From positions 1 through 64,000 of the forward strand of contig NZ_QQAW01000008.1 in the NCBI RefSeq assembly GCF_003350405.1: a DNA stretch of 64,000 nucleotides, written 5' to 3'. The position numbers and the translations under genes are program-made. Numbering within the stretch: the first letter of the stretch is position 1; each line of letters begins with the position of its first letter. The notes beneath the pieces are model-generated. The model did not search any database and was not told where the DNA came from. It saw only the letters and a list, made by a program, of their open reading frames with translations. Shown piece after piece: positions 1 to 64,000 of this stretch. The DNA comes from Gluconacetobacter liquefaciens (GTDB lineage: Bacteria > Pseudomonadota > Alphaproteobacteria > Acetobacterales > Acetobacteraceae).

Positions 1-146
1 GCCGAAGCGATACTGCCCGCACCCGCAACATACGCGCCCCCCGTCGGCAGCGCCTGCGCCGATGCCACCGACGTCATCCACGAGGTCAACGCCGTGAACC
101 CGAGCAGGAATGCGCGCTTATGCAGCCTGGTCGGGGTCGTCTTCAT
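1..146 (-). CDS. Two-partner-secretion exoprotein, N-terminal fragment (filamentous haemagglutinin-like)
   Basis: The gene is cut by the left edge; only the first 48 or so residues are visible. The start ATG is the CAT at 144-146. It encodes a basic N-region (MKTTPTRLHKRAF), a hydrophobic core and an Ala-X-Ala signal-peptidase site (SVASAQA), followed at once by LPTGGAYVAGAGSI. An LPTGG..v.aG..sI stretch directly after the signal peptide is the hallmark of the TPS domain of large secreted beta-helix adhesins or haemolysins exported by an FhaC/ShlB-type outer-membrane partner. The partner gene must lie outside the window. There is no strong Shine-Dalgarno. The AT-rich region upstream probably holds its promoter. 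Confidence 0.7.
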   Translation of the reverse strand, partial: MKTTPTRLHKRAFLLGFTALTSWMTSVASAQALPTGGAYVAGAGSIAS

Positions 147-539
147 GACAGGGTAAGCCTTCTTATAACGAGACAGAAAAGAAAAGAAAATTTCAGCCGC
201 AAAACGCTCTAGCGGTTCTTCGGCAATCACTCCCAAAAACCGCGTTTTGAACACAGAAAAACAACAGTCACCAAGAAAGCCATCTCATTATTTTATTGCA
301 AAAAAAATAATAAAAGATGGAGGATATTTACACTTCAAGATTTCTAAAAAAATAATAAACCATTAACAGTAAATTATACTATTTATTTCTCTTAAAAGTA
401 ATTTCATACTGACATGAAATTATTCAAATAGAATTGAATATTATCGCATTACTATACTTTCTCAAGTAAACATTCCTGGGTCCAGCATTCTGCATACTCT
501 CCCGCCGATATCAAGGCAGGTGCCGCAACGTCACCAAAA
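147..539. other. AT-rich intergenic spacer
   Basis: This stretch of nearly 400 bases holds no convincing gene. Between about 280 and 470 it is dominated by A/T runs, in sharp contrast with the GC-rich surroundings. It separates the minus-strand exoprotein gene from the plus-strand regulator-like gene, so it should contain two divergent promoters. Such low-GC islands beside surface-adhesin genes are often horizontally acquired or bound by xenogeneic silencers; that is inference. Confidence 0.6.
400..421. repeat. Inverted repeat in AT-rich spacer
   Basis: AATTTCAT (400-407) and ATGAAATT (414-421) are perfect 8-base arms around a 6-base centre. The position in a divergent promoter region suggests an operator, possibly for the neighbouring wHTH-like protein at 540. 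There is no further evidence. Confidence 0.35.
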
Positions 540-1517
540 ATGCTACAAAATGCCCTCACAGAAGTTGAGACCAGTACAGTGACGATTATGGCTGAATGCT
601 CACGAACACATGCCGCCGAGGATGACATTCGCACTGCCGCCCCCCTGTGCGACGCCCCGACCTACCGCGCCGATATCCTTGCCACGATGCCGAAATTCAT
701 GGATTGCCTGACTTTCAGCAACCAGGCCCTCCTGACCATTCACAAACAGATGCAACGCGAAGTCCGCTACGTCGCCGACATGCGGCGATGGGTCCTGACA
801 CATGGCGCGCTCATATTGCATTTCTCATACCAACTCGATCCGACGACCCCACCACTGACAGCAACCAATCTCTACCGCGAAGTAGAGGCAACAGGGATGG
901 CTAGCCCAAATACAGTAACGAACTTCCTGAAAGAGATTGAAAATCTCGGATATATAGAACCACTACCTGACAGAAACCGCCGAAATCGTGCCTATCGCAT
1001 GACAGAATTTTCCGAGCGAATGTTCTACATTTACCTCGACATCAATCTCGGCGGACTGGATCTGGTCGACGGCGCCAGAAGGGCCGACGCCACGCGGGCC
1101 GATCCGAAAATCCTGACCCACATGCATCCGATTTTCGCACGGTTGATGATGATCGACCACGCCGCCCCGCCTCCCCCCTCGCTCGCCCCTCTCATCAACA
1201 CCACGATCGGCATCTCCATCCTCAATGAGATGACCAGTGGAGTCGGGTCGCTCAGTAACGCGCACGATGACCGGATTTACATATCCATGGACAGCGGTAG
1301 TGCCATGGCGCAACGCTACGGCACCTCGCGGGCCAACGTGGCCCGACTGCTCCTGAAGGTCCAGTCCGCGGGAAATTTCGGGAAAGACGAGAAAGGACAA
1401 TGGATCTCAAGAACTCTACTGCATGATTACCATTGCTGGCAGGCCATCAAGTTCGCCCATACCTCCACCGCCTTCGCGCAGGCACAGAAAGAGCGCAGCC
1501 AGGCACGTCATCCATAA
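540..1517 (+). CDS. Putative winged-helix DNA-binding protein
   Basis: A 325-residue soluble protein that I do not recognise as a named family. Residues about 105-155 (LTATNLYREVEATGMASPNT, then VTNFLKEIENLGYIEPL) read like a MarR/wHTH unit: a helix-turn-helix in which T/N-rich recognition residues precede 'L..L...GYI', then a charged wing (PDRNRRNRAYRMTE). A second HTH-like stretch near residues 255-290 (MAQRYGTSRANVARLL) follows. The protein could therefore carry two wHTH units, as some plasmid or repressor proteins do, but this is inference. The start is uncertain: no Shine-Dalgarno precedes 540, and ATGs at 588 and 687 are alternatives. It stands alone beside the AT-rich spacer and the exoprotein gene. 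Confidence 0.6.
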   Translation: MLQNALTEVETSTVTIMAECSRTHAAEDDIRTAAPLCDAPTYRADILATMPKFMDCLTFSNQALLTIHKQMQREVRYVADMRRWVLTHGALILHFSYQLDPTTPPLTATNLYREVEATGMASPNTVTNFLKEIENLGYIEPLPDRNRRNRAYRMTEFSERMFYIYLDINLGGLDLVDGARRADATRADPKILTHMHPIFARLMMIDHAAPPPPSLAPLINTTIGISILNEMTSGVGSLSNAHDDRIYISMDSGSAMAQRYGTSRANVARLLLKVQSAGNFGKDEKGQWISRTLLHDYHCWQAIKFAHTSTAFAQAQKERSQARHP

Positions 1518-1614
1518 CGGGCCGGAACAGGCCGGGTGGCCTCCATGACGCCCAGCCTGCCCCGCGCAGAAAACACACATGGATCACCACCGGCGCACCG
1601 GGGCAGGCCGCCCC

Positions 1615-2313
1615 TCAACCGCCCGCGCGATTCCGGCGCAGCACATCGATCGAAACATTCGCCGCGTCCAGGATATGCTGGCGGGTCAAAGGCCCGATCG
1701 CCGTCTCGTCACGGTGCCGACACGCTTCCAGCAACGCCAGATGCTCGGCATCCGTCACCGCCTTCCGTCCCGCGATTTCCAGATGCGCCCGGATATAGCG
1801 GTCCACCCGTCGATGCACGCCCTCGATCATTTCCAGCAGCCGGGGCCGCCCCGCTGCCTGATAGATCGCGCCATGAAACGCCCAGTTCAGCGCGCCTGAC
1901 CGCGCCATCCCCTCCGGCTGCTCGCTAGTCCCGGCCACGAAGGCCTCATACGCATCCTCGATCCGCGCCAGGTCCATGCGGGTCATGCGCCGCACCGCCT
2001 GCACAGCCGCCATCTCCTCCAGCGCGGCGCGGATCTCGGAAAAATCGCTGATGTCCGCTTCCGACAGACCGGTCACCGTGGCACCCCGATTCTGCTGAAA
2101 CAGCACCAGCCCCTCGACCTCCAACTGCTTCAGCGCCTCGCGCACCGGAATGGTGCTGACCCCGAATCCGCTGGCCAATTCCGATTGCGGCAGCGACTGC
2201 CCATCGGCAAGCACACCGTCCAGGATCGCCTCGCGCAACGCATTACCCACGCGCTCCGAGGCCAGGCCGCGCGTTTCCTGCGGCGCGCTCATGAAGATGC
2301 TCTCTGGCAGCAT
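1615..2313 (-). CDS. GntR family transcriptional regulator, FCD (FadR-like) subfamily
   Basis: A 232-residue protein with an N-terminal winged HTH (about residues 15-80; SELASGFGVSTIPVREALK is the recognition helix region) and an all-helical FCD ligand domain (about 90-225) with the usual metal-site His/Asp pattern (EIRAALEEMAA, HGAIYQAAG, DAEHLALLEA). I place the start at 2313 because GGGAGGA lies 6 bases upstream; an in-frame ATG at 2367 lies inside the palindromic promoter region and has no ribosome site. It is divergent from putA with about 150 bases between, so it is probably the local regulator of proline catabolism. FCD proteins usually respond to small carboxylates or amino acids. The actual ligand is unknown. 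Confidence 0.85.
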   Translation of the reverse strand: MLPESIFMSAPQETRGLASERVGNALREAILDGVLADGQSLPQSELASGFGVSTIPVREALKQLEVEGLVLFQQNRGATVTGLSEADISDFSEIRAALEEMAAVQAVRRMTRMDLARIEDAYEAFVAGTSEQPEGMARSGALNWAFHGAIYQAAGRPRLLEMIEGVHRRVDRYIRAHLEIAGRKAVTDAEHLALLEACRHRDETAIGPLTRQHILDAANVSIDVLRRNRAGG

Positions 2314-2362
2314 GGCTGTCCTCCCTGCTTCGCGACCCGATAGATCATATATTATCTTGCGA

Positions 2363-2374
2363 ATCATATATGAT
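2363..2374. promoter_or_regulatory. Candidate GntR operator between the regulator gene and putA
   Basis: ATCATATATGAT is a perfect 12-base palindrome in an AT-rich patch (2340-2380). Related half-sites flank it (GATCATATAT from 2343, GATATGAT at 2372-2379). It sits about 50 bases upstream of the GntR start and 90 bases upstream of putA. FCD regulators typically autoregulate and control the divergent gene through such short palindromes. Assignment to this GntR protein is inference from position. Confidence 0.5.
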
Positions 2375-2460
2375 ATGATACGGGAACGGTATTCCTGACT
2401 TTCCTCCTCGTCCCGGAGGCTGACTTTGCAAGCAGCCTCTTATCATCGGCAAGCAGTCTC

Positions 2461-5400
2461 ATGATATCCCAGCCCCCCCTTCTTTCCGTGTCCATACCTC
2501 CAACCGCCGCCCTGGGCGCCGCCCTGCCGCCCCGCGACGCGGCCCGCAAGCGCATCGCCGCCCATCTGCGCCGGCCCGAGGTCGAATGCGTGGGCGCCCT
2601 GATCGACAACGCGACCCTGTCGCCCGATCTGGCGGCCGAGGCTGGCACCACCGCGCGACGACTGGCCCGCGCACTGCGCGACGGCCGCCGCCCTGGCGGG
2701 GTCGAGGCACTGGTGCAGGAATTCTCGCTGTCCTCGCGGGAAGGCGTAGCCCTGATGTGCCTGGCCGAGGCCCTTCTGCGCATCCCCGACACCGCAACCC
2801 GCGACGCGCTGATCCGCGACCGCATCGGCACTGGCGACTGGCTGGCGCATGTCGGCCGGGGTCGCTCGCTGTTCGTCAACGCCGCCGCCTGGGGACTGGT
2901 CGTCACCGGCCACCTGGTCACACCCGAACGCCAGCACGGCTTGGCGGGCACGCTCACCCGCCTGGTCGCACGCGGCGGCGAACCGCTGATCCGCCGTGCA
3001 GTCGATGTCGCCATGCGCATGATGGGCGAACAGTTCGTCTGCGGCGAGACGATCGAATCCGCCCTGCGCACCAGCCAGGCCCGTCACGATCGCGGCTTCC
3101 GCTATTCCTTCGACATGCTGGGCGAAGCCGCGCTGACCGAGGCCGACGCCGCCCGCTACTGCCGCGACTACGAAACCGCCATCCACGCCATCGGCCGCGC
3201 GGCGCAGACCCAGGGCGGCCGCGACATCTACGATCGCAACGGCCTGTCGATCAAACTCTCGGCCATCCATCCCCGTTACGCGCGCGCCCAGCGCGAGCGC
3301 GTGATGGCCGAATTGCTCCCGGTGCTGGTCCGTCTCGCCCGCCTGGCGCGCGGCTACGATATCGGCCTGAACATCGACGCCGAAGAGAGCGAACGACTGG
3401 ACCTGTCGCTGGACCTGCTCGAAGGCCTATGCCGCCACCCCGACCTCGCGGGTTGGAACGGCATCGGCTTCGTGGTGCAGGCCTACGGCAAGCGCGCACC
3501 CGCAGTGCTGGACTGGATCATCACCCTAGCGCGCGCCACCGGCCGCCGCATCATGGTCCGTCTGGTCAAGGGCGCTTACTGGGACAGCGAAATCAAGAAA
3601 GCCCAGCTCGACGGCCAGACCGATTTTCCCGTCTACACCCGCAAATCCCATACCGACATCAGCTATATTGCCTGCGCGCGCCTGCTGCTGGACGCGCCCG
3701 ATGCGATCTTCCCTCAGTTCGCCACCCACAACGCCCGCACGGTCGCCACCATCCACACCCTGGCCGGCCCCGATTTCCAGCACGGGAAATATGAATTCCA
3801 GTGCCTGCACGGCATGGGCGAAGGGCTCTACGACCACGTCGTGGGTGCACAGCATCTCGACCGCCCCTGCCGCATCTACGCCCCCGTCGGCTCGCACGAG
3901 ACGCTGCTGGCCTATCTGGTGCGCCGCCTGCTGGAAAACGGCGCCAATTCCTCCTTCGTCAACCAGATCGGCGACAGCACCATCCCGCTGGACACCCTGA
4001 TCGCCGACCCGGTGCAGACAGCGCGCGACCTGGCCGCGCAGGGCGGCCTGCCGGTCGGAGCCCCTCACCCCGCCATCGCTCGTCCCCCGGCCCTGTTCGG
4101 CACCGGCCGACACAATTCCGCCGGCCTCGACCTTGCCGATGAACCGTCCCTGATCACCCTGGCCGACGAAATGGCCTCCGCCCCCCAACACTGGAAGGCC
4201 GCCCCCCTCCTGGCCGACGGCACCGGCACCGGCACCCCGCCACAACCGGTTCCCAACCCGGCCCGCCCTGACGACACCCCCGGCACAGTGCAGTTCGCCG
4301 ACGCCGCCCAGGCAACCCACGCCGTCACCCTCGCGGCGGCGGCCCAGCCCGACTGGTCCGCCCGCCCCCCCCCCGCCACCCGGGCCGCGTGCCTGGAGGC
4401 CGCCGCCGACCTGCTGGAAGCCCACCATGCCGAACTGATCGCCCTGGTGGTGCGCGAAGCCGGCAAATCCTACCCCAACGCGGTCGGCGAAATCCGCGAG
4501 GCCGTGGACTTCCTCCGCTACTACGCGGCCACGATCCGGCAGCATTTCAACAACGCCACGCACACGCCCCTGGGCCCGGTCGTCTGCATCAGCCCCTGGA
4601 ACTTCCCGCTGGCCATCTTCCTCGGCCAGATCTCGGCCGCGCTGGCGGCCGGCAACGTGGTGCTGGCCAAACCGGCGGAAGAAACCCCGCTGGTCGCCGC
4701 CCGCGCCGTCGCCCTGCTGCATCAGGCCGGCATTCCGGCCGGCGCGCTGCAACTCCTGCCCGGCGGCGGCGATGTCGGCGCGGCGCTGGTCGCGGACCCA
4801 CGGATCACTGCCGTCCTGTTCACCGGCTCCACCGAGGTCGCGCGCCTGATCGCCCGCCAACTCGCCGGCCGCACCGGCGCCAACGGCCAGCCGGTGCCCC
4901 TGATCGCGGAAACCGGTGGCCAGAACGCAATGATCGTCGATTCCTCGGCCCTGGCCGAACAAGTCGTCACCGACGTCATCGCCTCCGCCTTCGACAGCGC
5001 CGGCCAGCGCTGCTCCGCCCTGCGCATCCTGTGCGTGCAGGACGATTGCGCCGAACCCATGCTGGCGATGCTGCGCGGAGCGATGCAGGAACTGCGCGTG
5101 GGCGACCCCGCCCTCCTGGCCACCGATATCGGCCCCGTCATCACCGAGGACGCCCGCGCCGGCATCGCCGCCCATATCGCGCGCATGCGCGCCGCCGGCT
5201 GCCGCGTCTGGTCTCCCGCCACGCCGCACGCAGTGCCCGGCGGCCATTTCCTGCCGCCCACACTGATCGAGATCGACGACATCGCCACCATCGGCCGCGA
5301 GGTCTTCGGCCCCGTCCTGCACGTCCTGCGCTGGCGGCGCGACAATCTCGACCGCCTGATCGACGCGATCAACGCCACCGGCTACGGCCTGACCTTCGGC

Positions 5401-6186
5401 CTGCACACCCGCATCGCCGAAACCGTGGCTCACGTCACCAGCCGCATCGCGGCCGGCAATCTCTACGTCAACCGCAACACGATCGGCGCCGTAGTCGGCG
5501 TTCAGCCCTTCGGCGGGCGTGGCCTGTCGGGTACAGGCCCCAAGGCCGGCGGTCCGCTGATCCTGCGGCGTCTGCTGGCATCATGCCCCGCCTTCACGCC
5601 TCCCGCGCCAGCCACCGCCGACCCGCAGGACAGCCGCCCCGGCCATCTCCCCCAGGCCGCCCGCGACTGGCAGGCCTTCTCAGCCGGCTCCGGCCATCCG
5701 GACGGCGTCACCGGCAAGCCCCTGCACGGACTGCGTATACCGATGCCCGGCCCGGTGGGTGAGACCAATCTCTGGTCGCTGGAGCCACGCGGCAGCTTAC
5801 TATGCCTGACAGGTTCGGAAGCCGCCGCCCGCCGCGCCACCGGCATGGCGCTGGCTAGCGGCAATAGTGTGGTGCTGCTGGCCGGCCCCGCCACCGCCTG
5901 GACCGCCGACCTGCCCGCCGCCCTGCGCCCGCACATCCGCACGGTGCCCGACGTCACTTCCCTGATCGCACTGGCACATCCGGCATCGGCCATCATCCTC
6001 GCCGAACCCGGCGTTCCCGGCCTGGCAACGGTCCTGCAGGCTCTCGAAAACGGCCCGGTGGTGACGCTCCATACCCTCACGCCACAAGGCCCGCTGCCCG
6101 AATGGCTGCTGGAGGAGCGGCTGGTCAGCACCAACACAACTGCCGCCGGCGGCAACGCGTCGCTGATGACGCTGGATGCATCCTGA
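2461..6186 (+). CDS. putA: Bifunctional proline dehydrogenase / P5C dehydrogenase PutA
   Basis: A 1241-residue trifunctional-length PutA that oxidises proline to glutamate via FAD-linked proline dehydrogenase and NAD-linked P5C dehydrogenase. The PRODH barrel covers about residues 150-490 (GIGFVVQAYGKRAP, RLVKGAYWDSEIKKAQ, NQIGDSTIPLDTL). The aldehyde dehydrogenase module covers about 550-1040, with general base Glu817 (AETGGQNAM) and catalytic Cys851 (SAGQRCSALR), both intact. A C-terminal ALDH-like tail of roughly 180 residues follows. There is no N-terminal ribbon-helix-helix, so this PutA is not its own repressor, which agrees with a divergent GntR gene. It is membrane-associated by family. 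The start at 2461 is the first ATG after the regulatory region. Confidence 0.95.
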   Translation: MISQPPLLSVSIPPTAALGAALPPRDAARKRIAAHLRRPEVECVGALIDNATLSPDLAAEAGTTARRLARALRDGRRPGGVEALVQEFSLSSREGVALMCLAEALLRIPDTATRDALIRDRIGTGDWLAHVGRGRSLFVNAAAWGLVVTGHLVTPERQHGLAGTLTRLVARGGEPLIRRAVDVAMRMMGEQFVCGETIESALRTSQARHDRGFRYSFDMLGEAALTEADAARYCRDYETAIHAIGRAAQTQGGRDIYDRNGLSIKLSAIHPRYARAQRERVMAELLPVLVRLARLARGYDIGLNIDAEESERLDLSLDLLEGLCRHPDLAGWNGIGFVVQAYGKRAPAVLDWIITLARATGRRIMVRLVKGAYWDSEIKKAQLDGQTDFPVYTRKSHTDISYIACARLLLDAPDAIFPQFATHNARTVATIHTLAGPDFQHGKYEFQCLHGMGEGLYDHVVGAQHLDRPCRIYAPVGSHETLLAYLVRRLLENGANSSFVNQIGDSTIPLDTLIADPVQTARDLAAQGGLPVGAPHPAIARPPALFGTGRHNSAGLDLADEPSLITLADEMASAPQHWKAAPLLADGTGTGTPPQPVPNPARPDDTPGTVQFADAAQATHAVTLAAAAQPDWSARPPPATRAACLEAAADLLEAHHAELIALVVREAGKSYPNAVGEIREAVDFLRYYAATIRQHFNNATHTPLGPVVCISPWNFPLAIFLGQISAALAAGNVVLAKPAEETPLVAARAVALLHQAGIPAGALQLLPGGGDVGAALVADPRITAVLFTGSTEVARLIARQLAGRTGANGQPVPLIAETGGQNAMIVDSSALAEQVVTDVIASAFDSAGQRCSALRILCVQDDCAEPMLAMLRGAMQELRVGDPALLATDIGPVITEDARAGIAAHIARMRAAGCRVWSPATPHAVPGGHFLPPTLIEIDDIATIGREVFGPVLHVLRWRRDNLDRLIDAINATGYGLTFGLHTRIAETVAHVTSRIAAGNLYVNRNTIGAVVGVQPFGGRGLSGTGPKAGGPLILRRLLASCPAFTPPAPATADPQDSRPGHLPQAARDWQAFSAGSGHPDGVTGKPLHGLRIPMPGPVGETNLWSLEPRGSLLCLTGSEAAARRATGMALASGNSVVLLAGPATAWTADLPAALRPHIRTVPDVTSLIALAHPASAIILAEPGVPGLATVLQALENGPVVTLHTLTPQGPLPEWLLEERLVSTNTTAAGGNASLMTLDAS

Positions 6187-6196
6187 AGGGATGAAT

Positions 6197-6222
6197 GCCC
6201 GCCCCGGGTCTCCGGGGCGGGC
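6197..6222. terminator. Hairpin between convergent putA and TonB receptor gene
   Basis: GCCCGCCCCGG (6197-6207) and CCGGGGCGGGC (6212-6222) form a perfect 11-bp GC stem with a GTCT loop. It lies 10 bases after the putA stop and 18 bases beyond the stop of the minus-strand receptor gene, so it can serve both. There is no clear T-run, so termination may be weak or assisted. Confidence 0.65.
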
Positions 6223-6240
6223 GGCATGACCCGCGCGGGA

Positions 6241-8667
6241 TCAGAATTCCGCGCGCACGGTTCCGAAAAACTGGCGCGGAGCACCGATCAGCATCGACTG
6301 GTAATCGCCGCTGATGGGGTTGCCCTGCTCACCCACAGTCGCGATGTAGCTCTTGTTCAGCAGGTTGTAGACATTGAACTCCAGCGTGATGTGCTGAAGG
6401 ATGCCATAGCCGCCGAACCGATAGCGCGCACCGAGATTCATGATGAAATTCGACGGTGCCCAGGCATCGTTCATGTAGCTGAGGTAACGGCGCGACATAT
6501 AGGTCGCATCCAGATTGGCACTGGCATTGCCGTAGCGATAGACGAGTGACGATTTCCACATGAAGGACGGATAGTTCGGAACCTGCTTGCCCTTGATCCG
6601 CTCCAGCCCGTTCGAATCCGTGAAATTGTTGTCGAAGGTCGAGCGGTTCCAGCTGACGCTGTTATACCACGACACCCCCTGCAGAAACCGATTATTGACG
6701 AACGGATGCAGTGTCAGGCTGGCCTCGACACCATCAGTGGTCACACCACCAACATTGTTGAGGGCGCCGACCAGCTGGATGATCGGTCCGGAACTGACAA
6801 CCTGCTGCCGGTTCTGGAAATTGACGCGATAGCCGGTCAACAATGCCGACAGATACCGGTCGTCATGACGATAGCCGATTTCATAAACATTTGACTCTTC
6901 GGGCTTCAGCTTCATCGATTGCTGAAAGACTGCCGGATCGCCGACCGACCAGGCCGATGCCGAAGCCCCCCCGCTCAATCCGAACTGATTGAATGCACGC
7001 ATGTTGCGCGCAAAATCGAAGAACAGCTCGTCGTTATGGGTAAAGCGCCAGTTCGCGCTCACCTGGGGCAGGAACGGGCTATATGCCGTCTTGGTTCCCG
7101 AAGGCAGCGTGTCGTATCCGGTATAGGACGGATCGTTGCCCGTGATCCCGTCATGGGTGGTGACAAGCATCGACTTGAACCCCGCATTCACATGCAGGTT
7201 CGACGTGATGTCGTAGGTATCCTGGAAATAGGTCTGGAACGTATTGGTGTTGAACACATACCCATAGGCATGGTCAAAGGAATCACGCGGGTTGAGCCAT
7301 GTGGTCGGGTCGGGCGGCAATCCCTGGCCCAGCAGGGGGTCCTGATACAGATGCAGGTCGTTTCGGAACTGATTGTTCTCATACCAGATGCCCGCACTCA
7401 GGTGATTATGGGCAATGTGGTATTTCGCCGAGGTCAGAAAACCGACACGCTGCACATCCAGCGAATATCCCTGAAGCTGAAGCGGCGCACCGTTCGGTGA
7501 TGAACGGTAGGGCGACGTAAACGTACTCAGCCCCGGATCGTAATCGCCATAGACCGAAGCCTGAACGCTCAACCGGCTGGTAATATCCGACTTGAAGGTC
7601 AGATAACCGAAATAATCCTTTCGCATCCCCGATGATTCGTAATAGCTGACATCCATCGGATCATTGGTCAGATTTTCGCCATGGGTATATGTCCCCTGCG
7701 CCGCGAGATAGGCCGCCTTGTAATTCGGATAGTAATTATCGACCCGCGTGCCCAGCGTATGGATATAGTTCAGCGACAGGTCCTGATTATCCACTTCCTG
7801 ACGATTGGCCCAGTTGAAATAAGCCGTCAGCGAACTCCGCGTCCCGATCGGCTGGACGAGCTTGAAATTGACCTGCTGATATTTGTTCGCCCCGTAGCCT
7901 TTCCATTTGTCGATCGTGGAATCGGCAAACGAGGCGGAAAATTTGGTACCGGTCGCATTGAGAATACCGCTGTCCACGCGGGCGAAGGTTCGAAAAGCCG
8001 AATTGCTGCCGAATGTCTGCTCGACAAGCCCACCCGCCTTGTCCGATGGATCGAGCGTATGAAAGCTGATCGCAGCCCCCAGTCCGCTGGTCGACGCCAC
8101 GTCGACCGACCCGGCACCCTGCGAGATCGAGGCGTCGTGCAGGTTTTCGGTCAGAACGGCGCGGGTCGAACTCAACCCGTTATAGGTATTATAGCCCTGT
8201 TCGCCGAGCGGTATGCCGTCGAGCGTGAAACCCAGCTGGTTTTCACTGAACCCGCGGGAATAGATCCTGGCCGACCATTCATAAGCCCCCATCGGATCGG
8301 CGGAGGTAAAGACGACACCCGGCAATTGGCCGAGGATCTTAAGCGGACTGGTGCCCGGCACATAATTCGCGATCATCGTGCGCGTCGCCGCCTGAAGCTG
8401 GCGGGTGGAGCCACGTCCATTGGCGACGACGTTGAGCGTCTCGGGCACCACCGCAGCCTTTGCGACACGGCCCGCCGGCGTCGCGCTGCTCTTCGCAGCA
8501 GAAACAACCGACGGACGTGCAGCCTTGTGCGGGAGGGCTGGCTGGGCCGCATGGGGCGCCATCTGCGTCTGGGCCCGGGCCTGGGCAGACGCCATCAAGG
8601 CGATGCCCGATGCCGAAAGCATGAGAAACCGGGTTAGACGTGAGGCCTGCGAATGCAAAGAGGTCAT
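6241..8667 (-). CDS. TonB-dependent outer-membrane receptor
   Basis: 808 residues. I take the start at 8667, which gives a clean signal peptide (MTSLHSQASRLTRFL..., cleavage after ASAQARA) and a GAAGG about 11 bases upstream. A Pro/Ala-rich linker follows, then a TonB-box-like ETLNVVA, a plug domain (GVVFTSADPMGAYEW, RIYSRGFSENQLGFTLDGIP) and a 22-strand-type barrel ending in the aromatic C-terminal strand (QFFGTVRAEF). There is no STN signalling domain and no Fur box in front, so this does not look like an iron-signalling receptor. Its promoter carries a 17-base motif shared with the catabolic promoter at 18.9 kb, which hints at substrate uptake for the downstream island. The substrate is unknown. 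Confidence 0.88.
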   Translation of the reverse strand: MTSLHSQASRLTRFLMLSASGIALMASAQARAQTQMAPHAAQPALPHKAARPSVVSAAKSSATPAGRVAKAAVVPETLNVVANGRGSTRQLQAATRTMIANYVPGTSPLKILGQLPGVVFTSADPMGAYEWSARIYSRGFSENQLGFTLDGIPLGEQGYNTYNGLSSTRAVLTENLHDASISQGAGSVDVASTSGLGAAISFHTLDPSDKAGGLVEQTFGSNSAFRTFARVDSGILNATGTKFSASFADSTIDKWKGYGANKYQQVNFKLVQPIGTRSSLTAYFNWANRQEVDNQDLSLNYIHTLGTRVDNYYPNYKAAYLAAQGTYTHGENLTNDPMDVSYYESSGMRKDYFGYLTFKSDITSRLSVQASVYGDYDPGLSTFTSPYRSSPNGAPLQLQGYSLDVQRVGFLTSAKYHIAHNHLSAGIWYENNQFRNDLHLYQDPLLGQGLPPDPTTWLNPRDSFDHAYGYVFNTNTFQTYFQDTYDITSNLHVNAGFKSMLVTTHDGITGNDPSYTGYDTLPSGTKTAYSPFLPQVSANWRFTHNDELFFDFARNMRAFNQFGLSGGASASAWSVGDPAVFQQSMKLKPEESNVYEIGYRHDDRYLSALLTGYRVNFQNRQQVVSSGPIIQLVGALNNVGGVTTDGVEASLTLHPFVNNRFLQGVSWYNSVSWNRSTFDNNFTDSNGLERIKGKQVPNYPSFMWKSSLVYRYGNASANLDATYMSRRYLSYMNDAWAPSNFIMNLGARYRFGGYGILQHITLEFNVYNLLNKSYIATVGEQGNPISGDYQSMLIGAPRQFFGTVRAEF

Positions 8668-8708
8668 GGGGCACCAACCTTCAACGGACAACGCTATCTT
8701 CTGTATAT

Positions 8709-8725
8709 TGTCATACCTATAATAC
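8709..8725. promoter_or_regulatory. Shared promoter motif, copy 1
   Basis: TGTCATACCTATAATAC on the plus strand lies 42 bases upstream of the TonB receptor start. The sequence at 18894-18910 matches it at 15 of 17 positions (mismatches only at the two central bases). In both places the motif has the same orientation relative to the minus-strand gene next to it. It could be an operator for one of the local GntR proteins, or a promoter core (TATAAT is embedded on the plus strand). Confidence 0.45.
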
Positions 8726-8808
8726 TTTAGCGCCGGATATCCTTGCGTCAACGCACCAATCCGATTCCGGAATATAAATTTTTGATCCTGGATCGGAAAA
8801 AAATGAAA

Positions 8809-9756
8809 TTACGATTCGTTTTCCGCTCCATACCGTTCTTCAAGGGCATCCGTCGTCAGCAGCGAACGTTCCAGCGCCTGCATCGCAGGAAACCCCATCA
8901 GCGACCAGATCTCGTCTATTCCGACCAGCAGATCCGGCCGTTCGACCGTCTCGCCCGTCTCGATAGACGCTTTCATGGCGGCAAGCGCCGAGCGCATACC
9001 CATGATCGCCGCCGCGGGCAACATGCGCGGCAGGCTGATCCGGCGCACCCCCAGTTCCTTCAGTCGTCGCGGCGAAATCAGCGGCGTCGTGGGCCGCGCA
9101 CGGATACCGAAACCCATGTTGATCGATACCGGCACCCCGGCCGCCTCGACAATGCGCGCAATCACCTCCTCAGAGCCTACGGCATCGGGAAAGATCATGT
9201 CCGCACCAGCCGCGACATAGGCCCGCACCCGCTCAAGCGTGGCTTCCAGCCCTTCGACGGCCAACGCATCGGTACGGGCGATAACGACGAAATCGTCATC
9301 GCGACGGGCCATGCACGCAGCCTCGATCTTCTTGACCATCTCCGCCCGGCCGACCAGCGCCTTGCCCGGCATGTGGCCGCACCGCTTCGGGCTCGCCTGG
9401 TCCTCGATATTCATGCCCGCCAGGCCGGCCTCCTCGAACATGCGAGTCGTGTGCCAGACATTCATCGGATTGCCATAGCCATTATCCGCGTCGGCCGTCA
9501 CGGGAATCGACACGGCACGAGCGATGGTGCGGCATTGCGCAACGTTTTCTGCCAGCCCCATCAGGCCGACGTCCTCGATGCCCAGCACAGCATTCGCGAT
9601 CGCCGCGCCACTGGTCGCAGCGCAGGAAAACCCCGCCGCCTCAGCCAGCCGCACGCTGTAGCCATCATAGACCCCGGGCGCGACAAGAAACGCACCGGAT
9701 GAGATCAACTCCCGCAGGCGCGCGGCGGCAGAGGGAAGAGCCGTGGAACGGGTCAT
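8809..9756 (-). CDS. Isocitrate lyase / PEP mutase family lyase (methylisocitrate or dimethylmalate lyase-like)
   Basis: 315 residues forming a (beta/alpha)8 barrel. The active-site loop SPKRCGHMPGK places the family KRCGH motif at residues 124-128 with catalytic Cys126, and the metal-binding ADADNGYGN holds Asp89 and Asp91. Presence of KRCGH indicates C-C lyase activity (retro-Claisen cleavage of a 2-methylisocitrate, isocitrate or dimethylmalate type acid) rather than phosphonate mutase chemistry. It is divergent from an aconitase-family hydratase, a pairing that makes sense as hydration then cleavage. There is no methylcitrate synthase or PrpF nearby, so I do not call it prpB. Confidence is high for the family and low for the substrate. 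Confidence 0.85.
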   Translation of the reverse strand: MTRSTALPSAAARLRELISSGAFLVAPGVYDGYSVRLAEAAGFSCAATSGAAIANAVLGIEDVGLMGLAENVAQCRTIARAVSIPVTADADNGYGNPMNVWHTTRMFEEAGLAGMNIEDQASPKRCGHMPGKALVGRAEMVKKIEAACMARRDDDFVVIARTDALAVEGLEATLERVRAYVAAGADMIFPDAVGSEEVIARIVEAAGVPVSINMGFGIRARPTTPLISPRRLKELGVRRISLPRMLPAAAIMGMRSALAAMKASIETGETVERPDLLVGIDEIWSLMGFPAMQALERSLLTTDALEERYGAENES

Positions 9757-9864
9757 CGGAGTCCTTCATGTCAAATGTCCGTAGCCGGAATAAGTCAGCA
9801 CCCCGCCAAACTGTCAACACTTATGCCAAATGGATGACTTGATTCAGGATGATATCTTAAAATA

Positions 9865-9874
9865 GTGTCGACAC
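9865..9874. promoter_or_regulatory. Palindrome abutting the aconitase-family start codon
   Basis: GTGTCGACAC is a perfect 10-base palindrome ending on the base before the ATG at 9875. No Shine-Dalgarno is seen there. It could be an operator that overlaps translation initiation or a leaderless transcription start. Function is inferred from position only. Confidence 0.3.
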
Positions 9875-12532
9875 ATGCAGCGCTCATATTGGACCGACAC
9901 CACACCCAGCCAGGTCGACCTGGCGGCCATCACCGCCCGGCTCGGCACGACGCCCGATGCGCTTCCATTCTGTGCCCGCATCCTGCTGGAAAATATCGCC
10001 CGCCAGGCCCTGCGGGCCGAAGGCGACCACCTGTCGGATGCGACCCTGGCCGATCTCCAGGCGATCGTCCGCCGCACCCCCGCCGATCGCGGCCGCGGCG
10101 TGGCGCTCGCCGTCTCCCGCGTGATCCTTCCCGATTCCAGCGGCGTGCCGGTCCTGCAGAATCTGGCCGGCATGCGCGACATCGCGGCTGCGCGTGGCGG
10201 CGACGCACGGGCGGTCTCGCCATGCGTCCCGCTCGATCTCATCGTCGATCATTCCCTGCAGGTCGATGTCAGCGGTACACCCGATGCGCTGATCCGTAAC
10301 CTTGCCCGCGAATACGAGCGCAATACCGAACGCTACGCCTTTCTCAAATGGGCGCAGCAGGCCATGCCGGGGCTGACGCTTCACCCGCCGGGCAGCGGCA
10401 TCATTCATCAGATCAATCTGGAACGCCTTGCCCGGATCATGGTGGCCTCCCCCACGCCCCGCGGTACGATCGTCCATCCGGAGTTCGTCCTGGGCGGCGA
10501 TTCCCATACCCCGATGGTCAACGCACTGGGTGTACTGGGCTGGGGCGTAGGCGGACTGGATATCGAAGCCGCCCTGCTCGGCCAGCCCTATGTCGTGCCG
10601 GTCCCCGAAATCGTGGGCGCGTTGCTCGACGGCATCCCGCCCCCCGGCGTGATGACGACCGACCTCGCATTCCTGGTGACCGAGACGCTGCGCCGCGCCA
10701 ACGTCACCGGCGCCTTCGTCGAGTTCTTCGGCCCCGCCATACGCCACCTGCGGCTGGAAGAACGCGCCACCCTCGCCAACATGGCACCCGAATACGGCGC
10801 AACCTGCGGGTTCTTCGCCGTCGACGAGGAAACCTGCCGCTACATGGCCGCAACACGCGGCGCAGCAGCGGATCTGGAAACATGGACCCGGCGCGGCGGC
10901 CTCTTCCGGCCTCTGGCTCTCCCCCCTCCCGATCCCATCTATGATCGGGTCATCCGGATCGACCTGTCGACACTGGGCCTGTCCGTCGCAGGTCCACGCC
11001 GGCCGGAACAGCGCCTGCCCCTCGCAGAGGCCGCACGCTCCTTCCGCACGCTGCAGAACGAGGAAGACGGCACCCTTCGCCAGGCGGACGGCATCGCCGA
11101 CGGCGCAGTCGCCATCGCGGCCATCGCCTCCTGCACCAATACCGCCAATCCCTCTGTCATGCTGGCCGCCGGTCTGGTCGCCGCCAAAGCCGTGGCACGC
11201 GGCATGCGCGTACCCCCGTGGGTCAAGACGTCCATGACCCCCGGTTCGCCCTCGGTGAAAACACTGCTGGAACGCACCGGCCTGCTCGCTTCGCTGGAGG
11301 CAGTGGGCTTCGCGATTGCCGGCTACGGCTGCACCACCTGCGGTGGCAAATCGGGGCCATTGCTGCCGGTGATGGAACAGGCGATCGAACGGCATGGCGT
11401 GCGGGCCGTCGCCGTGCTGTCGGGCAACCGGAATTTCGAGGGCCGCATCCACCGCCTGCTGCCGGCAAACTACCTCGCCTCGCCTCCCCTGGTGGTCCTC
11501 TTCGCTCTGGCGGGACGCGTGGATCTCGATCTGGAATCGGACCCTGTCGGCCACGATTCCACCGGCGCACCTGTCCATCTGCGCGACCTCTGGCCCACGT
11601 CAGAGGAATTGTCCGCGGCCCTCGGCGACAATGCCGGCCGAGGCGGCCCTGGTGAAGCGCCCGAGGAAAGCCGACACCTCTGGCGCACCCTCGCGGCACC
11701 GGGCGGCGATACCTATCCCTGGCGGCCGGACTCCGCCTATCTCTGCCGCCCCCGCCTCGGTGCCCAGAATGGCGCAGACTGGTCGCTGGACGATATCGAC
11801 GGCGCAAGGGTGCTGGCGGCATTCGGCGATTCCCTGACAACCGACCACATCTCGCCCAGTGGCGAAATTCCGCCAGACAGTCCGGCCGGACGCTACCTCT
11901 CCGGCCTTGGCATCGCACGTCCGGCGTTCAACACTTACGTCGCCCGCCGCGGCAACCCGGAGGTAATGACACGCGCGACCTTCGCCAATATCCGTATCCG
12001 CAATGCGCTGGCCGGCGACGGCAGGGGGTGGGAAACACCCGGCCCCGACGGCACGCGCCAGACCATCCATGACGCTGCCATGGCATGGCGCGCCCGCGAC
12101 GTGCCCCTGATCGTGCTGGGCGGCCATCGCTACGGCACCGGCAGCAGCCGCGACTGGGCGGCCCGCGGCACGGCCATGCTGGGCGTAAGAATCGTGATCG
12201 CCCGCGATTTCGAGCGGATCCACCGCGCCAACCTGGTCGGGATGGGCGTCCTTCCCCTGCTGTTCGCGGAGGGCGAAAGCTGGCCGGAACTCGGGCTGAC
12301 CGGCCTCGAGACCTTCTCCTTTCACGGGTTGCGGGCCGGCATCGCCGATGGCGCCCCAATCACCGTCGAAGCCGCGGGAGACACCGGCATCCGCCGTTTC
12401 GTCACCCATGCGGCATTGCTGACGAACAGCGAACGCGCCCTCCTGCGGCAGGGCGGCATACACGAGGCCCTGCTGGCGGCGGTTGCCCCGGACCTGCGGC
12501 CGCAACACGGAGCAGATGACCATGAAGGCTGA
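9875..12532 (+). CDS. Aconitase family hydratase (AcnA/IRP type)
   Basis: An 885-residue single-chain aconitase-type [4Fe-4S] hydro-lyase. The three cluster cysteines are present: Cys420 in ASCTNTANPSVM, and Cys486 and Cys489 in GYGCTTCGGKSG. The C-terminal swivel domain is intact (FGDSLTTDHISPSGEI, GHRYGTGSSRDWAARG, ANLVGMGVLPLLF). The length matches AcnA or AcnD. The gene opens a plus-strand operon with the amidohydrolase (overlapping) and a GntR gene, and is divergent from the KRCGH-type lyase. It is therefore more likely a catabolic tricarboxylate or alkylmaleate hydratase than the housekeeping TCA aconitase. That is inference from context. Confidence 0.85.
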   Translation: MQRSYWTDTTPSQVDLAAITARLGTTPDALPFCARILLENIARQALRAEGDHLSDATLADLQAIVRRTPADRGRGVALAVSRVILPDSSGVPVLQNLAGMRDIAAARGGDARAVSPCVPLDLIVDHSLQVDVSGTPDALIRNLAREYERNTERYAFLKWAQQAMPGLTLHPPGSGIIHQINLERLARIMVASPTPRGTIVHPEFVLGGDSHTPMVNALGVLGWGVGGLDIEAALLGQPYVVPVPEIVGALLDGIPPPGVMTTDLAFLVTETLRRANVTGAFVEFFGPAIRHLRLEERATLANMAPEYGATCGFFAVDEETCRYMAATRGAAADLETWTRRGGLFRPLALPPPDPIYDRVIRIDLSTLGLSVAGPRRPEQRLPLAEAARSFRTLQNEEDGTLRQADGIADGAVAIAAIASCTNTANPSVMLAAGLVAAKAVARGMRVPPWVKTSMTPGSPSVKTLLERTGLLASLEAVGFAIAGYGCTTCGGKSGPLLPVMEQAIERHGVRAVAVLSGNRNFEGRIHRLLPANYLASPPLVVLFALAGRVDLDLESDPVGHDSTGAPVHLRDLWPTSEELSAALGDNAGRGGPGEAPEESRHLWRTLAAPGGDTYPWRPDSAYLCRPRLGAQNGADWSLDDIDGARVLAAFGDSLTTDHISPSGEIPPDSPAGRYLSGLGIARPAFNTYVARRGNPEVMTRATFANIRIRNALAGDGRGWETPGPDGTRQTIHDAAMAWRARDVPLIVLGGHRYGTGSSRDWAARGTAMLGVRIVIARDFERIHRANLVGMGVLPLLFAEGESWPELGLTGLETFSFHGLRAGIADGAPITVEAAGDTGIRRFVTHAALLTNSERALLRQGGIHEALLAAVAPDLRPQHGADDHEG

Positions 12533-13895
12533 CCTCTTGCTCAAGGACGGGCTGATCGTCTGGCCCGGCCTCGGAACGGGCCGGGGCTCCGTCGCCGTCC
12601 GCGACGGAAAGATCGCCGCCATCCTCGCCCAGGGCGAAGACCTCCCGGCCCATCGGGTGATTCCCTGCCACGGCGCCTGGATCATGCCGGGGCTGATCGA
12701 CCCGCACACCCATTTCGGCTTTGGAGCAGGCGACGACGATTTCCGCACGGAATCCCGCTCGGCGGCGCTGGGTGGCGTCACGTCCTATCTCAGTTTCCAC
12801 CGCTCCGCCGACCTCGCGGAGTCCACCCCCCGCTGGATCGCTGCCGGCGAACGGCTTTCCTGTCTCGATTTCGGCTGCCATTTCGGCCTGACCAGCCTGC
12901 GCCACGTCGCCCAGTTGCCCGAGGTCATGGAGCGTTTCGGCGTCAATTCAGCGAAACTCTACCTGATGTACAAAGGCGCTTCCGGCGCCGCGAAAGGCTT
13001 TACCGAAATCGACGACGGGCTGCTGTTTGCGGCAATGCGCCAACTGGCATCCCTGTCCGGCTCGGTGCTGGGTGTGCATTGCGAGAATGTCGAGGTCATT
13101 CCCGGCCTGCGCACCCCGCTGCGCGAAGCCGGCCGCGACGATCTGGCGGCCTGGGACGAACAGAGCCCCGATTTCCTCGAAGCCGAGAACGTGTTCCGCG
13201 TCGGCTATTTCAGCGAAAAGACACGCTGCCGGGTCAACATCGTACACCTGTCGGCCGGCGAGGGGCTCGATATCGTCCAGATGCTGCGCGGTCGCAGCCA
13301 TCCCGCCCCGATCGAGGTCGAGACCTGCGCCCACTACCTGTCCCTGTCGACCGACAGCGCCGCCGGCCTGCTGGGCAAGGTCAATCCCCCGCTGCGCGGC
13401 CGACGCGATGTCGACGCCTTGTGGAACGGCATTGCAAAAGGGCAGATTCTCACCGTCGGTTCCGATCACGTCCCACGCAAGCGCGCGACCAAGGGCCCCG
13501 ACATATGGCAGGCATCGGCGGGCTTTCCCGGCATCGCGACCCTGCTGCCGGTGCTGATCACCGAAGGATGGCACCGGCGCGGCATCCCGCCCGAACGCCT
13601 GGCGGCCGTCACATCGGCAAACGTCGCGGCCCTGTATCGCATTCCCGGCAAAGGCTCCATGCGGGTCGGCGACGACGCCGACCTGGTGGTCGTCGATCCC
13701 GATTGCGAAAGGGTGGTGCAGGCGGCGACGCTGGAATCGCACTCCGACTATTCGCCTTACGAGGGGATGACATTGCGTGGCTGGCCGTCCCTGACAGTTG
13801 CCGGAGGCCGCGTCATGATGGAAAACGGCACCCTGACGGACGAAGCGGAGACACGTCGCGGCCGCTATCTCCACCGTACGTCCGGCGCGGGGTGA
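12522..13895 (+). CDS. Cyclic amidohydrolase (dihydropyrimidinase / allantoinase family)
   Basis: About 457 residues of the metal-dependent amidohydrolase superfamily, which opens cyclic amides or ureides such as hydantoins, dihydropyrimidines and allantoin. Metal ligands are visible: the HxH of DPHTHFG, the carboxylated lysine position in SAKLYLMYKG, a His in ETCAHYLSL and an Asp in VGSDHVPRKR. ATG 12522 lies 9 bases after GGAG; ATG 12516 is an alternative. It overlaps the upstream aconitase-family gene by 11 bases, so the two are translationally coupled. The family is clear and the ring opened is not. Similarity is spread between allantoinase and hydantoinase, and I would not choose. Confidence 0.85.
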   Translation: MKADLLLKDGLIVWPGLGTGRGSVAVRDGKIAAILAQGEDLPAHRVIPCHGAWIMPGLIDPHTHFGFGAGDDDFRTESRSAALGGVTSYLSFHRSADLAESTPRWIAAGERLSCLDFGCHFGLTSLRHVAQLPEVMERFGVNSAKLYLMYKGASGAAKGFTEIDDGLLFAAMRQLASLSGSVLGVHCENVEVIPGLRTPLREAGRDDLAAWDEQSPDFLEAENVFRVGYFSEKTRCRVNIVHLSAGEGLDIVQMLRGRSHPAPIEVETCAHYLSLSTDSAAGLLGKVNPPLRGRRDVDALWNGIAKGQILTVGSDHVPRKRATKGPDIWQASAGFPGIATLLPVLITEGWHRRGIPPERLAAVTSANVAALYRIPGKGSMRVGDDADLVVVDPDCERVVQAATLESHSDYSPYEGMTLRGWPSLTVAGGRVMMENGTLTDEAETRRGRYLHRTSGAG

Positions 13896-13917
13896 CAACA
13901 GGATCAAGGAGCATGTC

Positions 13918-14655
13918 ATGGACGGTCAGGAGGAAGACGACAGCGCCCGCTCGCTGGGCGAAGCGCTGTTTCGTGACATCCTGGCCCTGATCCATTCGGG
14001 CGGGATCGCCCCCGGCGCCACGCTGGGCGAAGCGACCCTGGCCCGTCAGTTCGGCGTCAGCCGCGGCCCGGTGCGCGAGGCGATACGCCGCCTGCAGGGC
14101 ATCGGCCTGGTCACCCGCGAGCCTTTCGCCCGCGCACGCGTGGCATTGCTGGACAGGGCAGCGGTAGACGACCTGTTCGACATGCGCGTCGCACTGGAAG
14201 GCCGCGCCTGCGCCCTGGCCGCCACCCGCATGGACGAGTCCGCAATCACCAGCCTGCTGGCCGCGCTCGAACAGGCGCGTCGCCGCGACCTGGGCGATCC
14301 CGACATCCCCCCCGACGATTTCGACTTTCACCTCCAGTTGATCGAGCATGCGCGCAGCCCGCGCATCTCGGCGGTCCTGGGCGGCGATCTCTATCCGCTG
14401 CTCCGGCTCTATCGCCGCTGGTCCGGCGCCCGGCCGGAACGCAAGAGCGTCGCATACCAGGAGCATTGGCAGATCCTGCGCGCCATCCGCTCGCGCGACG
14501 CCGACCTGGCCCGCTCGCTGATGGAGCAGCATATCGAAAAGGCGCGCGCCAACCTCATGACCGCGCTGGACGCATCGCCCACCATCCGACCAGCGCCAGC
14601 AGCACACTCACCAGCGGCACCAGCCGCTCCGATCCTTCCAGCAGACCAAGCGTAA
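13918..14655 (+). CDS. GntR family transcriptional regulator, FCD subfamily
   Basis: 245 residues. N-terminal wHTH (about 15-80; EATLARQFGVSRGPVREAIRR) and FCD helical domain (about 85-220; FDMRVALEGRACALAATRMD, DFHLQLIEHARSPR, EHWQILRAIRSRD). AAGGAG precedes the ATG. It is the third gene of the aconitase/amidohydrolase operon. The last 30 or so residues are a Pro/Ala-rich tail with no family counterpart. This tail is encoded antisense to the last 100 bases of the convergent permease gene, so it looks like a read-through extension past the usual FCD end. Confidence 0.85.
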   Translation: MDGQEEDDSARSLGEALFRDILALIHSGGIAPGATLGEATLARQFGVSRGPVREAIRRLQGIGLVTREPFARARVALLDRAAVDDLFDMRVALEGRACALAATRMDESAITSLLAALEQARRRDLGDPDIPPDDFDFHLQLIEHARSPRISAVLGGDLYPLLRLYRRWSGARPERKSVAYQEHWQILRAIRSRDADLARSLMEQHIEKARANLMTALDASPTIRPAPAAHSPAAPAAPILPADQA

Positions 14656-15940
14656 CCCCGATTACCGCCAGGGTCGCGACCGTGCCGATCGCCGCGCAGA
14701 ACCGCATCTCGCCGCTTCCCCCCGGTCGCCGCCCCATCACGAATCCACCGATGCAGGTCGCACACCAGGCGATCAGCAGGTTCAGGCTGGCGAATGTGCC
14801 GATCCAGATGAACCACCCCATATAGGATTCCTGTCCCGGTATCGGCCCCATCGCAATGCGGATCACGGCCACCAGCGCCGCCGTTCCACCCAGCAGGACC
14901 AGATTGGGCAGCACCGGCACCCCGCGCCCGTTGCTGGTGCGGGCAAAGGCGGCAGGCAGCACCCCGTCGCGCGCCAGGCACAGCAACCCGCGCGCGATGG
15001 CGATGCTACCGGCCGTAATCATCGCCAGTACGTCGGCAAGGGTCATCGTCATCAGAATGCCCTCGATCGCCGGCCCGCCGTAGCGTGGGTCCGCCGCCAG
15101 GGCCAGCAGCGGCATCTCCTGTCCGCCCAGGCGCCCCGCGTCGGCACCGAACTCGGCCAGGGCCGCAAAGGCCGTCAGCAGGTAGAAGGCCGCATTGACC
15201 CAGATCGTCAGGATCATGGCGCGCGGAATGGCCCGCGTCGGGTTGCGGCATTCCTCGGCCAGACTCGCCGCCCCCTCGAAACCGCCATACATGAAAAAGG
15301 CGAAGCTCAGCCCCATCATGACACCGGCCAGCCCGTGCCCCTGCGCCGACGGCAGCAGCCCCGCCTGCGCCACCGCCGGAAGATGCGGCGACTGCACCAG
15401 AACCCAGGCGGAGAACAGCCCGACGGCACCGATCGACACGACGCTGATGGCAAGCTGCAGATGCACCGCCATCGTGATGCCGCGGGAAACCGACAGCGCC
15501 ACCAGTGCCAGCCCACCCAGCGCCCCCAGCCACCATGGCAGCACATGGCCGGTCAGATGGTCGGCCATCGTGGCCGCCAGCCCGCCGAAAGTCAGCGTAC
15601 CGTTGACGAAGGCCGCAATCGCACAGGCATAGAACAGCAGCCCGAACACGGTGCCCGCCCGACGCCCGAGAGAAAGCTTGAGGTAATCGTACAACGATCC
15701 CGGCGTGCGGACCTGCCGCGCGAAACCCGCAAAGACACGGGCAACGGCCATCAGCAGAAACGCGGCGATCAGAATGCACAGCGGCACCGCCCCGCCCGCG
15801 CCGAAGCCCGAAGCCCCCACAGTCACCAGCGGCACGAAGACGATCGCCGAATAGATCGGCCCGACGCCCGAGGCAGCCTGGGCCACCACGTCGGCCAGGC
15901 CGAGTTCGCCGCGCAGGCGGCCGGAAGGCGCGGCGCTCAT
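14555..15940 (-). CDS. APC superfamily amino acid/amine permease
   Basis: 461 residues with about 12 hydrophobic segments. The APC-type opening (LGLADVVAQAASGVGPIYSA) has the Gly-rich unwound TM1, and there is a conserved segment near residues 210-240 (FAFFMYGGFEGAASLAEEC, then RNPTRAIPRAM). It imports amino acids, amines or similar nitrogen compounds; the specific substrate is not readable. The start codon overlaps the stop of the upstream UTRA-GntR gene (15937-15940, ATGA), so the pair is co-translated. The 3' end runs into the convergent GntR/FCD gene by 101 bases. Confidence 0.85.
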   Translation of the reverse strand: MSAAPSGRLRGELGLADVVAQAASGVGPIYSAIVFVPLVTVGASGFGAGGAVPLCILIAAFLLMAVARVFAGFARQVRTPGSLYDYLKLSLGRRAGTVFGLLFYACAIAAFVNGTLTFGGLAATMADHLTGHVLPWWLGALGGLALVALSVSRGITMAVHLQLAISVVSIGAVGLFSAWVLVQSPHLPAVAQAGLLPSAQGHGLAGVMMGLSFAFFMYGGFEGAASLAEECRNPTRAIPRAMILTIWVNAAFYLLTAFAALAEFGADAGRLGGQEMPLLALAADPRYGGPAIEGILMTMTLADVLAMITAGSIAIARGLLCLARDGVLPAAFARTSNGRGVPVLPNLVLLGGTAALVAVIRIAMGPIPGQESYMGWFIWIGTFASLNLLIAWCATCIGGFVMGRRPGGSGEMRFCAAIGTVATLAVIGVTLGLLEGSERLVPLVSVLLALVGWWAMRPARS

Positions 15941-16779
15941 TCCGTTCCCGCCGCGGGCGGGGCCAGATCGCGCACGCTCAGATGCAGCGCATGCTCGCCC
16001 TGCCGCAGGCTTTCCGCCGAATAGGAAAGGAAATATTCGTACCGGTCCGGGCGGTACACCACCATCAGCCGCTCCACGACACGCCCGGCGGCATCCCGCG
16101 CGATTCGCAGCATGGACAGCAGCGGCGTGCCGATATCCACCCCCAGCGCCTCGGCCGCCGTCGCATCGGCCGCACAGGCGTTGAGGTGCTCGTCGAAATC
16201 GTGCAGTTCCACGCCCGCGGCTTCCAGCGCGGCGGAAACCGGCAGCGTCCCCAATTGCCGGCGCGGCAGGAAACGGGCGAACTCCGCAGGCAGCAGACAG
16301 ACGGAATGCGATATCGCGGAACGCGTGTCCGAGCGCACGCGCTCGATCCGCAGCAACGGCGCATCGACCGGCACGCCAAGCTGTTCAGCCATGACCGGCG
16401 ACGCATCGACGGTTTCATAACCGACGATCCGCACCTGGGTCTTGAAGGCCAGCGAGACCTGATTGCGCCGTACCGCAGTCGACTGCATGGCCGCCCGGAT
16501 CGGGGCCGCGAGCGGAAAGGTCCCGCGCCCACGCAGGCGGCGGATCAGCCCCTCGCTTTCCAGCCGCTTCATCGCCGTGCGCAGCGTAATGCGCGACACG
16601 CCGAAGACCTCGGACAGTTCCGCCTCCGTCGGCATGGGCTCATCCGGCTGGAAACTGCCCTCCATGAGCTTGCGATACAGCACGACGTAGACACGATGAT
16701 GCAGGGGAATCAGCGATTGTTGCGACAGGGGCTCGATATCGCGCAGGGCGGTCTGGACGGTCGGTTTCTTGGCAGCCAT
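15937..16779 (-). CDS. GntR family transcriptional regulator, UTRA (HutC-like) subfamily
   Basis: 280 residues from the ATG at 16779 (MAAKKPTVQ). The wHTH (about 30-95; PTEAELSEVFGVSRITLRTA) ends in the typical GRGTF wing. The UTRA effector domain (about 105-260) has a chorismate-lyase fold. Upstream in-frame starts (16848, 16968) would add a low-complexity Arg/Gly-rich extension overlapping the next gene, so I reject them. It is followed by the permease with a 4-base overlap. HutC-type regulators usually sense the imported substrate or a pathway intermediate, so this one likely controls uptake. Confidence 0.85.
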   Translation of the reverse strand: MAAKKPTVQTALRDIEPLSQQSLIPLHHRVYVVLYRKLMEGSFQPDEPMPTEAELSEVFGVSRITLRTAMKRLESEGLIRRLRGRGTFPLAAPIRAAMQSTAVRRNQVSLAFKTQVRIVGYETVDASPVMAEQLGVPVDAPLLRIERVRSDTRSAISHSVCLLPAEFARFLPRRQLGTLPVSAALEAAGVELHDFDEHLNACAADATAAEALGVDIGTPLLSMLRIARDAAGRVVERLMVVYRPDRYEYFLSYSAESLRQGEHALHLSVRDLAPPAAGTE

Positions 16780-16892
16780 GAAAATTCTGGGAACTCGCGT
16801 CGGTTTGCCCCGCAATGAAGCACGGAACGACACGCGTGATCCATCCATCCTCCACGCCCACCGCCCCTCCGGGGGCAGGATGGCGGCCGCGG

Positions 16893-17648
16893 TCACGCCA
16901 CCTCCGGCAGAACGGCCTCCAGCACCGGCGCGGACACGCGCACGCCGGCCGCCCGGCGCAGCCACCACGCGCAGGCGATGTTCGACGACAGGACCGGCAC
17001 GCTCCCCGCCTGCCGCGCCGCCAGAATCGCCGGCAACGTCAGCAGGCCGGTCCCGCTGATGACGACCGCCTGCGCCTCGCCCGAAATGCCATCCAGCCCA
17101 CGCTGGACGTCCGCCGTACCCATCTCGTAGGCACGGAACGTTTCCGACAGGCTCACCACCTGCACCACGTCATGGCCGGCCGCCTCCCAATAGGCCACGG
17201 CCTGCGCCGTCAACGCCTTCTGGTAAGGCGAGACCAGGGCCAGCCGCCGCACGCCCAGCGCCTCCAGCAGACAACCGATGGCGTGACTGGCCGTCGCCAC
17301 CTTCATCGCCTCCGTCCCCAGACGCTCCGACAATGCCCGGTCCCCGTCCGGCAGCAGGCGATAGCTCGGCCCGGTCAGTCCCACCACCGCCGCGTTCAGC
17401 GACAGTCCCGCCATCTGTCCCAGGGTCGGACCATACAGATCGATATAGCGCGCGTTACGCTCGTCCAGCGTGGTATCCGGCATCACCGGAAAGCGCGCTG
17501 CGTACAGCTTGCCGGCCGGCAGCAGCAGGCGCGCCAGTTCGGGCTCGACCGTCGGATTGGCCGGCGGCACGAGAACACCCAGCCGCGGCATCCCCTCCAG
17601 ATCGGTCAACCCCGCGCGCTGCGCGGCAGCCAGAGTCTCAGATCGCAT
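16893..17648 (-). CDS. Asp/Glu racemase-fold protein (maleate isomerase / arylmalonate decarboxylase-like)
   Basis: 251 residues with the [10 protein letters not shown]-like opening ([16 protein letters not shown]) typical of the maleate isomerase/AMDase branch of the Asp/Glu racemase superfamily. Members use two active-site cysteines (isomerases, racemases) or one (AMDase). Here the first position reads VVGLTGPSY and the second [10 protein letters not shown]. By recalled alignment to AMDase (Gly74 and Cys188) both positions are Gly, leaving no catalytic Cys; a Cys at NIACAW is one strand further on. The function may therefore differ from its relatives. The gene overlaps the FAD monooxygenase by 11 bases and belongs to the same operon. 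Confidence 0.75.
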
Positions 17649-18807
17649 CGATATCCTCCCGGTCGATCATGTCGAGCATCGAGGTCTCGACGAGGAATGC
17701 CCGCGCCTCCCGCGGGTCGGCCGCGATCGCGCGCACGCGCTCGGCCCAGTGCGACAGGTCACCCACGCTGCGGTCGGTCCGTTCCGCCAGCAGCGTGCTG
17801 CCTACCCTGTGCCGCCGTTCGGCTGCCGCCAGAACCGGCGCCACGTCGCCGCTCTCCAGTGCACGCAGGACCGCATTGGCAATCACGCACCCGTCATGCA
17901 TGCCGCAATTCATGTTCATCCCGCCGCGCGTATTCGTCACATGGGCCGCATCCCCGATCAGGACGGCACGACCCACCGCATAGCGCGAGGCAATGCGCCG
18001 CGATGCGCGATACAGGTCCCAGCCATCGACCGGCGGCGCCGCGATGGCCGCCGGCAGCACATCGCGCAGCACGGCTTCGACCCAGGCCCGATCACGCCGC
18101 GTCTCATCCAGCGCCGCATCGGACGGACGCAGGATGACGCGCCAGCAATCATGCATTTCAAGCAGGCTGATCGAACGATTGCCGTCGAACAGATAGGTCA
18201 CGCCGTCCAGACCAGGAATGAAATCGGCCATCGGCGCACGGGTGATCACACGCAGCACTTCGCCGGGATAGACCTTGCCATCGAACCCGATGCCCATCTG
18301 CTCGCGCAGGGCGCTGCCCGCCCCGTTGGCCACCAGCACGAAATCCGCCTCCAGCGCCTGCTCGCGGCCATCATGCCAATACCGCACGCAAGCGGCGCCA
18401 TCCGCGCTCTCGACCGACAGCACGTCGGCACCGAACAGCAGGCGCACATGGGGCAGCCTCTCCAGTGCGTCCAGCGCCGCCCGCGCGATTTCGGCCTGTT
18501 CGACATGCACGCGATACGGATGCTCGGTCAGGTCGGCAAGCATCTCGAACGGAAAGCGCGCGAACGGTCCCGCGACCGTACGGTACTGGGCGGCCCGCAC
18601 CACGCGCGTCCGCCCGCGCACCGGTTCGAGCAACCCCAGCCGGTCAAGGATATCAAGGGTCGGCGGATGGAATGTCGACGCCTTGGACGCGACATTGATC
18701 GTCTCCCGCTTTTCGAGAACGCAGACCGAAACGCCTGCGCGGGCCAGACGCAGCGCCGTGACGAGACCCACCGGTCCCGCGCCGCAGATGATGACCTTAC
18801 CGTTCAT
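17638..18807 (-). CDS. FAD-dependent aromatic/heterocycle monooxygenase (PHBH-type, class A)
   Basis: 389 residues. N-terminal Rossmann FAD motif [18 protein letters not shown], and the second FAD motif [20 protein letters not shown] (GDAAH at about 290) characteristic of single-component flavin hydroxylases acting on phenolic, pyridine or purine rings. I start at 18807 because the protein then begins [11 protein letters not shown] as in the family, with AGGA upstream; an ATG at 18849 adds a charged tail without a ribosome site. First gene of the minus-strand operon (monooxygenase, racemase-fold protein, then UTRA-GntR and permease). Its divergent partner is the aldehyde dehydrogenase gene. 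The substrate is unknown. Confidence 0.85.
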
Positions 18808-18884
18808 CGAGCGGTGTTTCCTGTCATGGCGTCTCTTTTCATGCTCCATGGGTGCCGCAACCGAAACGATGTCGCTTGCGGTTC

Positions 18885-18910
18885 ATGACTTAATGTCATA
18901 CACATAATAC
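18885..18910. promoter_or_regulatory. Divergent operator: inverted repeat plus shared motif, copy 2
   Basis: ATGAC (18885-18889) and GTCAT (18895-18899) are perfect arms around TTAAT. The right arm leads straight into the 17-base motif TGTCATACACATAATAC (18894-18910) that also lies before the TonB receptor at 8.7 kb. The site is centred in the 144-base divergent region between the FAD monooxygenase and aldehyde dehydrogenase genes, a good place for one regulator to control both. Confidence 0.5.
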
Positions 18911-18951
18911 ATATGAAGTCAAACACCCTGAACGGAGCAGGAAAAACCAGC

Positions 18952-20502
18952 ATGAGCGCGCTGCTTGTCGATGTCACTCCGACCGATTCCCGTCTGGCGC
19001 CCACCCCTCGCGCCGAGGATGGGTGCTTCGTCTACCGCCAGTATATCGACGGCGCGTTCGTCGATTCCGATGGCGAGGGCTGGATCGATTCCGACAACCC
19101 GGTCACGGGCACCGTCTGGGCACGCGTGCCCGACGGCACCGCATCGGATGTCGACCGCGCGGTCCGCGCGGCCACGGCCGCCTTCACCACCGGCCCCTGG
19201 GCCACCATGCGGCCGACCGCGCGCGGCGCCCTGCTGCGCCGTCTGGGCGACCTGATCGAACAGAACGCCGACTGGCTGGCCAGGGTCGAACTCCAGGACA
19301 ACGGCAAGCTGATCGCCGAACTCTCCATGCAGATGCGCTACATGGCGCAATACTACTATTATTACGGCGGACTGGCGGACAAGGTCGGCGGCTCCGTGAT
19401 TCCATCAGACAAGCCCGGTATCTTCAATTTCACGACATACGCACCCTGCGGCGTGGTCGCCTGCATCATGCCATGGAACTCGCCCCTGCCACTGACCAGC
19501 CTCAAGCTGGCGCCGGCCCTGGCGGCGGGCGCGACGGTGGTCCTCAAGCCGTCCGAATTCACGTCGGCCTCGCTGCTGGAATTCGTTAAGCTTGTGGAAC
19601 TGGCAGGCTTTCCGCCGGGCGTGGTCAATGTGGTCACCGGTCGCGGCGCCGTGACGGGCGACGCCCTGGTCTGCCATCCCGGCATCCAGCGCATCGCCGT
19701 CACCGGTGGCCCGGAAGCCGGCCGCATCATCGCCGAGAAGGCGGCACGGCACATGAAGCGCGTGACGCTCGAACTGGGCGGCAAATCTCCCAATATCGTC
19801 TTCGCCGACGCGGATATGGACCAGGCGGTCAAGGGGGCGGTTGCTGGCATTTTCGCCGCCTCCGGCCAGACCTGCGTGGCAGGCTCGCGCCTGCTGCTGC
19901 AGGACAGCATCCACGATGCGTTCCTCGAGCGCCTGGTCGATTTCATTCGCGATGTCCGTTTCGGCTCCCCCGCCGACCCGGCGACCCAGATCGCGCCCAT
20001 TTCCACCCGGCCGCAGTTCGAGAAAGTCCGTTCCTATGTCGACATCGCGCAGCAGGACGGCGCGCGCCTGGTCGCCGGCGGCAAACCCCGCGCGGTTCCC
20101 GGCTTCCCCAACGGACTGTTCTTCGAACCCACGATCTTTGCCGACGTGACCAACGACATGCGCATCGCGCGCGAGGAAGTCTTCGGCCCCGTCCTCAGCG
20201 TTCTGCGCTTCCGTGACGAGGAAGATGCAATCCGAATCGCGAACGATACCGAATTCGGCCTGGCGGCAGGTGTGTGGACCGAATCCCTGCGACGCGGAAT
20301 TCTGATGTCCGAACGACTGCGGGCGGGAACGGTGTGGGTGAACAATTACCGTTCCACCAGCACCACCTCGCCCTTCGGCGGCTTCGGCATGAGCGGCGTC
20401 GGACGCGAGGGCGGCATCGCAGGCATGATGGAATATCTCGAAACCAAGAGCGTGTGGATCTCCACCACCGCCGAAATCCCCAATCCTTTCGTGCGGCGCT
20501 GA
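18952..20502 (+). CDS. NAD(P)-dependent aldehyde dehydrogenase
   Basis: 516 residues from ATG 18952 (AGGA 9-12 bases upstream; the ATG at 18913 sits inside the operator region with no ribosome site). Standard ALDH architecture: cofactor motif PWNSPLPLTSLKLAPALAAG, catalytic Glu274 in LELGGKSPNIVF, nucleophile Cys308 in ASGQTCVAGSR, and the C-terminal FGPVLSVLRF and FGGFGMSGVGREGG. It oxidises an aldehyde intermediate to the acid; by sequence it is closest to the broad benzaldehyde/betaine-aldehyde type group. It leads a plus-strand operon with the isochorismatase-fold hydrolase and the aminotransferase. Confidence 0.9.
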   Translation: MSALLVDVTPTDSRLAPTPRAEDGCFVYRQYIDGAFVDSDGEGWIDSDNPVTGTVWARVPDGTASDVDRAVRAATAAFTTGPWATMRPTARGALLRRLGDLIEQNADWLARVELQDNGKLIAELSMQMRYMAQYYYYYGGLADKVGGSVIPSDKPGIFNFTTYAPCGVVACIMPWNSPLPLTSLKLAPALAAGATVVLKPSEFTSASLLEFVKLVELAGFPPGVVNVVTGRGAVTGDALVCHPGIQRIAVTGGPEAGRIIAEKAARHMKRVTLELGGKSPNIVFADADMDQAVKGAVAGIFAASGQTCVAGSRLLLQDSIHDAFLERLVDFIRDVRFGSPADPATQIAPISTRPQFEKVRSYVDIAQQDGARLVAGGKPRAVPGFPNGLFFEPTIFADVTNDMRIAREEVFGPVLSVLRFRDEEDAIRIANDTEFGLAAGVWTESLRRGILMSERLRAGTVWVNNYRSTSTTSPFGGFGMSGVGREGGIAGMMEYLETKSVWISTTAEIPNPFVRR

Positions 20503-20538
20503 CGCGGCACGCATCGCAACGATCACGGAGTACCCACC

Positions 20539-21261
20539 ATGGATGAAAGACCACGCCTATGGGACCGGTTCCTGACGGAACGGGACCGCCAGGTCTATGC
20601 CGCCTCGGGCTACGGAAAACGCGGGGGCTTCGGCTCCCGTCCGGCCCTGTTCATCATCGACGTGCAGTATAATTTCTGCGGCGACGGGCCGGAGGACATC
20701 CTGGACGGACTCAGGACCTATCGCACCCATTGCGGGCCGGAAGCGTGGGCGGCGGTGGCGCACATCGAACGCCTCCTGCTGCTGGCGCGCGAGAAGAACC
20801 TGCCGATCTTCTATACCGAAAGCGCACGCCGTGCCGACCTGCGCGATTCCGGCGTTCAGGTCGGCAAGAATCATCGCGGGCACGAAAAAACGGTCATCGA
20901 GGGCACCCATGCCACGCGCGTCGTCGCCCCGCTGGCTCCCCGCCCCCAGGATTATCTGATCGGCAAGCGCAAGCCGTCCTGCTTCTTCGGCACGCTGTTC
21001 ATGAGCCAGCTCAATTTCCTCGACGTCGATACGCTGATCCTGACCGGCTGCACGACGTCGGGATGCCTGCGCGCCACGGCTGTCGATGCCTATTCCTACA
21101 ATTTCAAGACCATCATCCCCGAAGAAACCGCCTTCGACCGGTTCGAGGCCAGCCACGCGATCAACCTGTTCGACCTCAACTGTAAATATGCCGACGTCAT
21201 TCCCACCGACGACGTCGCCGCTTACCTCAGCGCCTGCCCCGTGCGGGCGGAGACTCCCTGA
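20539..21261 (+). CDS. Isochorismatase-family cysteine hydrolase (amidase / N-carbamoyl hydrolase type)
   Basis: 240 residues of the CSHase/isochorismatase fold. The triad is visible: Asp41 (FIIDVQYNF), a Lys near 143-145 (LIGKRKPSCFFGT) and Cys176 (LTGCTTSGCLRATAVD), with the cis-peptide motif before it. The Lys-Cys combination indicates an amide or N-carbamoyl hydrolase (as in N-carbamoylsarcosine amidase, maleamate amidohydrolase or RutB) rather than true isochorismatase. GGAG lies 8 bases before the ATG. It ends in a one-base TGATG overlap with the aminotransferase. In context it probably releases ammonia or CO2 plus ammonia from the opened ring. Confidence 0.85.
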   Translation: MDERPRLWDRFLTERDRQVYAASGYGKRGGFGSRPALFIIDVQYNFCGDGPEDILDGLRTYRTHCGPEAWAAVAHIERLLLLAREKNLPIFYTESARRADLRDSGVQVGKNHRGHEKTVIEGTHATRVVAPLAPRPQDYLIGKRKPSCFFGTLFMSQLNFLDVDTLILTGCTTSGCLRATAVDAYSYNFKTIIPEETAFDRFEASHAINLFDLNCKYADVIPTDDVAAYLSACPVRAETP

Positions 21262-22550
21262 TGCCCGCCCCCGACTACACCCGTTCGCGCGCCTATCGCG
21301 CGGCCGCGTGCACCCACCTGCCTTTCGGCGTCTCTTCCACTCCACGCGGACGGCAGAGCCCGGTGCCGGTGGTGATCGAGGAAGCACAGGGTGTTCACCT
21401 GACCGATCTGGACGGCAACCGCTATATCGACTTCACCCTCGGCTACGGTCCGCTCCTGCTGGGTCATACACCCGATTGCGTGCAGGCGGCGGTCACGCGG
21501 GAAATGGCCCGCGGCCTGCGCACGGCAACGGTCCACCGGGGCGAGGCCGCGCTGGCGGACCTGCTGGCGGACTGCGTGCCCACAGCCGAACAGACGGCCT
21601 TCGTCACGACCGGCACCGAGGCCGTGCAACTCGCGCTGCGCATCGCCCGCGCCGCCACCGGGCGGCTCAGGATCGCAAAGTTCCGCGCCAACTATCACGG
21701 CTGGATCGACAATGTGCACGTCGCAGGCGCACCGGACAATGACGGCCCCTGCACCATCGGCCAGGACCCGGCCGCATCGGCGAACGTCGTGCTGTTCGAC
21801 TGGGGCGACGCCGCGCAACTGGCCGCGCTCGACAGCAGCTTCGCTGCCGTCATCCTCGAGCCCGCAGCGATCAATCCCGGCTGCTTCGCTCCGCCGCCGG
21901 GCTTCCTGGACGCCGTGAGGACAATGACACGCCAACACGGCATCGTCCTGATATTCGACGAGGTCATCACCGGTTTCCGCCTCGGGCTCGGGGGCGCCCA
22001 GCAACGCTACGGCGTCCTGCCGGACCTGACGGTACTGGGAAAGGTGCTGGGCGGCGGCCTGCCGATCGGCGCGGTGACGGGGCGCCGCGACATCATGCAC
22101 GACGTCGCGACCGGGCGCCTGCTGCATCGCGGCACCTTCAACGGCAATCCGCTGTCCCTCGCCGCCGGATTCGCAGCCATCTCCCATCTGCGTACGCACG
22201 CGACAACGCTCTACCCGAGGCTGGATGCCATGGCCGCCGAACTATGCGCCCATGTCAACACGCAGGCCATGCGGGCAGGCGTCGCGGCCTGCGCCCAGGC
22301 TGTCGGCTCGGCCGTGCAACTCTTTGTCGGAACGAAGGGGCTGACCTGCATCAGCGACCTGACGCAGGTGGACCGGGCAGAAACCGCCCGCCTGACGGAC
22401 GCCCTGCTCCAACGCGGCATCTACGCCCTGCCACGGGGGCTGATGTATCTGGGCACGCCGCATGACGACACCGACATGGCCACGACCCGCCACGCCCTGT
22501 CGGAAGCCCTGGAAACCTTGCGGACCCCACCCACACGGCAAGGTCCGTAA
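21261..22550 (+). CDS. Class III PLP aminotransferase (glutamate-1-semialdehyde aminomutase-like)
   Basis: 429 residues, fold type I. PLP-binding features: TGTEAVQLALRIARA, the Asp of IFDEVITGFRLGLGG, and Schiff-base Lys261 in LGKVLGGGLPIGAVTG. The overall sequence resembles the HemL subgroup of class III, but a catabolic operon position after an aldehyde dehydrogenase and an amidase argues for a transaminase or aminomutase on an amino acid intermediate, not for tetrapyrrole synthesis. Start ATG overlaps the upstream stop by one base. Followed immediately by a hairpin and T-run. Confidence 0.85.
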   Translation: MPAPDYTRSRAYRAAACTHLPFGVSSTPRGRQSPVPVVIEEAQGVHLTDLDGNRYIDFTLGYGPLLLGHTPDCVQAAVTREMARGLRTATVHRGEAALADLLADCVPTAEQTAFVTTGTEAVQLALRIARAATGRLRIAKFRANYHGWIDNVHVAGAPDNDGPCTIGQDPAASANVVLFDWGDAAQLAALDSSFAAVILEPAAINPGCFAPPPGFLDAVRTMTRQHGIVLIFDEVITGFRLGLGGAQQRYGVLPDLTVLGKVLGGGLPIGAVTGRRDIMHDVATGRLLHRGTFNGNPLSLAAGFAAISHLRTHATTLYPRLDAMAAELCAHVNTQAMRAGVAACAQAVGSAVQLFVGTKGLTCISDLTQVDRAETARLTDALLQRGIYALPRGLMYLGTPHDDTDMATTRHALSEALETLRTPPTRQGP

Positions 22551-22555
22551 TTTTT
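22521..22555 (+). terminator. Rho-independent terminator-like hairpin after the aminotransferase gene
   Basis: CGGACC (22521-22526) pairs with GGTCCG (22542-22547), then TAATTTTT (22548-22555). The stem overlaps the last codons. The loop is long (15 bases), so strength is moderate. Confidence 0.5.
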
Positions 22556-22557
22556 CG

Positions 22558-25020
22558 TCAGTAAGTCGCCGAAAGATTGAACAGGAAAGCGCGTCCCGTC
22601 GAAGGCGTCATCCGATCGCTGAACAGGTTGGAGTAATTCAGGCGATTGGCAAGGTTGTATCCATTCATCTGCACACGCCAGTGCTTGAGGAAGCTGTGCG
22701 AGATCATGGCATCCCACTCCACGGTCGACGGAGCCCGCGCAGTGTTGGCGGCATCCAGCCACACGCCCTGCCGCCAGGTCAGTCCGCCACCGAACGTCAC
22801 GTTCCACGGCGTATTCGCCCCGGCGGTATAGGTGGTCCAGAAGGTCGCCGAATTCTTCGGCGCATACTGGATGCGCTTGCCCACATTCGCTGCCGTCTGC
22901 GATGCAAGGGTCGTCGCATCGTAATAGGCATAGGTCGCGATCACGTTCCAGTTCTTCAGGATCTCGCCCGACGCGCTGAGTTCGAACCCCTGGTTCCGCT
23001 GCCGGTCGCTCGACGAACTCACATCGCCTGTTGAAGGGTCCGTCAGCAGCGAATTGCCCTTTTCCAGACGAAACGCCGAAACGGTAAAGCCCATCCGCCC
23101 GCGGAAAGCGTTATATTTCGCCCCGACTTCATAAAGGCTGCTGGTTTCGGGCTTGAAGCCCTCGGTCGAGGCCTTCAGCGGCTCGGAACTGTTCGTCACG
23201 TAAAGCCCAAGCGGCGTCGTCGATTTCGCCCAGTTGAAATAGAGCATCGTATTGTCGTCGGGCGTATACATCAGGTTGACGGTCGGATTGTACGTATCCT
23301 GGTTCTGCCCATAGGCAACCCCGTCGCCGACCATCCCCTCATTGGCAGCGTAATGGCTGTCCCAATGGTCCCAGCGGAACCCGGCGCGCGCCGAGAATTT
23401 CGGCGTAAACCAGATCTGGTCCGAGAAGAACGCCCCCACATCGGTCGCAGAGCCCGTCTTGTACAGAGCCCGCCCGACCCCGCCGATATTCACCAGATCG
23501 TAGCTATACTGGCCTTTCCCGCCCAGCAGCAGGCCCGGCACATTGTTCGTCGGGCTGATCAGGCTGGTCAGGTCCTTCTGCGTGCCGTTCTGCCCGTTGT
23601 AATTGAAGGCATAGTTGATGCGCCGGTCATAGATATGCGCCACGTCCCACCCGGCGATGATCTGGTGCCGCAACGCGCCGGTATTGAATTTCGCAATGGT
23701 GGAGAAGACATTCTGCACCGACCAGTCATTCTGCTGATAGGGCTCCGGTCCACCCAGATGACCGCGCCGGTTCACCATCGCCGCCGACGGATCGGTGAAA
23801 TAATTCGTATTGCACGTCGCATCGCACCCAGGCTGCGATGCCGAATAATAGCGTTCGTACATCCCGCCGCGCAGATCGTCATAAAACGAGATATGGCTGT
23901 TCATCTCGTGCTTCAGATGCGCCGACAGCATGTCCACATTCGTGGCATCCTGATCGTACTGCGTGCCATACCAGTTGCTGCGATTCAGGCCGAACGCCGT
24001 CGCAGGGCGCGAAACGCTCGTCCCCGGTTTCTTCAGCAGCGGCACGCCGTAATCGGGAATCCGGTTGTCGGTCTGGTGAAAATACTCGATCGTCAGCGTC
24101 GTCGGCTTGCCCAGTCCGAACGCGATGGACGGCGCAATGCCCCACCGATGCGAATACACGGCATCGCGGCCCACTTCGTCATTCTCATTGCCCATGGCGG
24201 CAATCCGCACGGCGGTGGATTCGCCGATCTGCTGGTTCACATCCAGCGTGCCACGGTAATAGGAGGCCGAACCGCCCCCGAACTGTCCGCCATAGCTGTT
24301 CCCCAGATGCGGCATCTTGGTCACCATGTTGATGGCGCCGCCCGTGGTACCGTTGCCGAACACTTCCGACGACGGCCCCTTGATGACCGAAACATGGTCG
24401 TAATCGAAACTGTCGCGGCTATAGACGCCGAAATCCCTCAGCCCGTCTTCATAGATATCGTTCTGCGCCTGAAAGCCGCGAATCAGGAACTGATCGCCGC
24501 TCATCCCACCTTCCCCCTCGCCGACCGAGGCGGTAATGCCGGGCACGTTGCGCAGCGCCTCCTCCAGTGACTTCACGTTCTGCTGCTCCATCAGCAGCTT
24601 GGGCACGACATTGACGGTCTGGGCCGTATGCATCACATCCTGCGGCATGCGGCTCAGGCCGATATCCTCATGCAGGATGTTCATGCGGCTGCCGACGACC
24701 GTCACATGCTCTTCCGCCGTGGCGCTCCGCCCCACCTGATCGAGCGGTTGGCCGTTCAGCGGCCGTGCCGGCACCACCCCGTCGGCGCGCGGCGGCGCGG
24801 CCTCGGTCGCCTGATGGCCCTCCACCGACGTCTTTCCGGCGGCATGAGGGTTCCCGGCATGCGCCCTGCGGCCGGCATGGCGATGATGTTTCGCATTTGC
24901 CGCCGTCTCGCCATCGGTACCGGCTTCGGCCGAACCGACATGCAATCCGGAACAGAGAAGCGCAAATCCCGCCATCAGCGGCGCAGGATGAACACGGCGG
25001 CGGATCAGTGGACTGGACAT
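22558..25020 (-). CDS. TonB-dependent siderophore receptor (catecholate/Fiu-like)
   Basis: 820 residues from ATG 25020 (MSSPLIRRRVHPAP...). Signal peptide with cleavage near GSAEAG, a His/Ala-rich mature N-terminus (AKHHRHAGRRAHAG), TonB box HVTVVGS, then a plug with the siderophore-receptor motif (FLIRGFQAQNDIYEDGLRDF, VIKGPSSEVFGNGTTGGAIN) and a barrel ending LFNLSATY. Members transport ferric catecholate or related siderophores through TonB. A Fur-box-like sequence lies about 45-60 bases upstream. The His-rich patch directly after the signal peptide is not standard. The gene is convergent with the aminotransferase gene. Confidence 0.9.
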   Translation of the reverse strand: MSSPLIRRRVHPAPLMAGFALLCSGLHVGSAEAGTDGETAANAKHHRHAGRRAHAGNPHAAGKTSVEGHQATEAAPPRADGVVPARPLNGQPLDQVGRSATAEEHVTVVGSRMNILHEDIGLSRMPQDVMHTAQTVNVVPKLLMEQQNVKSLEEALRNVPGITASVGEGEGGMSGDQFLIRGFQAQNDIYEDGLRDFGVYSRDSFDYDHVSVIKGPSSEVFGNGTTGGAINMVTKMPHLGNSYGGQFGGGSASYYRGTLDVNQQIGESTAVRIAAMGNENDEVGRDAVYSHRWGIAPSIAFGLGKPTTLTIEYFHQTDNRIPDYGVPLLKKPGTSVSRPATAFGLNRSNWYGTQYDQDATNVDMLSAHLKHEMNSHISFYDDLRGGMYERYYSASQPGCDATCNTNYFTDPSAAMVNRRGHLGGPEPYQQNDWSVQNVFSTIAKFNTGALRHQIIAGWDVAHIYDRRINYAFNYNGQNGTQKDLTSLISPTNNVPGLLLGGKGQYSYDLVNIGGVGRALYKTGSATDVGAFFSDQIWFTPKFSARAGFRWDHWDSHYAANEGMVGDGVAYGQNQDTYNPTVNLMYTPDDNTMLYFNWAKSTTPLGLYVTNSSEPLKASTEGFKPETSSLYEVGAKYNAFRGRMGFTVSAFRLEKGNSLLTDPSTGDVSSSSDRQRNQGFELSASGEILKNWNVIATYAYYDATTLASQTAANVGKRIQYAPKNSATFWTTYTAGANTPWNVTFGGGLTWRQGVWLDAANTARAPSTVEWDAMISHSFLKHWRVQMNGYNLANRLNYSNLFSDRMTPSTGRAFLFNLSATY

Positions 25021-25063
25021 TTCTCTCATTCTCGCAACCACGGTTAGGTGGTGCCTTAAAAAC

Positions 25064-25082
25064 ACAAATGAGAATCACTCAC
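25064..25082 (-). promoter_or_regulatory. Fur-box-like site before the siderophore receptor
   Basis: ACAAATGAGAATCACTCAC matches the classical 19-base Fur box at 12 of 19 positions and contains the core TGAGAATCA. It lies in the promoter of the minus-strand receptor gene. Confidence 0.55.
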
Positions 25083-25273
25083 AATTGCATAAGCGCCATA
25101 AAAATCATAGACTTAGGTATAGGTTTCCAATTTCTTTCAGAAATGTTATGATACACCGTGACATTCTGTTTCACATAAAGCGCCGCATGGATACGCCCCC
25201 CGGCACCAGACGCCGGCTGACCGGAAAGGCGTTGGAAAACGAGAGCGGCCGAGCCGGAGGACTCTCCTGAGCC

Positions 25274-26314
25274 ATGGGGCGCTGGTACTGGCTCATCGCA
25301 GCCATCATGTCGGTCTTCATCTTCGCGATTACCCTGTTTCCCTCCCATGATGCGTTCGGCGTCCTGTATGTGCTGGTCGTCGTACTGGTCGCCGACCGCT
25401 GCACGCCGCGCAGGCTGCACATCGTGGGTGGCGTGTGCGTCATGCTGGAATGCACATCCTTCACGATCCTCCATTTCGGCGAGCCCTTCGACGGCCAGTA
25501 TGCCCGCCTGGCATTGAGCCTCATCGCCACCGTCGTCGTCACGATTCTGGCCGCCCGCAACCGGCAGGCCACGGACGCGCTGGCCGAACAGGCCCGCCTG
25601 CTGGCACATGCCGACCGCATCGCCACGCTGGGGCACCTCACGGTCTCGATCGCACACGAGGTCAACCAGCCCCTGTCGGCCATCGGCACCTTCGCGCAAT
25701 CGGGCGGCCGCTGGCTCCGCCGCGACCGGCCCGATCTCCAAGAGGCCATCGCCTGCTTCGAACAGATCCGGGCCAGTAGCAGCCGCGCCGCCGCCATCAT
25801 CAGCCGCGTCCGCGATCTCACGCGCAAGGCCCCGCTCGCCCATGCCCGGCTGGACCTCCCCTCCCTGATCGAAGACACACTCCTGCTGCTGCGCTCCGAA
25901 CTGGCCACACGTGGCATCGACGTGCGCCGCCATGCCGCACCGAATCTTCCGGCCATCATCGGCGACCGGATCGCCATCCAGCAGATCGTCATGAACGTAA
26001 TGCTGAATGCCATCCAGGCGCTTGAGACGATGACCGATCACCGGAGGCTCATCACCTTGACCCTGGCCGAAGACGACACGAAGCACCGGACGATCCGCCT
26101 GCAAATCCAGGATTCAGGGCCGGGATTCCAGCATCTCGATCCCGATCACCTCTTCGCGCCCTTCATCACCACCAGGGCATCGGGCATGGGCATGGGGCTG
26201 GCGATCTGCCGCAACATCGCCCTTTCCCATGGCGGCACGATCGAGGCCCGAAACGCAACCCCACGCGGTGCCGTCGTCACGGTACGGCTGCCGGTGCTGG
26301 AGATCACCTCATGA
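25274..26314 (+). CDS. Membrane sensor histidine kinase (FixL/TtrS-like output)
   Basis: 346 residues. Three or four N-terminal membrane segments (about 5-22, 28-42, 48-68, 78-95) with no large periplasmic domain, then a HisKA-type dimerisation helix with His128 in SIAHEVNQPLSAIGTF, and an HATPase domain with N-box (NVMLNAIQAL), G1 (DSGPGF) and G2 (GMGMGLAI). The HEVNQPLSAI wording is typical of the FixL/DctB subfamily. Coupled by an ATGA overlap to the FixJ-type regulator. The signal is not readable, but the neighbours (globin chemoreceptor, c-di-GMP enzyme) suggest a redox or gas signal. Confidence 0.88.
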   Translation: MGRWYWLIAAIMSVFIFAITLFPSHDAFGVLYVLVVVLVADRCTPRRLHIVGGVCVMLECTSFTILHFGEPFDGQYARLALSLIATVVVTILAARNRQATDALAEQARLLAHADRIATLGHLTVSIAHEVNQPLSAIGTFAQSGGRWLRRDRPDLQEAIACFEQIRASSSRAAAIISRVRDLTRKAPLAHARLDLPSLIEDTLLLLRSELATRGIDVRRHAAPNLPAIIGDRIAIQQIVMNVMLNAIQALETMTDHRRLITLTLAEDDTKHRTIRLQIQDSGPGFQHLDPDHLFAPFITTRASGMGMGLAICRNIALSHGGTIEARNATPRGAVVTVRLPVLEITS

Positions 26315-26973
26315 CGCACGACACACCACCGCAGCCGGCCGGCCATGTCATCGTGATCGACGATGACGCCGGCATACGCGCCTCGCTGGACAGCCTGCTG
26401 CGCTCGGCCGGCCACACCGTCACCGCCCATGCCGACCCGCAAGAGTTTCTCCGCGCGGCCCGTCCGGCCGGCCCCTGCTGCCTGATCCTCGATGTCAGGC
26501 TCGGCACGGTCGACGGCCTGGCATTCCAGGCCACACTCACCGAAGCCGGCCTCGGCATTCCCGTCATCATCATGACGGGCCACGGCGATATTCCCATGGC
26601 CGTCAGGGGCATGCGCGCGGGCGCGATCGACTTCCTCGCCAAGCCCCTGGACGACGAAGCCCTCCTCGCCGCCGTCTCCCGCGCGTTCGCTCACTGGTCG
26701 GGCACACAGGGCGACAATCCCTGCCCGGCGGACATCCGCCAACGCTACGACACCCTGTCCGATCGCGAGCGCCAGGTCATGGCGCTGGTCGTGGCCGGAC
26801 TGATGAACAAGCAGATCGCCGGCCACCTGTCCCTCAGCCTGCCGGCGATCAAGCTCCACCGCGCCCATGTCATGCAAAAAATGGGCGCCCGCTCCCTAGC
26901 CGACCTGGTGCGCCTGGGCGAGGTACTCTCAGTCCGCGATCAGTCGGTCAGCCGTTACCCCACGTCCGCATAG
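26311..26973 (+). CDS. FixJ-family response regulator (REC-LuxR HTH)
   Basis: 220 residues. Receiver domain with acidic pair IDDDAG, phospho-acceptor Asp61 (LILDVRLGTVDG), the MTGHGD switch loop and the Lys of DFLAKPLDDEALL. The LuxR/GerE HTH is at about 150-205 (TLSDRERQVMALVVAGLMNK, RAHVMQKMGARSLADL). Overlaps the kinase gene by 4 bases, so the two form a cognate pair. The 3' end overlaps the convergent chemoreceptor gene by 19 bases. Confidence 0.9.
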   Translation: MTHDTPPQPAGHVIVIDDDAGIRASLDSLLRSAGHTVTAHADPQEFLRAARPAGPCCLILDVRLGTVDGLAFQATLTEAGLGIPVIIMTGHGDIPMAVRGMRAGAIDFLAKPLDDEALLAAVSRAFAHWSGTQGDNPCPADIRQRYDTLSDRERQVMALVVAGLMNKQIAGHLSLSLPAIKLHRAHVMQKMGARSLADLVRLGEVLSVRDQSVSRYPTSA

Positions 26974-28523
26974 CGCGCGCCGGCCTGCGCGAGCCGGACA
27001 GGTGCCGGCGCCGCACCGGTCTGCCGGCCAAGCCGGAACCCCGAAAGCTGCACCTTCAGGCCGGCCGCCTGCTCCGCCATCGCCGAACTCGCGGCCGAGG
27101 TCTGTTCCGCCATCGCCGCGTTCTGGCGGGTGCCCTGGTCGATCGTCGCGACGGCGCCGTTGATGTCCTGCAAGGCCGCGGCCTGTTCCCGCGCCGCAAC
27201 GGCGATATCCTTCAGATGGCTGCCGATCTCGTTGACCCCGGCGATGATGCTGCCGATCGCAGCAGTCGCCTCACCCATCGCGGTCACGCCGGTCGCAACC
27301 TGGACCCGCGAGGTCTTCACCAGCCCCCTGACTTCCTTCGAAGCCTCGGCGGCCCGCGTCGCTAGATCCCGAATCTCCTTCGCCAGAATCTTGAAGCTGT
27401 TCCCCGCCTCGCCGGCGCGCGCGGCCTCGATGGCGGTGTTCAGGGCCAGCAGGTTGGTGCGGGTGGCAATGCCGTCCATCACGTCGGTAATCAGGGCGAT
27501 GGCGTCCGAAGAGGCCGCGATATCGCCCATCGTGCTCTGCACCCGCTCGATCATCCCGCCGAAACGCCCGGTCACGTCCCCGCACTGCACGACGAAATCC
27601 TCCGCCTCAGCAACCCGCGTCGCCGTCTCGGACACAGTGGCGCTGACCTGCTCGACCGTCGCGGCGGTCCGCTCCACCGACGCAGCCTGGCGCTCGGTGC
27701 GCCCGGCCATGTCGTGGGCGGCGCGGCTGATCTCGGCGGCGGCGCGGTCGATGGCCTGGGTGGTGTCAAGCACCGCGCCCAGCGTGCCGCTCAGGGCCCC
27801 CATGGCGCTATTGAGGTTCTCGCGCAACGTCAGATAGGCAGGCGGCAGGTCGTCACGCACCCGCCCTGACAGGTCACGCTCGGCGATCCGGCCAATAACG
27901 GCGCCGAAACTGCCCGCGACCAGTTCCTGCTCTTTCCTGATGGCCTCTTCCCGGGCCACCTCACGGGCCCGCTCCGCCTCTTCCAGATAGACGGAAATCG
28001 TCAGGTCCATTTCAAGGAACACCGCCTTGCACAGGCTGGCGATCGTATCCGCCATCTGCTCGGCCGCCTGTGCGGAATGCCCCGGAAATAGCGATCGCCC
28101 CGGCTGGAAATGGTTGACGATGGCATGGACGAGATGATCGACGATAATGGCATAGCCGCCGATATACCAGGCCGGTTCCAGGCCGATGCGGGCATGGACG
28201 GTGCCGATCGCATGCACGCGGGCGGCATATTCGGCGCCCAGTTCGGCAGCCGAAATGCTCTTCCAGTGGTTCCGCTGCGCCCGCTTTGCCCGTTCGATCT
28301 CATCTTCAGACGAGAAAAGATTGTAAATTTCTGGCACTTTGCGAATCCGGGCATAAAGCCGGTCAAGGGCTTCAGGCAGTTCGCGTTCGATCACGTCCCC
28401 GACCTCGCGGATCGCCTGGCAATTCGTCTCCGCCATCTCCATAAAGTTCAGGGTTCGCTTGAGCTTTTCGATATCCGCCCTGTTCTGGCGGGGGGTCTTC
28501 TTTGCTTCAGGATGAGCACTCAT
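26955..28523 (-). CDS. Globin-coupled sensor methyl-accepting chemotaxis protein (HemAT-like)
   Basis: 522 residues, soluble, with no transmembrane segment. An N-terminal protoglobin domain (about 20-180) contains the HemAT signature ARVHAIGTVHARIGLEPAWY; His110 is the expected proximal haem ligand. A HAMP-like segment (about 255-300, RIAERDLSGRVRDDL) and an MCP signalling hairpin (about 310-500; tip near ALNTAIEAARAGEAG) follow. It should bind O2 (or CO/NO) through haem and signal to CheA/CheW. No chemotaxis kinase gene is nearby. Start 28523 (MSAHPEAKK) is chosen because the globin homology begins soon after; an upstream extension is low-complexity. Confidence 0.9.
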   Translation of the reverse strand: MSAHPEAKKTPRQNRADIEKLKRTLNFMEMAETNCQAIREVGDVIERELPEALDRLYARIRKVPEIYNLFSSEDEIERAKRAQRNHWKSISAAELGAEYAARVHAIGTVHARIGLEPAWYIGGYAIIVDHLVHAIVNHFQPGRSLFPGHSAQAAEQMADTIASLCKAVFLEMDLTISVYLEEAERAREVAREEAIRKEQELVAGSFGAVIGRIAERDLSGRVRDDLPPAYLTLRENLNSAMGALSGTLGAVLDTTQAIDRAAAEISRAAHDMAGRTERQAASVERTAATVEQVSATVSETATRVAEAEDFVVQCGDVTGRFGGMIERVQSTMGDIAASSDAIALITDVMDGIATRTNLLALNTAIEAARAGEAGNSFKILAKEIRDLATRAAEASKEVRGLVKTSRVQVATGVTAMGEATAAIGSIIAGVNEIGSHLKDIAVAAREQAAALQDINGAVATIDQGTRQNAAMAEQTSAASSAMAEQAAGLKVQLSGFRLGRQTGAAPAPVRLAQAGARYADVG

Positions 28524-28658
28524 GTGAATTTCAATCCGAATTATTGACGGAAGGCACGCCCGCGCGCCCTTCCCTCCACCAAACGAGAAATGCTCCTGCT
28601 CTCCAGGAAACCCGCTAGCGCATGACGCCCCCATCCCGCATGTCGTCCCATCGCCCCG

Positions 28659-30437
28659 TCATCGGACGACAAGTTCCGGGTCGAGACGCGACACCCGTTC
28701 GATATCGTCCGCCGCCGGCATGGGGCGACCGTGAAGATAGCCCTGCACCTCGACGCATCCTTCCCGGCGCACCAGGGCAAGCTGGTCCTCGGTCTCCACC
28801 CCCTCCGCCACGGTCCGCACGCCCAGGCGCTGACCCAGGTCGGCAATGACCCTGACTACGGCAGCACATTCCGGGCGCGCCAGCGCATCCCGGACGAAGG
28901 ACCCGTCGATCTTGATCTTGTCGAACGGAAAGGCCCGCAGATGGGCCAGCGACGAATAGCCGGTCCCGAAATCGTCCAGCGAAATGCCGACCCCCATCCT
29001 GCGCAGGGCCAGCAGGTCCTGGATACCGCCCTGCTCGTCGCCCAGCAGCGCCGTCTCGGTCACTTCGATGTCCAGCCGCTCCGCCGGCAGGCCGGACGCC
29101 GCGAGCGCCGCCGCAACGGCCGGCACCAGCGTTTCCCTGCCCAACTGAATGGCCGAGATGTTGACGGCGACATGCGCCCCATCCTCCCACTGCATGGCGC
29201 TGCGGCAGGCCCGGTCCAGGACGAATTCGCCCAACGGGTCGATCAGGCCGCACTGCTCGGCCACCGACACGAACTCGGCGGGCGAAATCCAGCCGCGTTC
29301 GGGATGGTGCCAACGCACCAGAGCCTCCCGCGCCGTGACGCATCCCGAATAGAGATCGACGATCGGCTGATAGAAAACGAACAGATGCTGCCGGGCCTGC
29401 AAAGCGGCGTACAGGCTTTCCTCCAGCCGCGTCCGTTCCTGGGCACGGAATTCCAGATGGCGTGAAAACTGCCTGGCGATTCCCTTGCCGTCGTCCTTTG
29501 CCGCATAAAGCGCCATGTCGGCCCGCGCCAGCAGGATCTCGGGCTCCACACCATGCTCCGGCACCAGTGCGATGCCAATCGAAGCCCCGATCTGGATTCT
29601 GTAGTCGTGCTCCAGGTCGAAAGGCCGGCCCAGCGCCGCCGCGATCCGTTCGGCATGCAGCCTGGCAGGCCGCTCCGCGTCATGGGGCGTCAGGATCGCG
29701 AACTCGTCGCCGCCCAGCCGCGTCAGCGTCACCGCCGGATCATCGCATAACGTCCTGAGCCGGTCGGCGACCTGCCGCAGCAGGGCATCGCCCACCTGGT
29801 GCCCCCGCGTGTCGTTGACCAGCTTGAAACCATCCAGATCGACATAGAGCAGCCCGAAGCACGCATCCGGCGTCGCCAGCCGTTCTTCCAACGTCCTGCG
29901 GAACATCAGCCTGTTGGGCAGTCCGGTCAGCGCGTCATGATGCGCCAGATAGCCGATGCGCTTTTCCGCCTCGACCTCTTTCGTCACCAGCGCCCAGGTC
30001 AGCATGGGCGCGATATAACGACCCTCCTGGTCGTTGATGGCCGAAACCTTGAGGTCCAGCACCTCGCTCCCCAGGCGGATGCGGGCGCTGTGCGGCAGAT
30101 TGCTCGGGTCGGACAGAAGATGCCGCTGATAGCCCGGAGAGCGATGGAACACGTCGATCGAGGTGCCGATCAGCTCATCGGCGCGGATCGGCAGCAGATG
30201 CTCGATCCGCCGGATCAGCGCAATGGACATGTTGTTGACATAGTCGATCAGCAGCGATTCCGGTTCCACCGTCATGACCGCCACCGGCATGTCGTCAAGC
30301 ATGCGCAGAAAAAATTCGCGCCCCTTCGTCTCGAACCCGTCGGCCAACGGCTCACGCCCCATCATTGAATAATTCAGATGATTTCTTTCAAGAACCGAGA
30401 GGAAAAGACCCGCTCCCGTTCCTTCGCCTGTCATCAC
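28659..30437 (-). CDS. PAS-GGDEF-EAL cyclic-di-GMP enzyme
   Basis: 592 residues with a GTG start, or 568 if translation begins at the ATG at 30365. A PAS-like sensor (about 40-155; MLDDMPVAVMTVEPESLLID) precedes GGDEF (intact RLGGDEF, 242-246, no RxxD inhibition site) and EAL (EALVRW from 371, NISAIQL, EVTETALLG, DDFGTGYSS, KIKIDGSF). Both catalytic motifs look complete, so it could make or degrade c-di-GMP. In acetic acid bacteria such proteins regulate cellulose synthase. No ribosome site decides the start. It lies just upstream of the globin chemoreceptor gene, in the same orientation. Confidence 0.88.
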   Translation of the reverse strand: MMTGEGTGAGLFLSVLERNHLNYSMMGREPLADGFETKGREFFLRMLDDMPVAVMTVEPESLLIDYVNNMSIALIRRIEHLLPIRADELIGTSIDVFHRSPGYQRHLLSDPSNLPHSARIRLGSEVLDLKVSAINDQEGRYIAPMLTWALVTKEVEAEKRIGYLAHHDALTGLPNRLMFRRTLEERLATPDACFGLLYVDLDGFKLVNDTRGHQVGDALLRQVADRLRTLCDDPAVTLTRLGGDEFAILTPHDAERPARLHAERIAAALGRPFDLEHDYRIQIGASIGIALVPEHGVEPEILLARADMALYAAKDDGKGIARQFSRHLEFRAQERTRLEESLYAALQARQHLFVFYQPIVDLYSGCVTAREALVRWHHPERGWISPAEFVSVAEQCGLIDPLGEFVLDRACRSAMQWEDGAHVAVNISAIQLGRETLVPAVAAALAASGLPAERLDIEVTETALLGDEQGGIQDLLALRRMGVGISLDDFGTGYSSLAHLRAFPFDKIKIDGSFVRDALARPECAAVVRVIADLGQRLGVRTVAEGVETEDQLALVRREGCVEVQGYLHGRPMPAADDIERVSRLDPELVVR

Positions 30438-31273
30438 GCATCACGCGCCCCCCCGGATCGCATGATGTCTCCATCGGCACAAAACGTCCGATCATTATCC
30501 GAAAACAAAGAGGGACACGCCCACCGGATCGGTTACCCCCAAGGGAACCAACCAGGACACATGCGCAACGACCCCCTCATGAAGCCGCCTGAATGCCTAC
30601 TTTCACATTACAAAATGTGCAAGATGTTTTAAATAATAAAACAAAGCATTCATTTGATCTATATCATTGCCGGCCCGCTTCAGCCAAATATCCACACCGG
30701 CCTCATCCAGCATTCAGGACTGGCCGCCCCGCCCGCAATCCGCCGGAAACTACGCGCAATCCGCGAGTCTGGCCAGAGCCCTGGGCCGCACGGGCGGCGA
30801 ATGCCGCGCATCGCCATAACACTCCTGTATTGCGCAAATCGCGCCAAGGGAATCTTCCAGCCGCCCGATCGTCCCAGATGCCCATTCCAGGCCGCCGCAC
30901 GGGCATAAGGACCGTCGAGCGTCATGCGGACATTCTCGAACACATTACCGCCGACGGCCCCTTCCGGCGGCAGGTCCATGCGTTGCGCTATCATGCAGTG
31001 GGAGGCGTCATCCGGCCGTTGCGTGAACCACTCCGGCCCGCCCCCCACCGACCGACGATCCCGGGAACTGCGATGCCGGGCGCGCCACGCCGCCATGCCC
31101 GGCACCGCCATGTCGGTTGTCACCCCGCTACCGTCGCTGACGCTGGCACACGATGCCTTGAGGGGCGCGACCGTCGGGTTACTGGTCGTGCCCGGCATCG
31201 CGCAGCACGACCAGCCTCATAGACGACAGGCAACATCCCCTCGGCTGCGCCCCCGCCGCGCGCAAGGCGGCCC
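30438..31273. other. Long stretch without a confident gene
   Basis: About 830 bases between the c-di-GMP gene and the ABC/aminopeptidase gene. It includes an AT-rich patch at about 30600-30670 and open frames on both strands of which none is convincing. The best candidate is listed separately (30680-31198, minus). Confidence 0.5.
30680..31198 (-). CDS. Hypothetical protein or gene remnant
   Basis: A 172-codon frame. I do not recognise it. Its central part (MDLPPEGAVGGNVFENVRMT, DGPYARAAAWNGHLGRSGGW) looks more protein-like than the Arg/Pro-rich reading of the opposite strand, while its first 40 residues look random. No clear ribosome site. It may be a decayed gene whose 5' part is out of frame. 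Low confidence. Confidence 0.25.
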   Translation of the reverse strand: MPGTTSNPTVAPLKASCASVSDGSGVTTDMAVPGMAAWRARHRSSRDRRSVGGGPEWFTQRPDDASHCMIAQRMDLPPEGAVGGNVFENVRMTLDGPYARAAAWNGHLGRSGGWKIPLARFAQYRSVMAMRGIRRPCGPGLWPDSRIARSFRRIAGGAASPECWMRPVWIFG

Positions 31274-34200
31274 TTACGGCCCCGCCACCCCCCTGACATT
31301 GTCATCAGGATTGCGATCGACCATTTCCACATAAGGATCGACACCCGCGAAGGACGGTGCGCGATCCACCGTGAAGTGCAGCGTGTTCTCGCCGGTCCTG
31401 ATCGGCGTGCGCTGCATCAGCACGATGTTCTTCCGGTCGAAGGCCGCTTCACCCGGCATGGCGGTGAACAGGCCGATATCGACCGGCTCGTTCATCGGCG
31501 TTTCCGTCTCGTTGCCCTTGCCATCGGCATAAAGCTTCTTCGCCGAAACCTTCAGTTCCACGTCGAACCGGCCATCGGCCCGCTTCGTCGCGGTGCTGGA
31601 GACAGTGCGCAGATCGTAGAGCGTGATCTTCTCGAACAGGTCGGTAATCAGTTGCTGCCCGGCGGCATCGCCATCCCCCTTCTGTCCGGCCTGCGCACGG
31701 AAATCGCCGACCAGATCCAGCGAGCGCGGCCATGGCGCATCCTTGAAGCGATAATCGGCCAGAAGCTGGCGCAGCCCGGCATTCACCCGATCCACCCCGA
31801 GCCGATCCTGAAGCAGGTACATCACGACCGAACCCTTGCGGTAATGGATGTATTGCTGGTTCTCGACCCGCTCAAGCGGCTCCTCCTCCAGCCGCTCCGT
31901 GCCGCGCGCACGCAGATACCGGTCCAGCTCGTATTTCAGGAAGCGCCGGATCTTGTCCGGCCCATAGAGTTCCCGCATCGCCATCAGCGCCGAATATTGC
32001 GCCAGCGTCTCCGAGAGCATGGTCGAACCCTGCATGTCCGCGCCCACGACCTGATGCGCCCACCATTGGTGGCCCAGTTCGTGTGCCGTCACATAGGTCA
32101 CATAGTCGATATTGTCGGGGTTCGAGAGGTTGGCGATAAACCCGATCCCTTCCGAATACGGAATCGTCCCGGCAAAAGCCTGCGCGAAGGCGGAATAGGC
32201 CGGAAATTCCAGGATACGCGCATAATGAAACTGATACGGGCCGAAATTCGGCTCGTCATATTTCAGCCCGGCCTTGAAGCCGCCCAGCATCCGATCGACG
32301 TTCCACGGATGATGCGGGTCGTAATAGACCGTCAGATCCACCTTGCCGTTCGGCCCGTCATAGAGCGCATGCCGCTCGGCATAGCGCGCCGACTGCACAG
32401 CGAAGAAGTCGAGCACCGGAGCGGAAGTAACGAAATGCGCCGTACGCCGCCCGTCATGCGTCACGTCGGAAACGCGGTCCCCGGGCGCGATCGGCGTCTG
32501 GTCGGCATCGGTCGTCACCGTAATGTCCGCCGTCGTCCAGCCCGCATGGATATAGTTCTGCGCCTGCGCCGCCCGGTCCTCCAGCTTCGCCATGCGCAGT
32601 TCCGGCACCAGCCCGTATTTGCGGCGCTTGACGCGGTCCTGAAGCAGCCCGTCACGGGTCATGCCGATGGACGGCGCGAAATCGTCCTTGTTGACGAACG
32701 TGCCGTTCGGAAAGATGCCAAGACCGGTATCGGCCGAATTGGCAAATCCGCGCTGCCCGCGCTCGGTGCGGAAATCCAGTCCAATGGTCTCGCCCGGCGC
32801 AAGCGGCCGGGCCAGTCGGTAAATGCGGTAATGGAATTTCGGATAGTCGCGCTCCAGCGTCGCCCCGTCGATCTTCAGGTCGATCAGCTTTGTCTGGCGC
32901 GTTTCCATCCGCACATGCACATGATCGAGCGGCACCGCCTGATGGTTGGTCAGCACATAATGTCCGCTCACCGTCATCGCCGGACCGTCGGGATGGATAT
33001 CGATAGCGAAGCGCAGCGCCGTCACGTCGGGCTGCGGCACATGCTCGTACGCCAGCAGCGCCTTCTCGTAATCCGCCATGTAGCGGTCACGCTGGTTGGG
33101 TGTCCGATATTCGTTCCAGATATGGGTATTGACGAAGATGAAGGCCCCCAGCCCCGCGAAACATACCAGCGCCGCACCGCCGATCGCCGCCGGTACCCCC
33201 CGGATGCGCGACGGCAGCGCCGCCAGCCGCGCCCGCAGCGTCATGGTCGCGCCGCGCCGCCACAGCACATGGCACAGCACGACAAGGATGACCGCGCAGC
33301 ACGCCCAGTAAAGGTCGCTGACCACCAGCCCCTTCCAGAACGTGCCCACCCCGTTCATGTCGGAAAGCGGCATGCCCGGCGTGCGCCCGTAATTGTAGAG
33401 GATGTCGTCCAGACCCAGCGTGCCGCCGATCAGCCGCAGCACCATGTAGAGGAACATCAGCCCCCAGCCGACGAATTTCTGCGGCGCGAGAACCTGAAAG
33501 AACACGGCCAGGATCGCGGTCAGCAGCACCGAAACGGTGCCGGGCAGCACGAACCAGAGCAGATAGTGCCCAAGCTCCAGATGCGTGTAGCCATGCGCAA
33601 GCTGGTAGACCACACCGACCGCCACGCCCACCAGCAGCGTCGTGAACAGCACGATGGCGATGGCCGGCACCTTGCTCAGGACAAAGATCCATCCAGGCAG
33701 CGGCGCGGCACCGATCAGTTCATGCATCTTGCGGTCCTGCTCGCGCCAGACCACCTCGCCCGCATAGAACGCCGCCATGATGAACGGAATCATCGTGAAC
33801 GCGCCGATCAGATGCTGGATCATGACGCGCGTCACCGGCCAGACGGGCGTGCCATACATCTCGTCGAGATCGACCAGCCCACCCACCGTGTTCACGATGC
33901 CCAGCAGCAGCAGCACGATATAGGCCGGGCTGCGCAACACCTGCCGCACCTCGAAGCGCAGGCGCATGACATACTGCACGCGCCGCGTGTGCGCGTCGAA
34001 ACGCGGGCGCGGCAGGGCACGGGGGTCGAACACGGGCGGCACCTCGGCAGGCCCCTCCGCCCGCCGGCGCGCGAACCGTCCCTGCCGGCGCGTGAAGCTG
34101 AACAGGCTGCCCGCAAGGGCCAGAAGCCCGACCGCGATGCCGCACCAGAGCACACGATTCCATAGCAGCATCGGCGTCAGGGGCGGCGCGAGCGTGTTGC

Positions 34201-34882
34201 GCTCCACCGCCGTCCAGTACCGCGTCGCCAGGTCGACCGCCCCGAAGCCGAACGGTTCGAGATAACCGAATGTTTCCTCAAGGCGCGGCAGCTTGCCGAT
34301 CATGGTGCCGGCAATGGTCCAGACGACCATCAGCGACACCGCGACGATATACGACCCCATCATGGAGCGCGTCAGCGTCGCGGCCGCGAACATCATGGCG
34401 CTGATCAGGAACAGGTTCGGAATCGCGAGCAGCCCATAGGCCTTGAGATTGGCCAGCCCATGGACCGGGCCAAGCGTGTCCGGGTCCACCCACGGCATGA
34501 ACGACCCCAGGAACACACCCAGCGGCACCGCGAGAAACACGAGGCAGCAGGTCACGAAGACGCCAAGGAAACGACCGAAAATATAAGGCAGGCGCCGCAG
34601 CCGCGTGGCGTAGAGAATCTGGCCGAAGCCCGTCTCCTCGTCGCGGATCACGGCATTGGCCGCAATCGCCGCGCAGACGAACAGCGAGAAGACCGAGAAC
34701 ACCTGCTCCATCTGCGCAACGGCATAGGGCGCATTCTTGTGCACATTGCCGCCGCTGCCGATCTGGATGGCCGAAACGGTGGTGCAGAGAAAGGTCAGCG
34801 TCAGGAAGATCAGCGCGCAGACCCAGAAAGCCGGGCCGCGCGTCTGGTAGCGGATCTCGAACCGCGCAATACGTCCGAGCAT
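31274..34882 (-). CDS. ABC-2 type permease fused to M1 family aminopeptidase
   Basis: 1202 residues. The N-terminal half (about 1-590) holds two six-helix ABC-2 permease modules, the second beginning near residue 305 (TRRVQYVMRLRFEVRQ). After a further membrane segment (about 580) the C-terminal half is an extracytoplasmic M1 (gluzincin) peptidase with zinc motif HELGHQWWAH and a downstream Glu (MLSETLAQYSALM), preceded by a substrate-binding region. It is encoded 3 bases after its ATPase gene. The arrangement, permease and peptidase in one chain, occurs in a known but little-studied bacterial family. It probably exports or processes peptides; the substrate is unknown. Confidence 0.88.
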   Translation of the reverse strand: MLGRIARFEIRYQTRGPAFWVCALIFLTLTFLCTTVSAIQIGSGGNVHKNAPYAVAQMEQVFSVFSLFVCAAIAANAVIRDEETGFGQILYATRLRRLPYIFGRFLGVFVTCCLVFLAVPLGVFLGSFMPWVDPDTLGPVHGLANLKAYGLLAIPNLFLISAMMFAAATLTRSMMGSYIVAVSLMVVWTIAGTMIGKLPRLEETFGYLEPFGFGAVDLATRYWTAVERNTLAPPLTPMLLWNRVLWCGIAVGLLALAGSLFSFTRRQGRFARRRAEGPAEVPPVFDPRALPRPRFDAHTRRVQYVMRLRFEVRQVLRSPAYIVLLLLGIVNTVGGLVDLDEMYGTPVWPVTRVMIQHLIGAFTMIPFIMAAFYAGEVVWREQDRKMHELIGAAPLPGWIFVLSKVPAIAIVLFTTLLVGVAVGVVYQLAHGYTHLELGHYLLWFVLPGTVSVLLTAILAVFFQVLAPQKFVGWGLMFLYMVLRLIGGTLGLDDILYNYGRTPGMPLSDMNGVGTFWKGLVVSDLYWACCAVILVVLCHVLWRRGATMTLRARLAALPSRIRGVPAAIGGAALVCFAGLGAFIFVNTHIWNEYRTPNQRDRYMADYEKALLAYEHVPQPDVTALRFAIDIHPDGPAMTVSGHYVLTNHQAVPLDHVHVRMETRQTKLIDLKIDGATLERDYPKFHYRIYRLARPLAPGETIGLDFRTERGQRGFANSADTGLGIFPNGTFVNKDDFAPSIGMTRDGLLQDRVKRRKYGLVPELRMAKLEDRAAQAQNYIHAGWTTADITVTTDADQTPIAPGDRVSDVTHDGRRTAHFVTSAPVLDFFAVQSARYAERHALYDGPNGKVDLTVYYDPHHPWNVDRMLGGFKAGLKYDEPNFGPYQFHYARILEFPAYSAFAQAFAGTIPYSEGIGFIANLSNPDNIDYVTYVTAHELGHQWWAHQVVGADMQGSTMLSETLAQYSALMAMRELYGPDKIRRFLKYELDRYLRARGTERLEEEPLERVENQQYIHYRKGSVVMYLLQDRLGVDRVNAGLRQLLADYRFKDAPWPRSLDLVGDFRAQAGQKGDGDAAGQQLITDLFEKITLYDLRTVSSTATKRADGRFDVELKVSAKKLYADGKGNETETPMNEPVDIGLFTAMPGEAAFDRKNIVLMQRTPIRTGENTLHFTVDRAPSFAGVDPYVEMVDRNPDDNVRGVAGP

Positions 34883-34885
34883 GGA

Positions 34886-35764
34886 TCAGGCCGCCCGGCG
34901 CGCATTGTCGAGCGTCCGGAAATAGACATCCTCAAGACTCCCCTCCATCGGCTCGAAACCGGCCCCCGGATCGCTCTCCGCCTCGATATGGATGATGGTC
35001 CGGCCGGCAAACAGACGCACGGCGATCACACGGTAGTCCCGCTGGTACTGCTCCAGCGCCTCGCGCGGGATCACCTTGCGCCACAGGCGCCCCCGGCTCT
35101 TCTCGATCAGGTCCAGCGGCGCGCCTTCCAGCAGAATGCGCCCGCCCGCCAGCACCGCCATGCGGGGGCACAGATCGGCGACATCCTCGACGATATGCGT
35201 CGAGAGAATGATCACCACCTGCTCGCCCACTTCCACCAGCAGGTTGAGGAAGCGATTGCGCTCCTCCGGGTCGAGCCCCGCCGTCGGCTCGTCGACGATG
35301 ATGAGCGAAGGCTGCCCGATCAGCGCCTGCGCGATGCCGAACCGCTGACGCATCCCGCCCGAAAAACCGGCAACCGCCTTCTTACGGACGGCCCAAAGAT
35401 TGACCTGATGCAGCAGCGTCTCGACCGTCTCGCGCCGTTCTCCCCTGTCGGTAATCCCTTTCAGCACCGCCAGATGGTCCAGCAGGTCATAGGCCGAAAC
35501 GCGGGGATAGACGCCGAAATCCTGAGGAAGATAGCCAAGCGTCTCCCGCAGGCGCTCCGGCTCGCGCAGCACGTCGATCCCGTCGAACGTCACGCTGCCC
35601 GATGTCGGAGCCTGCAAGGTCGCGATGGTGCGCATCAGGGTGGATTTGCCCGCACCGTTCGGGCCGAGCAGTCCGAACATCCCCCGGGGGATATCAAGCG
35701 AAACATGGTCCAGGGCACGCGTGCCGCTGGAATAGACCTGCACAAGATCCGAGATACGCAGCAT
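34886..35764 (-). CDS. ABC transporter ATP-binding protein
   Basis: 292 residues. Walker A GPNGAGKSTLM (about 36-46), signature FSGGMRQR, Walker B SLIIVDEPTAGLD and an H-loop STHIVED are all present; the C-terminal 70 residues form the extension common in ABC-2 exporters. It should energise the fused permease/aminopeptidase encoded directly downstream. The first gene of this two-gene operon. Confidence 0.93.
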   Translation of the reverse strand: MLRISDLVQVYSSGTRALDHVSLDIPRGMFGLLGPNGAGKSTLMRTIATLQAPTSGSVTFDGIDVLREPERLRETLGYLPQDFGVYPRVSAYDLLDHLAVLKGITDRGERRETVETLLHQVNLWAVRKKAVAGFSGGMRQRFGIAQALIGQPSLIIVDEPTAGLDPEERNRFLNLLVEVGEQVVIILSTHIVEDVADLCPRMAVLAGGRILLEGAPLDLIEKSRGRLWRKVIPREALEQYQRDYRVIAVRLFAGRTIIHIEAESDPGAGFEPMEGSLEDVYFRTLDNARRAA

Positions 35765-35863
35765 AGTCGACGGCCCTTCCGATATCGTATCGGAATGTTA
35801 CGCCAGGATCGGTGCTCTCGACCAGCCACCCGCGACAGGCCGGCCGCGCGACCGGTCAGGCTC

Positions 35864-36637
35864 TCAGAAACTGCGCCAGATCATGTAGGTCGCCACGCAG
35901 AAGATGACGCCGGAGAAGAAGAGTGTCAGCGCGCCGGTGGTACCGGCCAGGGCCCGCGCCGCACGCATCCCGCCGAAGCTGCCGACGATGCCGCCGACGA
36001 TGAACAGCACGGCCAGGTTCCAGTCGATCAGGCCGGATGCCATGTAGCTAAGGGCGGTACTGGCACCGAACGCGGCCACGGCGACGAGCGAGGTGCCGAT
36101 GGCATTGAGGATCGGCATCCCGGTGGAGGCGATCAGCGCCGGCACGATCAGAAACCCGCCGCCGATCCCGAAAAAGCCCGACAGCGCCCCGGTCCCCAGG
36201 CCATAGGTCATGACGCGGCCCACATTCTCACGATTGCAGGCGGCCCCCGCGCACCCCTGGTTGCGCCGTCCGCGCACCATCAGAACGCCGACCACGATCA
36301 TCAGCAGCGCAAAGCACAGCAGCAGGCGACGACCGTCCATCGCCTTGCCCAGCGTCGCCCCGCCGAACGCCCCCACGACGCCACAGGTGGCGAAAATAGC
36401 GGCGCAGCGCCATTTGACGGTACCCGCGCGCGCGTGCTGCGCCAGCCCCGCCAGCGCATTCACCGCAACGGCAAGGGCGCTGGTGCCGATGGCGACATGC
36501 GGGTTGGCAACACCGACGACATAGACCATCAGCGGCACGGCCAGGATCGATCCCCCGCCGCCGATCAGCCCCAGCGTGAAGCCGACCACCGCGCCGGAGA
36601 GAAGCTCCAGCACCAGATGCGTAAGCTCGGGCGACAT
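35864..36637 (-). CDS. TauE/SafE-type sulfur-anion exporter
   Basis: 257 residues with about eight membrane helices and the two TauE repeats (LGLIGGGGSILAVPLMVYVV near the N-terminus and FFGIGGGFLIVPALI in the second half). The family exports sulfite, sulfoacetate or thiosulfate-like anions. Located one base after the SQR fusion gene in the sulfide locus, it probably removes oxidised sulfur products from the cytoplasm. Confidence 0.88.
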   Translation of the reverse strand: MSPELTHLVLELLSGAVVGFTLGLIGGGGSILAVPLMVYVVGVANPHVAIGTSALAVAVNALAGLAQHARAGTVKWRCAAIFATCGVVGAFGGATLGKAMDGRRLLLCFALLMIVVGVLMVRGRRNQGCAGAACNRENVGRVMTYGLGTGALSGFFGIGGGFLIVPALIASTGMPILNAIGTSLVAVAAFGASTALSYMASGLIDWNLAVLFIVGGIVGSFGGMRAARALAGTTGALTLFFSGVIFCVATYMIWRSF

Positions 36638-36638
36638 G

Positions 36639-38324
36639 TCACGCTCCCGATGTCTTCCGGGGCGCCACCATCAGTTCATGTCCGCGCAGCATGCCGCGCC
36701 AGTAGAGCGGCGGCATGACCTTCTCCTTGAGGAACCATGCCAGGCGCGTCGGCTGCGTGCCGCGCAGCAGCCACAGCGGCAGGGTCGGCGCCAGCCGCCC
36801 GCCGTAACCGAACTCGGCCAGCACGATCCGCCCGCGCTCCACCGTCAGCGGACAGGCGCCATACCCGTCATAGGTCGCGACGGGCGCCTTGCCGTCCAGC
36901 GCCGCCAGCACATTCACCGCCACAACGGGGGCCTGTTTGCGCACGGCGGCGGCCGTCTTGGCGTTCGACGTGCCGGCAACGTCCCCCAGGGCGAAGACAT
37001 CGGCAAAGGTCGCATGCCGCAGCGTCGCGGGATCGACGGCCACAAACCCGTCAGCCCCGGCCAGCGGGCTGGACCTGACCACCGCCGGCGCCACCTGGGG
37101 CGGCACCGCATGCAGCATGTCGAATGTCTGCTCGACCCGCTCCGACCCGCCTTCCGTCGCCCGCTCGAAGGTCGCCACGCGCCGCGCGCCATCCACCGCC
37201 ACCAGCTTCGAACGCAGATGCAGGTCGATCCCGTAGCGTTCGATATAGGCCATCAGCGCGGGCACGAAGGCCGCCACGCCGAACAGGGCCGGCGTCGCGG
37301 TGTCGAAACCCACCGAGATATCCTTCAGCACCCCGCGCCGCCGCCAGGCATCGCAGGACAGGTACATCGCCTTCTGCGGCGCCCCGGCACATTTGATCGG
37401 CATGGGCGGCTGGGTGAACAGGGCCCTGCCGCGCGACAGGCCCTGCACCAGTTGCCAGGTATAGGGCGCAAGATCGTAGCGGTAGTTGGAGGTGACGCCG
37501 TTCCTGCCCAGCGTTTCCTCCAGGCCCGGAATCGCCGCCCAGTCCAGCGTCAGGCCGGTGGCCACCACCAGAACGTCGTAGGACAGCACCGTACCGTCCT
37601 CCAGCGCGATTTCACGCGCCTCCGGCAGAAAGCCCGCCACGGGCTGGCGGATCCAGGTCGCCCCCGCCGGAATCAGCCCCTCTTCCGGGCGGCGCGTCTG
37701 TTCGGGCGTAAAGATGCCGCCCCCCACCATGGTCCATCCCGGTTGATAGTAATGGGTTGCCGACGGGTCCACGATGGCCAGCGCAATACCCGGCCTGCGG
37801 CGCAGAATGCTCGCGGCCGTGGCCAGTCCCGCCGCGCCGCCACCCGCGATGACGACGTTGAAGCGTCGCGCACCCGGCCGCCCGGTCGCCGGCTGCGGCA
37901 CATGCGGCGCGGCATTCAGGCGGTCGCCCAGCGCGGACAGATCGGCCCCCGCCGTCCGGCCGGCCGCCAGGATGGCATCCGCCGACATGTTCCCCGCCTG
38001 CGCCAGGGCCCAGAGCCGCGCCGCCCTGTTCCCGCCCTGGCAATAGGCCAGAACCGGGCCCGGCATCCGCTCCAGCGCCGCACGCATAGCCTCCACCGCC
38101 TCGTCGCTCGGCAGACTGCCCGAACGAACGGGAATGGCGAGGAAATCCAGCCCCCGGCAGCGCGCCGCCTGTTCGATCTCGGCGGAGGGCGTCTGGCTGG
38201 CCCCCTCACCATCCGGGCGGGCACAGATAATGGTCCTGAAACCGTCCGACGCCGCCGCGTTCACGTCGGCAACGGAAAGCTGGGGCGAAACGGCAAACTG
38301 GGGTGTCAGGGAACGAAAGGACAT
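36639..38324 (-). CDS. DUF442 phosphatase-like/sulfurtransferase domain fused to sulfide:quinone oxidoreductase-like flavoprotein
   Basis: 561 residues. Residues about 1-125 form a DUF442 (Blh N-domain) module with the Cys loop LAYCQGGNRAARLW. From about 150 comes an SQR-like FAD oxidoreductase (VVIAGGGAAGLATAASILRR; HYYQPGWTMVGGG; KCAGAPQKAMYLSCDAW with conserved Cys; FALGDVAGTSNAKTAAAVRKQ). The likely role is sulfide oxidation to persulfide at the quinone pool, with the DUF442 module passing the sulfane sulfur on. In the Xylella/Agrobacterium bigR locus DUF442 is joined to the ETHE1-like protein instead, so this is an alternative fusion. It is the middle gene of a three-gene minus-strand operon. 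Confidence 0.88.
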   Translation of the reverse strand: MSFRSLTPQFAVSPQLSVADVNAAASDGFRTIICARPDGEGASQTPSAEIEQAARCRGLDFLAIPVRSGSLPSDEAVEAMRAALERMPGPVLAYCQGGNRAARLWALAQAGNMSADAILAAGRTAGADLSALGDRLNAAPHVPQPATGRPGARRFNVVIAGGGAAGLATAASILRRRPGIALAIVDPSATHYYQPGWTMVGGGIFTPEQTRRPEEGLIPAGATWIRQPVAGFLPEAREIALEDGTVLSYDVLVVATGLTLDWAAIPGLEETLGRNGVTSNYRYDLAPYTWQLVQGLSRGRALFTQPPMPIKCAGAPQKAMYLSCDAWRRRGVLKDISVGFDTATPALFGVAAFVPALMAYIERYGIDLHLRSKLVAVDGARRVATFERATEGGSERVEQTFDMLHAVPPQVAPAVVRSSPLAGADGFVAVDPATLRHATFADVFALGDVAGTSNAKTAAAVRKQAPVVAVNVLAALDGKAPVATYDGYGACPLTVERGRIVLAEFGYGGRLAPTLPLWLLRGTQPTRLAWFLKEKVMPPLYWRGMLRGHELMVAPRKTSGA

Positions 38325-38380
38325 GGATCGGAATTCCCGGTCGGCGGAGATATGGAGAAAAGGCGTGCGGAGAACGGCGG

Positions 38381-39307
38381 TCAGAGCGTGTCGATCGGAA
38401 TCTTGATGTAACGGGTGCCGTTCGATTCCGGTTCGGGCATGCGCCCGCCGCGCATGTTGACCTGCACCGAAGGCATGATCAGATTCGGCAGCGACAGCGT
38501 GGCGTCGCGCGCGGTCCGCATCGCGGCGAAGGCATCCTCGCCCACGCCGTCATGCACATGGATATTGTCCCGCCGCTCGGCGCCGATCGTGGTTTCCCAC
38601 GCGAAATGGTCGCGGCCGGGCGCCTTGTAGTCGTGGCACAAGAACACGCGCGTCGCGTCCGGCAGCGCCATCAGGCGACGGATCGAGCGGAAGAGCTGGC
38701 GCGCCTCCCCGCCGGGAAAATCGGCCCGCGCGGTCCCGTAATCGGGCATGAACAGCGTATCCCCGATAAAGGCGGCATCGCCGATGACGAACGCCATGTC
38801 CGCGGGCGTATGGCCGGGCACATGCAGGACGGTCGCCTCGATCCCGCCGATCGCGAAGCGGTCGCCGTCATGGAACAGCCGGTCGAACTGCGAGCCGTCA
38901 CGCGCGAACGCGGTGCCGGCATTGAATATCTTGCCGAAGACCGACTGCACCCGCACGATCTCGGCCCCGATGGCCAGCTTGCCGCCCAGTTGCGCCTGCA
39001 ACCAGGGGGCCGCCGACAGATGGTCGGCATGGGCATGGGTTTCGAGCTGCCATTGCACCTCCAACCCCTCGGCCCGCACATAATCGACGACCTTCTGCGC
39101 CGTGGCATGGCTGGTCCGGCCCGATGCCGCCTCGTAATCCAGCACGCTGTCGATGACGGCAGCCTGGCGGGTGGCGGGGTCATGCACCACATGCGTAGCC
39201 GTAAAGGTCGCCTCATCGAAAAACGAGCGGACCACGGGGGCAGGAGCCTGTCCCCGCTCGACCTTCTCAACCTGGGCGATGGCGGTTTCCAGTGCGGAAT
39301 CGGACAT
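38381..39307 (-). CDS. MBL-fold hydrolase, persulfide dioxygenase (ETHE1)-like
   Basis: 308 residues. Metal-binding THAHADHLSA, HVPGHTPAD, FIGDTLFMPDYGTARADFPG and LFLCHDY-type ligands (VFLCHDYKAPGR) follow the ETHE1/Blh branch, in which one iron is bound and glutathione persulfide is oxidised to sulfite. First gene of the sulfide operon, read toward the SQR fusion and the exporter. An inverted repeat lies in the short AT-rich promoter shared with the divergent peroxiredoxin gene. Confidence 0.88.
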   Translation of the reverse strand: MSDSALETAIAQVEKVERGQAPAPVVRSFFDEATFTATHVVHDPATRQAAVIDSVLDYEAASGRTSHATAQKVVDYVRAEGLEVQWQLETHAHADHLSAAPWLQAQLGGKLAIGAEIVRVQSVFGKIFNAGTAFARDGSQFDRLFHDGDRFAIGGIEATVLHVPGHTPADMAFVIGDAAFIGDTLFMPDYGTARADFPGGEARQLFRSIRRLMALPDATRVFLCHDYKAPGRDHFAWETTIGAERRDNIHVHDGVGEDAFAAMRTARDATLSLPNLIMPSVQVNMRGGRMPEPESNGTRYIKIPIDTL

Positions 39308-39322
39308 GACGACCTCCCATTT

Positions 39323-39341
39323 GTTAAGTAATTTTCTTAAC
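39323..39341. promoter_or_regulatory. Candidate ArsR/BigR-type operator
   Basis: GTTAAG (39323-39328) and CTTAAC (39336-39341) are perfect arms around TAATTTT, 16 bases upstream of the MBL start and about 75 bases upstream of the peroxiredoxin start. A further half-site ATTTAAC follows near 39358. The AT-rich dyad in a divergent promoter matches the style of ArsR repressor sites, and an ArsR gene lies at 40067. Confidence 0.5.
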
Positions 39342-39413
39342 TAATGTATATCAATTTATTTAACAATGAAACATCCTTGCGTCAAGGCTGACGGTCGATT
39401 TATGAAAGGAAGC

Positions 39414-40070
39414 ATGACCGACTCCGATTCGACGATCTGCGCCGCCGCGCCTGCATCCCTGCCGAAAATCGGCGACGAGGCCCCGGATTTCATCGCGCGG
39501 ACCACGCACGGACGCCTGCGCCTGAGCGACCTGCGGGGGCACTGGGTGCTGCTGTTTTCCCACCCGGCGGATTTCACACCGGTCTGCACCAGCGAATTTC
39601 TGGCCTTCGCGACGGCCTTCGACCAGTTCCAGGCCCTGGACTGCGCCCTGGTCGGCCTGTCGGTGGACAGCCTGCCCGCCCACCTGGCGTGGATCGAGGC
39701 CATCCGTGCCCAGTTCGGGGTCACGATCCCCTTTCCCATCATCGAAGACCCGTCGATGGCGATCGCACGCGCCTACGGCATGCTCGACCTGACGGCGGAA
39801 AGCAGCGCCACGGTCCGGACCGTGCATGTCATCGACCCCGACGGCATCATCCGCGCCATCACATGGTATCCGATGTCCGTCGGCCGCTCGGTGGCGGAAA
39901 TGCTGCGCCTGGTCGCAGCATTGCAGAAAGTCTCGACGGAAGACGTGCTGACGCCCGAAGGCTGGCAACCGGGCCACGATACGGTCCTGCCGGCCGTCCA
40001 GACCCAGCAGGACGCAGCGGAAGCAGGGCCGGCATGGTTCATGCGCACCCGGCCGGACGCGCGCGCATGA
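39414..40070 (+). CDS. 1-Cys peroxiredoxin (Prx6 type)
   Basis: 218 residues from ATG 39414, which has AAAGGA 4 bases upstream; an earlier ATG at 39366 has none. Thioredoxin fold with peroxidatic motif SHPADFTPVCTSEF and the Prx6-type C-terminal dimerisation arm (TWYPMSVGRSVAEMLRLVAA; GWQPGHDTVLP). There is no resolving Cys in the usual C-terminal place. It reduces peroxides and perhaps persulfides. Divergent from the sulfide operon and overlapping the ArsR gene by 4 bases. Confidence 0.9.
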   Translation: MTDSDSTICAAAPASLPKIGDEAPDFIARTTHGRLRLSDLRGHWVLLFSHPADFTPVCTSEFLAFATAFDQFQALDCALVGLSVDSLPAHLAWIEAIRAQFGVTIPFPIIEDPSMAIARAYGMLDLTAESSATVRTVHVIDPDGIIRAITWYPMSVGRSVAEMLRLVAALQKVSTEDVLTPEGWQPGHDTVLPAVQTQQDAAEAGPAWFMRTRPDARA

Positions 40071-40469
40071 CCATTCTGACGGCAGATGGCGCCCGAGAAC
40101 TGGCCGAACGACTGAAACTGTTCGCCCAGCCGCAACGGCTGCTGATCCTGGCCCAACTGCTCGACGGCCCCCCGCGCCGTCAGCGCGCTGGAAAGCGGCA
40201 CGGGGATCGGCCAGCCGGTCCTCAGCCAGCAGCTCGGCATCCTGCGCCGCGCCGGCATCCTGCGCACCGAACGCGAATCCCGCGCCATATTCTACAGCTT
40301 CGCCGACACCGAAGAAGAGAGATGGGTGCGCCTCCTGCTAGGCATGCGGCCAACGCAATCCAGCACGGACACCCATAGCCACCCCAGCATCACCCACGCG
40401 CCCCGCATCGCGCGCGAGGAAGCCGGGGCCGTCTTTGCCCGCGTCGGCGCGGCAACCAGCCGGGAATAA
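40067..40469 (+). pseudogene. ArsR family repressor (BigR-like), frameshifted
   Basis: The frame from ATG 40067 reads MTILTADGARELAERLKLFA, then QPQRLLILAQLLDG, the start of an ArsR wHTH. It runs through six C bases (40168-40173) into nonsense. One base forward the homology resumes: AVSALESGTGIGQPVLSQQL, then GILRRAGILRTERESRAIFY, stopping at 40469. Removing a single C restores an intact ArsR protein of about 133 residues with recognition helix and wing. It overlaps the peroxiredoxin gene by ATGA, as expected for a co-transcribed sensor of sulfide or persulfide stress. Whether the insertion is real or a base-calling fault cannot be told from the sequence. Confidence 0.8.
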
Positions 40470-40696
40470 CCCCAGGCATCCCAACGGGGCCACATAACGG
40501 CCCCAGGGACGACCCCGAAAAATACTGACGACAGAACGCACGTTCACGCCGCCCCACCAGGTGCGACACGAACGCCAGCGCCCGTCCGCGCGCCCACTCC
40601 ACCCAATTCCATCCGACACCACGCAGGCCGCAGCCCCGCACAGCGCGCGATCACGGTCCCTTGACCGCATATAATTTCATAATTACATTAAATGAC

Positions 40697-40717
40697 ACTT
40701 TCATAATACATGAAAGT
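40697..40717. promoter_or_regulatory. Inverted repeat upstream of cydD
   Basis: ACTTTCAT (40697-40704) and ATGAAAGT (40710-40717) are perfect 8-base arms around AATAC, 41 bases before the cydD start, in the only AT-rich part of a 290-base gap. A likely operator for oxygen or redox control of the cyd operon; the regulator is unknown. Confidence 0.5.
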
Positions 40718-40758
40718 ATTATCAGTCCTGCCGTGCGGCAGGTGAAAGTGCGCAACCC

Positions 40759-42444
40759 ATGCGGACGGCGGACAGAGGGCTGAGCGGTCTGGCATCGCGC
40801 GCCGGCCTTTGGCTGGGCGTAGCGGTGGTCCTGAATGGCGCGGCGGCTGCCATGCTGGTGCTGCAACTGGTCGTCCTGGCACGCATCGTCGACAACCTGA
40901 CCTTCCACGCCCACCCGTTCGGTCAGGAAGCCGGCCGCGCGGGCTGGCTGGCGGCCCTGCTGGCCGGCCGCGCGATCCTGGGCTGGCTGGCGGACATGGC
41001 CGCCGCCACGGCGGGCATGAAAGTCACGGCCGCCATGCGCGCCGACGTGCTGGCCCACCTGCTGCGGGTCGGCTCCCCGCGCATGGCCGGCCTGGGCACC
41101 GGCGAGACCGTCACCACCCTGACCGACGGGATCGACGCCCTGGAGCCCTACGTCGCCCACTACCTGCCGCGCGCCGCGATGATGGTCGTCATGCCGTTGA
41201 TGATCCTGGGCTGCGTGGCCGGCCTGGACGGCTGGAGCTTCGCAATCCTGGCCTGCACCGGGCCGCTGATCCCGCTGTTCATGGCGCTGGTCGGCTATCG
41301 CGCGCAGGCGATCATGGACCGGCAATGGACCCAGCTTCTGCTGCTGGGGAACGGGTTTCTCGACTTCCTTCAGGGCATGACCACCCTGCGGCTGTTCGGC
41401 CACGCGCATCAGGCCGCAAGCACCGTCGGGCGCATGGCCGACGATTATCGCCGGACCACCCTGTCGGTCATGCGGGTGGCGTTCCTGACCTCGGCGGCGC
41501 TGGAATTTTTCGCCAGCCTGTCGATCGCCCTGGTCGCGGTGGTGTTCGGCGCACGCCTGCTGGCCGGCCATGCCGATTTTCGCACCGCCTTTCTGGTCCT
41601 GCTGCTGGCCCCCGAATATTTCATGCCGCTCCGCGCCTTTTCCGCCAGCTATCACGCGCGCCAGAACGCAACCGTCGCAATGCGGCGCATCGCCGCCCTG
41701 CTGGCCCTGCCCCAGGCGCCGATGGCAGCCACGATCGCACCCGCTCCGCCATCCGGGCCGGTCGCCGGCATCACCTGCACCAATCTCTCGGCCACCTACG
41801 GCACCGACGCCGCGCCGGTCCTGGCGCATGCCTCCTGCCAGTTCCCCCGCAACGCGCTGACGGTGGTAGTCGGCGAAAGCGGCGCCGGCAAGACAACCCT
41901 GCTGCGCCTCCTGCTGGGCCTTCTGGCCCCGTCGGCAGGCAACATCGTCGCGCTGGATGAAGCGGGGCAGCCACTCGCAGGCCCCTGGCGCGACCAGATC
42001 GGCTGGGTGCCGCAACGCCCCTGCCTGCCATCCGGCACCATTGCCGACATCCTGCGCCTGGGCGCTCCGGACGCCGATCTGGCCCAATTGCGCGCGGCGG
42101 CGGCACAGGCCGACGCACTGGCATTCATCGAGGCGCTGCCCCAGGGGTTCGATACACCCATCGGCGAACGCGGCGCCCGCCTGTCGGGCGGGCAGGCGCG
42201 CCGCCTGGCCCTGACGCGGGCCCTGATCTGCAATCCGGCCATCCTGATCCTGGACGAACCGACATCCGACCTGGACCCGGACAGCGAAAGACGGGTCGCG
42301 GACGCCATCCGGCGCGCCGTACCGGGGCGGATCGTCATCGTCACGACGCACCGGCAAACGATCATCGGGCAAGCCGATCACCTGCTCGCGGTCGCAGACG
42401 GCACGATCCGCCCCCTGTCCGCCGACGAAAGGGCAGCAGCATGA
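40759..42444 (+). CDS. cydD: Thiol reductant ABC exporter subunit CydD
   Basis: 561 residues. A six-helix ABC exporter domain (about 15-320) is followed by an ATPase with Walker A GESGAGKTTLL, signature LSGGQARRLAL and Walker B ILILDEPTSDLD. Together with CydC it exports cysteine and glutathione to the periplasm, needed for assembly of cytochrome bd. The first gene of cydDCABX; the next start overlaps by ATGA. Confidence 0.92.
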   Translation: MRTADRGLSGLASRAGLWLGVAVVLNGAAAAMLVLQLVVLARIVDNLTFHAHPFGQEAGRAGWLAALLAGRAILGWLADMAAATAGMKVTAAMRADVLAHLLRVGSPRMAGLGTGETVTTLTDGIDALEPYVAHYLPRAAMMVVMPLMILGCVAGLDGWSFAILACTGPLIPLFMALVGYRAQAIMDRQWTQLLLLGNGFLDFLQGMTTLRLFGHAHQAASTVGRMADDYRRTTLSVMRVAFLTSAALEFFASLSIALVAVVFGARLLAGHADFRTAFLVLLLAPEYFMPLRAFSASYHARQNATVAMRRIAALLALPQAPMAATIAPAPPSGPVAGITCTNLSATYGTDAAPVLAHASCQFPRNALTVVVGESGAGKTTLLRLLLGLLAPSAGNIVALDEAGQPLAGPWRDQIGWVPQRPCLPSGTIADILRLGAPDADLAQLRAAAAQADALAFIEALPQGFDTPIGERGARLSGGQARRLALTRALICNPAILILDEPTSDLDPDSERRVADAIRRAVPGRIVIVTTHRQTIIGQADHLLAVADGTIRPLSADERAAA

Positions 42445-44138
42445 GCCCGATCTCCCTCCTGTTCGCGCCGACACGGCCAATCCGCCGGCGGATGGCGGCC
42501 GGGCTGGCCCTGGCTTGCCTGGCAGCCCTGGCGAATATCGGCCTGCTGGCCCTGTCCGGCTGGCTGCTGGCGGCGGCGGCCACCGCCGGGCTGGCGGGGT
42601 TGGTGGCCGCCCACGCCTTCAACATGGCCCTGCCGGCGGCGGGCGTCCGGTTCCTGGCCACGCTCCGCATCCTGGCCCGTTACGGCGAACGGGTCGTGAC
42701 CCATGACGCAACGCTGGGCCTGGTCGGCCAGATCCGCGCCCAAAGCTTCGACCGGCTGGTCCGGCAACCGCCCGCGCACCTGTCGCGCCAGCGCAGCGGC
42801 GAACAGCTTTTCCGCTTCGTCTCGGACACCGAGCGCGCGGGCCATGCCTATCTGGATGCCGGCGTCCCCTTCGTCACGGCGGCGGTCTGCGGGCTGGCCT
42901 CCGTCGGTCTCGTCGGCGCCTTCGCCCCCTCGGCCGGCCTCGTGCTGGCAACCGGCATGCTGACCTGCGGCGTGCTCCTGCCGCTGGCGGCCGGATGGCT
43001 GTCGGACCGCGCGACCGCCCGCATCGCCACCCAGCAGGACGCGATGCACGGCGACCTGGTGGACATCCTGCAAGGCGCGGACGAAATCGCCTTCCTGGGC
43101 GCGGAGGATGCGATGCGTCGCCGCCTCGACACCCGACAGGCGGCGATCCGCCACGCCCGCCTGCATCTGGCGGCGATCGAGGGCGGCGCGCGGGCCCTGA
43201 CCGGCGCAATGGCCATGCTGACCGCGCTGGGCGTGCTGACCTGCGCATCCACGGCCCTGCATGCCGGCCTCCTGTCCGCCGCCTGCCTGCCGATGCTCGG
43301 TCTGGGGGCATTGGCGGCGTTCGAAAGCGTGGCCCCCCTGCCGGCGGCGCAGCAGATGGCCCGCCATGCCCTGCTGGCCGCCCGGCGCACGCGCACGGCC
43401 TGCACCCTGTCGCCTCCGGCAGGCGGCGGGTCGCTGCTCCCGGCCGCCCCGCTGGACCTCGACATGCGCGCGGTCGGCATGCGCTACGCCCCGGACGAGG
43501 ACTGGGTCCTGCGCCACGCCGACCTCACCATCCGCCAGGGCGAGCGCGTGGCCCTGGTCGGGCCGTCCGGCGCGGGCAAGAGCACGCTCGCCCGCCTGCT
43601 GTTCGGCTTCCACGCCTATCAGGAAGGCACGATCCGCTTCGGCGGCGTGGAGGCACGCACGCTGGACCCGGACGCGCTGCCCGGCTTGGTCGGCGTCATG
43701 GCGCAGGACGCCCACCTGTTCCAGGGCAGCATCCGCCGTAACCTGGCCATGGCCTGCCCCACGGCGGATGAAGCCGCGATGTGGTCGGCGCTCGAAACCG
43801 CCCAACTGGCGGCCTTCGTACGCCGGGCGCCGGCCGGCCTGGACACGCTGATCGGCGAGGCCGGGCTGCGCCTGTCCGGCGGCCAGGGCCGGCGGCTGGC
43901 GCTGGCCTGCGTCCTGCTGCGCCGTCCCCGCTGGCTGATCCTCGACGAGCCGACCGAAGGGCTGGACGCGGCGACCGAGCGAGCGGTGATGGCCGCCCTC
44001 ATGGCGTCCCTGCCGCCGGATGCGACGCTCCTGTGCATCACGCACCGCACGGCCATCCTGCCCTTTCTGGACCGGGCGGTCGCCATGACCGATCGCGGCT
44101 TCCATGACGTCGCGACACATCGCAGGAGGCCGCAATGA
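42441..44138 (+). CDS. cydC: Thiol reductant ABC exporter subunit CydC
   Basis: 565 residues, half-transporter with N-terminal membrane domain and ATPase (Walker A GPSGAGKSTLA, signature LSGGQGRRLAL, Walker B WLILDEPTEGLD). Partner of CydD in the heterodimeric exporter. Overlaps cydD by 4 bases. An 89-base gap to cydA holds a short hairpin (CGTGTC/GACACG, 44153-44168) that could tune relative expression. Confidence 0.92.
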   Translation: MSPISLLFAPTRPIRRRMAAGLALACLAALANIGLLALSGWLLAAAATAGLAGLVAAHAFNMALPAAGVRFLATLRILARYGERVVTHDATLGLVGQIRAQSFDRLVRQPPAHLSRQRSGEQLFRFVSDTERAGHAYLDAGVPFVTAAVCGLASVGLVGAFAPSAGLVLATGMLTCGVLLPLAAGWLSDRATARIATQQDAMHGDLVDILQGADEIAFLGAEDAMRRRLDTRQAAIRHARLHLAAIEGGARALTGAMAMLTALGVLTCASTALHAGLLSAACLPMLGLGALAAFESVAPLPAAQQMARHALLAARRTRTACTLSPPAGGGSLLPAAPLDLDMRAVGMRYAPDEDWVLRHADLTIRQGERVALVGPSGAGKSTLARLLFGFHAYQEGTIRFGGVEARTLDPDALPGLVGVMAQDAHLFQGSIRRNLAMACPTADEAAMWSALETAQLAAFVRRAPAGLDTLIGEAGLRLSGGQGRRLALACVLLRRPRWLILDEPTEGLDAATERAVMAALMASLPPDATLLCITHRTAILPFLDRAVAMTDRGFHDVATHRRRPQ

Positions 44139-44227
44139 CATGACGGCGGCCGCGTGTCCCAGGACACGACAATGACCCCCGCGCCGAAAACGCGCGGACC
44201 AGATTGCAGAAATCAGGAGAATTGAGC

Positions 44228-45853
44228 GTGGAGCTTATCAATCCGGATGTCGTCGACCTGTCGCGATTCCAGTTCGCGCTGACGGCACTTTACCATTTCA
44301 TGTTCGTGCCGCTCACATTGGGGCTGACCTTCATGCTGGCGGCGATGGAGACGGTGTACGTCGTCACCGGCCGACAGATCTACAAGGACATGGCCCAGTT
44401 CTGGGGCAAGCTGTTCGGCATCAACTTCGCCATCGGCGTCGCGACCGGCATCACGATGGAATTCGAATTCGGCACCAACTGGTCGATGTATTCCCGCTTT
44501 TTCGGCGACATGTTCGGCACGCCGCTGGCCATCGAGGGCCTGATGGCGTTCTTCATGGAATCCACCTTCGTCGGGCTGATGTTCTTCGGCTGGGACCGCC
44601 TCAGCCGCCCCGCCCACCTGGCCATCACCTATCTGGTCGCGCTGGGCTCCAACCTGTCGGCGCTGTGGATTCTGGTGGCCAACGCCAGCATGAACATGCC
44701 GGAAGGCGCGCATTTCGACCCGGACACCATGCGGATGCAGTTCGACAGCGTGGTGAAGGTCATCTTCAACCCCGACGCACAGGCCAAGTTCGTCCACACG
44801 TCGGTCGCGGGCTACGTCTCGGCGGCGATGTTCGTCATGGGCATCAGCGCGTTCTATATCCTGCGTGGCCAGCACAAGGCTTTCGCCGCGCGCTCCTTCC
44901 GCATGGCGGCCCTGTTCGGCATCATCTCCACCGTCGCCGTCATCACGCTGGGCGACGTGCTGGGCCGGCTGGACTACGAACACCAGCCCACCAAGATCGC
45001 CGCGATCGAGGGGCTGTGGCACACCAGCAAGCCGCCGTTCGAACCGTGGCTGGCCTTCGCCCTGCCCGATGACGCCAGACAGGAAAACCATCTGGAAATC
45101 GGTGTCCCCTTCGTGCTGACGCCGCTGGTCGCCCACAGTTTCGACACGCCGATCACCGGCATGACCGAACTGGAAGAGCAGGCCGGCCCCCACATCGCAT
45201 CGGGCATCCAGGCCCTGTCGGCGCTGCGCCGCTACGGCCAGGGGCACGACCCGGCGGACCTGGCGCAGTTCAGGGCGCATGAGGCCGACATGGGCTTCGG
45301 CTTCCTGGCCATGCGGCATGCCCCCGGACAGGACGTCACCGCCATTTCCGCCGCCGAGATGGACAGCGTGGTGCGACAGACCGAGCCTGACATCCTGCCG
45401 AACGTGTTCGTCACCTTCTGGTCGTTCCGGATCATGGTGTTCCTGTCGCTGTGGTTCTTCGCCGTCTTCGCCCTTTCCGCTTATGTCAGCCTCACGAACC
45501 GGCTGGAACGCAACCGCCTGCTGCTGAAGCTGTGCATGTGGTCCATCCCGCTGCCCATCCTGGCCACCGAGTTCGGCTGGATCACCGCCGAAGCCGGCCG
45601 CCAGCCCTGGACGGTGTTCAACCGCCTGCCCACCTTCCTGTCCGCCTCCAGCCACGGCGTCGGCTACATGATCTTCTCGCTGGCCGGCTTCGCGCTGCTC
45701 TACTCCACCTTCATCGCCGCCGAACTGTTCCTGATGTTCAAATATGCCCGCCTCGGCCCCGATCACGGCGCGCATGGCGCGCAGGGGCCGCACCTGACGG
45801 TCGCACACGATCGGAAGGATGCGTTTTCCATCGCCTCCTCCCTGTCCTCGTAA
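44228..45853 (+). CDS. cydA: Cytochrome bd ubiquinol oxidase subunit I
   Basis: 541 residues starting at GTG 44228, with AGGAG 8 bases upstream; no ATG fits. The N-terminus (LSRFQFALTALYHFMFVPLT) carries His23, the b595 ligand equivalent to His19 of E. coli, and the segment FGWITAEAGRQPWTVF is the conserved quinol-side GRQPW motif. Nine or so membrane helices and a Q-loop are present. It oxidises ubiquinol and reduces O2 at high affinity without pumping protons. Followed by cydB after 14 bases. Confidence 0.95.
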   Translation: MELINPDVVDLSRFQFALTALYHFMFVPLTLGLTFMLAAMETVYVVTGRQIYKDMAQFWGKLFGINFAIGVATGITMEFEFGTNWSMYSRFFGDMFGTPLAIEGLMAFFMESTFVGLMFFGWDRLSRPAHLAITYLVALGSNLSALWILVANASMNMPEGAHFDPDTMRMQFDSVVKVIFNPDAQAKFVHTSVAGYVSAAMFVMGISAFYILRGQHKAFAARSFRMAALFGIISTVAVITLGDVLGRLDYEHQPTKIAAIEGLWHTSKPPFEPWLAFALPDDARQENHLEIGVPFVLTPLVAHSFDTPITGMTELEEQAGPHIASGIQALSALRRYGQGHDPADLAQFRAHEADMGFGFLAMRHAPGQDVTAISAAEMDSVVRQTEPDILPNVFVTFWSFRIMVFLSLWFFAVFALSAYVSLTNRLERNRLLLKLCMWSIPLPILATEFGWITAEAGRQPWTVFNRLPTFLSASSHGVGYMIFSLAGFALLYSTFIAAELFLMFKYARLGPDHGAHGAQGPHLTVAHDRKDAFSIASSLSS

Positions 45854-45867
45854 GGGAATTTCGTAAA

Positions 45868-47004
45868 ATGGACTCATACGCAATCCTGAAACTGGTCTGG
45901 GCCGCCATCCTCGGCATCCTGTTCATCGGACTGGGCACGATGGTCGGCATGGACATGGGCGTGGGCACGCTGCTGCGCTTCGTCGGCCGCAACGACGGCG
46001 AACGCCGCACGGCGCTGAACATCGTCGGCCCGCACTGGGACGGCAACCAGGTGTGGTTCATCCTGGGCGGCGGCGCGATCTTCGCCGCCTTCCCCACGCT
46101 CTATGCCACCTCGTTCTCGGTCTTCTACGTCGTCATGATCCTGCTGCTGTTCAGCATGATCCTGCGGCCGGTGGCGTTCGAATACCGCTCCAAGGCCGAC
46201 AGCCGGCACTGGCGCGCCAGTTGGGACGTCGCGTTCCTGGTCTCGGGCACGCTGCCGATGTTCATCTACGGCGCCGCCTTCGGCAATGTGCTGGAGGGCG
46301 TGGGCTATCATTTCGGCTGGACCGGCCAGTATTACCAGGACGAATCGTTCCTGTCCTACCTGGTCAATCCGTTCGCGATCCTGTGCGGCCTGATGTCGGT
46401 CGCACTCAGCGTCTACCAGGGCGGCGTCATGCTGATGCTGCGCTCCGAGGAGCCGATCCACGGCCGCGCGCGGCGCTATGCGATGCGCGGCGGCGTCGCC
46501 GCGGCAGCCCTGTTCGCGATCGGCGGCGTGTGGATCAGCCGCCTGAACGGCTTCCGCCTGACCGACGCCAACCCCGGCATGCCCGCCAACCCGATCCAGG
46601 GGCAACACGTCACCGTCAGCATGGGCGGATGGCTGGAAAACTTCCACGCCCATCCGGCCTTGTGGCTGATTCCGCTGCTGGGCATCGCCTGCATGCTGCT
46701 CGGCACCCTGATGGTACGCGCCGACCGCCCGGTTCTCGCATGGTGGATCGGCGCGGGCTCATGGGCCTGCACGATCGGCACCGTCGGCACCGCGATGTTT
46801 CCCTTCCTCATGCCCTCCGCCACGATGCCGGACCAGAGCCTGACGATCTGGAACAGCACCGCCAGCGCCTACGGTCTGGCCTGCATGCTGGTGGTGGCCG
46901 CGATCTTCGTGCCGATCATCCTGTCCTACACATCGTGGTGCTACTACGTCATGCGCGGCAAGGTCCGCACAGCCGACGTCATCCACGATACCCACAGCTA
47001 CTAA
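45868..47004 (+). CDS. cydB: Cytochrome bd ubiquinol oxidase subunit II
   Basis: 378 residues from ATG 45868 (AAGGGA upstream). Begins MDSYAILKLVWAAILGILF and has the CydB signature GPHWDGNQVWFILGGGAIF near residue 55; about eight or nine membrane helices. It forms the heterodimer core with CydA. A longer reading frame extends upstream into cydA but is only a shadow. Confidence 0.95.
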   Translation: MDSYAILKLVWAAILGILFIGLGTMVGMDMGVGTLLRFVGRNDGERRTALNIVGPHWDGNQVWFILGGGAIFAAFPTLYATSFSVFYVVMILLLFSMILRPVAFEYRSKADSRHWRASWDVAFLVSGTLPMFIYGAAFGNVLEGVGYHFGWTGQYYQDESFLSYLVNPFAILCGLMSVALSVYQGGVMLMLRSEEPIHGRARRYAMRGGVAAAALFAIGGVWISRLNGFRLTDANPGMPANPIQGQHVTVSMGGWLENFHAHPALWLIPLLGIACMLLGTLMVRADRPVLAWWIGAGSWACTIGTVGTAMFPFLMPSATMPDQSLTIWNSTASAYGLACMLVVAAIFVPIILSYTSWCYYVMRGKVRTADVIHDTHSY

Positions 47005-47014
47005 GGACCCTGTC

Positions 47015-47206
47015 ATGAACATCATGCGCCTGGCCGGGCTGGCCGTCGCCCTGGTCGTCTCGCTTCTGTTCGCCGTCTTCGTCGGCGATCAGGGGCCATG
47101 GTATTTCGCGTGGGTCGTGGGCACGGTGATGATCATCCTCATCGCCGGCGCCGGCGCCATCCTGCTCGATGCGCAGGACGAACAGACTCCGGAAAAGGAA
47201 ATCTGA
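47015..47206 (+). CDS. cydX: CydX-like small subunit with an extra N-terminal membrane helix
   Basis: 63 residues, AAGGA before the ATG. Residues 28-53 (PWYFAWVVGTVMIILIAGAG) match the CydX/YbgT signature WYFAW.lG, which in typical CydX begins at residue 2 of a protein of roughly 35-40 residues. Here a complete extra hydrophobic segment (about 5-23, LAGLAVALVVSLLFAVFVG) precedes it, so the protein should span the membrane twice. It starts 10 bases after cydB. The role is presumably stabilising the oxidase, as known for CydX. Confidence 0.75.
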   Translation: MNIMRLAGLAVALVVSLLFAVFVGDQGPWYFAWVVGTVMIILIAGAGAILLDAQDEQTPEKEI

Positions 47207-47208
47207 CC

Positions 47209-47325
47209 ATGATGGGCGATCTGGAACGCATCATCTTCTTCATTCCCGCGCTCTATCTGGCCCTCTACCTGGTGGCGGTCGCCATCGCCCGCCGCGCCGG
47301 GCAGCGCCCTCCCTCCGGTCCCTAG
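47209..47325 (+). CDS. 38-residue membrane microprotein in the cyd operon
   Basis: Starts 2 bases after the CydX-like stop, with AAGGAAA about 8-12 bases upstream of the ATG at 47209. The peptide MMGDLERIIFFIPALYLALY continues with VAVAIARRAG and ends in a short polar tail: a single membrane helix with an acidic N-terminus and positive C-terminal side. It is not the usual 95-residue YbgE. Tight spacing and the hairpin right behind it indicate a true last gene of the operon. It may be an additional small oxidase subunit, as CydH is in E. coli; inference only. Confidence 0.6.
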   Translation: MMGDLERIIFFIPALYLALYLVAVAIARRAGQRPPSGP

Positions 47326-47332
47326 AAGATCG

Positions 47333-47366
47333 GCTCCTGTTTGAATGCACGCATTCAAACAGGAGC
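47333..47366. terminator. 34-base palindrome between the cyd operon and a convergent lipoprotein gene
   Basis: GCTCCTGTTTGAATGC (47333-47348) and GCATTCAAACAGGAGC (47351-47366) are perfect 16-base arms separated by two bases. It lies 7 bases after the last cyd gene and 4 bases beyond the stop of the minus-strand gene, so it probably terminates both. There is no T-run on either side. Confidence 0.65.
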
Positions 47367-47370
47367 TGCC

Positions 47371-48444
47371 CTAGCCGTTGGCGGGAATGGTGACGATGGT
47401 ATTCGGCCCCTTGCTGGTCTTGGAAAGCTCAAGCAGGATCTGCAACATCGTAAAAGCCAGCTTGCTGTCGAAATCGTCGTCCGCGATCCAGTAGAATTTG
47501 TGATTGTAGCTGGTCCAGGAAAACACCGCCCCCGGCCGCTCCTTCGTCACATGCACCACCACGATCGGCCGCGTTACGCGCCCGACCATCTTGATGGTGG
47601 GGCGCGTGCGGCCCGAGGCGATATCCTCTTCCGGAACGTCGATCTGGTAGGCAATCTGCCCCAGCACCCCCAGCACGGTGCGCGTCAGCAACTGGATCTG
47701 CCCCCGGCGCGGCCGCCCGCCGCCATAGACGACCTCCACCCGCTCGTCGTCCTGCGCCATGCCCAGCAGGCGGCGCGTATCATGCACCACCTTCGTCAGG
47801 TCCGGATTGTCGGTCGAGGCGATCGACAGGAAAACCCGGTCGGCCAACGCGTCCTTGTCCGTGGCCGCCGGGTTGCGTTCAAGCTGGATACCCAGCAACC
47901 CCGCAAGCTGAAGAAGCCGCAGGTCGTAGATCAGGTCAAAGAACGCCGGCGAGGCCCGCCCCACATCCCCGCCCAGCGACCCGGTATTGTTGATCAGGTT
48001 GATCGACTGCACGGCCAGACGAAACAGCACGTCGATCGGCAGCCCGCCCATGGCCAGCGGCAGCAGGTTCCCCGGCGGCAGCGGCCGCAGGAAACTCTGC
48101 GCATAGGCATCCCCCGTCACGGGCTGGAAGGTGAAGGTCGGGCTTTCCTGCACCTGCATCCCCGCCCCGCCATAGGGCCGGGTCGCCGAATAGTTGCCGA
48201 TCCCCACGGAGATATTGCGCTGAAGCTGATACCCCGAAATCAGCTGCGTCGTATCCAGGAATCCCGGCGTGTCGGCATAGCGCAGCCGCACCACGTTCAG
48301 CAGCGTCTGCTGCTTGGCCGAACTGGTCAGCGCACGAGAATAGTCGCTCTGGTCCCGGTCCAGCCGCGTCGGCCCGATCTCGTAGCACCCTTGCAGAACA
48401 GACAGGCCCGGCAGCAGAAGAAGAAAGCGAATGGTCCTGTTCAT
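47371..48444 (-). CDS. Putative outer-membrane or periplasmic lipoprotein, function unknown
   Basis: 357 residues from ATG 48444. A short signal sequence (MNRTIRFLLLLPGLSVLQGC) ends in a lipobox with Cys20 as lipidation site. The mature part is soluble, without repeats or a catalytic motif I recognise; a hydrophobic stretch around 120-160 (FLRPLPPGNLLPLAMGGLPI) and a well-ordered C-terminal half suggest a folded domain. Family members appear as hypothetical lipoproteins. Monocistronic, convergent with cyd. Confidence 0.75.
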   Translation of the reverse strand: MNRTIRFLLLLPGLSVLQGCYEIGPTRLDRDQSDYSRALTSSAKQQTLLNVVRLRYADTPGFLDTTQLISGYQLQRNISVGIGNYSATRPYGGAGMQVQESPTFTFQPVTGDAYAQSFLRPLPPGNLLPLAMGGLPIDVLFRLAVQSINLINNTGSLGGDVGRASPAFFDLIYDLRLLQLAGLLGIQLERNPAATDKDALADRVFLSIASTDNPDLTKVVHDTRRLLGMAQDDERVEVVYGGGRPRRGQIQLLTRTVLGVLGQIAYQIDVPEEDIASGRTRPTIKMVGRVTRPIVVVHVTKERPGAVFSWTSYNHKFYWIADDDFDSKLAFTMLQILLELSKTSKGPNTIVTIPANG

Positions 48445-48704
48445 GGTCCCCGGATGTCGTTCATGGCGCCCGAAAGGCATTAAGAGGCTCTAGATCACCG
48501 GTCCCGGATTTCCAATGCGTTTGCGGACCATTTTTCCTGACAAGTTGGCAATGTCCAGCCACCACAGGCACAGTGCGCACCGTTTCCACCCGCCTCTGTT
48601 TCATGAAATTGTCACAATGGAAACCGGCAACCATGCCGTATGTCACGCCACATCCACACGATTTCCGTCCGTCGCGGACGACCACGCACAGGCCGAGCAG
48701 ACTC

Positions 48705-51200
48705 ATGACGACACGTCGGGACTTCCTCAGATACGCCCTCCTGTCCGGCGCGGCGGGCGCCACCACCACGCTTCCCGCCGCCATCCAGCGCGCCTTCGCC
48801 ATCGCCCCCAACCCCGGCACGACATGGCAGGATGCCGAGCATGTGGTGATCCTGATGCAGGAGAACCGGTCGTTCGACCATGTGTTCGGCACGCTGCAAG
48901 GCGTACGCGGCTTCAACGACCCCAGGGCGATCCGGCAGGCCAACGGCAACCCGGTCTTCGCCCAGACGGGCGCGGACGGCCAGACCTACGCGCCGTGGCG
49001 CCTGAACATCCGCGACACGCGCGTCACCTGGATGGGGTCGATCCCCCATTCCCGCGACAGCCAGGTCGATGCATGGAACGACGGCGGACACGACCGCTGG
49101 ATCGACGCCAAGAAATCCCACCACAAGGGCTATGACCGCTACCCGCTGACGATGGGCTACTACACGCGCGAGGACCTGCCATTCTACTACGCGCTGGCCG
49201 ACGCCTTCACCGTCTGCGACCAGCATTACTGCGGCGCCATGACCAGCACCACGCCCAACCGCCTGCTGTTCTGGACCGGCACGGTCCGCGACACGCAGAC
49301 GACCGATTCCAGGGTCTACATGCGCAATGGCGAGATCCTCGAAGGCGGCATGACCTGGACCACCTTCCCCGAACGGCTCCAGAGCGCCGGCATCTCGTGG
49401 AAATTCTACCAGAACGAACTCTCCCAGACCGGCGGCATGAACGCGCGGGAGCGCGCATGGCTCTCCAATTTCGGCTGCAACGTCCTGGAATGTTTCGACC
49501 AGTACTGCGTCTCGGCCAATCCCGGATTCAGCGACTGGCTCGAAGCCCGCATCGACGACTGCACAGGCCATATCGAGCGGCTGACGAAGCAGGAAATGCT
49601 CGTCTCCGAAACGCACGAGGAACAACTGGCCGAAGCACGGGCATTGCTCGACGTGCTGACCCGCCGCCGCCCGTCGGCCAGCCACACGATGCAGAAGCTC
49701 TCGCCCGCCGAACGCGCCCTGTTCGAGAGGGCCTTCGTCATCAACAGCGGCGACCCGCAATACCGCACGCTGGAAACCCTGTCCTTCTCCGACGGCGACA
49801 GAACGCGGCACATGGACGCCCCCAGGGGCGACATCCTCTACCAGTTCCGCCAGGACGTACGCGCGGGCACCCTGCCCACCGTCTCGTGGCTGGCCGCACC
49901 GGAACATTTCTCCGACCACCCGACCTCACCGTGGTACGGCGCCTGGTACGTGTCGGAGATCATGGACATCCTGACCGAAAATCCGGAGGTGTGGAAAAAG
50001 ACCATCTTCATCATCACCTACGATGAAAATGACGGCTATTTCGACCATGGCTGTTCCTACACGGCGCCGGACCCTTACCGCCCGGAAACCGGCCGCTCCT
50101 CGGCCACGATCGGCCCCGACGGGCTGGAACACACCACGGCGCGTGACGAGGTGGAACGCGGCGTGCCGCCCCGCCTGGCCCGCACCGGCCCCATCGGGCT
50201 GGGCTTCCGCGTGCCCATGATCGTCGCCTCGCCGTGGAGCCGGGGCGGCTGGGTCAATTCCCAGCTTTTCGAGCACACTTCCACCCTGCGGTTCCTGGAA
50301 GCCTTCATCCAGACGAAATTCGGCAAGACAGTCACCGAAACCAACATCTCGCCCTGGCGCCGCGCGATCAGCGGCGACCTGACCTCCTGCTTCCGCCCCT
50401 ATGACGGCACGGTGCCCACCCTGCCGTTCCTCAACCGCAACGCCTTCCTCAAGACCATCGAGGACGCGAAGGACCGCCCCATGCCCGGCGGCTTCCGCGC
50501 CCTGAGCGCGGCCGACCTCGCCACCCTGCGCGCCGAACCGGCAAGCCTGCGCAGCCTGGCGCGGCAGGAGCCCGGCACCCGCCCCTCCTGCGCCCTGCCC
50601 TACGAAGCCCATTGCGACGGCGGCCTGACGCCGGACGGCGAACAGATCGCCCTGCGCCTGCACGCCGGGCAGAAACTGCACGGCGCACACGCGGCGGGCC
50701 TGCCCTTCAACGTCTATTGCCACGGCCTGGCACCGGGCAGGACCGGGGCCAGGAACACCATGCAGGCCGGCACCTACGCCGTCGCGGCCGGCGACACGCT
50801 GGATGCGGCCTTCGACATGACGAGCTTCGCCGACAGGCTCTACGATGTCGCGGTCCACGCCCCCAACGGCTTCTATCGCCATTTCCGGGGCCGGCAGGGC
50901 GGCCTGCGTCTGCAGGTGGAATGCGGCTATCTCCACGGCCGGGGCAAGGACCTCACCCTGCGCGTCACCAATAACGGCCCGCAGACGGTCACGGTCGCCT
51001 GCACCCTGGCCGACCGGAACGTGAAGCGCACCCTGCGCATCGCCCCCGGCCACGCCGCCGAGGCGCCGTTCGACCTGTCAGGCAGCGCGATGTGGTACGA
51101 CGTCACGCTCACCAGCCCGGCCGAGCCCGAACTGGCCTACCAGTTCGCCGGCCGCGTCGAAACGGGCCGCCCCGGACAAACCGACCCCGCCATGGCCTGA
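48705..51200 (+). CDS. Tat-exported phosphocholine-specific phospholipase C
   Basis: 831 residues from ATG 48705, which gives a proper Tat signal (TTRRDFLRYALLSGAAGA). The phosphoesterase domain (about 40-560) has the acid-phosphatase/PLC metal motif ILMQENRSFDHVFGTLQG, FITYDENDGYFDH and IVASPWSRGGWVNS. Two C-terminal beta domains of the PLC type follow (about 610-820). It hydrolyses phosphatidylcholine or sphingomyelin outside the cytoplasmic membrane, usually to release phosphate or choline. Upstream ATGs would bury the twin-arginine motif, so I reject them. Confidence 0.9.
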   Translation: MTTRRDFLRYALLSGAAGATTTLPAAIQRAFAIAPNPGTTWQDAEHVVILMQENRSFDHVFGTLQGVRGFNDPRAIRQANGNPVFAQTGADGQTYAPWRLNIRDTRVTWMGSIPHSRDSQVDAWNDGGHDRWIDAKKSHHKGYDRYPLTMGYYTREDLPFYYALADAFTVCDQHYCGAMTSTTPNRLLFWTGTVRDTQTTDSRVYMRNGEILEGGMTWTTFPERLQSAGISWKFYQNELSQTGGMNARERAWLSNFGCNVLECFDQYCVSANPGFSDWLEARIDDCTGHIERLTKQEMLVSETHEEQLAEARALLDVLTRRRPSASHTMQKLSPAERALFERAFVINSGDPQYRTLETLSFSDGDRTRHMDAPRGDILYQFRQDVRAGTLPTVSWLAAPEHFSDHPTSPWYGAWYVSEIMDILTENPEVWKKTIFIITYDENDGYFDHGCSYTAPDPYRPETGRSSATIGPDGLEHTTARDEVERGVPPRLARTGPIGLGFRVPMIVASPWSRGGWVNSQLFEHTSTLRFLEAFIQTKFGKTVTETNISPWRRAISGDLTSCFRPYDGTVPTLPFLNRNAFLKTIEDAKDRPMPGGFRALSAADLATLRAEPASLRSLARQEPGTRPSCALPYEAHCDGGLTPDGEQIALRLHAGQKLHGAHAAGLPFNVYCHGLAPGRTGARNTMQAGTYAVAAGDTLDAAFDMTSFADRLYDVAVHAPNGFYRHFRGRQGGLRLQVECGYLHGRGKDLTLRVTNNGPQTVTVACTLADRNVKRTLRIAPGHAAEAPFDLSGSAMWYDVTLTSPAEPELAYQFAGRVETGRPGQTDPAMA

Positions 51201-51431
51201 CAGCCTGACCGAACATGCACGCTGGCGGCGTGTCCCCCGCGCGTTTCCTGCGCTTCGGTGCTCATGGCCATCAAGGCCACGCCGCTCCGATGCTCGGAAA
51301 CACATGTCGGGCGCGGCCCGAAACGGGCCGCTCTCGCTCGCCAGCCCACATGTTCGGTCAGGCTCTGAGGCTGTTCGCACAGTCACCCTGCCAGCGATCC
51401 CGCCCGGCAGGCCGACTGTTCAAACAGCCTC
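51201..51431. repeat. Nested inverted repeats after the phospholipase gene
   Basis: This 230-base gap is full of paired arms. CCTGACCGAACATG (51204-51217) and CATGTTCGGTCAGG (51349-51362) are perfect 14-base arms. CGGCCCG/CGGGCCG forms a small hairpin near 51315-51330. GAGGCTGTTCGCACAGTC (51367-51384) pairs with GACTGTTCAAACAGCCTC (51414-51431) at 16 of 18 positions. It could be a complex terminator or a small palindromic mobile-type element. No gene is seen. Confidence 0.55.
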
Positions 51432-51469
51432 TGTAACAATCACACAATCACAGAGGGCCACGCCCCCAA

Positions 51470-52066
51470 TCAGGCGAGTTTCTTCGCCAGCCCGGCCACA
51501 TGCTGGCCGAGGAAGCGCGCGCCATCCAGTTCGTTGGCGCTAACGGCGCGCGACCCGTCCCCGGCGGCGATCGTGGTCGCACCATAAGGCGCCCCGCCCG
51601 AAACCTGGTCCAGTGTCAACTGGCCCTGGAAGCTGTAAGGCAGGCCGCTGATGACCATGCCATGATGGATCAGGTTCGACAGCAGCGAATACAGCGTCGT
51701 CTCCTGCCCGCCATGCTGGCTGGCGGTCGAGGTAAAGGCGGCACCCACCTTGCCGATCAGCGCCCCCTTCAGCCACAGCCCCCCGGTCTGGTCCCAGAAC
51801 GCCGCCATCTGCGCCGGCAGCCGCCCGAAACGGGTCGGCGCACCGATGATGATGGCGTCATAATGCGCCAGATCGTCCGGGGTCGCCACCGGCGCCGCCT
51901 GATCGAGCTTGAAGTGATGCGCCTTCGCGATCTCCTCAGGCACCGTCTCCGGCACGCGCTTGATATCGGCCTCGATCCCCGCCGCACGGGCACCCTCGGC
52001 AACGGCCTGGGCCATCGTCTCGACATGCCCGTAGGTGGAATAATAGAGAACCAGCAACTTCGTCAT
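51470..52066 (-). CDS. wrbA: NAD(P)H:quinone oxidoreductase WrbA
   Basis: 198 residues, exactly the family length, from ATG 52066 (AGAGG 5 bases upstream). Flavodoxin-like fold: FMN loop [15 protein letters not shown], then [20 protein letters not shown], and [20 protein letters not shown]. It carries out two-electron quinone reduction that protects against semiquinone stress. Monocistronic. Confidence 0.95.
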
Positions 52067-52216
52067 CATGACCTCTTTTCCGGCCTCGGGGCCGTGTGCT
52101 CGGGGCAAACGTTACATCAGGGACCATACGGTCCACCCCACCCCCTCACATCCCTCAAAACCGGAAACCCACGGTTTCCATCCTTTGCCCCCAGGCGGCC
52201 CTTCCGCCACCAGGCT

Positions 52217-53572
52217 TCACAGCATGGCGCCGAACATCGCCAGCACCACACCGCCCATCAGGACGGTCGCAACCCACCCCAGCCATTTCAGCGGGCCACG
52301 AATGGCGAATTGCCCCATCACGTCGCGCCGCGCCGCCACCCGCATCATCACGACCATCACAGGCACCGCCGCCACCCCGTTCAGCACGGCACTCCAGAAC
52401 AAGGCCCGGATCGGATCAACCGGCGCGAAATTGATGATCATCCCGATCAGCGTAGCGATCACCAGCGTCGCATAAAACGCCTGCGCCTCCTTGGGTCGGC
52501 GCTCCAGCCCCGTCGGCCATTGCCGCGCCTCTCCCACCGCATAGGCGGCCGACCCGGCCAGCACGGGCACCGCCAGCAGCCCCGTGCCCACGATGCCCAC
52601 CGTAAACACCAGCGACGCGAACGCCCCCGCGATCGGCCGCAGCGCCTCGGCCGCCTGCGCCGAGGTCTGGATATGCGTCACACCATGCACATTCAGCGTC
52701 GCCGCCGCCGTCACCAGAATGGCCAGCGCAACCAGATTCGAAAATCCCATGCCCACCAAAGTATCGATCTCGATACGCCGCAACGCCCGCCGCCCCTGCG
52801 ACGGCGCATCCACCAGATCGACGCGCCGGGGATACACCCGCAGATCCTCCACCTCTTCCGACGCCTGCCAGAAGAACAGATAGGGGCTGATCGTGGTCCC
52901 CAGGATCGCCACAAGCGCCGTCAGGTAATCCGATGTCAGCGCCTGCCGGGGCCAGACCAGATGCAACGCCAGCGCGCCCCAGTCGACATCCACGCACGCC
53001 AGCGCCGCAAAATAGGCAAACAGCGCCAGCGTCAGCCATTTCAGCGCCGCCACATAGCGCGTGTATTGCAGGAAGAGCTGCATGGAGATCGAAATCGCCG
53101 AAAACAGCAGCACATACAGCGCATGCGGCGCCGGCAGCAGCAGCCCCAGCGCATCGGCCATCGCCCCCAGATCGGCACCGAGATTGATGATGTTCGCCAC
53201 CAGCAACAGCAGTACGACACTGCTCAGCAACCAGGACGGACAATGCAGACGGATCACGCCCGCCAGTCCATGGCCGGTCGTCCGCCCGATCCGCGCACTG
53301 ATCATCTGCACCGCCACCATCAGCGGATAGGTCACCAGCAGCGTCCATGACAGCCCATAGGCAAACTGCGCGCCCACCTGGGAATAGGTCGCGATCCCGC
53401 TCGGATCGTCATCCGATGCCCCGGTAATCAGCCCCGGCCCCAGCACCCTGAACAGGCGCGGCCGGCTCGGTCCCACCACGGGGCTGGGCATTTCCGGGTC
53501 GTCATGACCATGCGGCCCGGCCCCGGCCTTCGCACCCTCACCCCGGTTCCGGGGACCCTGCCGCGCTGTCAT
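52217..53572 (-). CDS. Nramp-family divalent metal transporter, divergent clade
   Basis: 451 residues, about 11 membrane helices. The first helix carries GPGLITGASDDDPSGIATYS instead of the DPGN of manganese/iron Nramps, and the helix-6 metal motif (MPH in MntH) is replaced by TISPYLFFW. So this is an Nramp relative whose ion may be other than Mn2+ or Fe2+; I leave the symbol blank. The start is uncertain: 53491 (MPSPVVGPS) is a reasonable alternative to 53572, since the first 27 residues are low-complexity. Confidence 0.8.
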   Translation of the reverse strand: MTARQGPRNRGEGAKAGAGPHGHDDPEMPSPVVGPSRPRLFRVLGPGLITGASDDDPSGIATYSQVGAQFAYGLSWTLLVTYPLMVAVQMISARIGRTTGHGLAGVIRLHCPSWLLSSVVLLLLVANIINLGADLGAMADALGLLLPAPHALYVLLFSAISISMQLFLQYTRYVAALKWLTLALFAYFAALACVDVDWGALALHLVWPRQALTSDYLTALVAILGTTISPYLFFWQASEEVEDLRVYPRRVDLVDAPSQGRRALRRIEIDTLVGMGFSNLVALAILVTAAATLNVHGVTHIQTSAQAAEALRPIAGAFASLVFTVGIVGTGLLAVPVLAGSAAYAVGEARQWPTGLERRPKEAQAFYATLVIATLIGMIINFAPVDPIRALFWSAVLNGVAAVPVMVVMMRVAARRDVMGQFAIRGPLKWLGWVATVLMGGVVLAMFGAML

Positions 53573-53646
53573 CGTACCGCTCGCTTCGCCGAATGGAATC
53601 CCGACCCTATCCCAAACCAGCGGTCACGCCCATCTCTCTCCACCTG

Positions 53647-56194
53647 CTACCAGCTATAGGCCAGGTTTCCGTAAACCCTGCGCCCCTGTCCCATATAGCA
53701 GTCGTTCGTACCGCACGAGGTAACATAATATCTGTTGGTAAGGTTCGAAACGGCAACCTGCGCACGCAATCCTTTCAGACGCCTGAACATCGAACCGAAA
53801 TCGTAATGCGCTCCCATATCGAACAATACATAGGGGGGGCACCTTGAAAGAATTCGCAGCATCCGCATAAGTGAAACCGACATAACGGATACCCCAGTTG
53901 AAACCGAACCCTTTCACCCTCTCGAACGGAAGCGTGTAGTCGAAGAACAGCGACATCATGTTGCGTGGCGTACCCTGAACATACCGCCCCTGCTCCGACA
54001 CGGTACGGCCCTCGTCACCGGTCGCCGCATCGACCACCGTAGCCGTCAGGTTACTCCTTGCATAACGCATGTCTGTATAGGTGTATGATGCCACCACATG
54101 CAGGTCCTTCGTAACATTCGCGCTCGCCGAAAGCTCCACCCCTTTCGACGTCACCCTGCCGGCATCGGCATTGTAATTCGTATGGTCGGGATCTCCGATC
54201 AGATAATGATTTTCATTGATATGGAATGCTGATGCCGTCAGCAGAACATCCGTTTTCGGAACCTGGTATTTCAGGCCGGCCTCAAACTGCTTGCCGACCA
54301 GCGGCGCAAACGGCCGCCCCATCCAGTCGCTGCTGGTCTGGGGCACGAACGATGTCGCGTAGCTGAAATACGGTGCAAGACCGAAATCGAACTTGTAAAC
54401 CAGTCCGGCACGCCACGTGAAGGCCGCCTGATTCTGATCGGACGGCTTTCCTCTTTTCGTCGCCGCACTGCCATCGGCATAATAATTCCTTGTGCCGCCG
54501 ATATATTCCCGGCTCACCCAATCCTGCCTGCCGCCAAGCAAGACCGAAAGGCCTTTCCACTTAATCTGATCCTGAAAATACAAGCCTTCCTGAAAATAAT
54601 CATCCCAGTCGGGATAGCTGCTCATGCCACAGGCACCGGGGGTCTTCAGGCAGGTATGCAAATTATAGACCGGATGGTAGATATCGATCGGATCATCCTC
54701 TCCGAACATGATATCCGTAGTTGTCTTGATCTGCCTGAAATCCGACCCCACGATCCAGGTATGCGACAACGGGCCGGTATTCACATGGCCCGTCATCCTG
54801 CTATCCAGCCCGACCGTCCTGTTCTTCCCTGCCGAATACCATGCGGTACGATCGAACTCCGAAGGCGAGAGCCGGCCAGAGAAATACAGATATCGCATAT
54901 CATTCCTGGATGTCTCCCAACGAAACGATTGGCTGAATTCGATATATTTATTGAAGATATGCCGAAATTGATATTCGAACATGGCATCGCGTGCCGAATC
55001 GGCATTCCAACTCGGGTCGCCAAAAAAGCGATGCCTGGGCACCCGCCCCTCCGGCCCCGGAATCAGGGTTCCCACAAGCGGATATTCCGTCCCCGCCGCC
55101 CCGGTCTGCGGCGTGTACATATAACTTCCCAGAACAGTAAGCGACGTTTTCGAATCGATATCCCATGTCAGGGAAGGCAAAACGCCGACCCGCTGATAAT
55201 TCACATAATCCATCTGGGTGCCCTGCGTAACGCCGATCGCGGCCACGCGGTAGCGCAGGTTTCCCGACCTGGTGATCCTGTCGCTGGAATCGAACGTCGC
55301 CTCATACCGCCCCCAGTTGCCAAACCCCACCGTGGCTTCATGCATGGGCGTCTCGGTCGGCTTCTTCAGGCTCATGCCCACCATGCCGCCAGGCGTGGTC
55401 TGCCCATACATGACGGAAGCCGGCCCGTTGACGACTTCGATCCGGTCCAGAAACGCCGTCTCTCCCGCAGCGAATGAGTCGGAAAGAATCCCGTCGACAT
55501 ACTGGCTGGAATTGAATCCACGCTGCTTGATGCCGTCAAACCCACTATAGGCACTGCCGGTCAGGTTCGTCCCCTGCGGTTCGGCATAGACACCCGCGCT
55601 ATACCGCAACGCCTGCGCGACACTCTGCGCCTGCTGGTCCACCATCTGCTGTTTCGTGACCACATAGATCGAATTCGGAATATCGATCAGCGCGGTGTCG
55701 GTCTTCGTACCCGCCATCGTATTCCCCGCATAATACCCCACACCCGGCCCGGTCGGGTCCTGATGCGCCACCACACCGCCAACCCGGACCGGACCAAGCA
55801 TGATGCTGGTCGACGCCCCCCTGACGAGCGAAACCGAACGGCTGCCCGTCTTCCGATAGGTCACGCCCGTACTGGCCAATATCCGCGAAAGCGCCTGCTG
55901 GTCCGTCATCTGCCCGGAAACGGCACCCGATTTCGCCCCCGAAACCGTCGCGCTGTCGAACGCGATCTGGATGCCCGTCTGCGCCCCATAGGCCGCCAGA
56001 GCACGCGCCAGCGGCTGGGGCGGAATCTCGAACCGCCGCACATCCGCGAAAGCCGCCGCTCCGGTTGCGGTGGCCGCCAGGGCACGCGGTACGCCGGGCA
56101 GACCAAAAACCACCATCAGCACCGAGGAACCGGCAAGCAACCCGCCCCGAAAGCACGCAGCAGATTGACGACGAAAGGAACAACAAACAGACAT
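53647..56194 (-). pseudogene. TonB-dependent receptor with STN domain, frameshifted near the C-terminus (cassette A)
   Basis: The frame from 56194 encodes a signal peptide (cleavage near ALAATA), an STN secretin-like signalling domain (about 50-125; FEIPPQPLARALAAYGAQTG), TonB box MLGPVRVGG, plug and barrel (FecA/FpvA type). After residue about 785, SFKVPP runs into a C7 stretch (G7 at 53833-53839 on the plus strand) and goes out of frame. One base later the expected ending appears: YVLFDMGAHYDFGSMFRRLK to GQGRRVYGNLAYSW, stop 53647. Losing one C restores about 848 residues, very close to the 852-residue paralogue at 59881. As read, the protein would lack its last strands. Confidence 0.82.
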
Positions 56195-56329
56195 GGCAAC
56201 GGGCCCCGCAGGCGGTCGAACGGATCATGTATGCGAACGATATGCATTCGCGTATTCCCATGACCGCCGGGGCACGCCCGTTTTCAACGGGACGCGGAAA
56301 AGTTTTTCCAAAAACCCGGCACGGCGCCG

Positions 56330-57325
56330 TCAGCCGGCCCCCGGCCCCGACAGCACCAGCAGGAGCCCGGCGGGCAGAGACACCACCCGTCCCCCATGCA
56401 GCGCACTGATCGCTTCCAGCGCCTCTTTCGGACGATGAAGATCGTAAACCCCGCCCATCGGCACCCTGTCGCGCTCCAGCCCATGCGTCAGCACGGTCCC
56501 CGCATAATAGCGGCCGAGCGTCCGCACGGCATCCGCCAGGGTCATGCCATCCAGCACCAGATGGCCCGAAGCCCACGCGCCAACCCCTGCCGGATCGACC
56601 TCCCCGCGCTGTTCGCGCCCGCTCGCGCCATCGACCGCCCATTGCTGCCCGGATGCCAGCCGCACGAGAGCCCCCCGCCCCGGCCAGGAGATGCCGACCA
56701 TCCCCTCCTTCACCGCCACGGCCACACCGTCCCCCGCCAGCCGCACGTCAAAGGCGGTGCCGATATCCCGAACCACCGCCCGCGCGGCCGTCACCGAAAA
56801 CCCGTGCGCCGCGTCATGCACCACCGTGAAGAAGGCTTCCCCTTCCAGCAGCGCAACCGCCCGCTCCCGGCCGGCATAATGCAGCGCGATCGCCGAACGC
56901 GGCCCCAGGATCACCGTCGATCCATCCGGCAGCGCGAGCGTGCGCGTCTCCCCCGCCCCGGTCACATAATCCGCGCGCAGACGCAGCACGAGGTCTGGCG
57001 TCCGCAGCCCGAAGGCCCCCACCAGCACCGAGGCCGCCACCCCCAGCGCGATGCGCCGCAACCACCGCCCGCCACGCCCCGGCCGATGCCGCCCCACGGA
57101 AGGCACGGCCTCCCCGGCCGGCATGTTTTCCCCAGCCAACCCGCCGGCGACCCCCCATGCCTTCTCCACCCGCCGCCATGCCGCCTCATGCAGAACGCTG
57201 CGCGCACGCCACGCCACACACGCCGCGGCGAGGGCCTCATCATCCGGCGCCTCGTTCAGCCGGATCTTCCATGACGCGGCCTCCAGCATGGCCTCGTCAC
57301 GCCCCGGAAGCGGCGTCGCCGTCAT
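56330..57325 (-). CDS. FecR family anti-sigma/signal relay protein (cassette A)
   Basis: 331 residues from ATG 57325. A cytoplasmic N-domain (about 10-75, DEAMLEAASWKIRLNEAPDD) is followed by one membrane helix (about 90-110, IALGVAASVLVGAFG) and a periplasmic FecR domain (RTLALPDGSTVILGPRSAIA; FTVVHDAAHGFSV; VVRDIGTAFDVRL). It receives the signal from the STN domain of the receptor and controls the cognate sigma factor. Lies between the sigma gene (100 bases upstream) and the receptor gene. Confidence 0.9.
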   Translation of the reverse strand: MTATPLPGRDEAMLEAASWKIRLNEAPDDEALAAACVAWRARSVLHEAAWRRVEKAWGVAGGLAGENMPAGEAVPSVGRHRPGRGGRWLRRIALGVAASVLVGAFGLRTPDLVLRLRADYVTGAGETRTLALPDGSTVILGPRSAIALHYAGRERAVALLEGEAFFTVVHDAAHGFSVTAARAVVRDIGTAFDVRLAGDGVAVAVKEGMVGISWPGRGALVRLASGQQWAVDGASGREQRGEVDPAGVGAWASGHLVLDGMTLADAVRTLGRYYAGTVLTHGLERDRVPMGGVYDLHRPKEALEAISALHGGRVVSLPAGLLLVLSGPGAG

Positions 57326-57425
57326 ATGACCATGCTCCCTGCTGCCCCGCGACCAAGGTTCCGGATGACCACCCTGAAACAGGGACGAAACAGGCCGCCT
57401 TTTTTCAACGCCACGCGCGGACTCT

Positions 57426-57935
57426 TCACGATTCCGCGTCAGGAAGCGCCGTGGCACACGCAACCAGCGCAATCTGGATCATCTTGTGTACCCGCGTGGT
57501 CGAAACCTCCAGCACGGCCGCGATCTCGCGCAGCGTATAACCGCCGATCCGATACATCTCGAACGCACGCCGGGTGCGCGGCGGCAGGGCAGACAGCGCC
57601 TGGTCGACAGCCCCTAGTTCCTCGCTGAACCGGAACTGCACGTCGGGCGTCAGACACGCCGCCCCGGCCTCCGCCAGCAGCGCATGGTCGATCTCCATCG
57701 GAACCTGCCGCCGCGACGATTTCAGATGGTCCAGCGCCAGCCGACGCACCATGGTTGTCAGATACGCAATCGGGCTGAACACGACGACACCGCGTTTCGC
57801 CACCGACGCCACATGGACGAAGGCATCCTGAACGATATCTTCCGCATGCGCCGGACACCCCACCATGCCCGTCGCCAGCGAGACGAAACGCGACCGGTTC
57901 GCCAGATAAGTTTCAAGAAGTGGATCGGAAGACAT
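57426..57935 (-). CDS. FecI-type ECF sigma factor (cassette A)
   Basis: 169 residues from ATG 57935 (a GTG precedes it directly). Region 2 is at about 10-75 (AEDIVQDAFVHVASV, YLTTMVRRLALDHLKS) and region 4 at about 105-160 (LSALPPRTRRAFEMYRIGGY, TLREIAAVLEVSTTRVHKMI). Expected to transcribe the receptor gene when ferric ligand binds. A strong Fur-box-like site lies about 50 bases upstream. Confidence 0.92.
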   Translation of the reverse strand: MSSDPLLETYLANRSRFVSLATGMVGCPAHAEDIVQDAFVHVASVAKRGVVVFSPIAYLTTMVRRLALDHLKSSRRQVPMEIDHALLAEAGAACLTPDVQFRFSEELGAVDQALSALPPRTRRAFEMYRIGGYTLREIAAVLEVSTTRVHKMIQIALVACATALPDAES

Positions 57936-57981
57936 CACAGCCCGCGTTTTCCCTTAACGGCGCGTTTCGGTCCCCTTATCC

Positions 57982-58000
57982 CATCATGAGAATAATTATC
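57982..58000 (-). promoter_or_regulatory. Fur box before sigma gene A
   Basis: CATCATGAGAATAATTATC agrees with the consensus Fur box at 15 of 19 positions and has the TGAGAAT core also found at 25069. It is placed in the promoter of the minus-strand sigma gene. Confidence 0.65.
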
Positions 58001-58154
58001 AACAAACAAACCCGCCCCGACACCCCCGCGATCGCAATATCCGCCATGATCATCCCGGACGGTAAAAAACAGTCCTGCCAATCGTCTTCCAATCGACAGC
58101 CCCCATTCCATTCCCTCTTCCACACCCCACGCGCCGCGCATGGCCGCCCCGGTT

Positions 58155-58173
58155 GTTGACAATAACTATCAAC
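58155..58173 (+). promoter_or_regulatory. Fur-type dyad before sigma gene B
   Basis: GTTGACAATAACTATCAAC is a near-perfect dyad (9-1-9) ending 41 bases before the sigma B start. It is weaker against the classical Fur consensus than the site at 57982. Confidence 0.4.
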
Positions 58174-58214
58174 TCCGTCATCCCCATTCCGTGTAACGGG
58201 CCGGCGCGAACGAC

Positions 58215-58724
58215 ATGGCATCCTGGGGCAAGACATTCAGCCTGCTCTTTCGGGCTCACAGAAAGCCGCTCGAAGCCGCATTGCGGAAACGGGCGGCTCC
58301 CGGAGAGTCAGTCCCCGATCTCGTGATGGACGTGTTTACCCGCGCCTACGCCGCCGGTCCGCGCGCCACGCCGGATGAGCAGGTGCGCGCCCTTTACACG
58401 GCGGCCCGCAATGCGGCGTACGACGCGTATCGTCACAACCGCATCGTCGCCGCTTCGGCCGATACCCTCGCCGACCTCCACCCCGAAGCCGACCATCGCG
58501 ATCCCGAGGCCCACGTCGCCGCGCGCGAAACGCTGGATGTCGTCGATCAGGCGCTCGCCGCCCTGTCCCCACGCTGCCGCGAGATCTTCATCCTGCGCCG
58601 CGTGCACGGCCAGACCTCCGCCGACATCGCCCGTCGTTTCGGTATCTCGGTCAGCGCGGTCGAAAAACACGTGGCGCGGGCGCTCCGGGCCTGCCAGAAA
58701 GCCCTGGAAGACGCCCACAGGTGA
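58215..58724 (+). CDS. ECF sigma factor (cassette B)
   Basis: 169 residues. Region 2 is divergent (VPDLVMDVFTRAYAAG replaces EDIVQDAF), while region 4 is clear (LSPRCREIFILRRVHGQTSA, DIARRFGISVSAVEKHVARA). It belongs to the same FecI-like class but is clearly more distant from sigma A and C than those are from each other. Followed by FecR after 49 bases and then the receptor. Confidence 0.88.
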   Translation: MASWGKTFSLLFRAHRKPLEAALRKRAAPGESVPDLVMDVFTRAYAAGPRATPDEQVRALYTAARNAAYDAYRHNRIVAASADTLADLHPEADHRDPEAHVAARETLDVVDQALAALSPRCREIFILRRVHGQTSADIARRFGISVSAVEKHVARALRACQKALEDAHR

Positions 58725-58773
58725 AGGCCACCCCGGCCGTCCCTCCAAGTCCATGACCGGCAAGCAGACAGGC

Positions 58774-59730
58774 ATGACAACACGGCCCAAGCCCAGCGAG
58801 CGCCAGAGGGACGAAGCCGCCATGTGGGTCGCGCGCCTGTCCGACCCCGACGCCACCGCCAAAGACCGCGCGGCATTCACCCACTGGCTGGACCAGGACC
58901 CGCTCCACCGCCAGGCGTATACGGAACTCGCCGTCCTCTACGATACGCTCGCCCCCGCCGCGCAGGCGGCAGACCGGCGGGCCGGCTGGACCAGCCGCGC
59001 CCTCGCCCACCTCCAGCCCGGCCCACGCTGGGGCCTCGTCGCCTCCGCCGTGGCGGCAAGCGCGCTACTGGTCTGGATCGACAACCCCTCCTTCCTCCAG
59101 GACATGACGGCCGACATCCGCACCGGCCGGCAACCGGTCACGGCCGCCACCCTGCCAGACGGCTCGACCGTGCGCATGGCGGCGGGCACGGCCCTGAAAC
59201 TCGATTTCTCCGGCGGAACCCGCCATGTGCGCCTGCTGCACGGCGAGGCCCTGTTCGCCGTCCGCCATGACGCCGCCCACCCCTTTTCGGTCACCACCGG
59301 CGGATATGCCATCCGCGATGTCGGCACCGAATTCGACATCGCTGACCGCGCCACGGAAAGCCGCGTCTTCGTCGCCCAGGGCGCGGTTGACATCCTGGCC
59401 AACGGCACCCCGGTCGCTCCCACCCTGCATGCGGGCGACGAAGCGATCCTGCCCCGCCACAAGCCCGCCACCGTGGCCCAGGGCACGCCAGATATCGCCC
59501 TGGCCTGGCTCTCCGGGCGCCTGGTCGTCCAGGACACGACGATGACCGACCTGGCCCAACAATTGCGGCGCTACGGCAAACGCCGGATCTTCCTCACCCC
59601 CGCCCTGCGCGACCGCACCGTCTCGGGAACCTTCCCCCTCACCGACCCCGACGGAGCGCTGGTCGCCGTCGCCGCCTCGGTCGACGCCCATGTCACGTTC
59701 ATCGGCCCCTGGCTCGCCCTCGTCCACTAA
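58774..59730 (+). CDS. FecR family anti-sigma/signal relay protein (cassette B)
   Basis: 318 residues from ATG 58774 (58753 is an alternative). N-terminal DUF4880-like domain (QRDEAAMWVARLSDPDATAK, HWLDQDPLHRQAYTELA), one membrane helix (about 88-105), FecR domain (AATLPDGSTVRMAAGTALKL; FAVRHDAAHPFSV; IRDVGTEFDIADR) and the C-terminal secretin-N-like part (LAQQLRRYGKRRIFLTPALR). Same order of genes as cassette A. Confidence 0.9.
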   Translation: MTTRPKPSERQRDEAAMWVARLSDPDATAKDRAAFTHWLDQDPLHRQAYTELAVLYDTLAPAAQAADRRAGWTSRALAHLQPGPRWGLVASAVAASALLVWIDNPSFLQDMTADIRTGRQPVTAATLPDGSTVRMAAGTALKLDFSGGTRHVRLLHGEALFAVRHDAAHPFSVTTGGYAIRDVGTEFDIADRATESRVFVAQGAVDILANGTPVAPTLHAGDEAILPRHKPATVAQGTPDIALAWLSGRLVVQDTTMTDLAQQLRRYGKRRIFLTPALRDRTVSGTFPLTDPDGALVAVAASVDAHVTFIGPWLALVH

Positions 59731-59880
59731 GCCGGGCCGCCAACGACGCCCATGAACCAGAGATCCGTTAATATGATAATTTTTCGCATTCGCAGATGAG
59801 GCAATATCGCTCTCACCCGTTTTGAAAAGTAGCAGGGGCTGCATCGCACCCCGTCTTTTCGAAACGAGCATGAGGGCCCG

Positions 59881-62439
59881 ATGCGCCGCCGAACCCGGTT
59901 TTTCACCACACGAACCGCCCTGACCTGCGCCACGACCCTGGCCTGCCTCACCGCCCTCGGCGCCGCCGCCCCCCGCCCCGCACACGCCGCGTCCCCCACG
60001 TCCGCGCCCACCTACCGCTTCGCCATTCCAGCAAGCCCCCTGCCGGTCGCCATCGCCCGGATCGGCGGCATCGGCGGCGCGCGGATCGCCTATGCCTTCC
60101 CCCTCCCCGCCAACGCCACCAGCCAGCCGGTATCCGGCACCCTCACGACCGAAGCCGCCCTGCGGCAGGCCCTCGCCGGCACCGGTATCGGCATCGCTGC
60201 CGGCCCCGACGGCGCGCTTCTGCTCACGCCATCCACCCATTCCACCATCACCCTCGGCCCGGTCCGCGTCGGCGGCCAGAGCACCCGCCAGAACCCGACC
60301 GGCCCCGGCATCGGCTACGTCGCCGAAACGACCATGGCCGGCACCAAGACCGACACTCCCCTCACCGAAATCCCCAACTCCATCTACGTCATCACGAAAC
60401 AGCAGATGGTGGATCAGCAACCCCAGAACGTGCAGGAGGCCCTGCGCTACACGCCCGGCATCTATGCCGAAAGCTGGGGCACCTATTCCCAGGGCTCGGC
60501 CCAGACCAACACGATCCTCCAGCGCGGGTTCGGTACTTCCCAGTTCGTCGACGGGTTGATGTCCGAATCCTTCAGCGCGGGCGAAACCGCCTTTCTCGAA
60601 CGGATCGAAGCGATCAACGGCCCCGCCTCGGTCATGTACGGCCAGACCACACCCGGCGGCATGATCGCAATGTCTCTCAAGAAACCCACCGACACCCCGC
60701 TGCATCAGGCCAGCCTAGGCTTCGGAAGCTGGGGCCGCTACGAGGCGACGGTCGATGTCAGCGACAAGGTGACGCGCTCGGGCAATGTGCGTTACCGCAT
60801 CGCCGCCATCGGTACCACCCAGGGCACACAGACCAGATATGTCGATTACCACCGCGTCGGCGTCCTGCCCTCGATCACCTGGGATATCGACCACGATACC
60901 AGCCTTTCGCTGATCGGCAGCTACCTCTACACCCCCGGCAGCGGCGCCAACACCAGCCAGCAGCCGCCTTATGCCACCCTGCTGCCCGGCGCCTATGGCC
61001 GGCTGCCCCGCAGCCGATTCCTGGGCGACCGGAACTGGAACGAAAACGCGAACCGCGACGCGATGTTCGAATATCAGTTCCACCACCGCTTCAACAGGTT
61101 CATCGCCTTCGATCAGGTCTTCCGCTTCGAACAGTCGCAGTGGAACTACGAAAGAATGAACTATGCGGGCATGCTCAACCAGACCACCGCCCTCAGGCTC
61201 CCTTCTTCAACGAAGGAGACCAACGACACGGTCGGGCTCGACAGCAGGGTCCACGGCAATTTCGATATCGGCCAACTTTCCAACATCTGGGTCGTAGGAT
61301 CGGATTTCCGCCAATACTCCAATCATTTCCATCAGATCTTCGATCGTTCGTCAGGCTTCAACGGCCTGCCTGGTTTTAACGGCTTCAGCACGATCAATAT
61401 CTACGATCCGCAGAGCAACTACATCCCCTGCGTCGACGTGCATAATCCCACCTGCCGCGATCAGGTCTATAACGGCAATACCAGCTATTTCCAGGAAGGC
61501 GTCTATTTCCAGGATCAGATCAAGTGGAAAGGTCTCTCCATCCTGCTCGGCGGCCGGCAGGACTGGGTAAACTACCACGGCGGGACCACCACCACCTCCA
61601 ACATCAACGCCACCAGCACGGCCACCACGTCCTATAGTGCCGACCTGCCCCGCCCCCAGAGCGCCTTCACCTGGCGCGCCGGCCTGGTCTATGCGTTCGA
61701 TTTCGGCTTGTCCCCCTATTTCAGCTATTCCACGTCCTTCATTCCCCAGACAGGCAACAACTGGCAGGGCAACACCTTCCCGCCCCTCACCGGCAGGCAG
61801 TACGAAGCCGGGCTGAAATACAAGGTCCCGCACCGCGATATCCTCATCACCGGCGCGGCCTACCATATCGACGAAAACCACTACCTGATCACCGATCCCG
61901 TCCATACCGACTTCTCGGCCGATGCCGGTCGCGTCACGTCGGAAGGGTTCGAACTCGCGGCCAACGCCAACATCACCCGCGATCTCAGGGCCATCGCGTC
62001 CTACAGCTTCACCAAGGCCACCTTCACCCGCACCAACCTGATCGCGACCGAGAGCTTCCCCGACGGCAGCAGCGGCGCAGACGTGGCGGAAAAAGGAAAA
62101 TACGTCCCGACCGTCCCGCGTAACATGTTTTCCTTTTTCCTGGACTATACCCCGCCCTACCGCCTGTTGCGCGGTTTCGGCCTCAACGGCGGCCTGCGCT
62201 ATATCGGCTCCACCTACAACAGCGCCGCAAACAGCTACAAGGTTCCGGCCTACCTGCTGTTCGACATCGGCGCCCATTACGACCTCGGCGCGGCCACCCC
62301 CATCCTGCGCGGCCTGAAGGCGCAGCTCGCGGTCTCCAACCTGACGAACAAATACTACATCACGTCCTGCACGGGTGCTTACAGCTGCTATATCGGCCAG
62401 GGCCGCCGCCTCTACGGCAACCTCACCTATAGCTGGTAG
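59881..62439 (+). CDS. TonB-dependent receptor with STN domain (cassette B)
   Basis: 852 residues, intact. Signal peptide (cleavage near RPAHAAS), STN domain (about 42-115; YRFAIPASPLPVAIARIGGI), TonB box TLGPVRVGG, plug (EIPNSIYVITKQQMVDQQ; ERIEAINGPASVMYGQTTPG) and barrel ending GQGRRLYGNLTYSW. A close paralogue of the frameshifted receptor at 53647, sharing long blocks. Siderophore-type ligand; it signals through FecR B. The 150-base gap upstream contains an AT-rich patch (AATATGATAATTTTTCGC) that should include the sigma-dependent promoter. Confidence 0.92.
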   Translation: MRRRTRFFTTRTALTCATTLACLTALGAAAPRPAHAASPTSAPTYRFAIPASPLPVAIARIGGIGGARIAYAFPLPANATSQPVSGTLTTEAALRQALAGTGIGIAAGPDGALLLTPSTHSTITLGPVRVGGQSTRQNPTGPGIGYVAETTMAGTKTDTPLTEIPNSIYVITKQQMVDQQPQNVQEALRYTPGIYAESWGTYSQGSAQTNTILQRGFGTSQFVDGLMSESFSAGETAFLERIEAINGPASVMYGQTTPGGMIAMSLKKPTDTPLHQASLGFGSWGRYEATVDVSDKVTRSGNVRYRIAAIGTTQGTQTRYVDYHRVGVLPSITWDIDHDTSLSLIGSYLYTPGSGANTSQQPPYATLLPGAYGRLPRSRFLGDRNWNENANRDAMFEYQFHHRFNRFIAFDQVFRFEQSQWNYERMNYAGMLNQTTALRLPSSTKETNDTVGLDSRVHGNFDIGQLSNIWVVGSDFRQYSNHFHQIFDRSSGFNGLPGFNGFSTINIYDPQSNYIPCVDVHNPTCRDQVYNGNTSYFQEGVYFQDQIKWKGLSILLGGRQDWVNYHGGTTTTSNINATSTATTSYSADLPRPQSAFTWRAGLVYAFDFGLSPYFSYSTSFIPQTGNNWQGNTFPPLTGRQYEAGLKYKVPHRDILITGAAYHIDENHYLITDPVHTDFSADAGRVTSEGFELAANANITRDLRAIASYSFTKATFTRTNLIATESFPDGSSGADVAEKGKYVPTVPRNMFSFFLDYTPPYRLLRGFGLNGGLRYIGSTYNSAANSYKVPAYLLFDIGAHYDLGAATPILRGLKAQLAVSNLTNKYYITSCTGAYSCYIGQGRRLYGNLTYSW

Positions 62440-62555
62440 GCACCAGACGACGAACGACAGGTCCATTTTTACAGGGCGGGAACACACCCGTTCGCCATGC
62501 CGAAACCGCAAGGCTCCCGCCCCTTTATCCGCCCCACCGCCCTTGATGTTGCGAT

Positions 62556-62568
62556 CTATTCTCAATAG
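62556..62568. promoter_or_regulatory. Fur-like dyad before sigma gene C
   Basis: CTATTCTCAATAG is a perfect 5-3-5 inverted repeat whose complement contains TTGAGAATAG, the same GAGAAT core as the other Fur-like sites. It ends 75 bases before the GTG start of the third sigma gene. Confidence 0.4.
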
Positions 62569-62643
62569 TGTGGACACACCGATAGCGGGCCGGTTTCCGC
62601 CGACTCCACAGACTGCGAGATTGAGCGCCCGGAACGGCATACG

Positions 62644-63180
62644 GTGGCAAACGACGACACACTTCTCTCGGTCTATCTCGACAACAGGCTCCGCTTCCTC
62701 AATCTGGCGGCCAGGATCGTCGGCTCGCGCGCCAAGGCCGAGGACATCGTGCAGGATGCCTTCGTCAACCTCTCCCAGGCCCGGCGCAGCGGCACGCCCG
62801 TCGCCAGCCCGCTGGCCTATCTGACGCAGATCGTCCGCCGCCTGGCGCTCGATCACATGCATTCGGGCAAGGTGCGGTTCGAGGAAAGCCACACCGAGCA
62901 GGTCCTGGCCGCCCTCTCGACCGAATACCGCACGCCGGAAGATGCCTCCGCGTCCCGCCAGCAGCTCGCCGTCATCGCCTCGGCACTGGACCAGTTGCCC
63001 CCCCGCACCCGCATCGCGTTCGAAATGCAGCGTTTCGGCGGCTACAGACTCCACGAAATCGCGGCAACGCTCGATATCTCCATCACCCGCGCCGCCCAGT
63101 TGATCGCCGAAGCCCTCAAAGCCTGCAAACACGCGATCGACGCGCAGAAACGCGACGGCAAGCCGAGCCCCCGCCCTTGA
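62644..63180 (+). CDS. FecI-type ECF sigma factor (cassette C)
   Basis: 178 residues with GTG start. Region 2 (AEDIVQDAFVNLSQARR, YLTQIVRRLALDHMHSG) and region 4 (LDQLPPRTRIAFEMQRFGGY, RLHEIAATLDISITRAAQLI) closely resemble sigma A. Third sigma of the array, followed by a FecR gene that leaves the window. Confidence 0.92.
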   Translation: MANDDTLLSVYLDNRLRFLNLAARIVGSRAKAEDIVQDAFVNLSQARRSGTPVASPLAYLTQIVRRLALDHMHSGKVRFEESHTEQVLAALSTEYRTPEDASASRQQLAVIASALDQLPPRTRIAFEMQRFGGYRLHEIAATLDISITRAAQLIAEALKACKHAIDAQKRDGKPSPRP

Positions 63181-63250
63181 AAAAACCTTCTCTGCGTCGT
63201 CATCCCAGCAGAAGCCGCCTGGAAAAACCGAGAGCCGCACACCCCGCCAT

Positions 63251-64000
63251 ATGCACGCAATGAACACCCCGCCGCCCCCCGAAGACGATCCACGGGCCGT
63301 ATCCGAAGCGACGGATTTCCTCGTCCGTCTGGCGGACACCCCTGCGGACGCTTCGCTGCATGCGGCCATCCAGTCCTGGCGCCGGCAGCGCCCGGAGAAC
63401 GATGCCGCATGGGCCGCCATGCGCACCGTCTGGCACCTCACCGGAGAACTCGGGCCCGTCCTCCTGCCGCTGGACCCGTCAGGCCCCGTCGCCGGGCAGA
63501 TCCCGGCCCGCCGCCCGCCCACATCCCGGCGGCGCGTCACGCTGGCCGCCACCGCCGCCCTGTCCCTCGGCATCGCTCTCCTGTTCGGCGGCGACATCCG
63601 CCTCGCCCTGCTGGCCGACGCCACGACCCGAACCGCCGAAAACCGCACCATCACCCTGCCCGACGGCAGCACGGCCACCCTGGGCGGGCGCTCAGCCATC
63701 GCCCTGCACTACACCCCCCGGCAGCGACAGGTGGAGGTCCTGGCGGGCGAAGTCTTCTTCACCGTCCGGCACGATGCCGACCACCCCTTTATCGTGACCG
63801 CCGGCCGCCTGACGGCGCGCGACATCGGCACCCGCTTCGATATCGACAGGGCCGACACGCGCATCACGCTGGCCGTCAGCGAGGGCAGCGTCGGCGTCTC
63901 CTGCGGCGACCCGCGCATCCCGGAGAAACGCCTGACCGCCGGCGACGTCATCGCGGTCGATCCCCGCACCGGCCATGCGACGATAAGCCGGGAAGATCCC
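63251..64000 (+). CDS. FecR family protein, 3' end outside the window (cassette C)
   Basis: At least 250 residues, open to the right edge. Start ATG 63251 (or 63260 in frame). N-domain (SEATDFLVRLADTPADASLH), membrane helix (about 98-115, TLAATAALSLGIALLF) and FecR domain (RTITLPDGSTATLGGRSAIA; FFTVRHDADHPFIV; ARDIGTRFDIDRA). By analogy with cassettes A and B a TonB receptor gene should follow beyond 64000. Confidence 0.9.
   Translation, partial: MHAMNTPPPPEDDPRAVSEATDFLVRLADTPADASLHAAIQSWRRQRPENDAAWAAMRTVWHLTGELGPVLLPLDPSGPVAGQIPARRPPTSRRRVTLAATAALSLGIALLFGGDIRLALLADATTRTAENRTITLPDGSTATLGGRSAIALHYTPRQRQVEVLAGEVFFTVRHDADHPFIVTAGRLTARDIGTRFDIDRADTRITLAVSEGSVGVSCGDPRIPEKRLTAGDVIAVDPRTGHATISREDP

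Follow-up and report, generated by a model that had tools for sequence, protein, structure and literature searches.

A movable gene island in Gluconacetobacter liquefaciens that appears to encode the breakdown of a nitrogen-containing ring

The gene island we describe here, which lies in a 64,000-nucleotide stretch of DNA from the acetic acid bacterium Gluconacetobacter liquefaciens (the window), combines eight enzymes, one permease and two GntR regulators and appears to encode an undescribed breakdown of a nitrogen-containing ring into central metabolites. The block is a variable, movable unit, and four of its enzymes constitute a conserved and separable lower module. On balance, we take the variable catabolic unit to run from 6241 to 22550, to be built of two modules and to act on a nitrogen heterocycle. 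The substrate is probably a pyrrole or a cyclic imide, a pyrrole being favoured. The initial annotation is supported in so far as it saw here a catabolic island with no assigned pathway, directed at a nitrogen-containing and perhaps cyclic compound, with a hydration and a C-C cleavage as its last steps. In the literature searched, no published description matched the island, whether as a dimethylmalate-lyase/isochorismatase cluster, an imide pathway or a pyrrole carboxylate oxygenase.

Gene content and mobility of the island

Profile searches recovered every gene named in the initial annotation, each with the domain given there; the genes number eleven instead of ten, and they fall into four transcription units instead of three. 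The features of the unit are the following:

6241..8751, minus strand: TonB-dependent receptor, with which the variable unit begins on the left (Pfam TonB_dep_Rec and Plug)
8809..9756, minus strand: PEPM, a PEP-mutase/ICL-superfamily C-C lyase of the methylisocitrate lyase/dimethylmalate lyase type (KRCGH motif, TIGR02317, PDB relatives)
9875..12532, plus strand: ACN, an AcnA-type aconitase paralogue (NF006757, aconitase motifs)
12522..13895, plus strand: AMH, a cyclic amidohydrolase of the hydantoinase/imidase/allantoinase family (TIGR02033, PDB 1gkr, metal-site motifs)
13918..14655, plus strand: GntR/FCD regulator (Pfam FCD and GntR; 48% to the GntR of the Shinella block)
14555..15940, minus strand: APC-type amino acid permease (Pfam AA_permease_2)
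15937..16779, minus strand: GntR/UTRA regulator (Pfam UTRA and GntR; start uncertain, open frame to 16968)
16893..17648, minus strand: RAC, a protein with the Asp/Glu-racemase fold, of the AMDase/maleate-isomerase/EutA group but lacking the catalytic Cys (Pfam Amdase)
17638..18849, minus strand: FMO, a single-component FAD hydroxylase (Pfam FAD_binding_3 at 156 bits, PDB relatives, clade placement)
18913..20502, plus strand: ALDH, an aldehyde dehydrogenase (BADH model at 506 bits, under its cut-off of 669)
20539..21261, plus strand: ISO, an isochorismatase-fold amidohydrolase of the N-carbamoylsarcosinase/maleamidase type (Pfam Isochorismatase, PDB relatives, motifs)
21261..22550, plus strand: AT, a class III aminotransferase of the glutamate-1-semialdehyde aminomutase (GSAM) type (Pfam Aminotran_3, PDB relative)

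PEPM stands alone and reads leftward; ACN, AMH and the FCD regulator read rightward; FMO, RAC, the UTRA regulator and the permease form a second leftward unit, and ALDH, ISO and AT a second rightward one. Stop and start codons overlap between ACN and AMH, FMO and RAC, the UTRA regulator and the permease, and ISO and AT; the likely starts of AMH and of the UTRA regulator are 12522 and 16779. We group AMH, ISO, ACN and PEPM as the lower module, and AT, ALDH, FMO and RAC as the upper one.

The initial annotation had made the island depend on synteny elsewhere, and this was found: the block is present in four of 14 Gluconacetobacter genomes and all eight enzymes also lie together on two Shinella plasmids, a recurrence that excludes chance. 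No relative of the APC permease was found in the Shinella block, which carries an NMT1-type ABC transporter instead. In the Gluconacetobacter genome G001, the stretch from putA (ending at 6190 in the window) to the right-hand TonB receptor (starting at 22558) consists of about 5.5 kb of other DNA, compared with 16.4 kb here; searched for the island and flank proteins, it yielded only that right-hand receptor and, within putA, an aldehyde-dehydrogenase match of 32%. In the genome G011, window positions 6025-22571 are present at a different genomic place. From the site lacking the unit and its occurrence elsewhere, it follows that the TonB receptor at 6241-8751 belongs to the unit, so that the previously proposed span of 8809-22550 holds for the gene block and its left edge has to be moved outward. 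This receptor has a weak haemoglobin/transferrin-type score (TIGR01786, 59 bits against a cut-off of 324), and no PDB sequence relative was found for it at E 0.01.

The two modules and the reactions they would catalyse

The lower module contains well-preserved members of four families. PEPM carries KRCGH at residue 124 and scores 182.9 bits with Pfam PEP_mutase; in the PDB it is closest to 3fa3, a 2,3-dimethylmalate lyase, and to 3eoo, a methylisocitrate lyase, and with the prpB model TIGR02317 it reaches 234.5 bits, under the equivalog cut-off of 354.4. ACN retains the SCTNT, GCTTC, SSR and RRGN motifs, including the [4Fe-4S] cysteines, and exceeds the cut-offs of NF006757 (984 against 686) and NF009520 (970 against 905), its TIGR01341 score of 882.5 being under 945; it thus belongs to the AcnA subfamily. 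The motif CxGKSG is found in all five island aconitase rows, two of them from Gluconacetobacter, and the four other aligned aconitases have N or A for the K. Elsewhere, the genome has an AcnA of its own (C1:311272, 47% to ACN) and, on another contig, prpC and prpD accompanied by a PrpB-like gene, the PrpC being on C5; the island copies of ACN and PEPM are therefore extra, and on the same grounds we rejected the methylcitrate cycle as the function of the island.

AMH keeps the HTH, SAK, VHCEN, VHLS and SDH motifs, which we take to be the hydantoinase metal ligands, and with them a binuclear site with its bridging Lys. Its best PDB relative is the L-hydantoinase 1gkr. Among the best 25 of 52 families it stays below the curated cut-offs for named activities, the best two being dihydropyrimidinase (TIGR02033, 253 bits against 393) and allantoinase AllB (237 against 358). 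In ISO, the motifs IIDVQ at 39, GKRKPS at 142 and GCTTSGC at 170 align with the N-carbamoylsarcosine amidohydrolases 26st and 1nba, its best PDB relatives (3ot4 was also matched), and presumably form the Asp-Lys-Cys triad. PEPM and ISO are 68% and 82% identical to their Shinella counterparts.

From these families we infer the individual reactions, their order, the imide intermediate and the substrate. AMH would open a cyclic imide, a substituted maleimide, to a half-amide, from which ISO would strip the amide as ammonia to give a substituted maleate. This would be hydrated by ACN, as aconitase does 2-methylaconitate, and PEPM would cleave the resulting 2-alkylisocitrate-like acid, the products being a 2-oxo acid and a carboxylic acid.

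No characterised imidase or half-amidase in the libraries searched is as close to AMH and ISO as are hydantoinase and carbamoylsarcosinase, and a hydantoin or ureide route therefore has to be kept in consideration: AMH would be a hydantoinase, ISO would act as an N-carbamoyl amidohydrolase, the freed amino acid would be processed by AT and ALDH, and ACN and PEPM would form a separate tricarboxylate branch. The top matches of both amidases fit this route, but the scores of AMH, under the curated cut-offs among the best 25 of 52 families, do not, and the recurrent grouping of AMH and ISO with a lyase or a hydratase is left unexplained. PEPM, ACN, AMH and ISO moreover exist without nearby AT or ALDH relatives, in loci where nothing would lead from a freed amino acid to ACN. 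We consider this route unlikely.

Indeed, the set PEPM-GntR-ACN-AMH-ISO is found on an Antarctobacter plasmid and in the genome G131 without FMO, RAC, ALDH or AT, which points to imide opening as a step that follows transamination and aldehyde oxidation. The step order of the initial annotation is thus retained in its end, hydration and then cleavage, and is better rearranged into a lower and an upper module with transamination and oxidation placed before ring opening. The modules are not obligate partners in the other direction either, since some FMO-RAC pairs lack an AMH-type partner: in G261, G023, G937 and G943 the AMH relatives reach just 31-33%, and in G420 none was found at E 1e-40.

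In the upper module, the best PDB relatives of FMO are PnpA (6ain), then HspB (7da9), both of which are ipso-hydroxylases. Its HpxO-type score is only 61.7 against a cut-off of 500, and urate or allantoin was rejected as substrate. RAC belongs to the AMDase/maleate isomerase family (Pfam Amdase 44.2 bits, cut-off 25.9; profile matches to 2xec, 4fq7 and 3dtv), with only 52.5 against 225 for the NCBIfam arylmalonate decarboxylase. At the catalytic Cys position (Ala in the mutants 2xed and 4fq5) it has the Thr of SGTG, and none of 30 readable rows has a Cys there; L028 and L115 were left out of this table, L024 is unreadable at the motif columns, and in L115 the residue just ahead of the position is a Cys. 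The second motif, ACTG/ACSG, has its Cys in 15 of the 30 rows, none of them in the window clade; this would probably be the other maleate isomerase Cys. ALDH is 69% identical to its Shinella counterpart. AT has GSAM 6w80 as its best PDB relative, stays below the GSAM models (NF000818, 332 bits against 398; TIGR00713, 312.7 against 527.3), and has kept, as has the Shinella AT, both Ser and Arg in the N-terminal motif of GSAM.

AT and ALDH would take an amine side chain, aminomethyl or one like it, via the aldehyde to a carboxylate. FMO would hydroxylate the ring to yield the imide, perhaps with displacement of the carboxylate, and RAC would act on the unstable product of FMO. The substrate would be imported by the permease and the TonB receptor and sensed by the two GntR proteins.

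Porphobilinogen and other candidate substrates

As a tentative and rather doubtful reading, the island may serve to break down porphobilinogen or a closely related monopyrrole. Through AT and ALDH the aminomethyl group would become a carboxylate, which FMO and RAC would replace while oxidising the ring to 3-carboxymethyl-4-carboxyethyl-maleimide, and AMH and ISO would release a tetracarboxylate, namely 2-methylaconitate with carboxyethyl in place of methyl. ACN and PEPM would split it into succinate and 2-oxoglutarate, just as in the methylcitrate cycle, the ten carbons being accounted for as CO2 + C4 + C5. A point against both this reading and the broader one of a pyrrole is that the conversion of a pyrrole into a maleimide needs one two-electron oxidation beyond those the enzymes plainly supply. 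In the literature searched, we found no description of a bacterial pathway that allows growth on porphobilinogen.

Haem-precursor genes accompany the pair FMO-RAC in several loci. In G261, where the regulator adjoining the pair is 52% identical to the UTRA regulator, hemC lies directly downstream; it is also a neighbour of the complete block in Shinella, and a Streptomyces plasmid carries HemA, HemB and HemL with the pair. No hem gene lies in the island itself. Of 81 loci scanned, 13 from Gluconacetobacter were set aside, leaving ten of the window FMO clade and 58 others; the 13 loci fetched for hemC and loci shorter than 9 kb were excluded from the background count. Hem genes are near three of the ten clade loci and none of 20 other FMO-bearing loci (Fisher p 0.030). 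Against all 58 others, which include FMO-less and some overlapping or neighbouring stretches, p is 0.0024; both values are optimistic, the clade loci being non-independent and the association having been noticed before it was tested. The association lends weak support to porphobilinogen.

A wider search weakens this support. At E 1e-70, five of 398 Pseudomonadota genomes (our own included) match FMO, and the five places outside our own genome fall outside the window's 15-row clade. At the order level FMO is matched in 40 of 299 genomes at E 1e-100, and the six best places outside Gluconacetobacter and G023 are all FMO-RAC pairs of the wider clade. No hem genes were found in the five of them with enough flank, the sixth (L168) being a 3 kb contig, and the porphobilinogen reading is weakened by these five. 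A search of all genome contigs with FMO by itself gave three loci. One long-branch row, L107_4057, was left out of the second and third FMO trees.

Maleimides such as haematinic acid come from the oxidation of tetrapyrroles, and the same imide chemistry could act on haematinic acid or a uroporphyrin-derived maleimide, with FMO and RAC trimming the end of a linear tetrapyrrole or dipyrrole. The hem-gene neighbours and the weak haemoglobin-receptor similarity of the TonB receptor would fit, but AT and ALDH would have no obvious role and the eleven genes include no bilin-specific enzyme, which makes this substrate improbable.

A pyridine route of the nicotine/nicotinate type, in which FMO would give a dihydroxypyridine, an unlisted enzyme would cleave the ring, ISO would be a maleamate amidase and RAC a maleate isomerase, is in our view quite improbable. 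HspB, the second-best relative of FMO, is a pyridine hydroxylase, and the ISO family includes 3ot4/3uao, which we take to be maleamate amidase. Yet the island genes include no 2,5-dihydroxypyridine dioxygenase, the initial annotation having already missed a ring-cleavage dioxygenase, and no N-formylmaleamate deformylase; RAC lacks the maleate isomerase Cys, and AMH, ACN and PEPM are not needed for maleate or fumarate. Finally, a salvage of 5-aminolevulinate by AT to 4,5-dioxovalerate and by ALDH to 2-oxoglutarate, next to an unrelated imide module, would suit the GSAM-like AT and the hem-gene neighbours but is very improbable, leaving FMO, RAC, AMH, ISO, ACN and PEPM unexplained while all eight enzymes recur in Shinella.

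Two further candidates were rejected. The riboflavin catabolic pathway of PMC12746152 uses other enzymes, and according to PMC11500405, the acesulfame genes of the Shinella host are on another plasmid than the block.

Relation to known systems and to other loci

Judged by the eleven genes and by the aconitase and prp genes found elsewhere in the genome, the best homologues of the island do not all belong to one known pathway with its missing genes at another place, the second finding that the initial annotation would have taken as a refutation. The 2-methylcitrate cycle (AcnA/AcnB or AcnD/PrpF with PrpB) shares its hydratase and lyase families, and the last two steps proposed here would be the same chemistry with a larger side chain; the island differs in a PEPM below the prpB cut-off and linked to amidases and a hydroxylase, and, as previously remarked, no methylcitrate synthase is among its genes. 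Cyclic imide degradation, known from Blastobacter and Pseudomonas work, uses an imidase and a half-amidase. The island similarly pairs a hydantoinase-family enzyme with a subsequent amidase, but its proposed half-amidase is isochorismatase-fold and it adds an aconitase, a C-C lyase and the upper module.

Nicotinate fermentation ends with 2,3-dimethylmaleate hydratase, a two-subunit LeuCD-type enzyme, and 2,3-dimethylmalate lyase. Here too, a substituted maleate would be hydrated by an aconitase-superfamily enzyme and cleaved by a PEP-mutase-superfamily lyase, whereas the island has an oxygen-using FAD hydroxylase, a full AcnA hydratase and other upper steps. With the aerobic nicotine and nicotinate pathways (HspB/NicC, maleamate amidase, maleate isomerase) it shares the FAD hydroxylase, the isochorismatase-fold amidase and the AMDase-fold protein, but its RAC is without the catalytic Cys and AMH, ACN, PEPM and AT are additional.

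Almost all organisms produce the precursors of tetrapyrroles and the maleimides that arise from their breakdown. If our reading is true, the lyase, the aconitase, the imidase-type amidohydrolase and the isochorismatase would be a compact gene signature for imide and pyrrole catabolism, and would explain more clusters of amidases beside PrpB-, AcnA- or PrpD-like genes. Should the substrate be something other than a pyrrole, the four enzymes of the lower module still form a conserved and separable unit. On the other side, most of the 18 regions fetched around ISO relatives do not show this grouping, 13 being without PEPM and 16 without AMH. A hydratase of some kind often lies beside the amidases, as the logic of imide to diacid to hydroxyacid to cleavage predicts. 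In the distant loci L040, L041 and L093, AMH and ISO stand alongside a PrpB-like lyase, which in L040 scores above the prpB cut-off; in L046 and L048 they stand with two MmgE/PrpD-type proteins and a FAD protein resembling flavocytochrome c and tricarballylate dehydrogenase, L048 having a PrpB-like lyase as well.

The variable unit and its spread within Gluconacetobacter

The island at 8809-22550 is a real, conserved and mobile catabolic unit with a separable lower module, built from known enzyme families. The initial annotation had placed here ten genes in three units for the catabolism of a nitrogen-containing, perhaps cyclic, compound. The general claim holds, with improved boundaries and a gene count corrected to 11, the TonB receptor at 6241-8751 being excluded; the open frames and families then assigned were borne out with small corrections only.

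Genes of the variable unit (position, strand, product)
6241-8751, minus strand, TonB receptor, left end of the variable unit
8809-9756, minus strand, PEP-mutase/ICL-type lyase (PEPM)
9875-12532, plus strand, AcnA-type aconitase (ACN)
12522-13895, plus strand, hydantoinase-family amidohydrolase (AMH)
13918-14655, plus strand, FCD-GntR regulator
14555-15940, minus strand, APC permease
15937-16779, minus strand, UTRA-GntR regulator
16893-17648, minus strand, AMDase-fold protein (RAC)
17638-18849, minus strand, FAD hydroxylase (FMO)
18913-20502, plus strand, aldehyde dehydrogenase (ALDH)
20539-21261, plus strand, isochorismatase-fold protein (ISO)
21261-22550, plus strand, class III aminotransferase (AT)

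The window belongs to a Gluconacetobacter genome; G. dulcium LMG 1728 and G. sacchari LMG 19747 have the same block, and PEPM is found at an identity of at least 94% in 4 of the 14 Gluconacetobacter genomes searched, its own included. In three of the four carriers (the own genome, G010 and G006), the island is placed between putA and a second TonB receptor. In the island-free genome G001, the alignment with the window stops at 6190 (putA) and resumes at 22558 with the second TonB receptor and a sensor kinase; the stretch between putA and this receptor consists there of about 5.5 kb of different genes, inside which no island protein was matched. Genome G011 carries window 6025-22571 at another genomic place, where transposase-like frames, judged by eye, start right past the aminotransferase. 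The ends of the G001 alignment and the relocated block of G011 thus delimit a variable unit of about 16.4 kb, 6190-22558, which includes the left TonB receptor. The chromosomal flanks common to the window and the island-free strain are PutA (2461-6186) on the left and a Fiu-like TonB siderophore receptor with a sensor kinase (22558-26314) on the right.

The lower module and its relatives outside the genus

The island is not a displaced methylcitrate cycle, since the genome has a second AcnA (C1:311272, 47% identity) and, on contig C5, separate methylcitrate genes, namely a methylcitrate synthase (NF009006, 671 bits against a cut-off of 550) adjoining a PrpD-type protein (815 bits, under the cut-off of 950), with a PEPM relative (37-39%) beside them.

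Relatives of all eight enzymes and of the GntR regulator lie inside 15 kb on a plasmid of Shinella sp. WSC3-e (PEPM 68%, GntR 48%, ACN 54%, AMH 57%, ISO 82%, ALDH 69%, FMO 42%, RAC 38% and AT 59% identity), and the gene set and order are identical on the plasmid of Shinella WSD5-1. The Shinella block has an NMT1-type ABC transporter and, on the WSC3-e plasmid, no relative of the island permease. Of the island genes, PEPM, GntR, ACN, AMH and ISO are present on Antarctobacter plasmid pSMS3-3, and the same five are found across two neighbouring stretches of genome G131, whose locus has an ABC transporter with an ATPase 63% identical to that of Shinella. Just left of the Shinella block (L035 1478-6019) lie a second acnA, an MmgE/PrpD gene and a carboxymuconolactone decarboxylase gene.

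ISO relatives (E <= 1e-40) occur in 24 of 385 class-sampled genomes, the own genome included; of the 18 ISO-relative regions fetched, 5 have a PEPM relative within reach (in one case in the adjoining stretch) and 2 have an AMH relative, the remaining regions being different settings. Distant AMH-ISO pairs adjoin PrpB-like lyases in three loci (L040, L041, L093). In Variovorax (L046 1238-8678) and Methylobacterium (L048 11120-22841), such a pair stands near two MmgE/PrpD genes flanking a flavocytochrome-c/TcuA-like FAD protein, together with a PrpB-like lyase in the latter, an arrangement resembling the lower module in a form suited to a saturated imide (succinimide). In Variovorax PBL-E5 (L047), the AMH relative has no annotated ISO or lyase alongside. 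It is mainly because of this recurrent gene company that the lower module (AMH, ISO, ACN, PEPM) is read as converting an imide to the half-amide, the diacid and a hydroxy acid, which would then be cleaved; we lean slightly towards this imide logic in general.

Parallel clusters in Acetobacteraceae and another proteobacterium (L028, L032, L033, L144) combine an FAD hydroxylase with an isochorismatase and variously add a PEP-mutase-type lyase, a weak aconitase-type relative and an AMDase-fold protein; the first three have a frame of about 300 aa, alike by eye.

The hydroxylase clade and porphobilinogen as a candidate substrate

The pyrrole porphobilinogen bears aminomethyl, carboxymethyl and carboxyethyl groups on its ring. 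The upper module comprises AT, which is of the GSAM type with the Ser/Arg motif retained, ALDH, RAC and FMO, whose two best PDB relatives, PnpA and HspB, are ring hydroxylases displacing a substituent. AT and then ALDH would convert the aminomethyl group to a carboxylate, which FMO hydroxylation would displace, the ring being oxidised to a maleimide. The corresponding diacid would be 2-methylaconitate with CH2CH2COOH replacing CH3, and its hydration followed by methylisocitrate-lyase chemistry would yield succinate and 2-oxoglutarate, so that C10 would equal CO2 + C4 + C5. The route requires one oxidation beyond a single FMO turnover; it may be guessed that FMO turns over a second time or that ALDH takes a hydroxylactam as substrate. 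The pathway is concrete and testable, and porphobilinogen itself is proposed as a rather doubtful candidate. Among the papers listed on porphobilinogen catabolism, porphobilinogen oxygenase, imide pathways, pyrrole carboxylate oxygenases and dimethylmalate lyase clusters, none was found that describes the gene set; older enzymology may exist in subscription journals.

Phylogeny of 37 FMO relatives (same clades with 32 rows) places the window FMO in a group (support 100/99) with G. dulcium, G. sacchari, Shinella, a short MAG contig and genome G261. This group is nested in a 15-row clade (100/100) to which six Acetobacteraceae pairs, G023, Streptomyces and Nonomuraea also belong. Among 81 fetched loci of at least 9 kb, those fetched through hemC being left out, hemA, hemB or hemC occurs in three, all in this 15-row clade. 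This is 3 of 10 loci in the clade; these genes are absent from the 20 further loci with an FMO (Fisher p 0.030, post hoc), and likewise from the whole set of 58 loci, with or without FMO, that lie outside both the clade and Gluconacetobacter (p 0.0024, post hoc). The Shinella hemC follows directly beyond AT, on the opposite strand, and is 58-64% identical to Rhodobacterales plasmid copies versus about 51% or less to the Rhizobiaceae copies listed. G261 has, in this order and on one strand, a UTRA regulator (52% to that of the window), a class IV aminotransferase, an ABC ATPase, FMO, RAC and hemC; this hemC may be a housekeeping gene, because it is the sole one found in an assembly 70% complete. 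The Streptomyces sp. NBC_00704 plasmid (L037 2130-18013) encodes FMO and RAC, a second racemase, HemA, HemB and HemL, with a glutamyl-tRNA ligase relative several kb off, and is possibly a biosynthetic cluster making and oxidising porphobilinogen.

Against the hem link count the Cys-bearing type of this Streptomyces RAC, the absence of any hem gene from the Gluconacetobacter island, and that of hemA, hemB and hemC from the scanned G023, Nonomuraea and five Acetobacteraceae FMO-RAC loci. These Acetobacteraceae pairs (L163-L168; FMO 39-41%, RAC 45-49% to the window) number six; none of their stretches holds an AMH or ISO relative, and the five that exceed the mere 3 kb of L168 are free of hem genes.

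The nearest non-Shinella relative of the Shinella plasmid hemC in the plasmid collection (64%), in Haematobacter massiliensis (plasmid, L124 7688-12927), comes after methylamine/amine dehydrogenase and cytochrome c genes.

Active-site residues

AMH, ISO and PEPM retain the active-site motifs of their families, which are taken to correspond to the catalytic residues. In ACN, the sequence motifs surrounding the cluster cysteines are kept, as are the substrate-binding stretches SSR and RRGN. One ACN position reads GKSG in all five island rows, K being replaced by N or A in the four other aconitases aligned; the island copies being kin, this may be a single inherited change.

RAC, of the AMDase/maleate isomerase family, has Thr at the position of the Cys/Ala difference in 2xec/2xed and 4fq7/4fq5, and the Cys that its relatives from other clusters carry at a different motif (15 of 30 rows) is absent from the window clade. 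Accordingly, RAC does not conform to the standard Cys-dependent isomerases or decarboxylases. A further role for this protein group is suggested in Streptomyces and Rhodococcus fascians (L042, L043, L044), where RAC relatives are neighboured, in divergent orientation, by carrier amino-acid genes of the ArgC/RimK type, LysW and LeuA being named there in L042 and L043.
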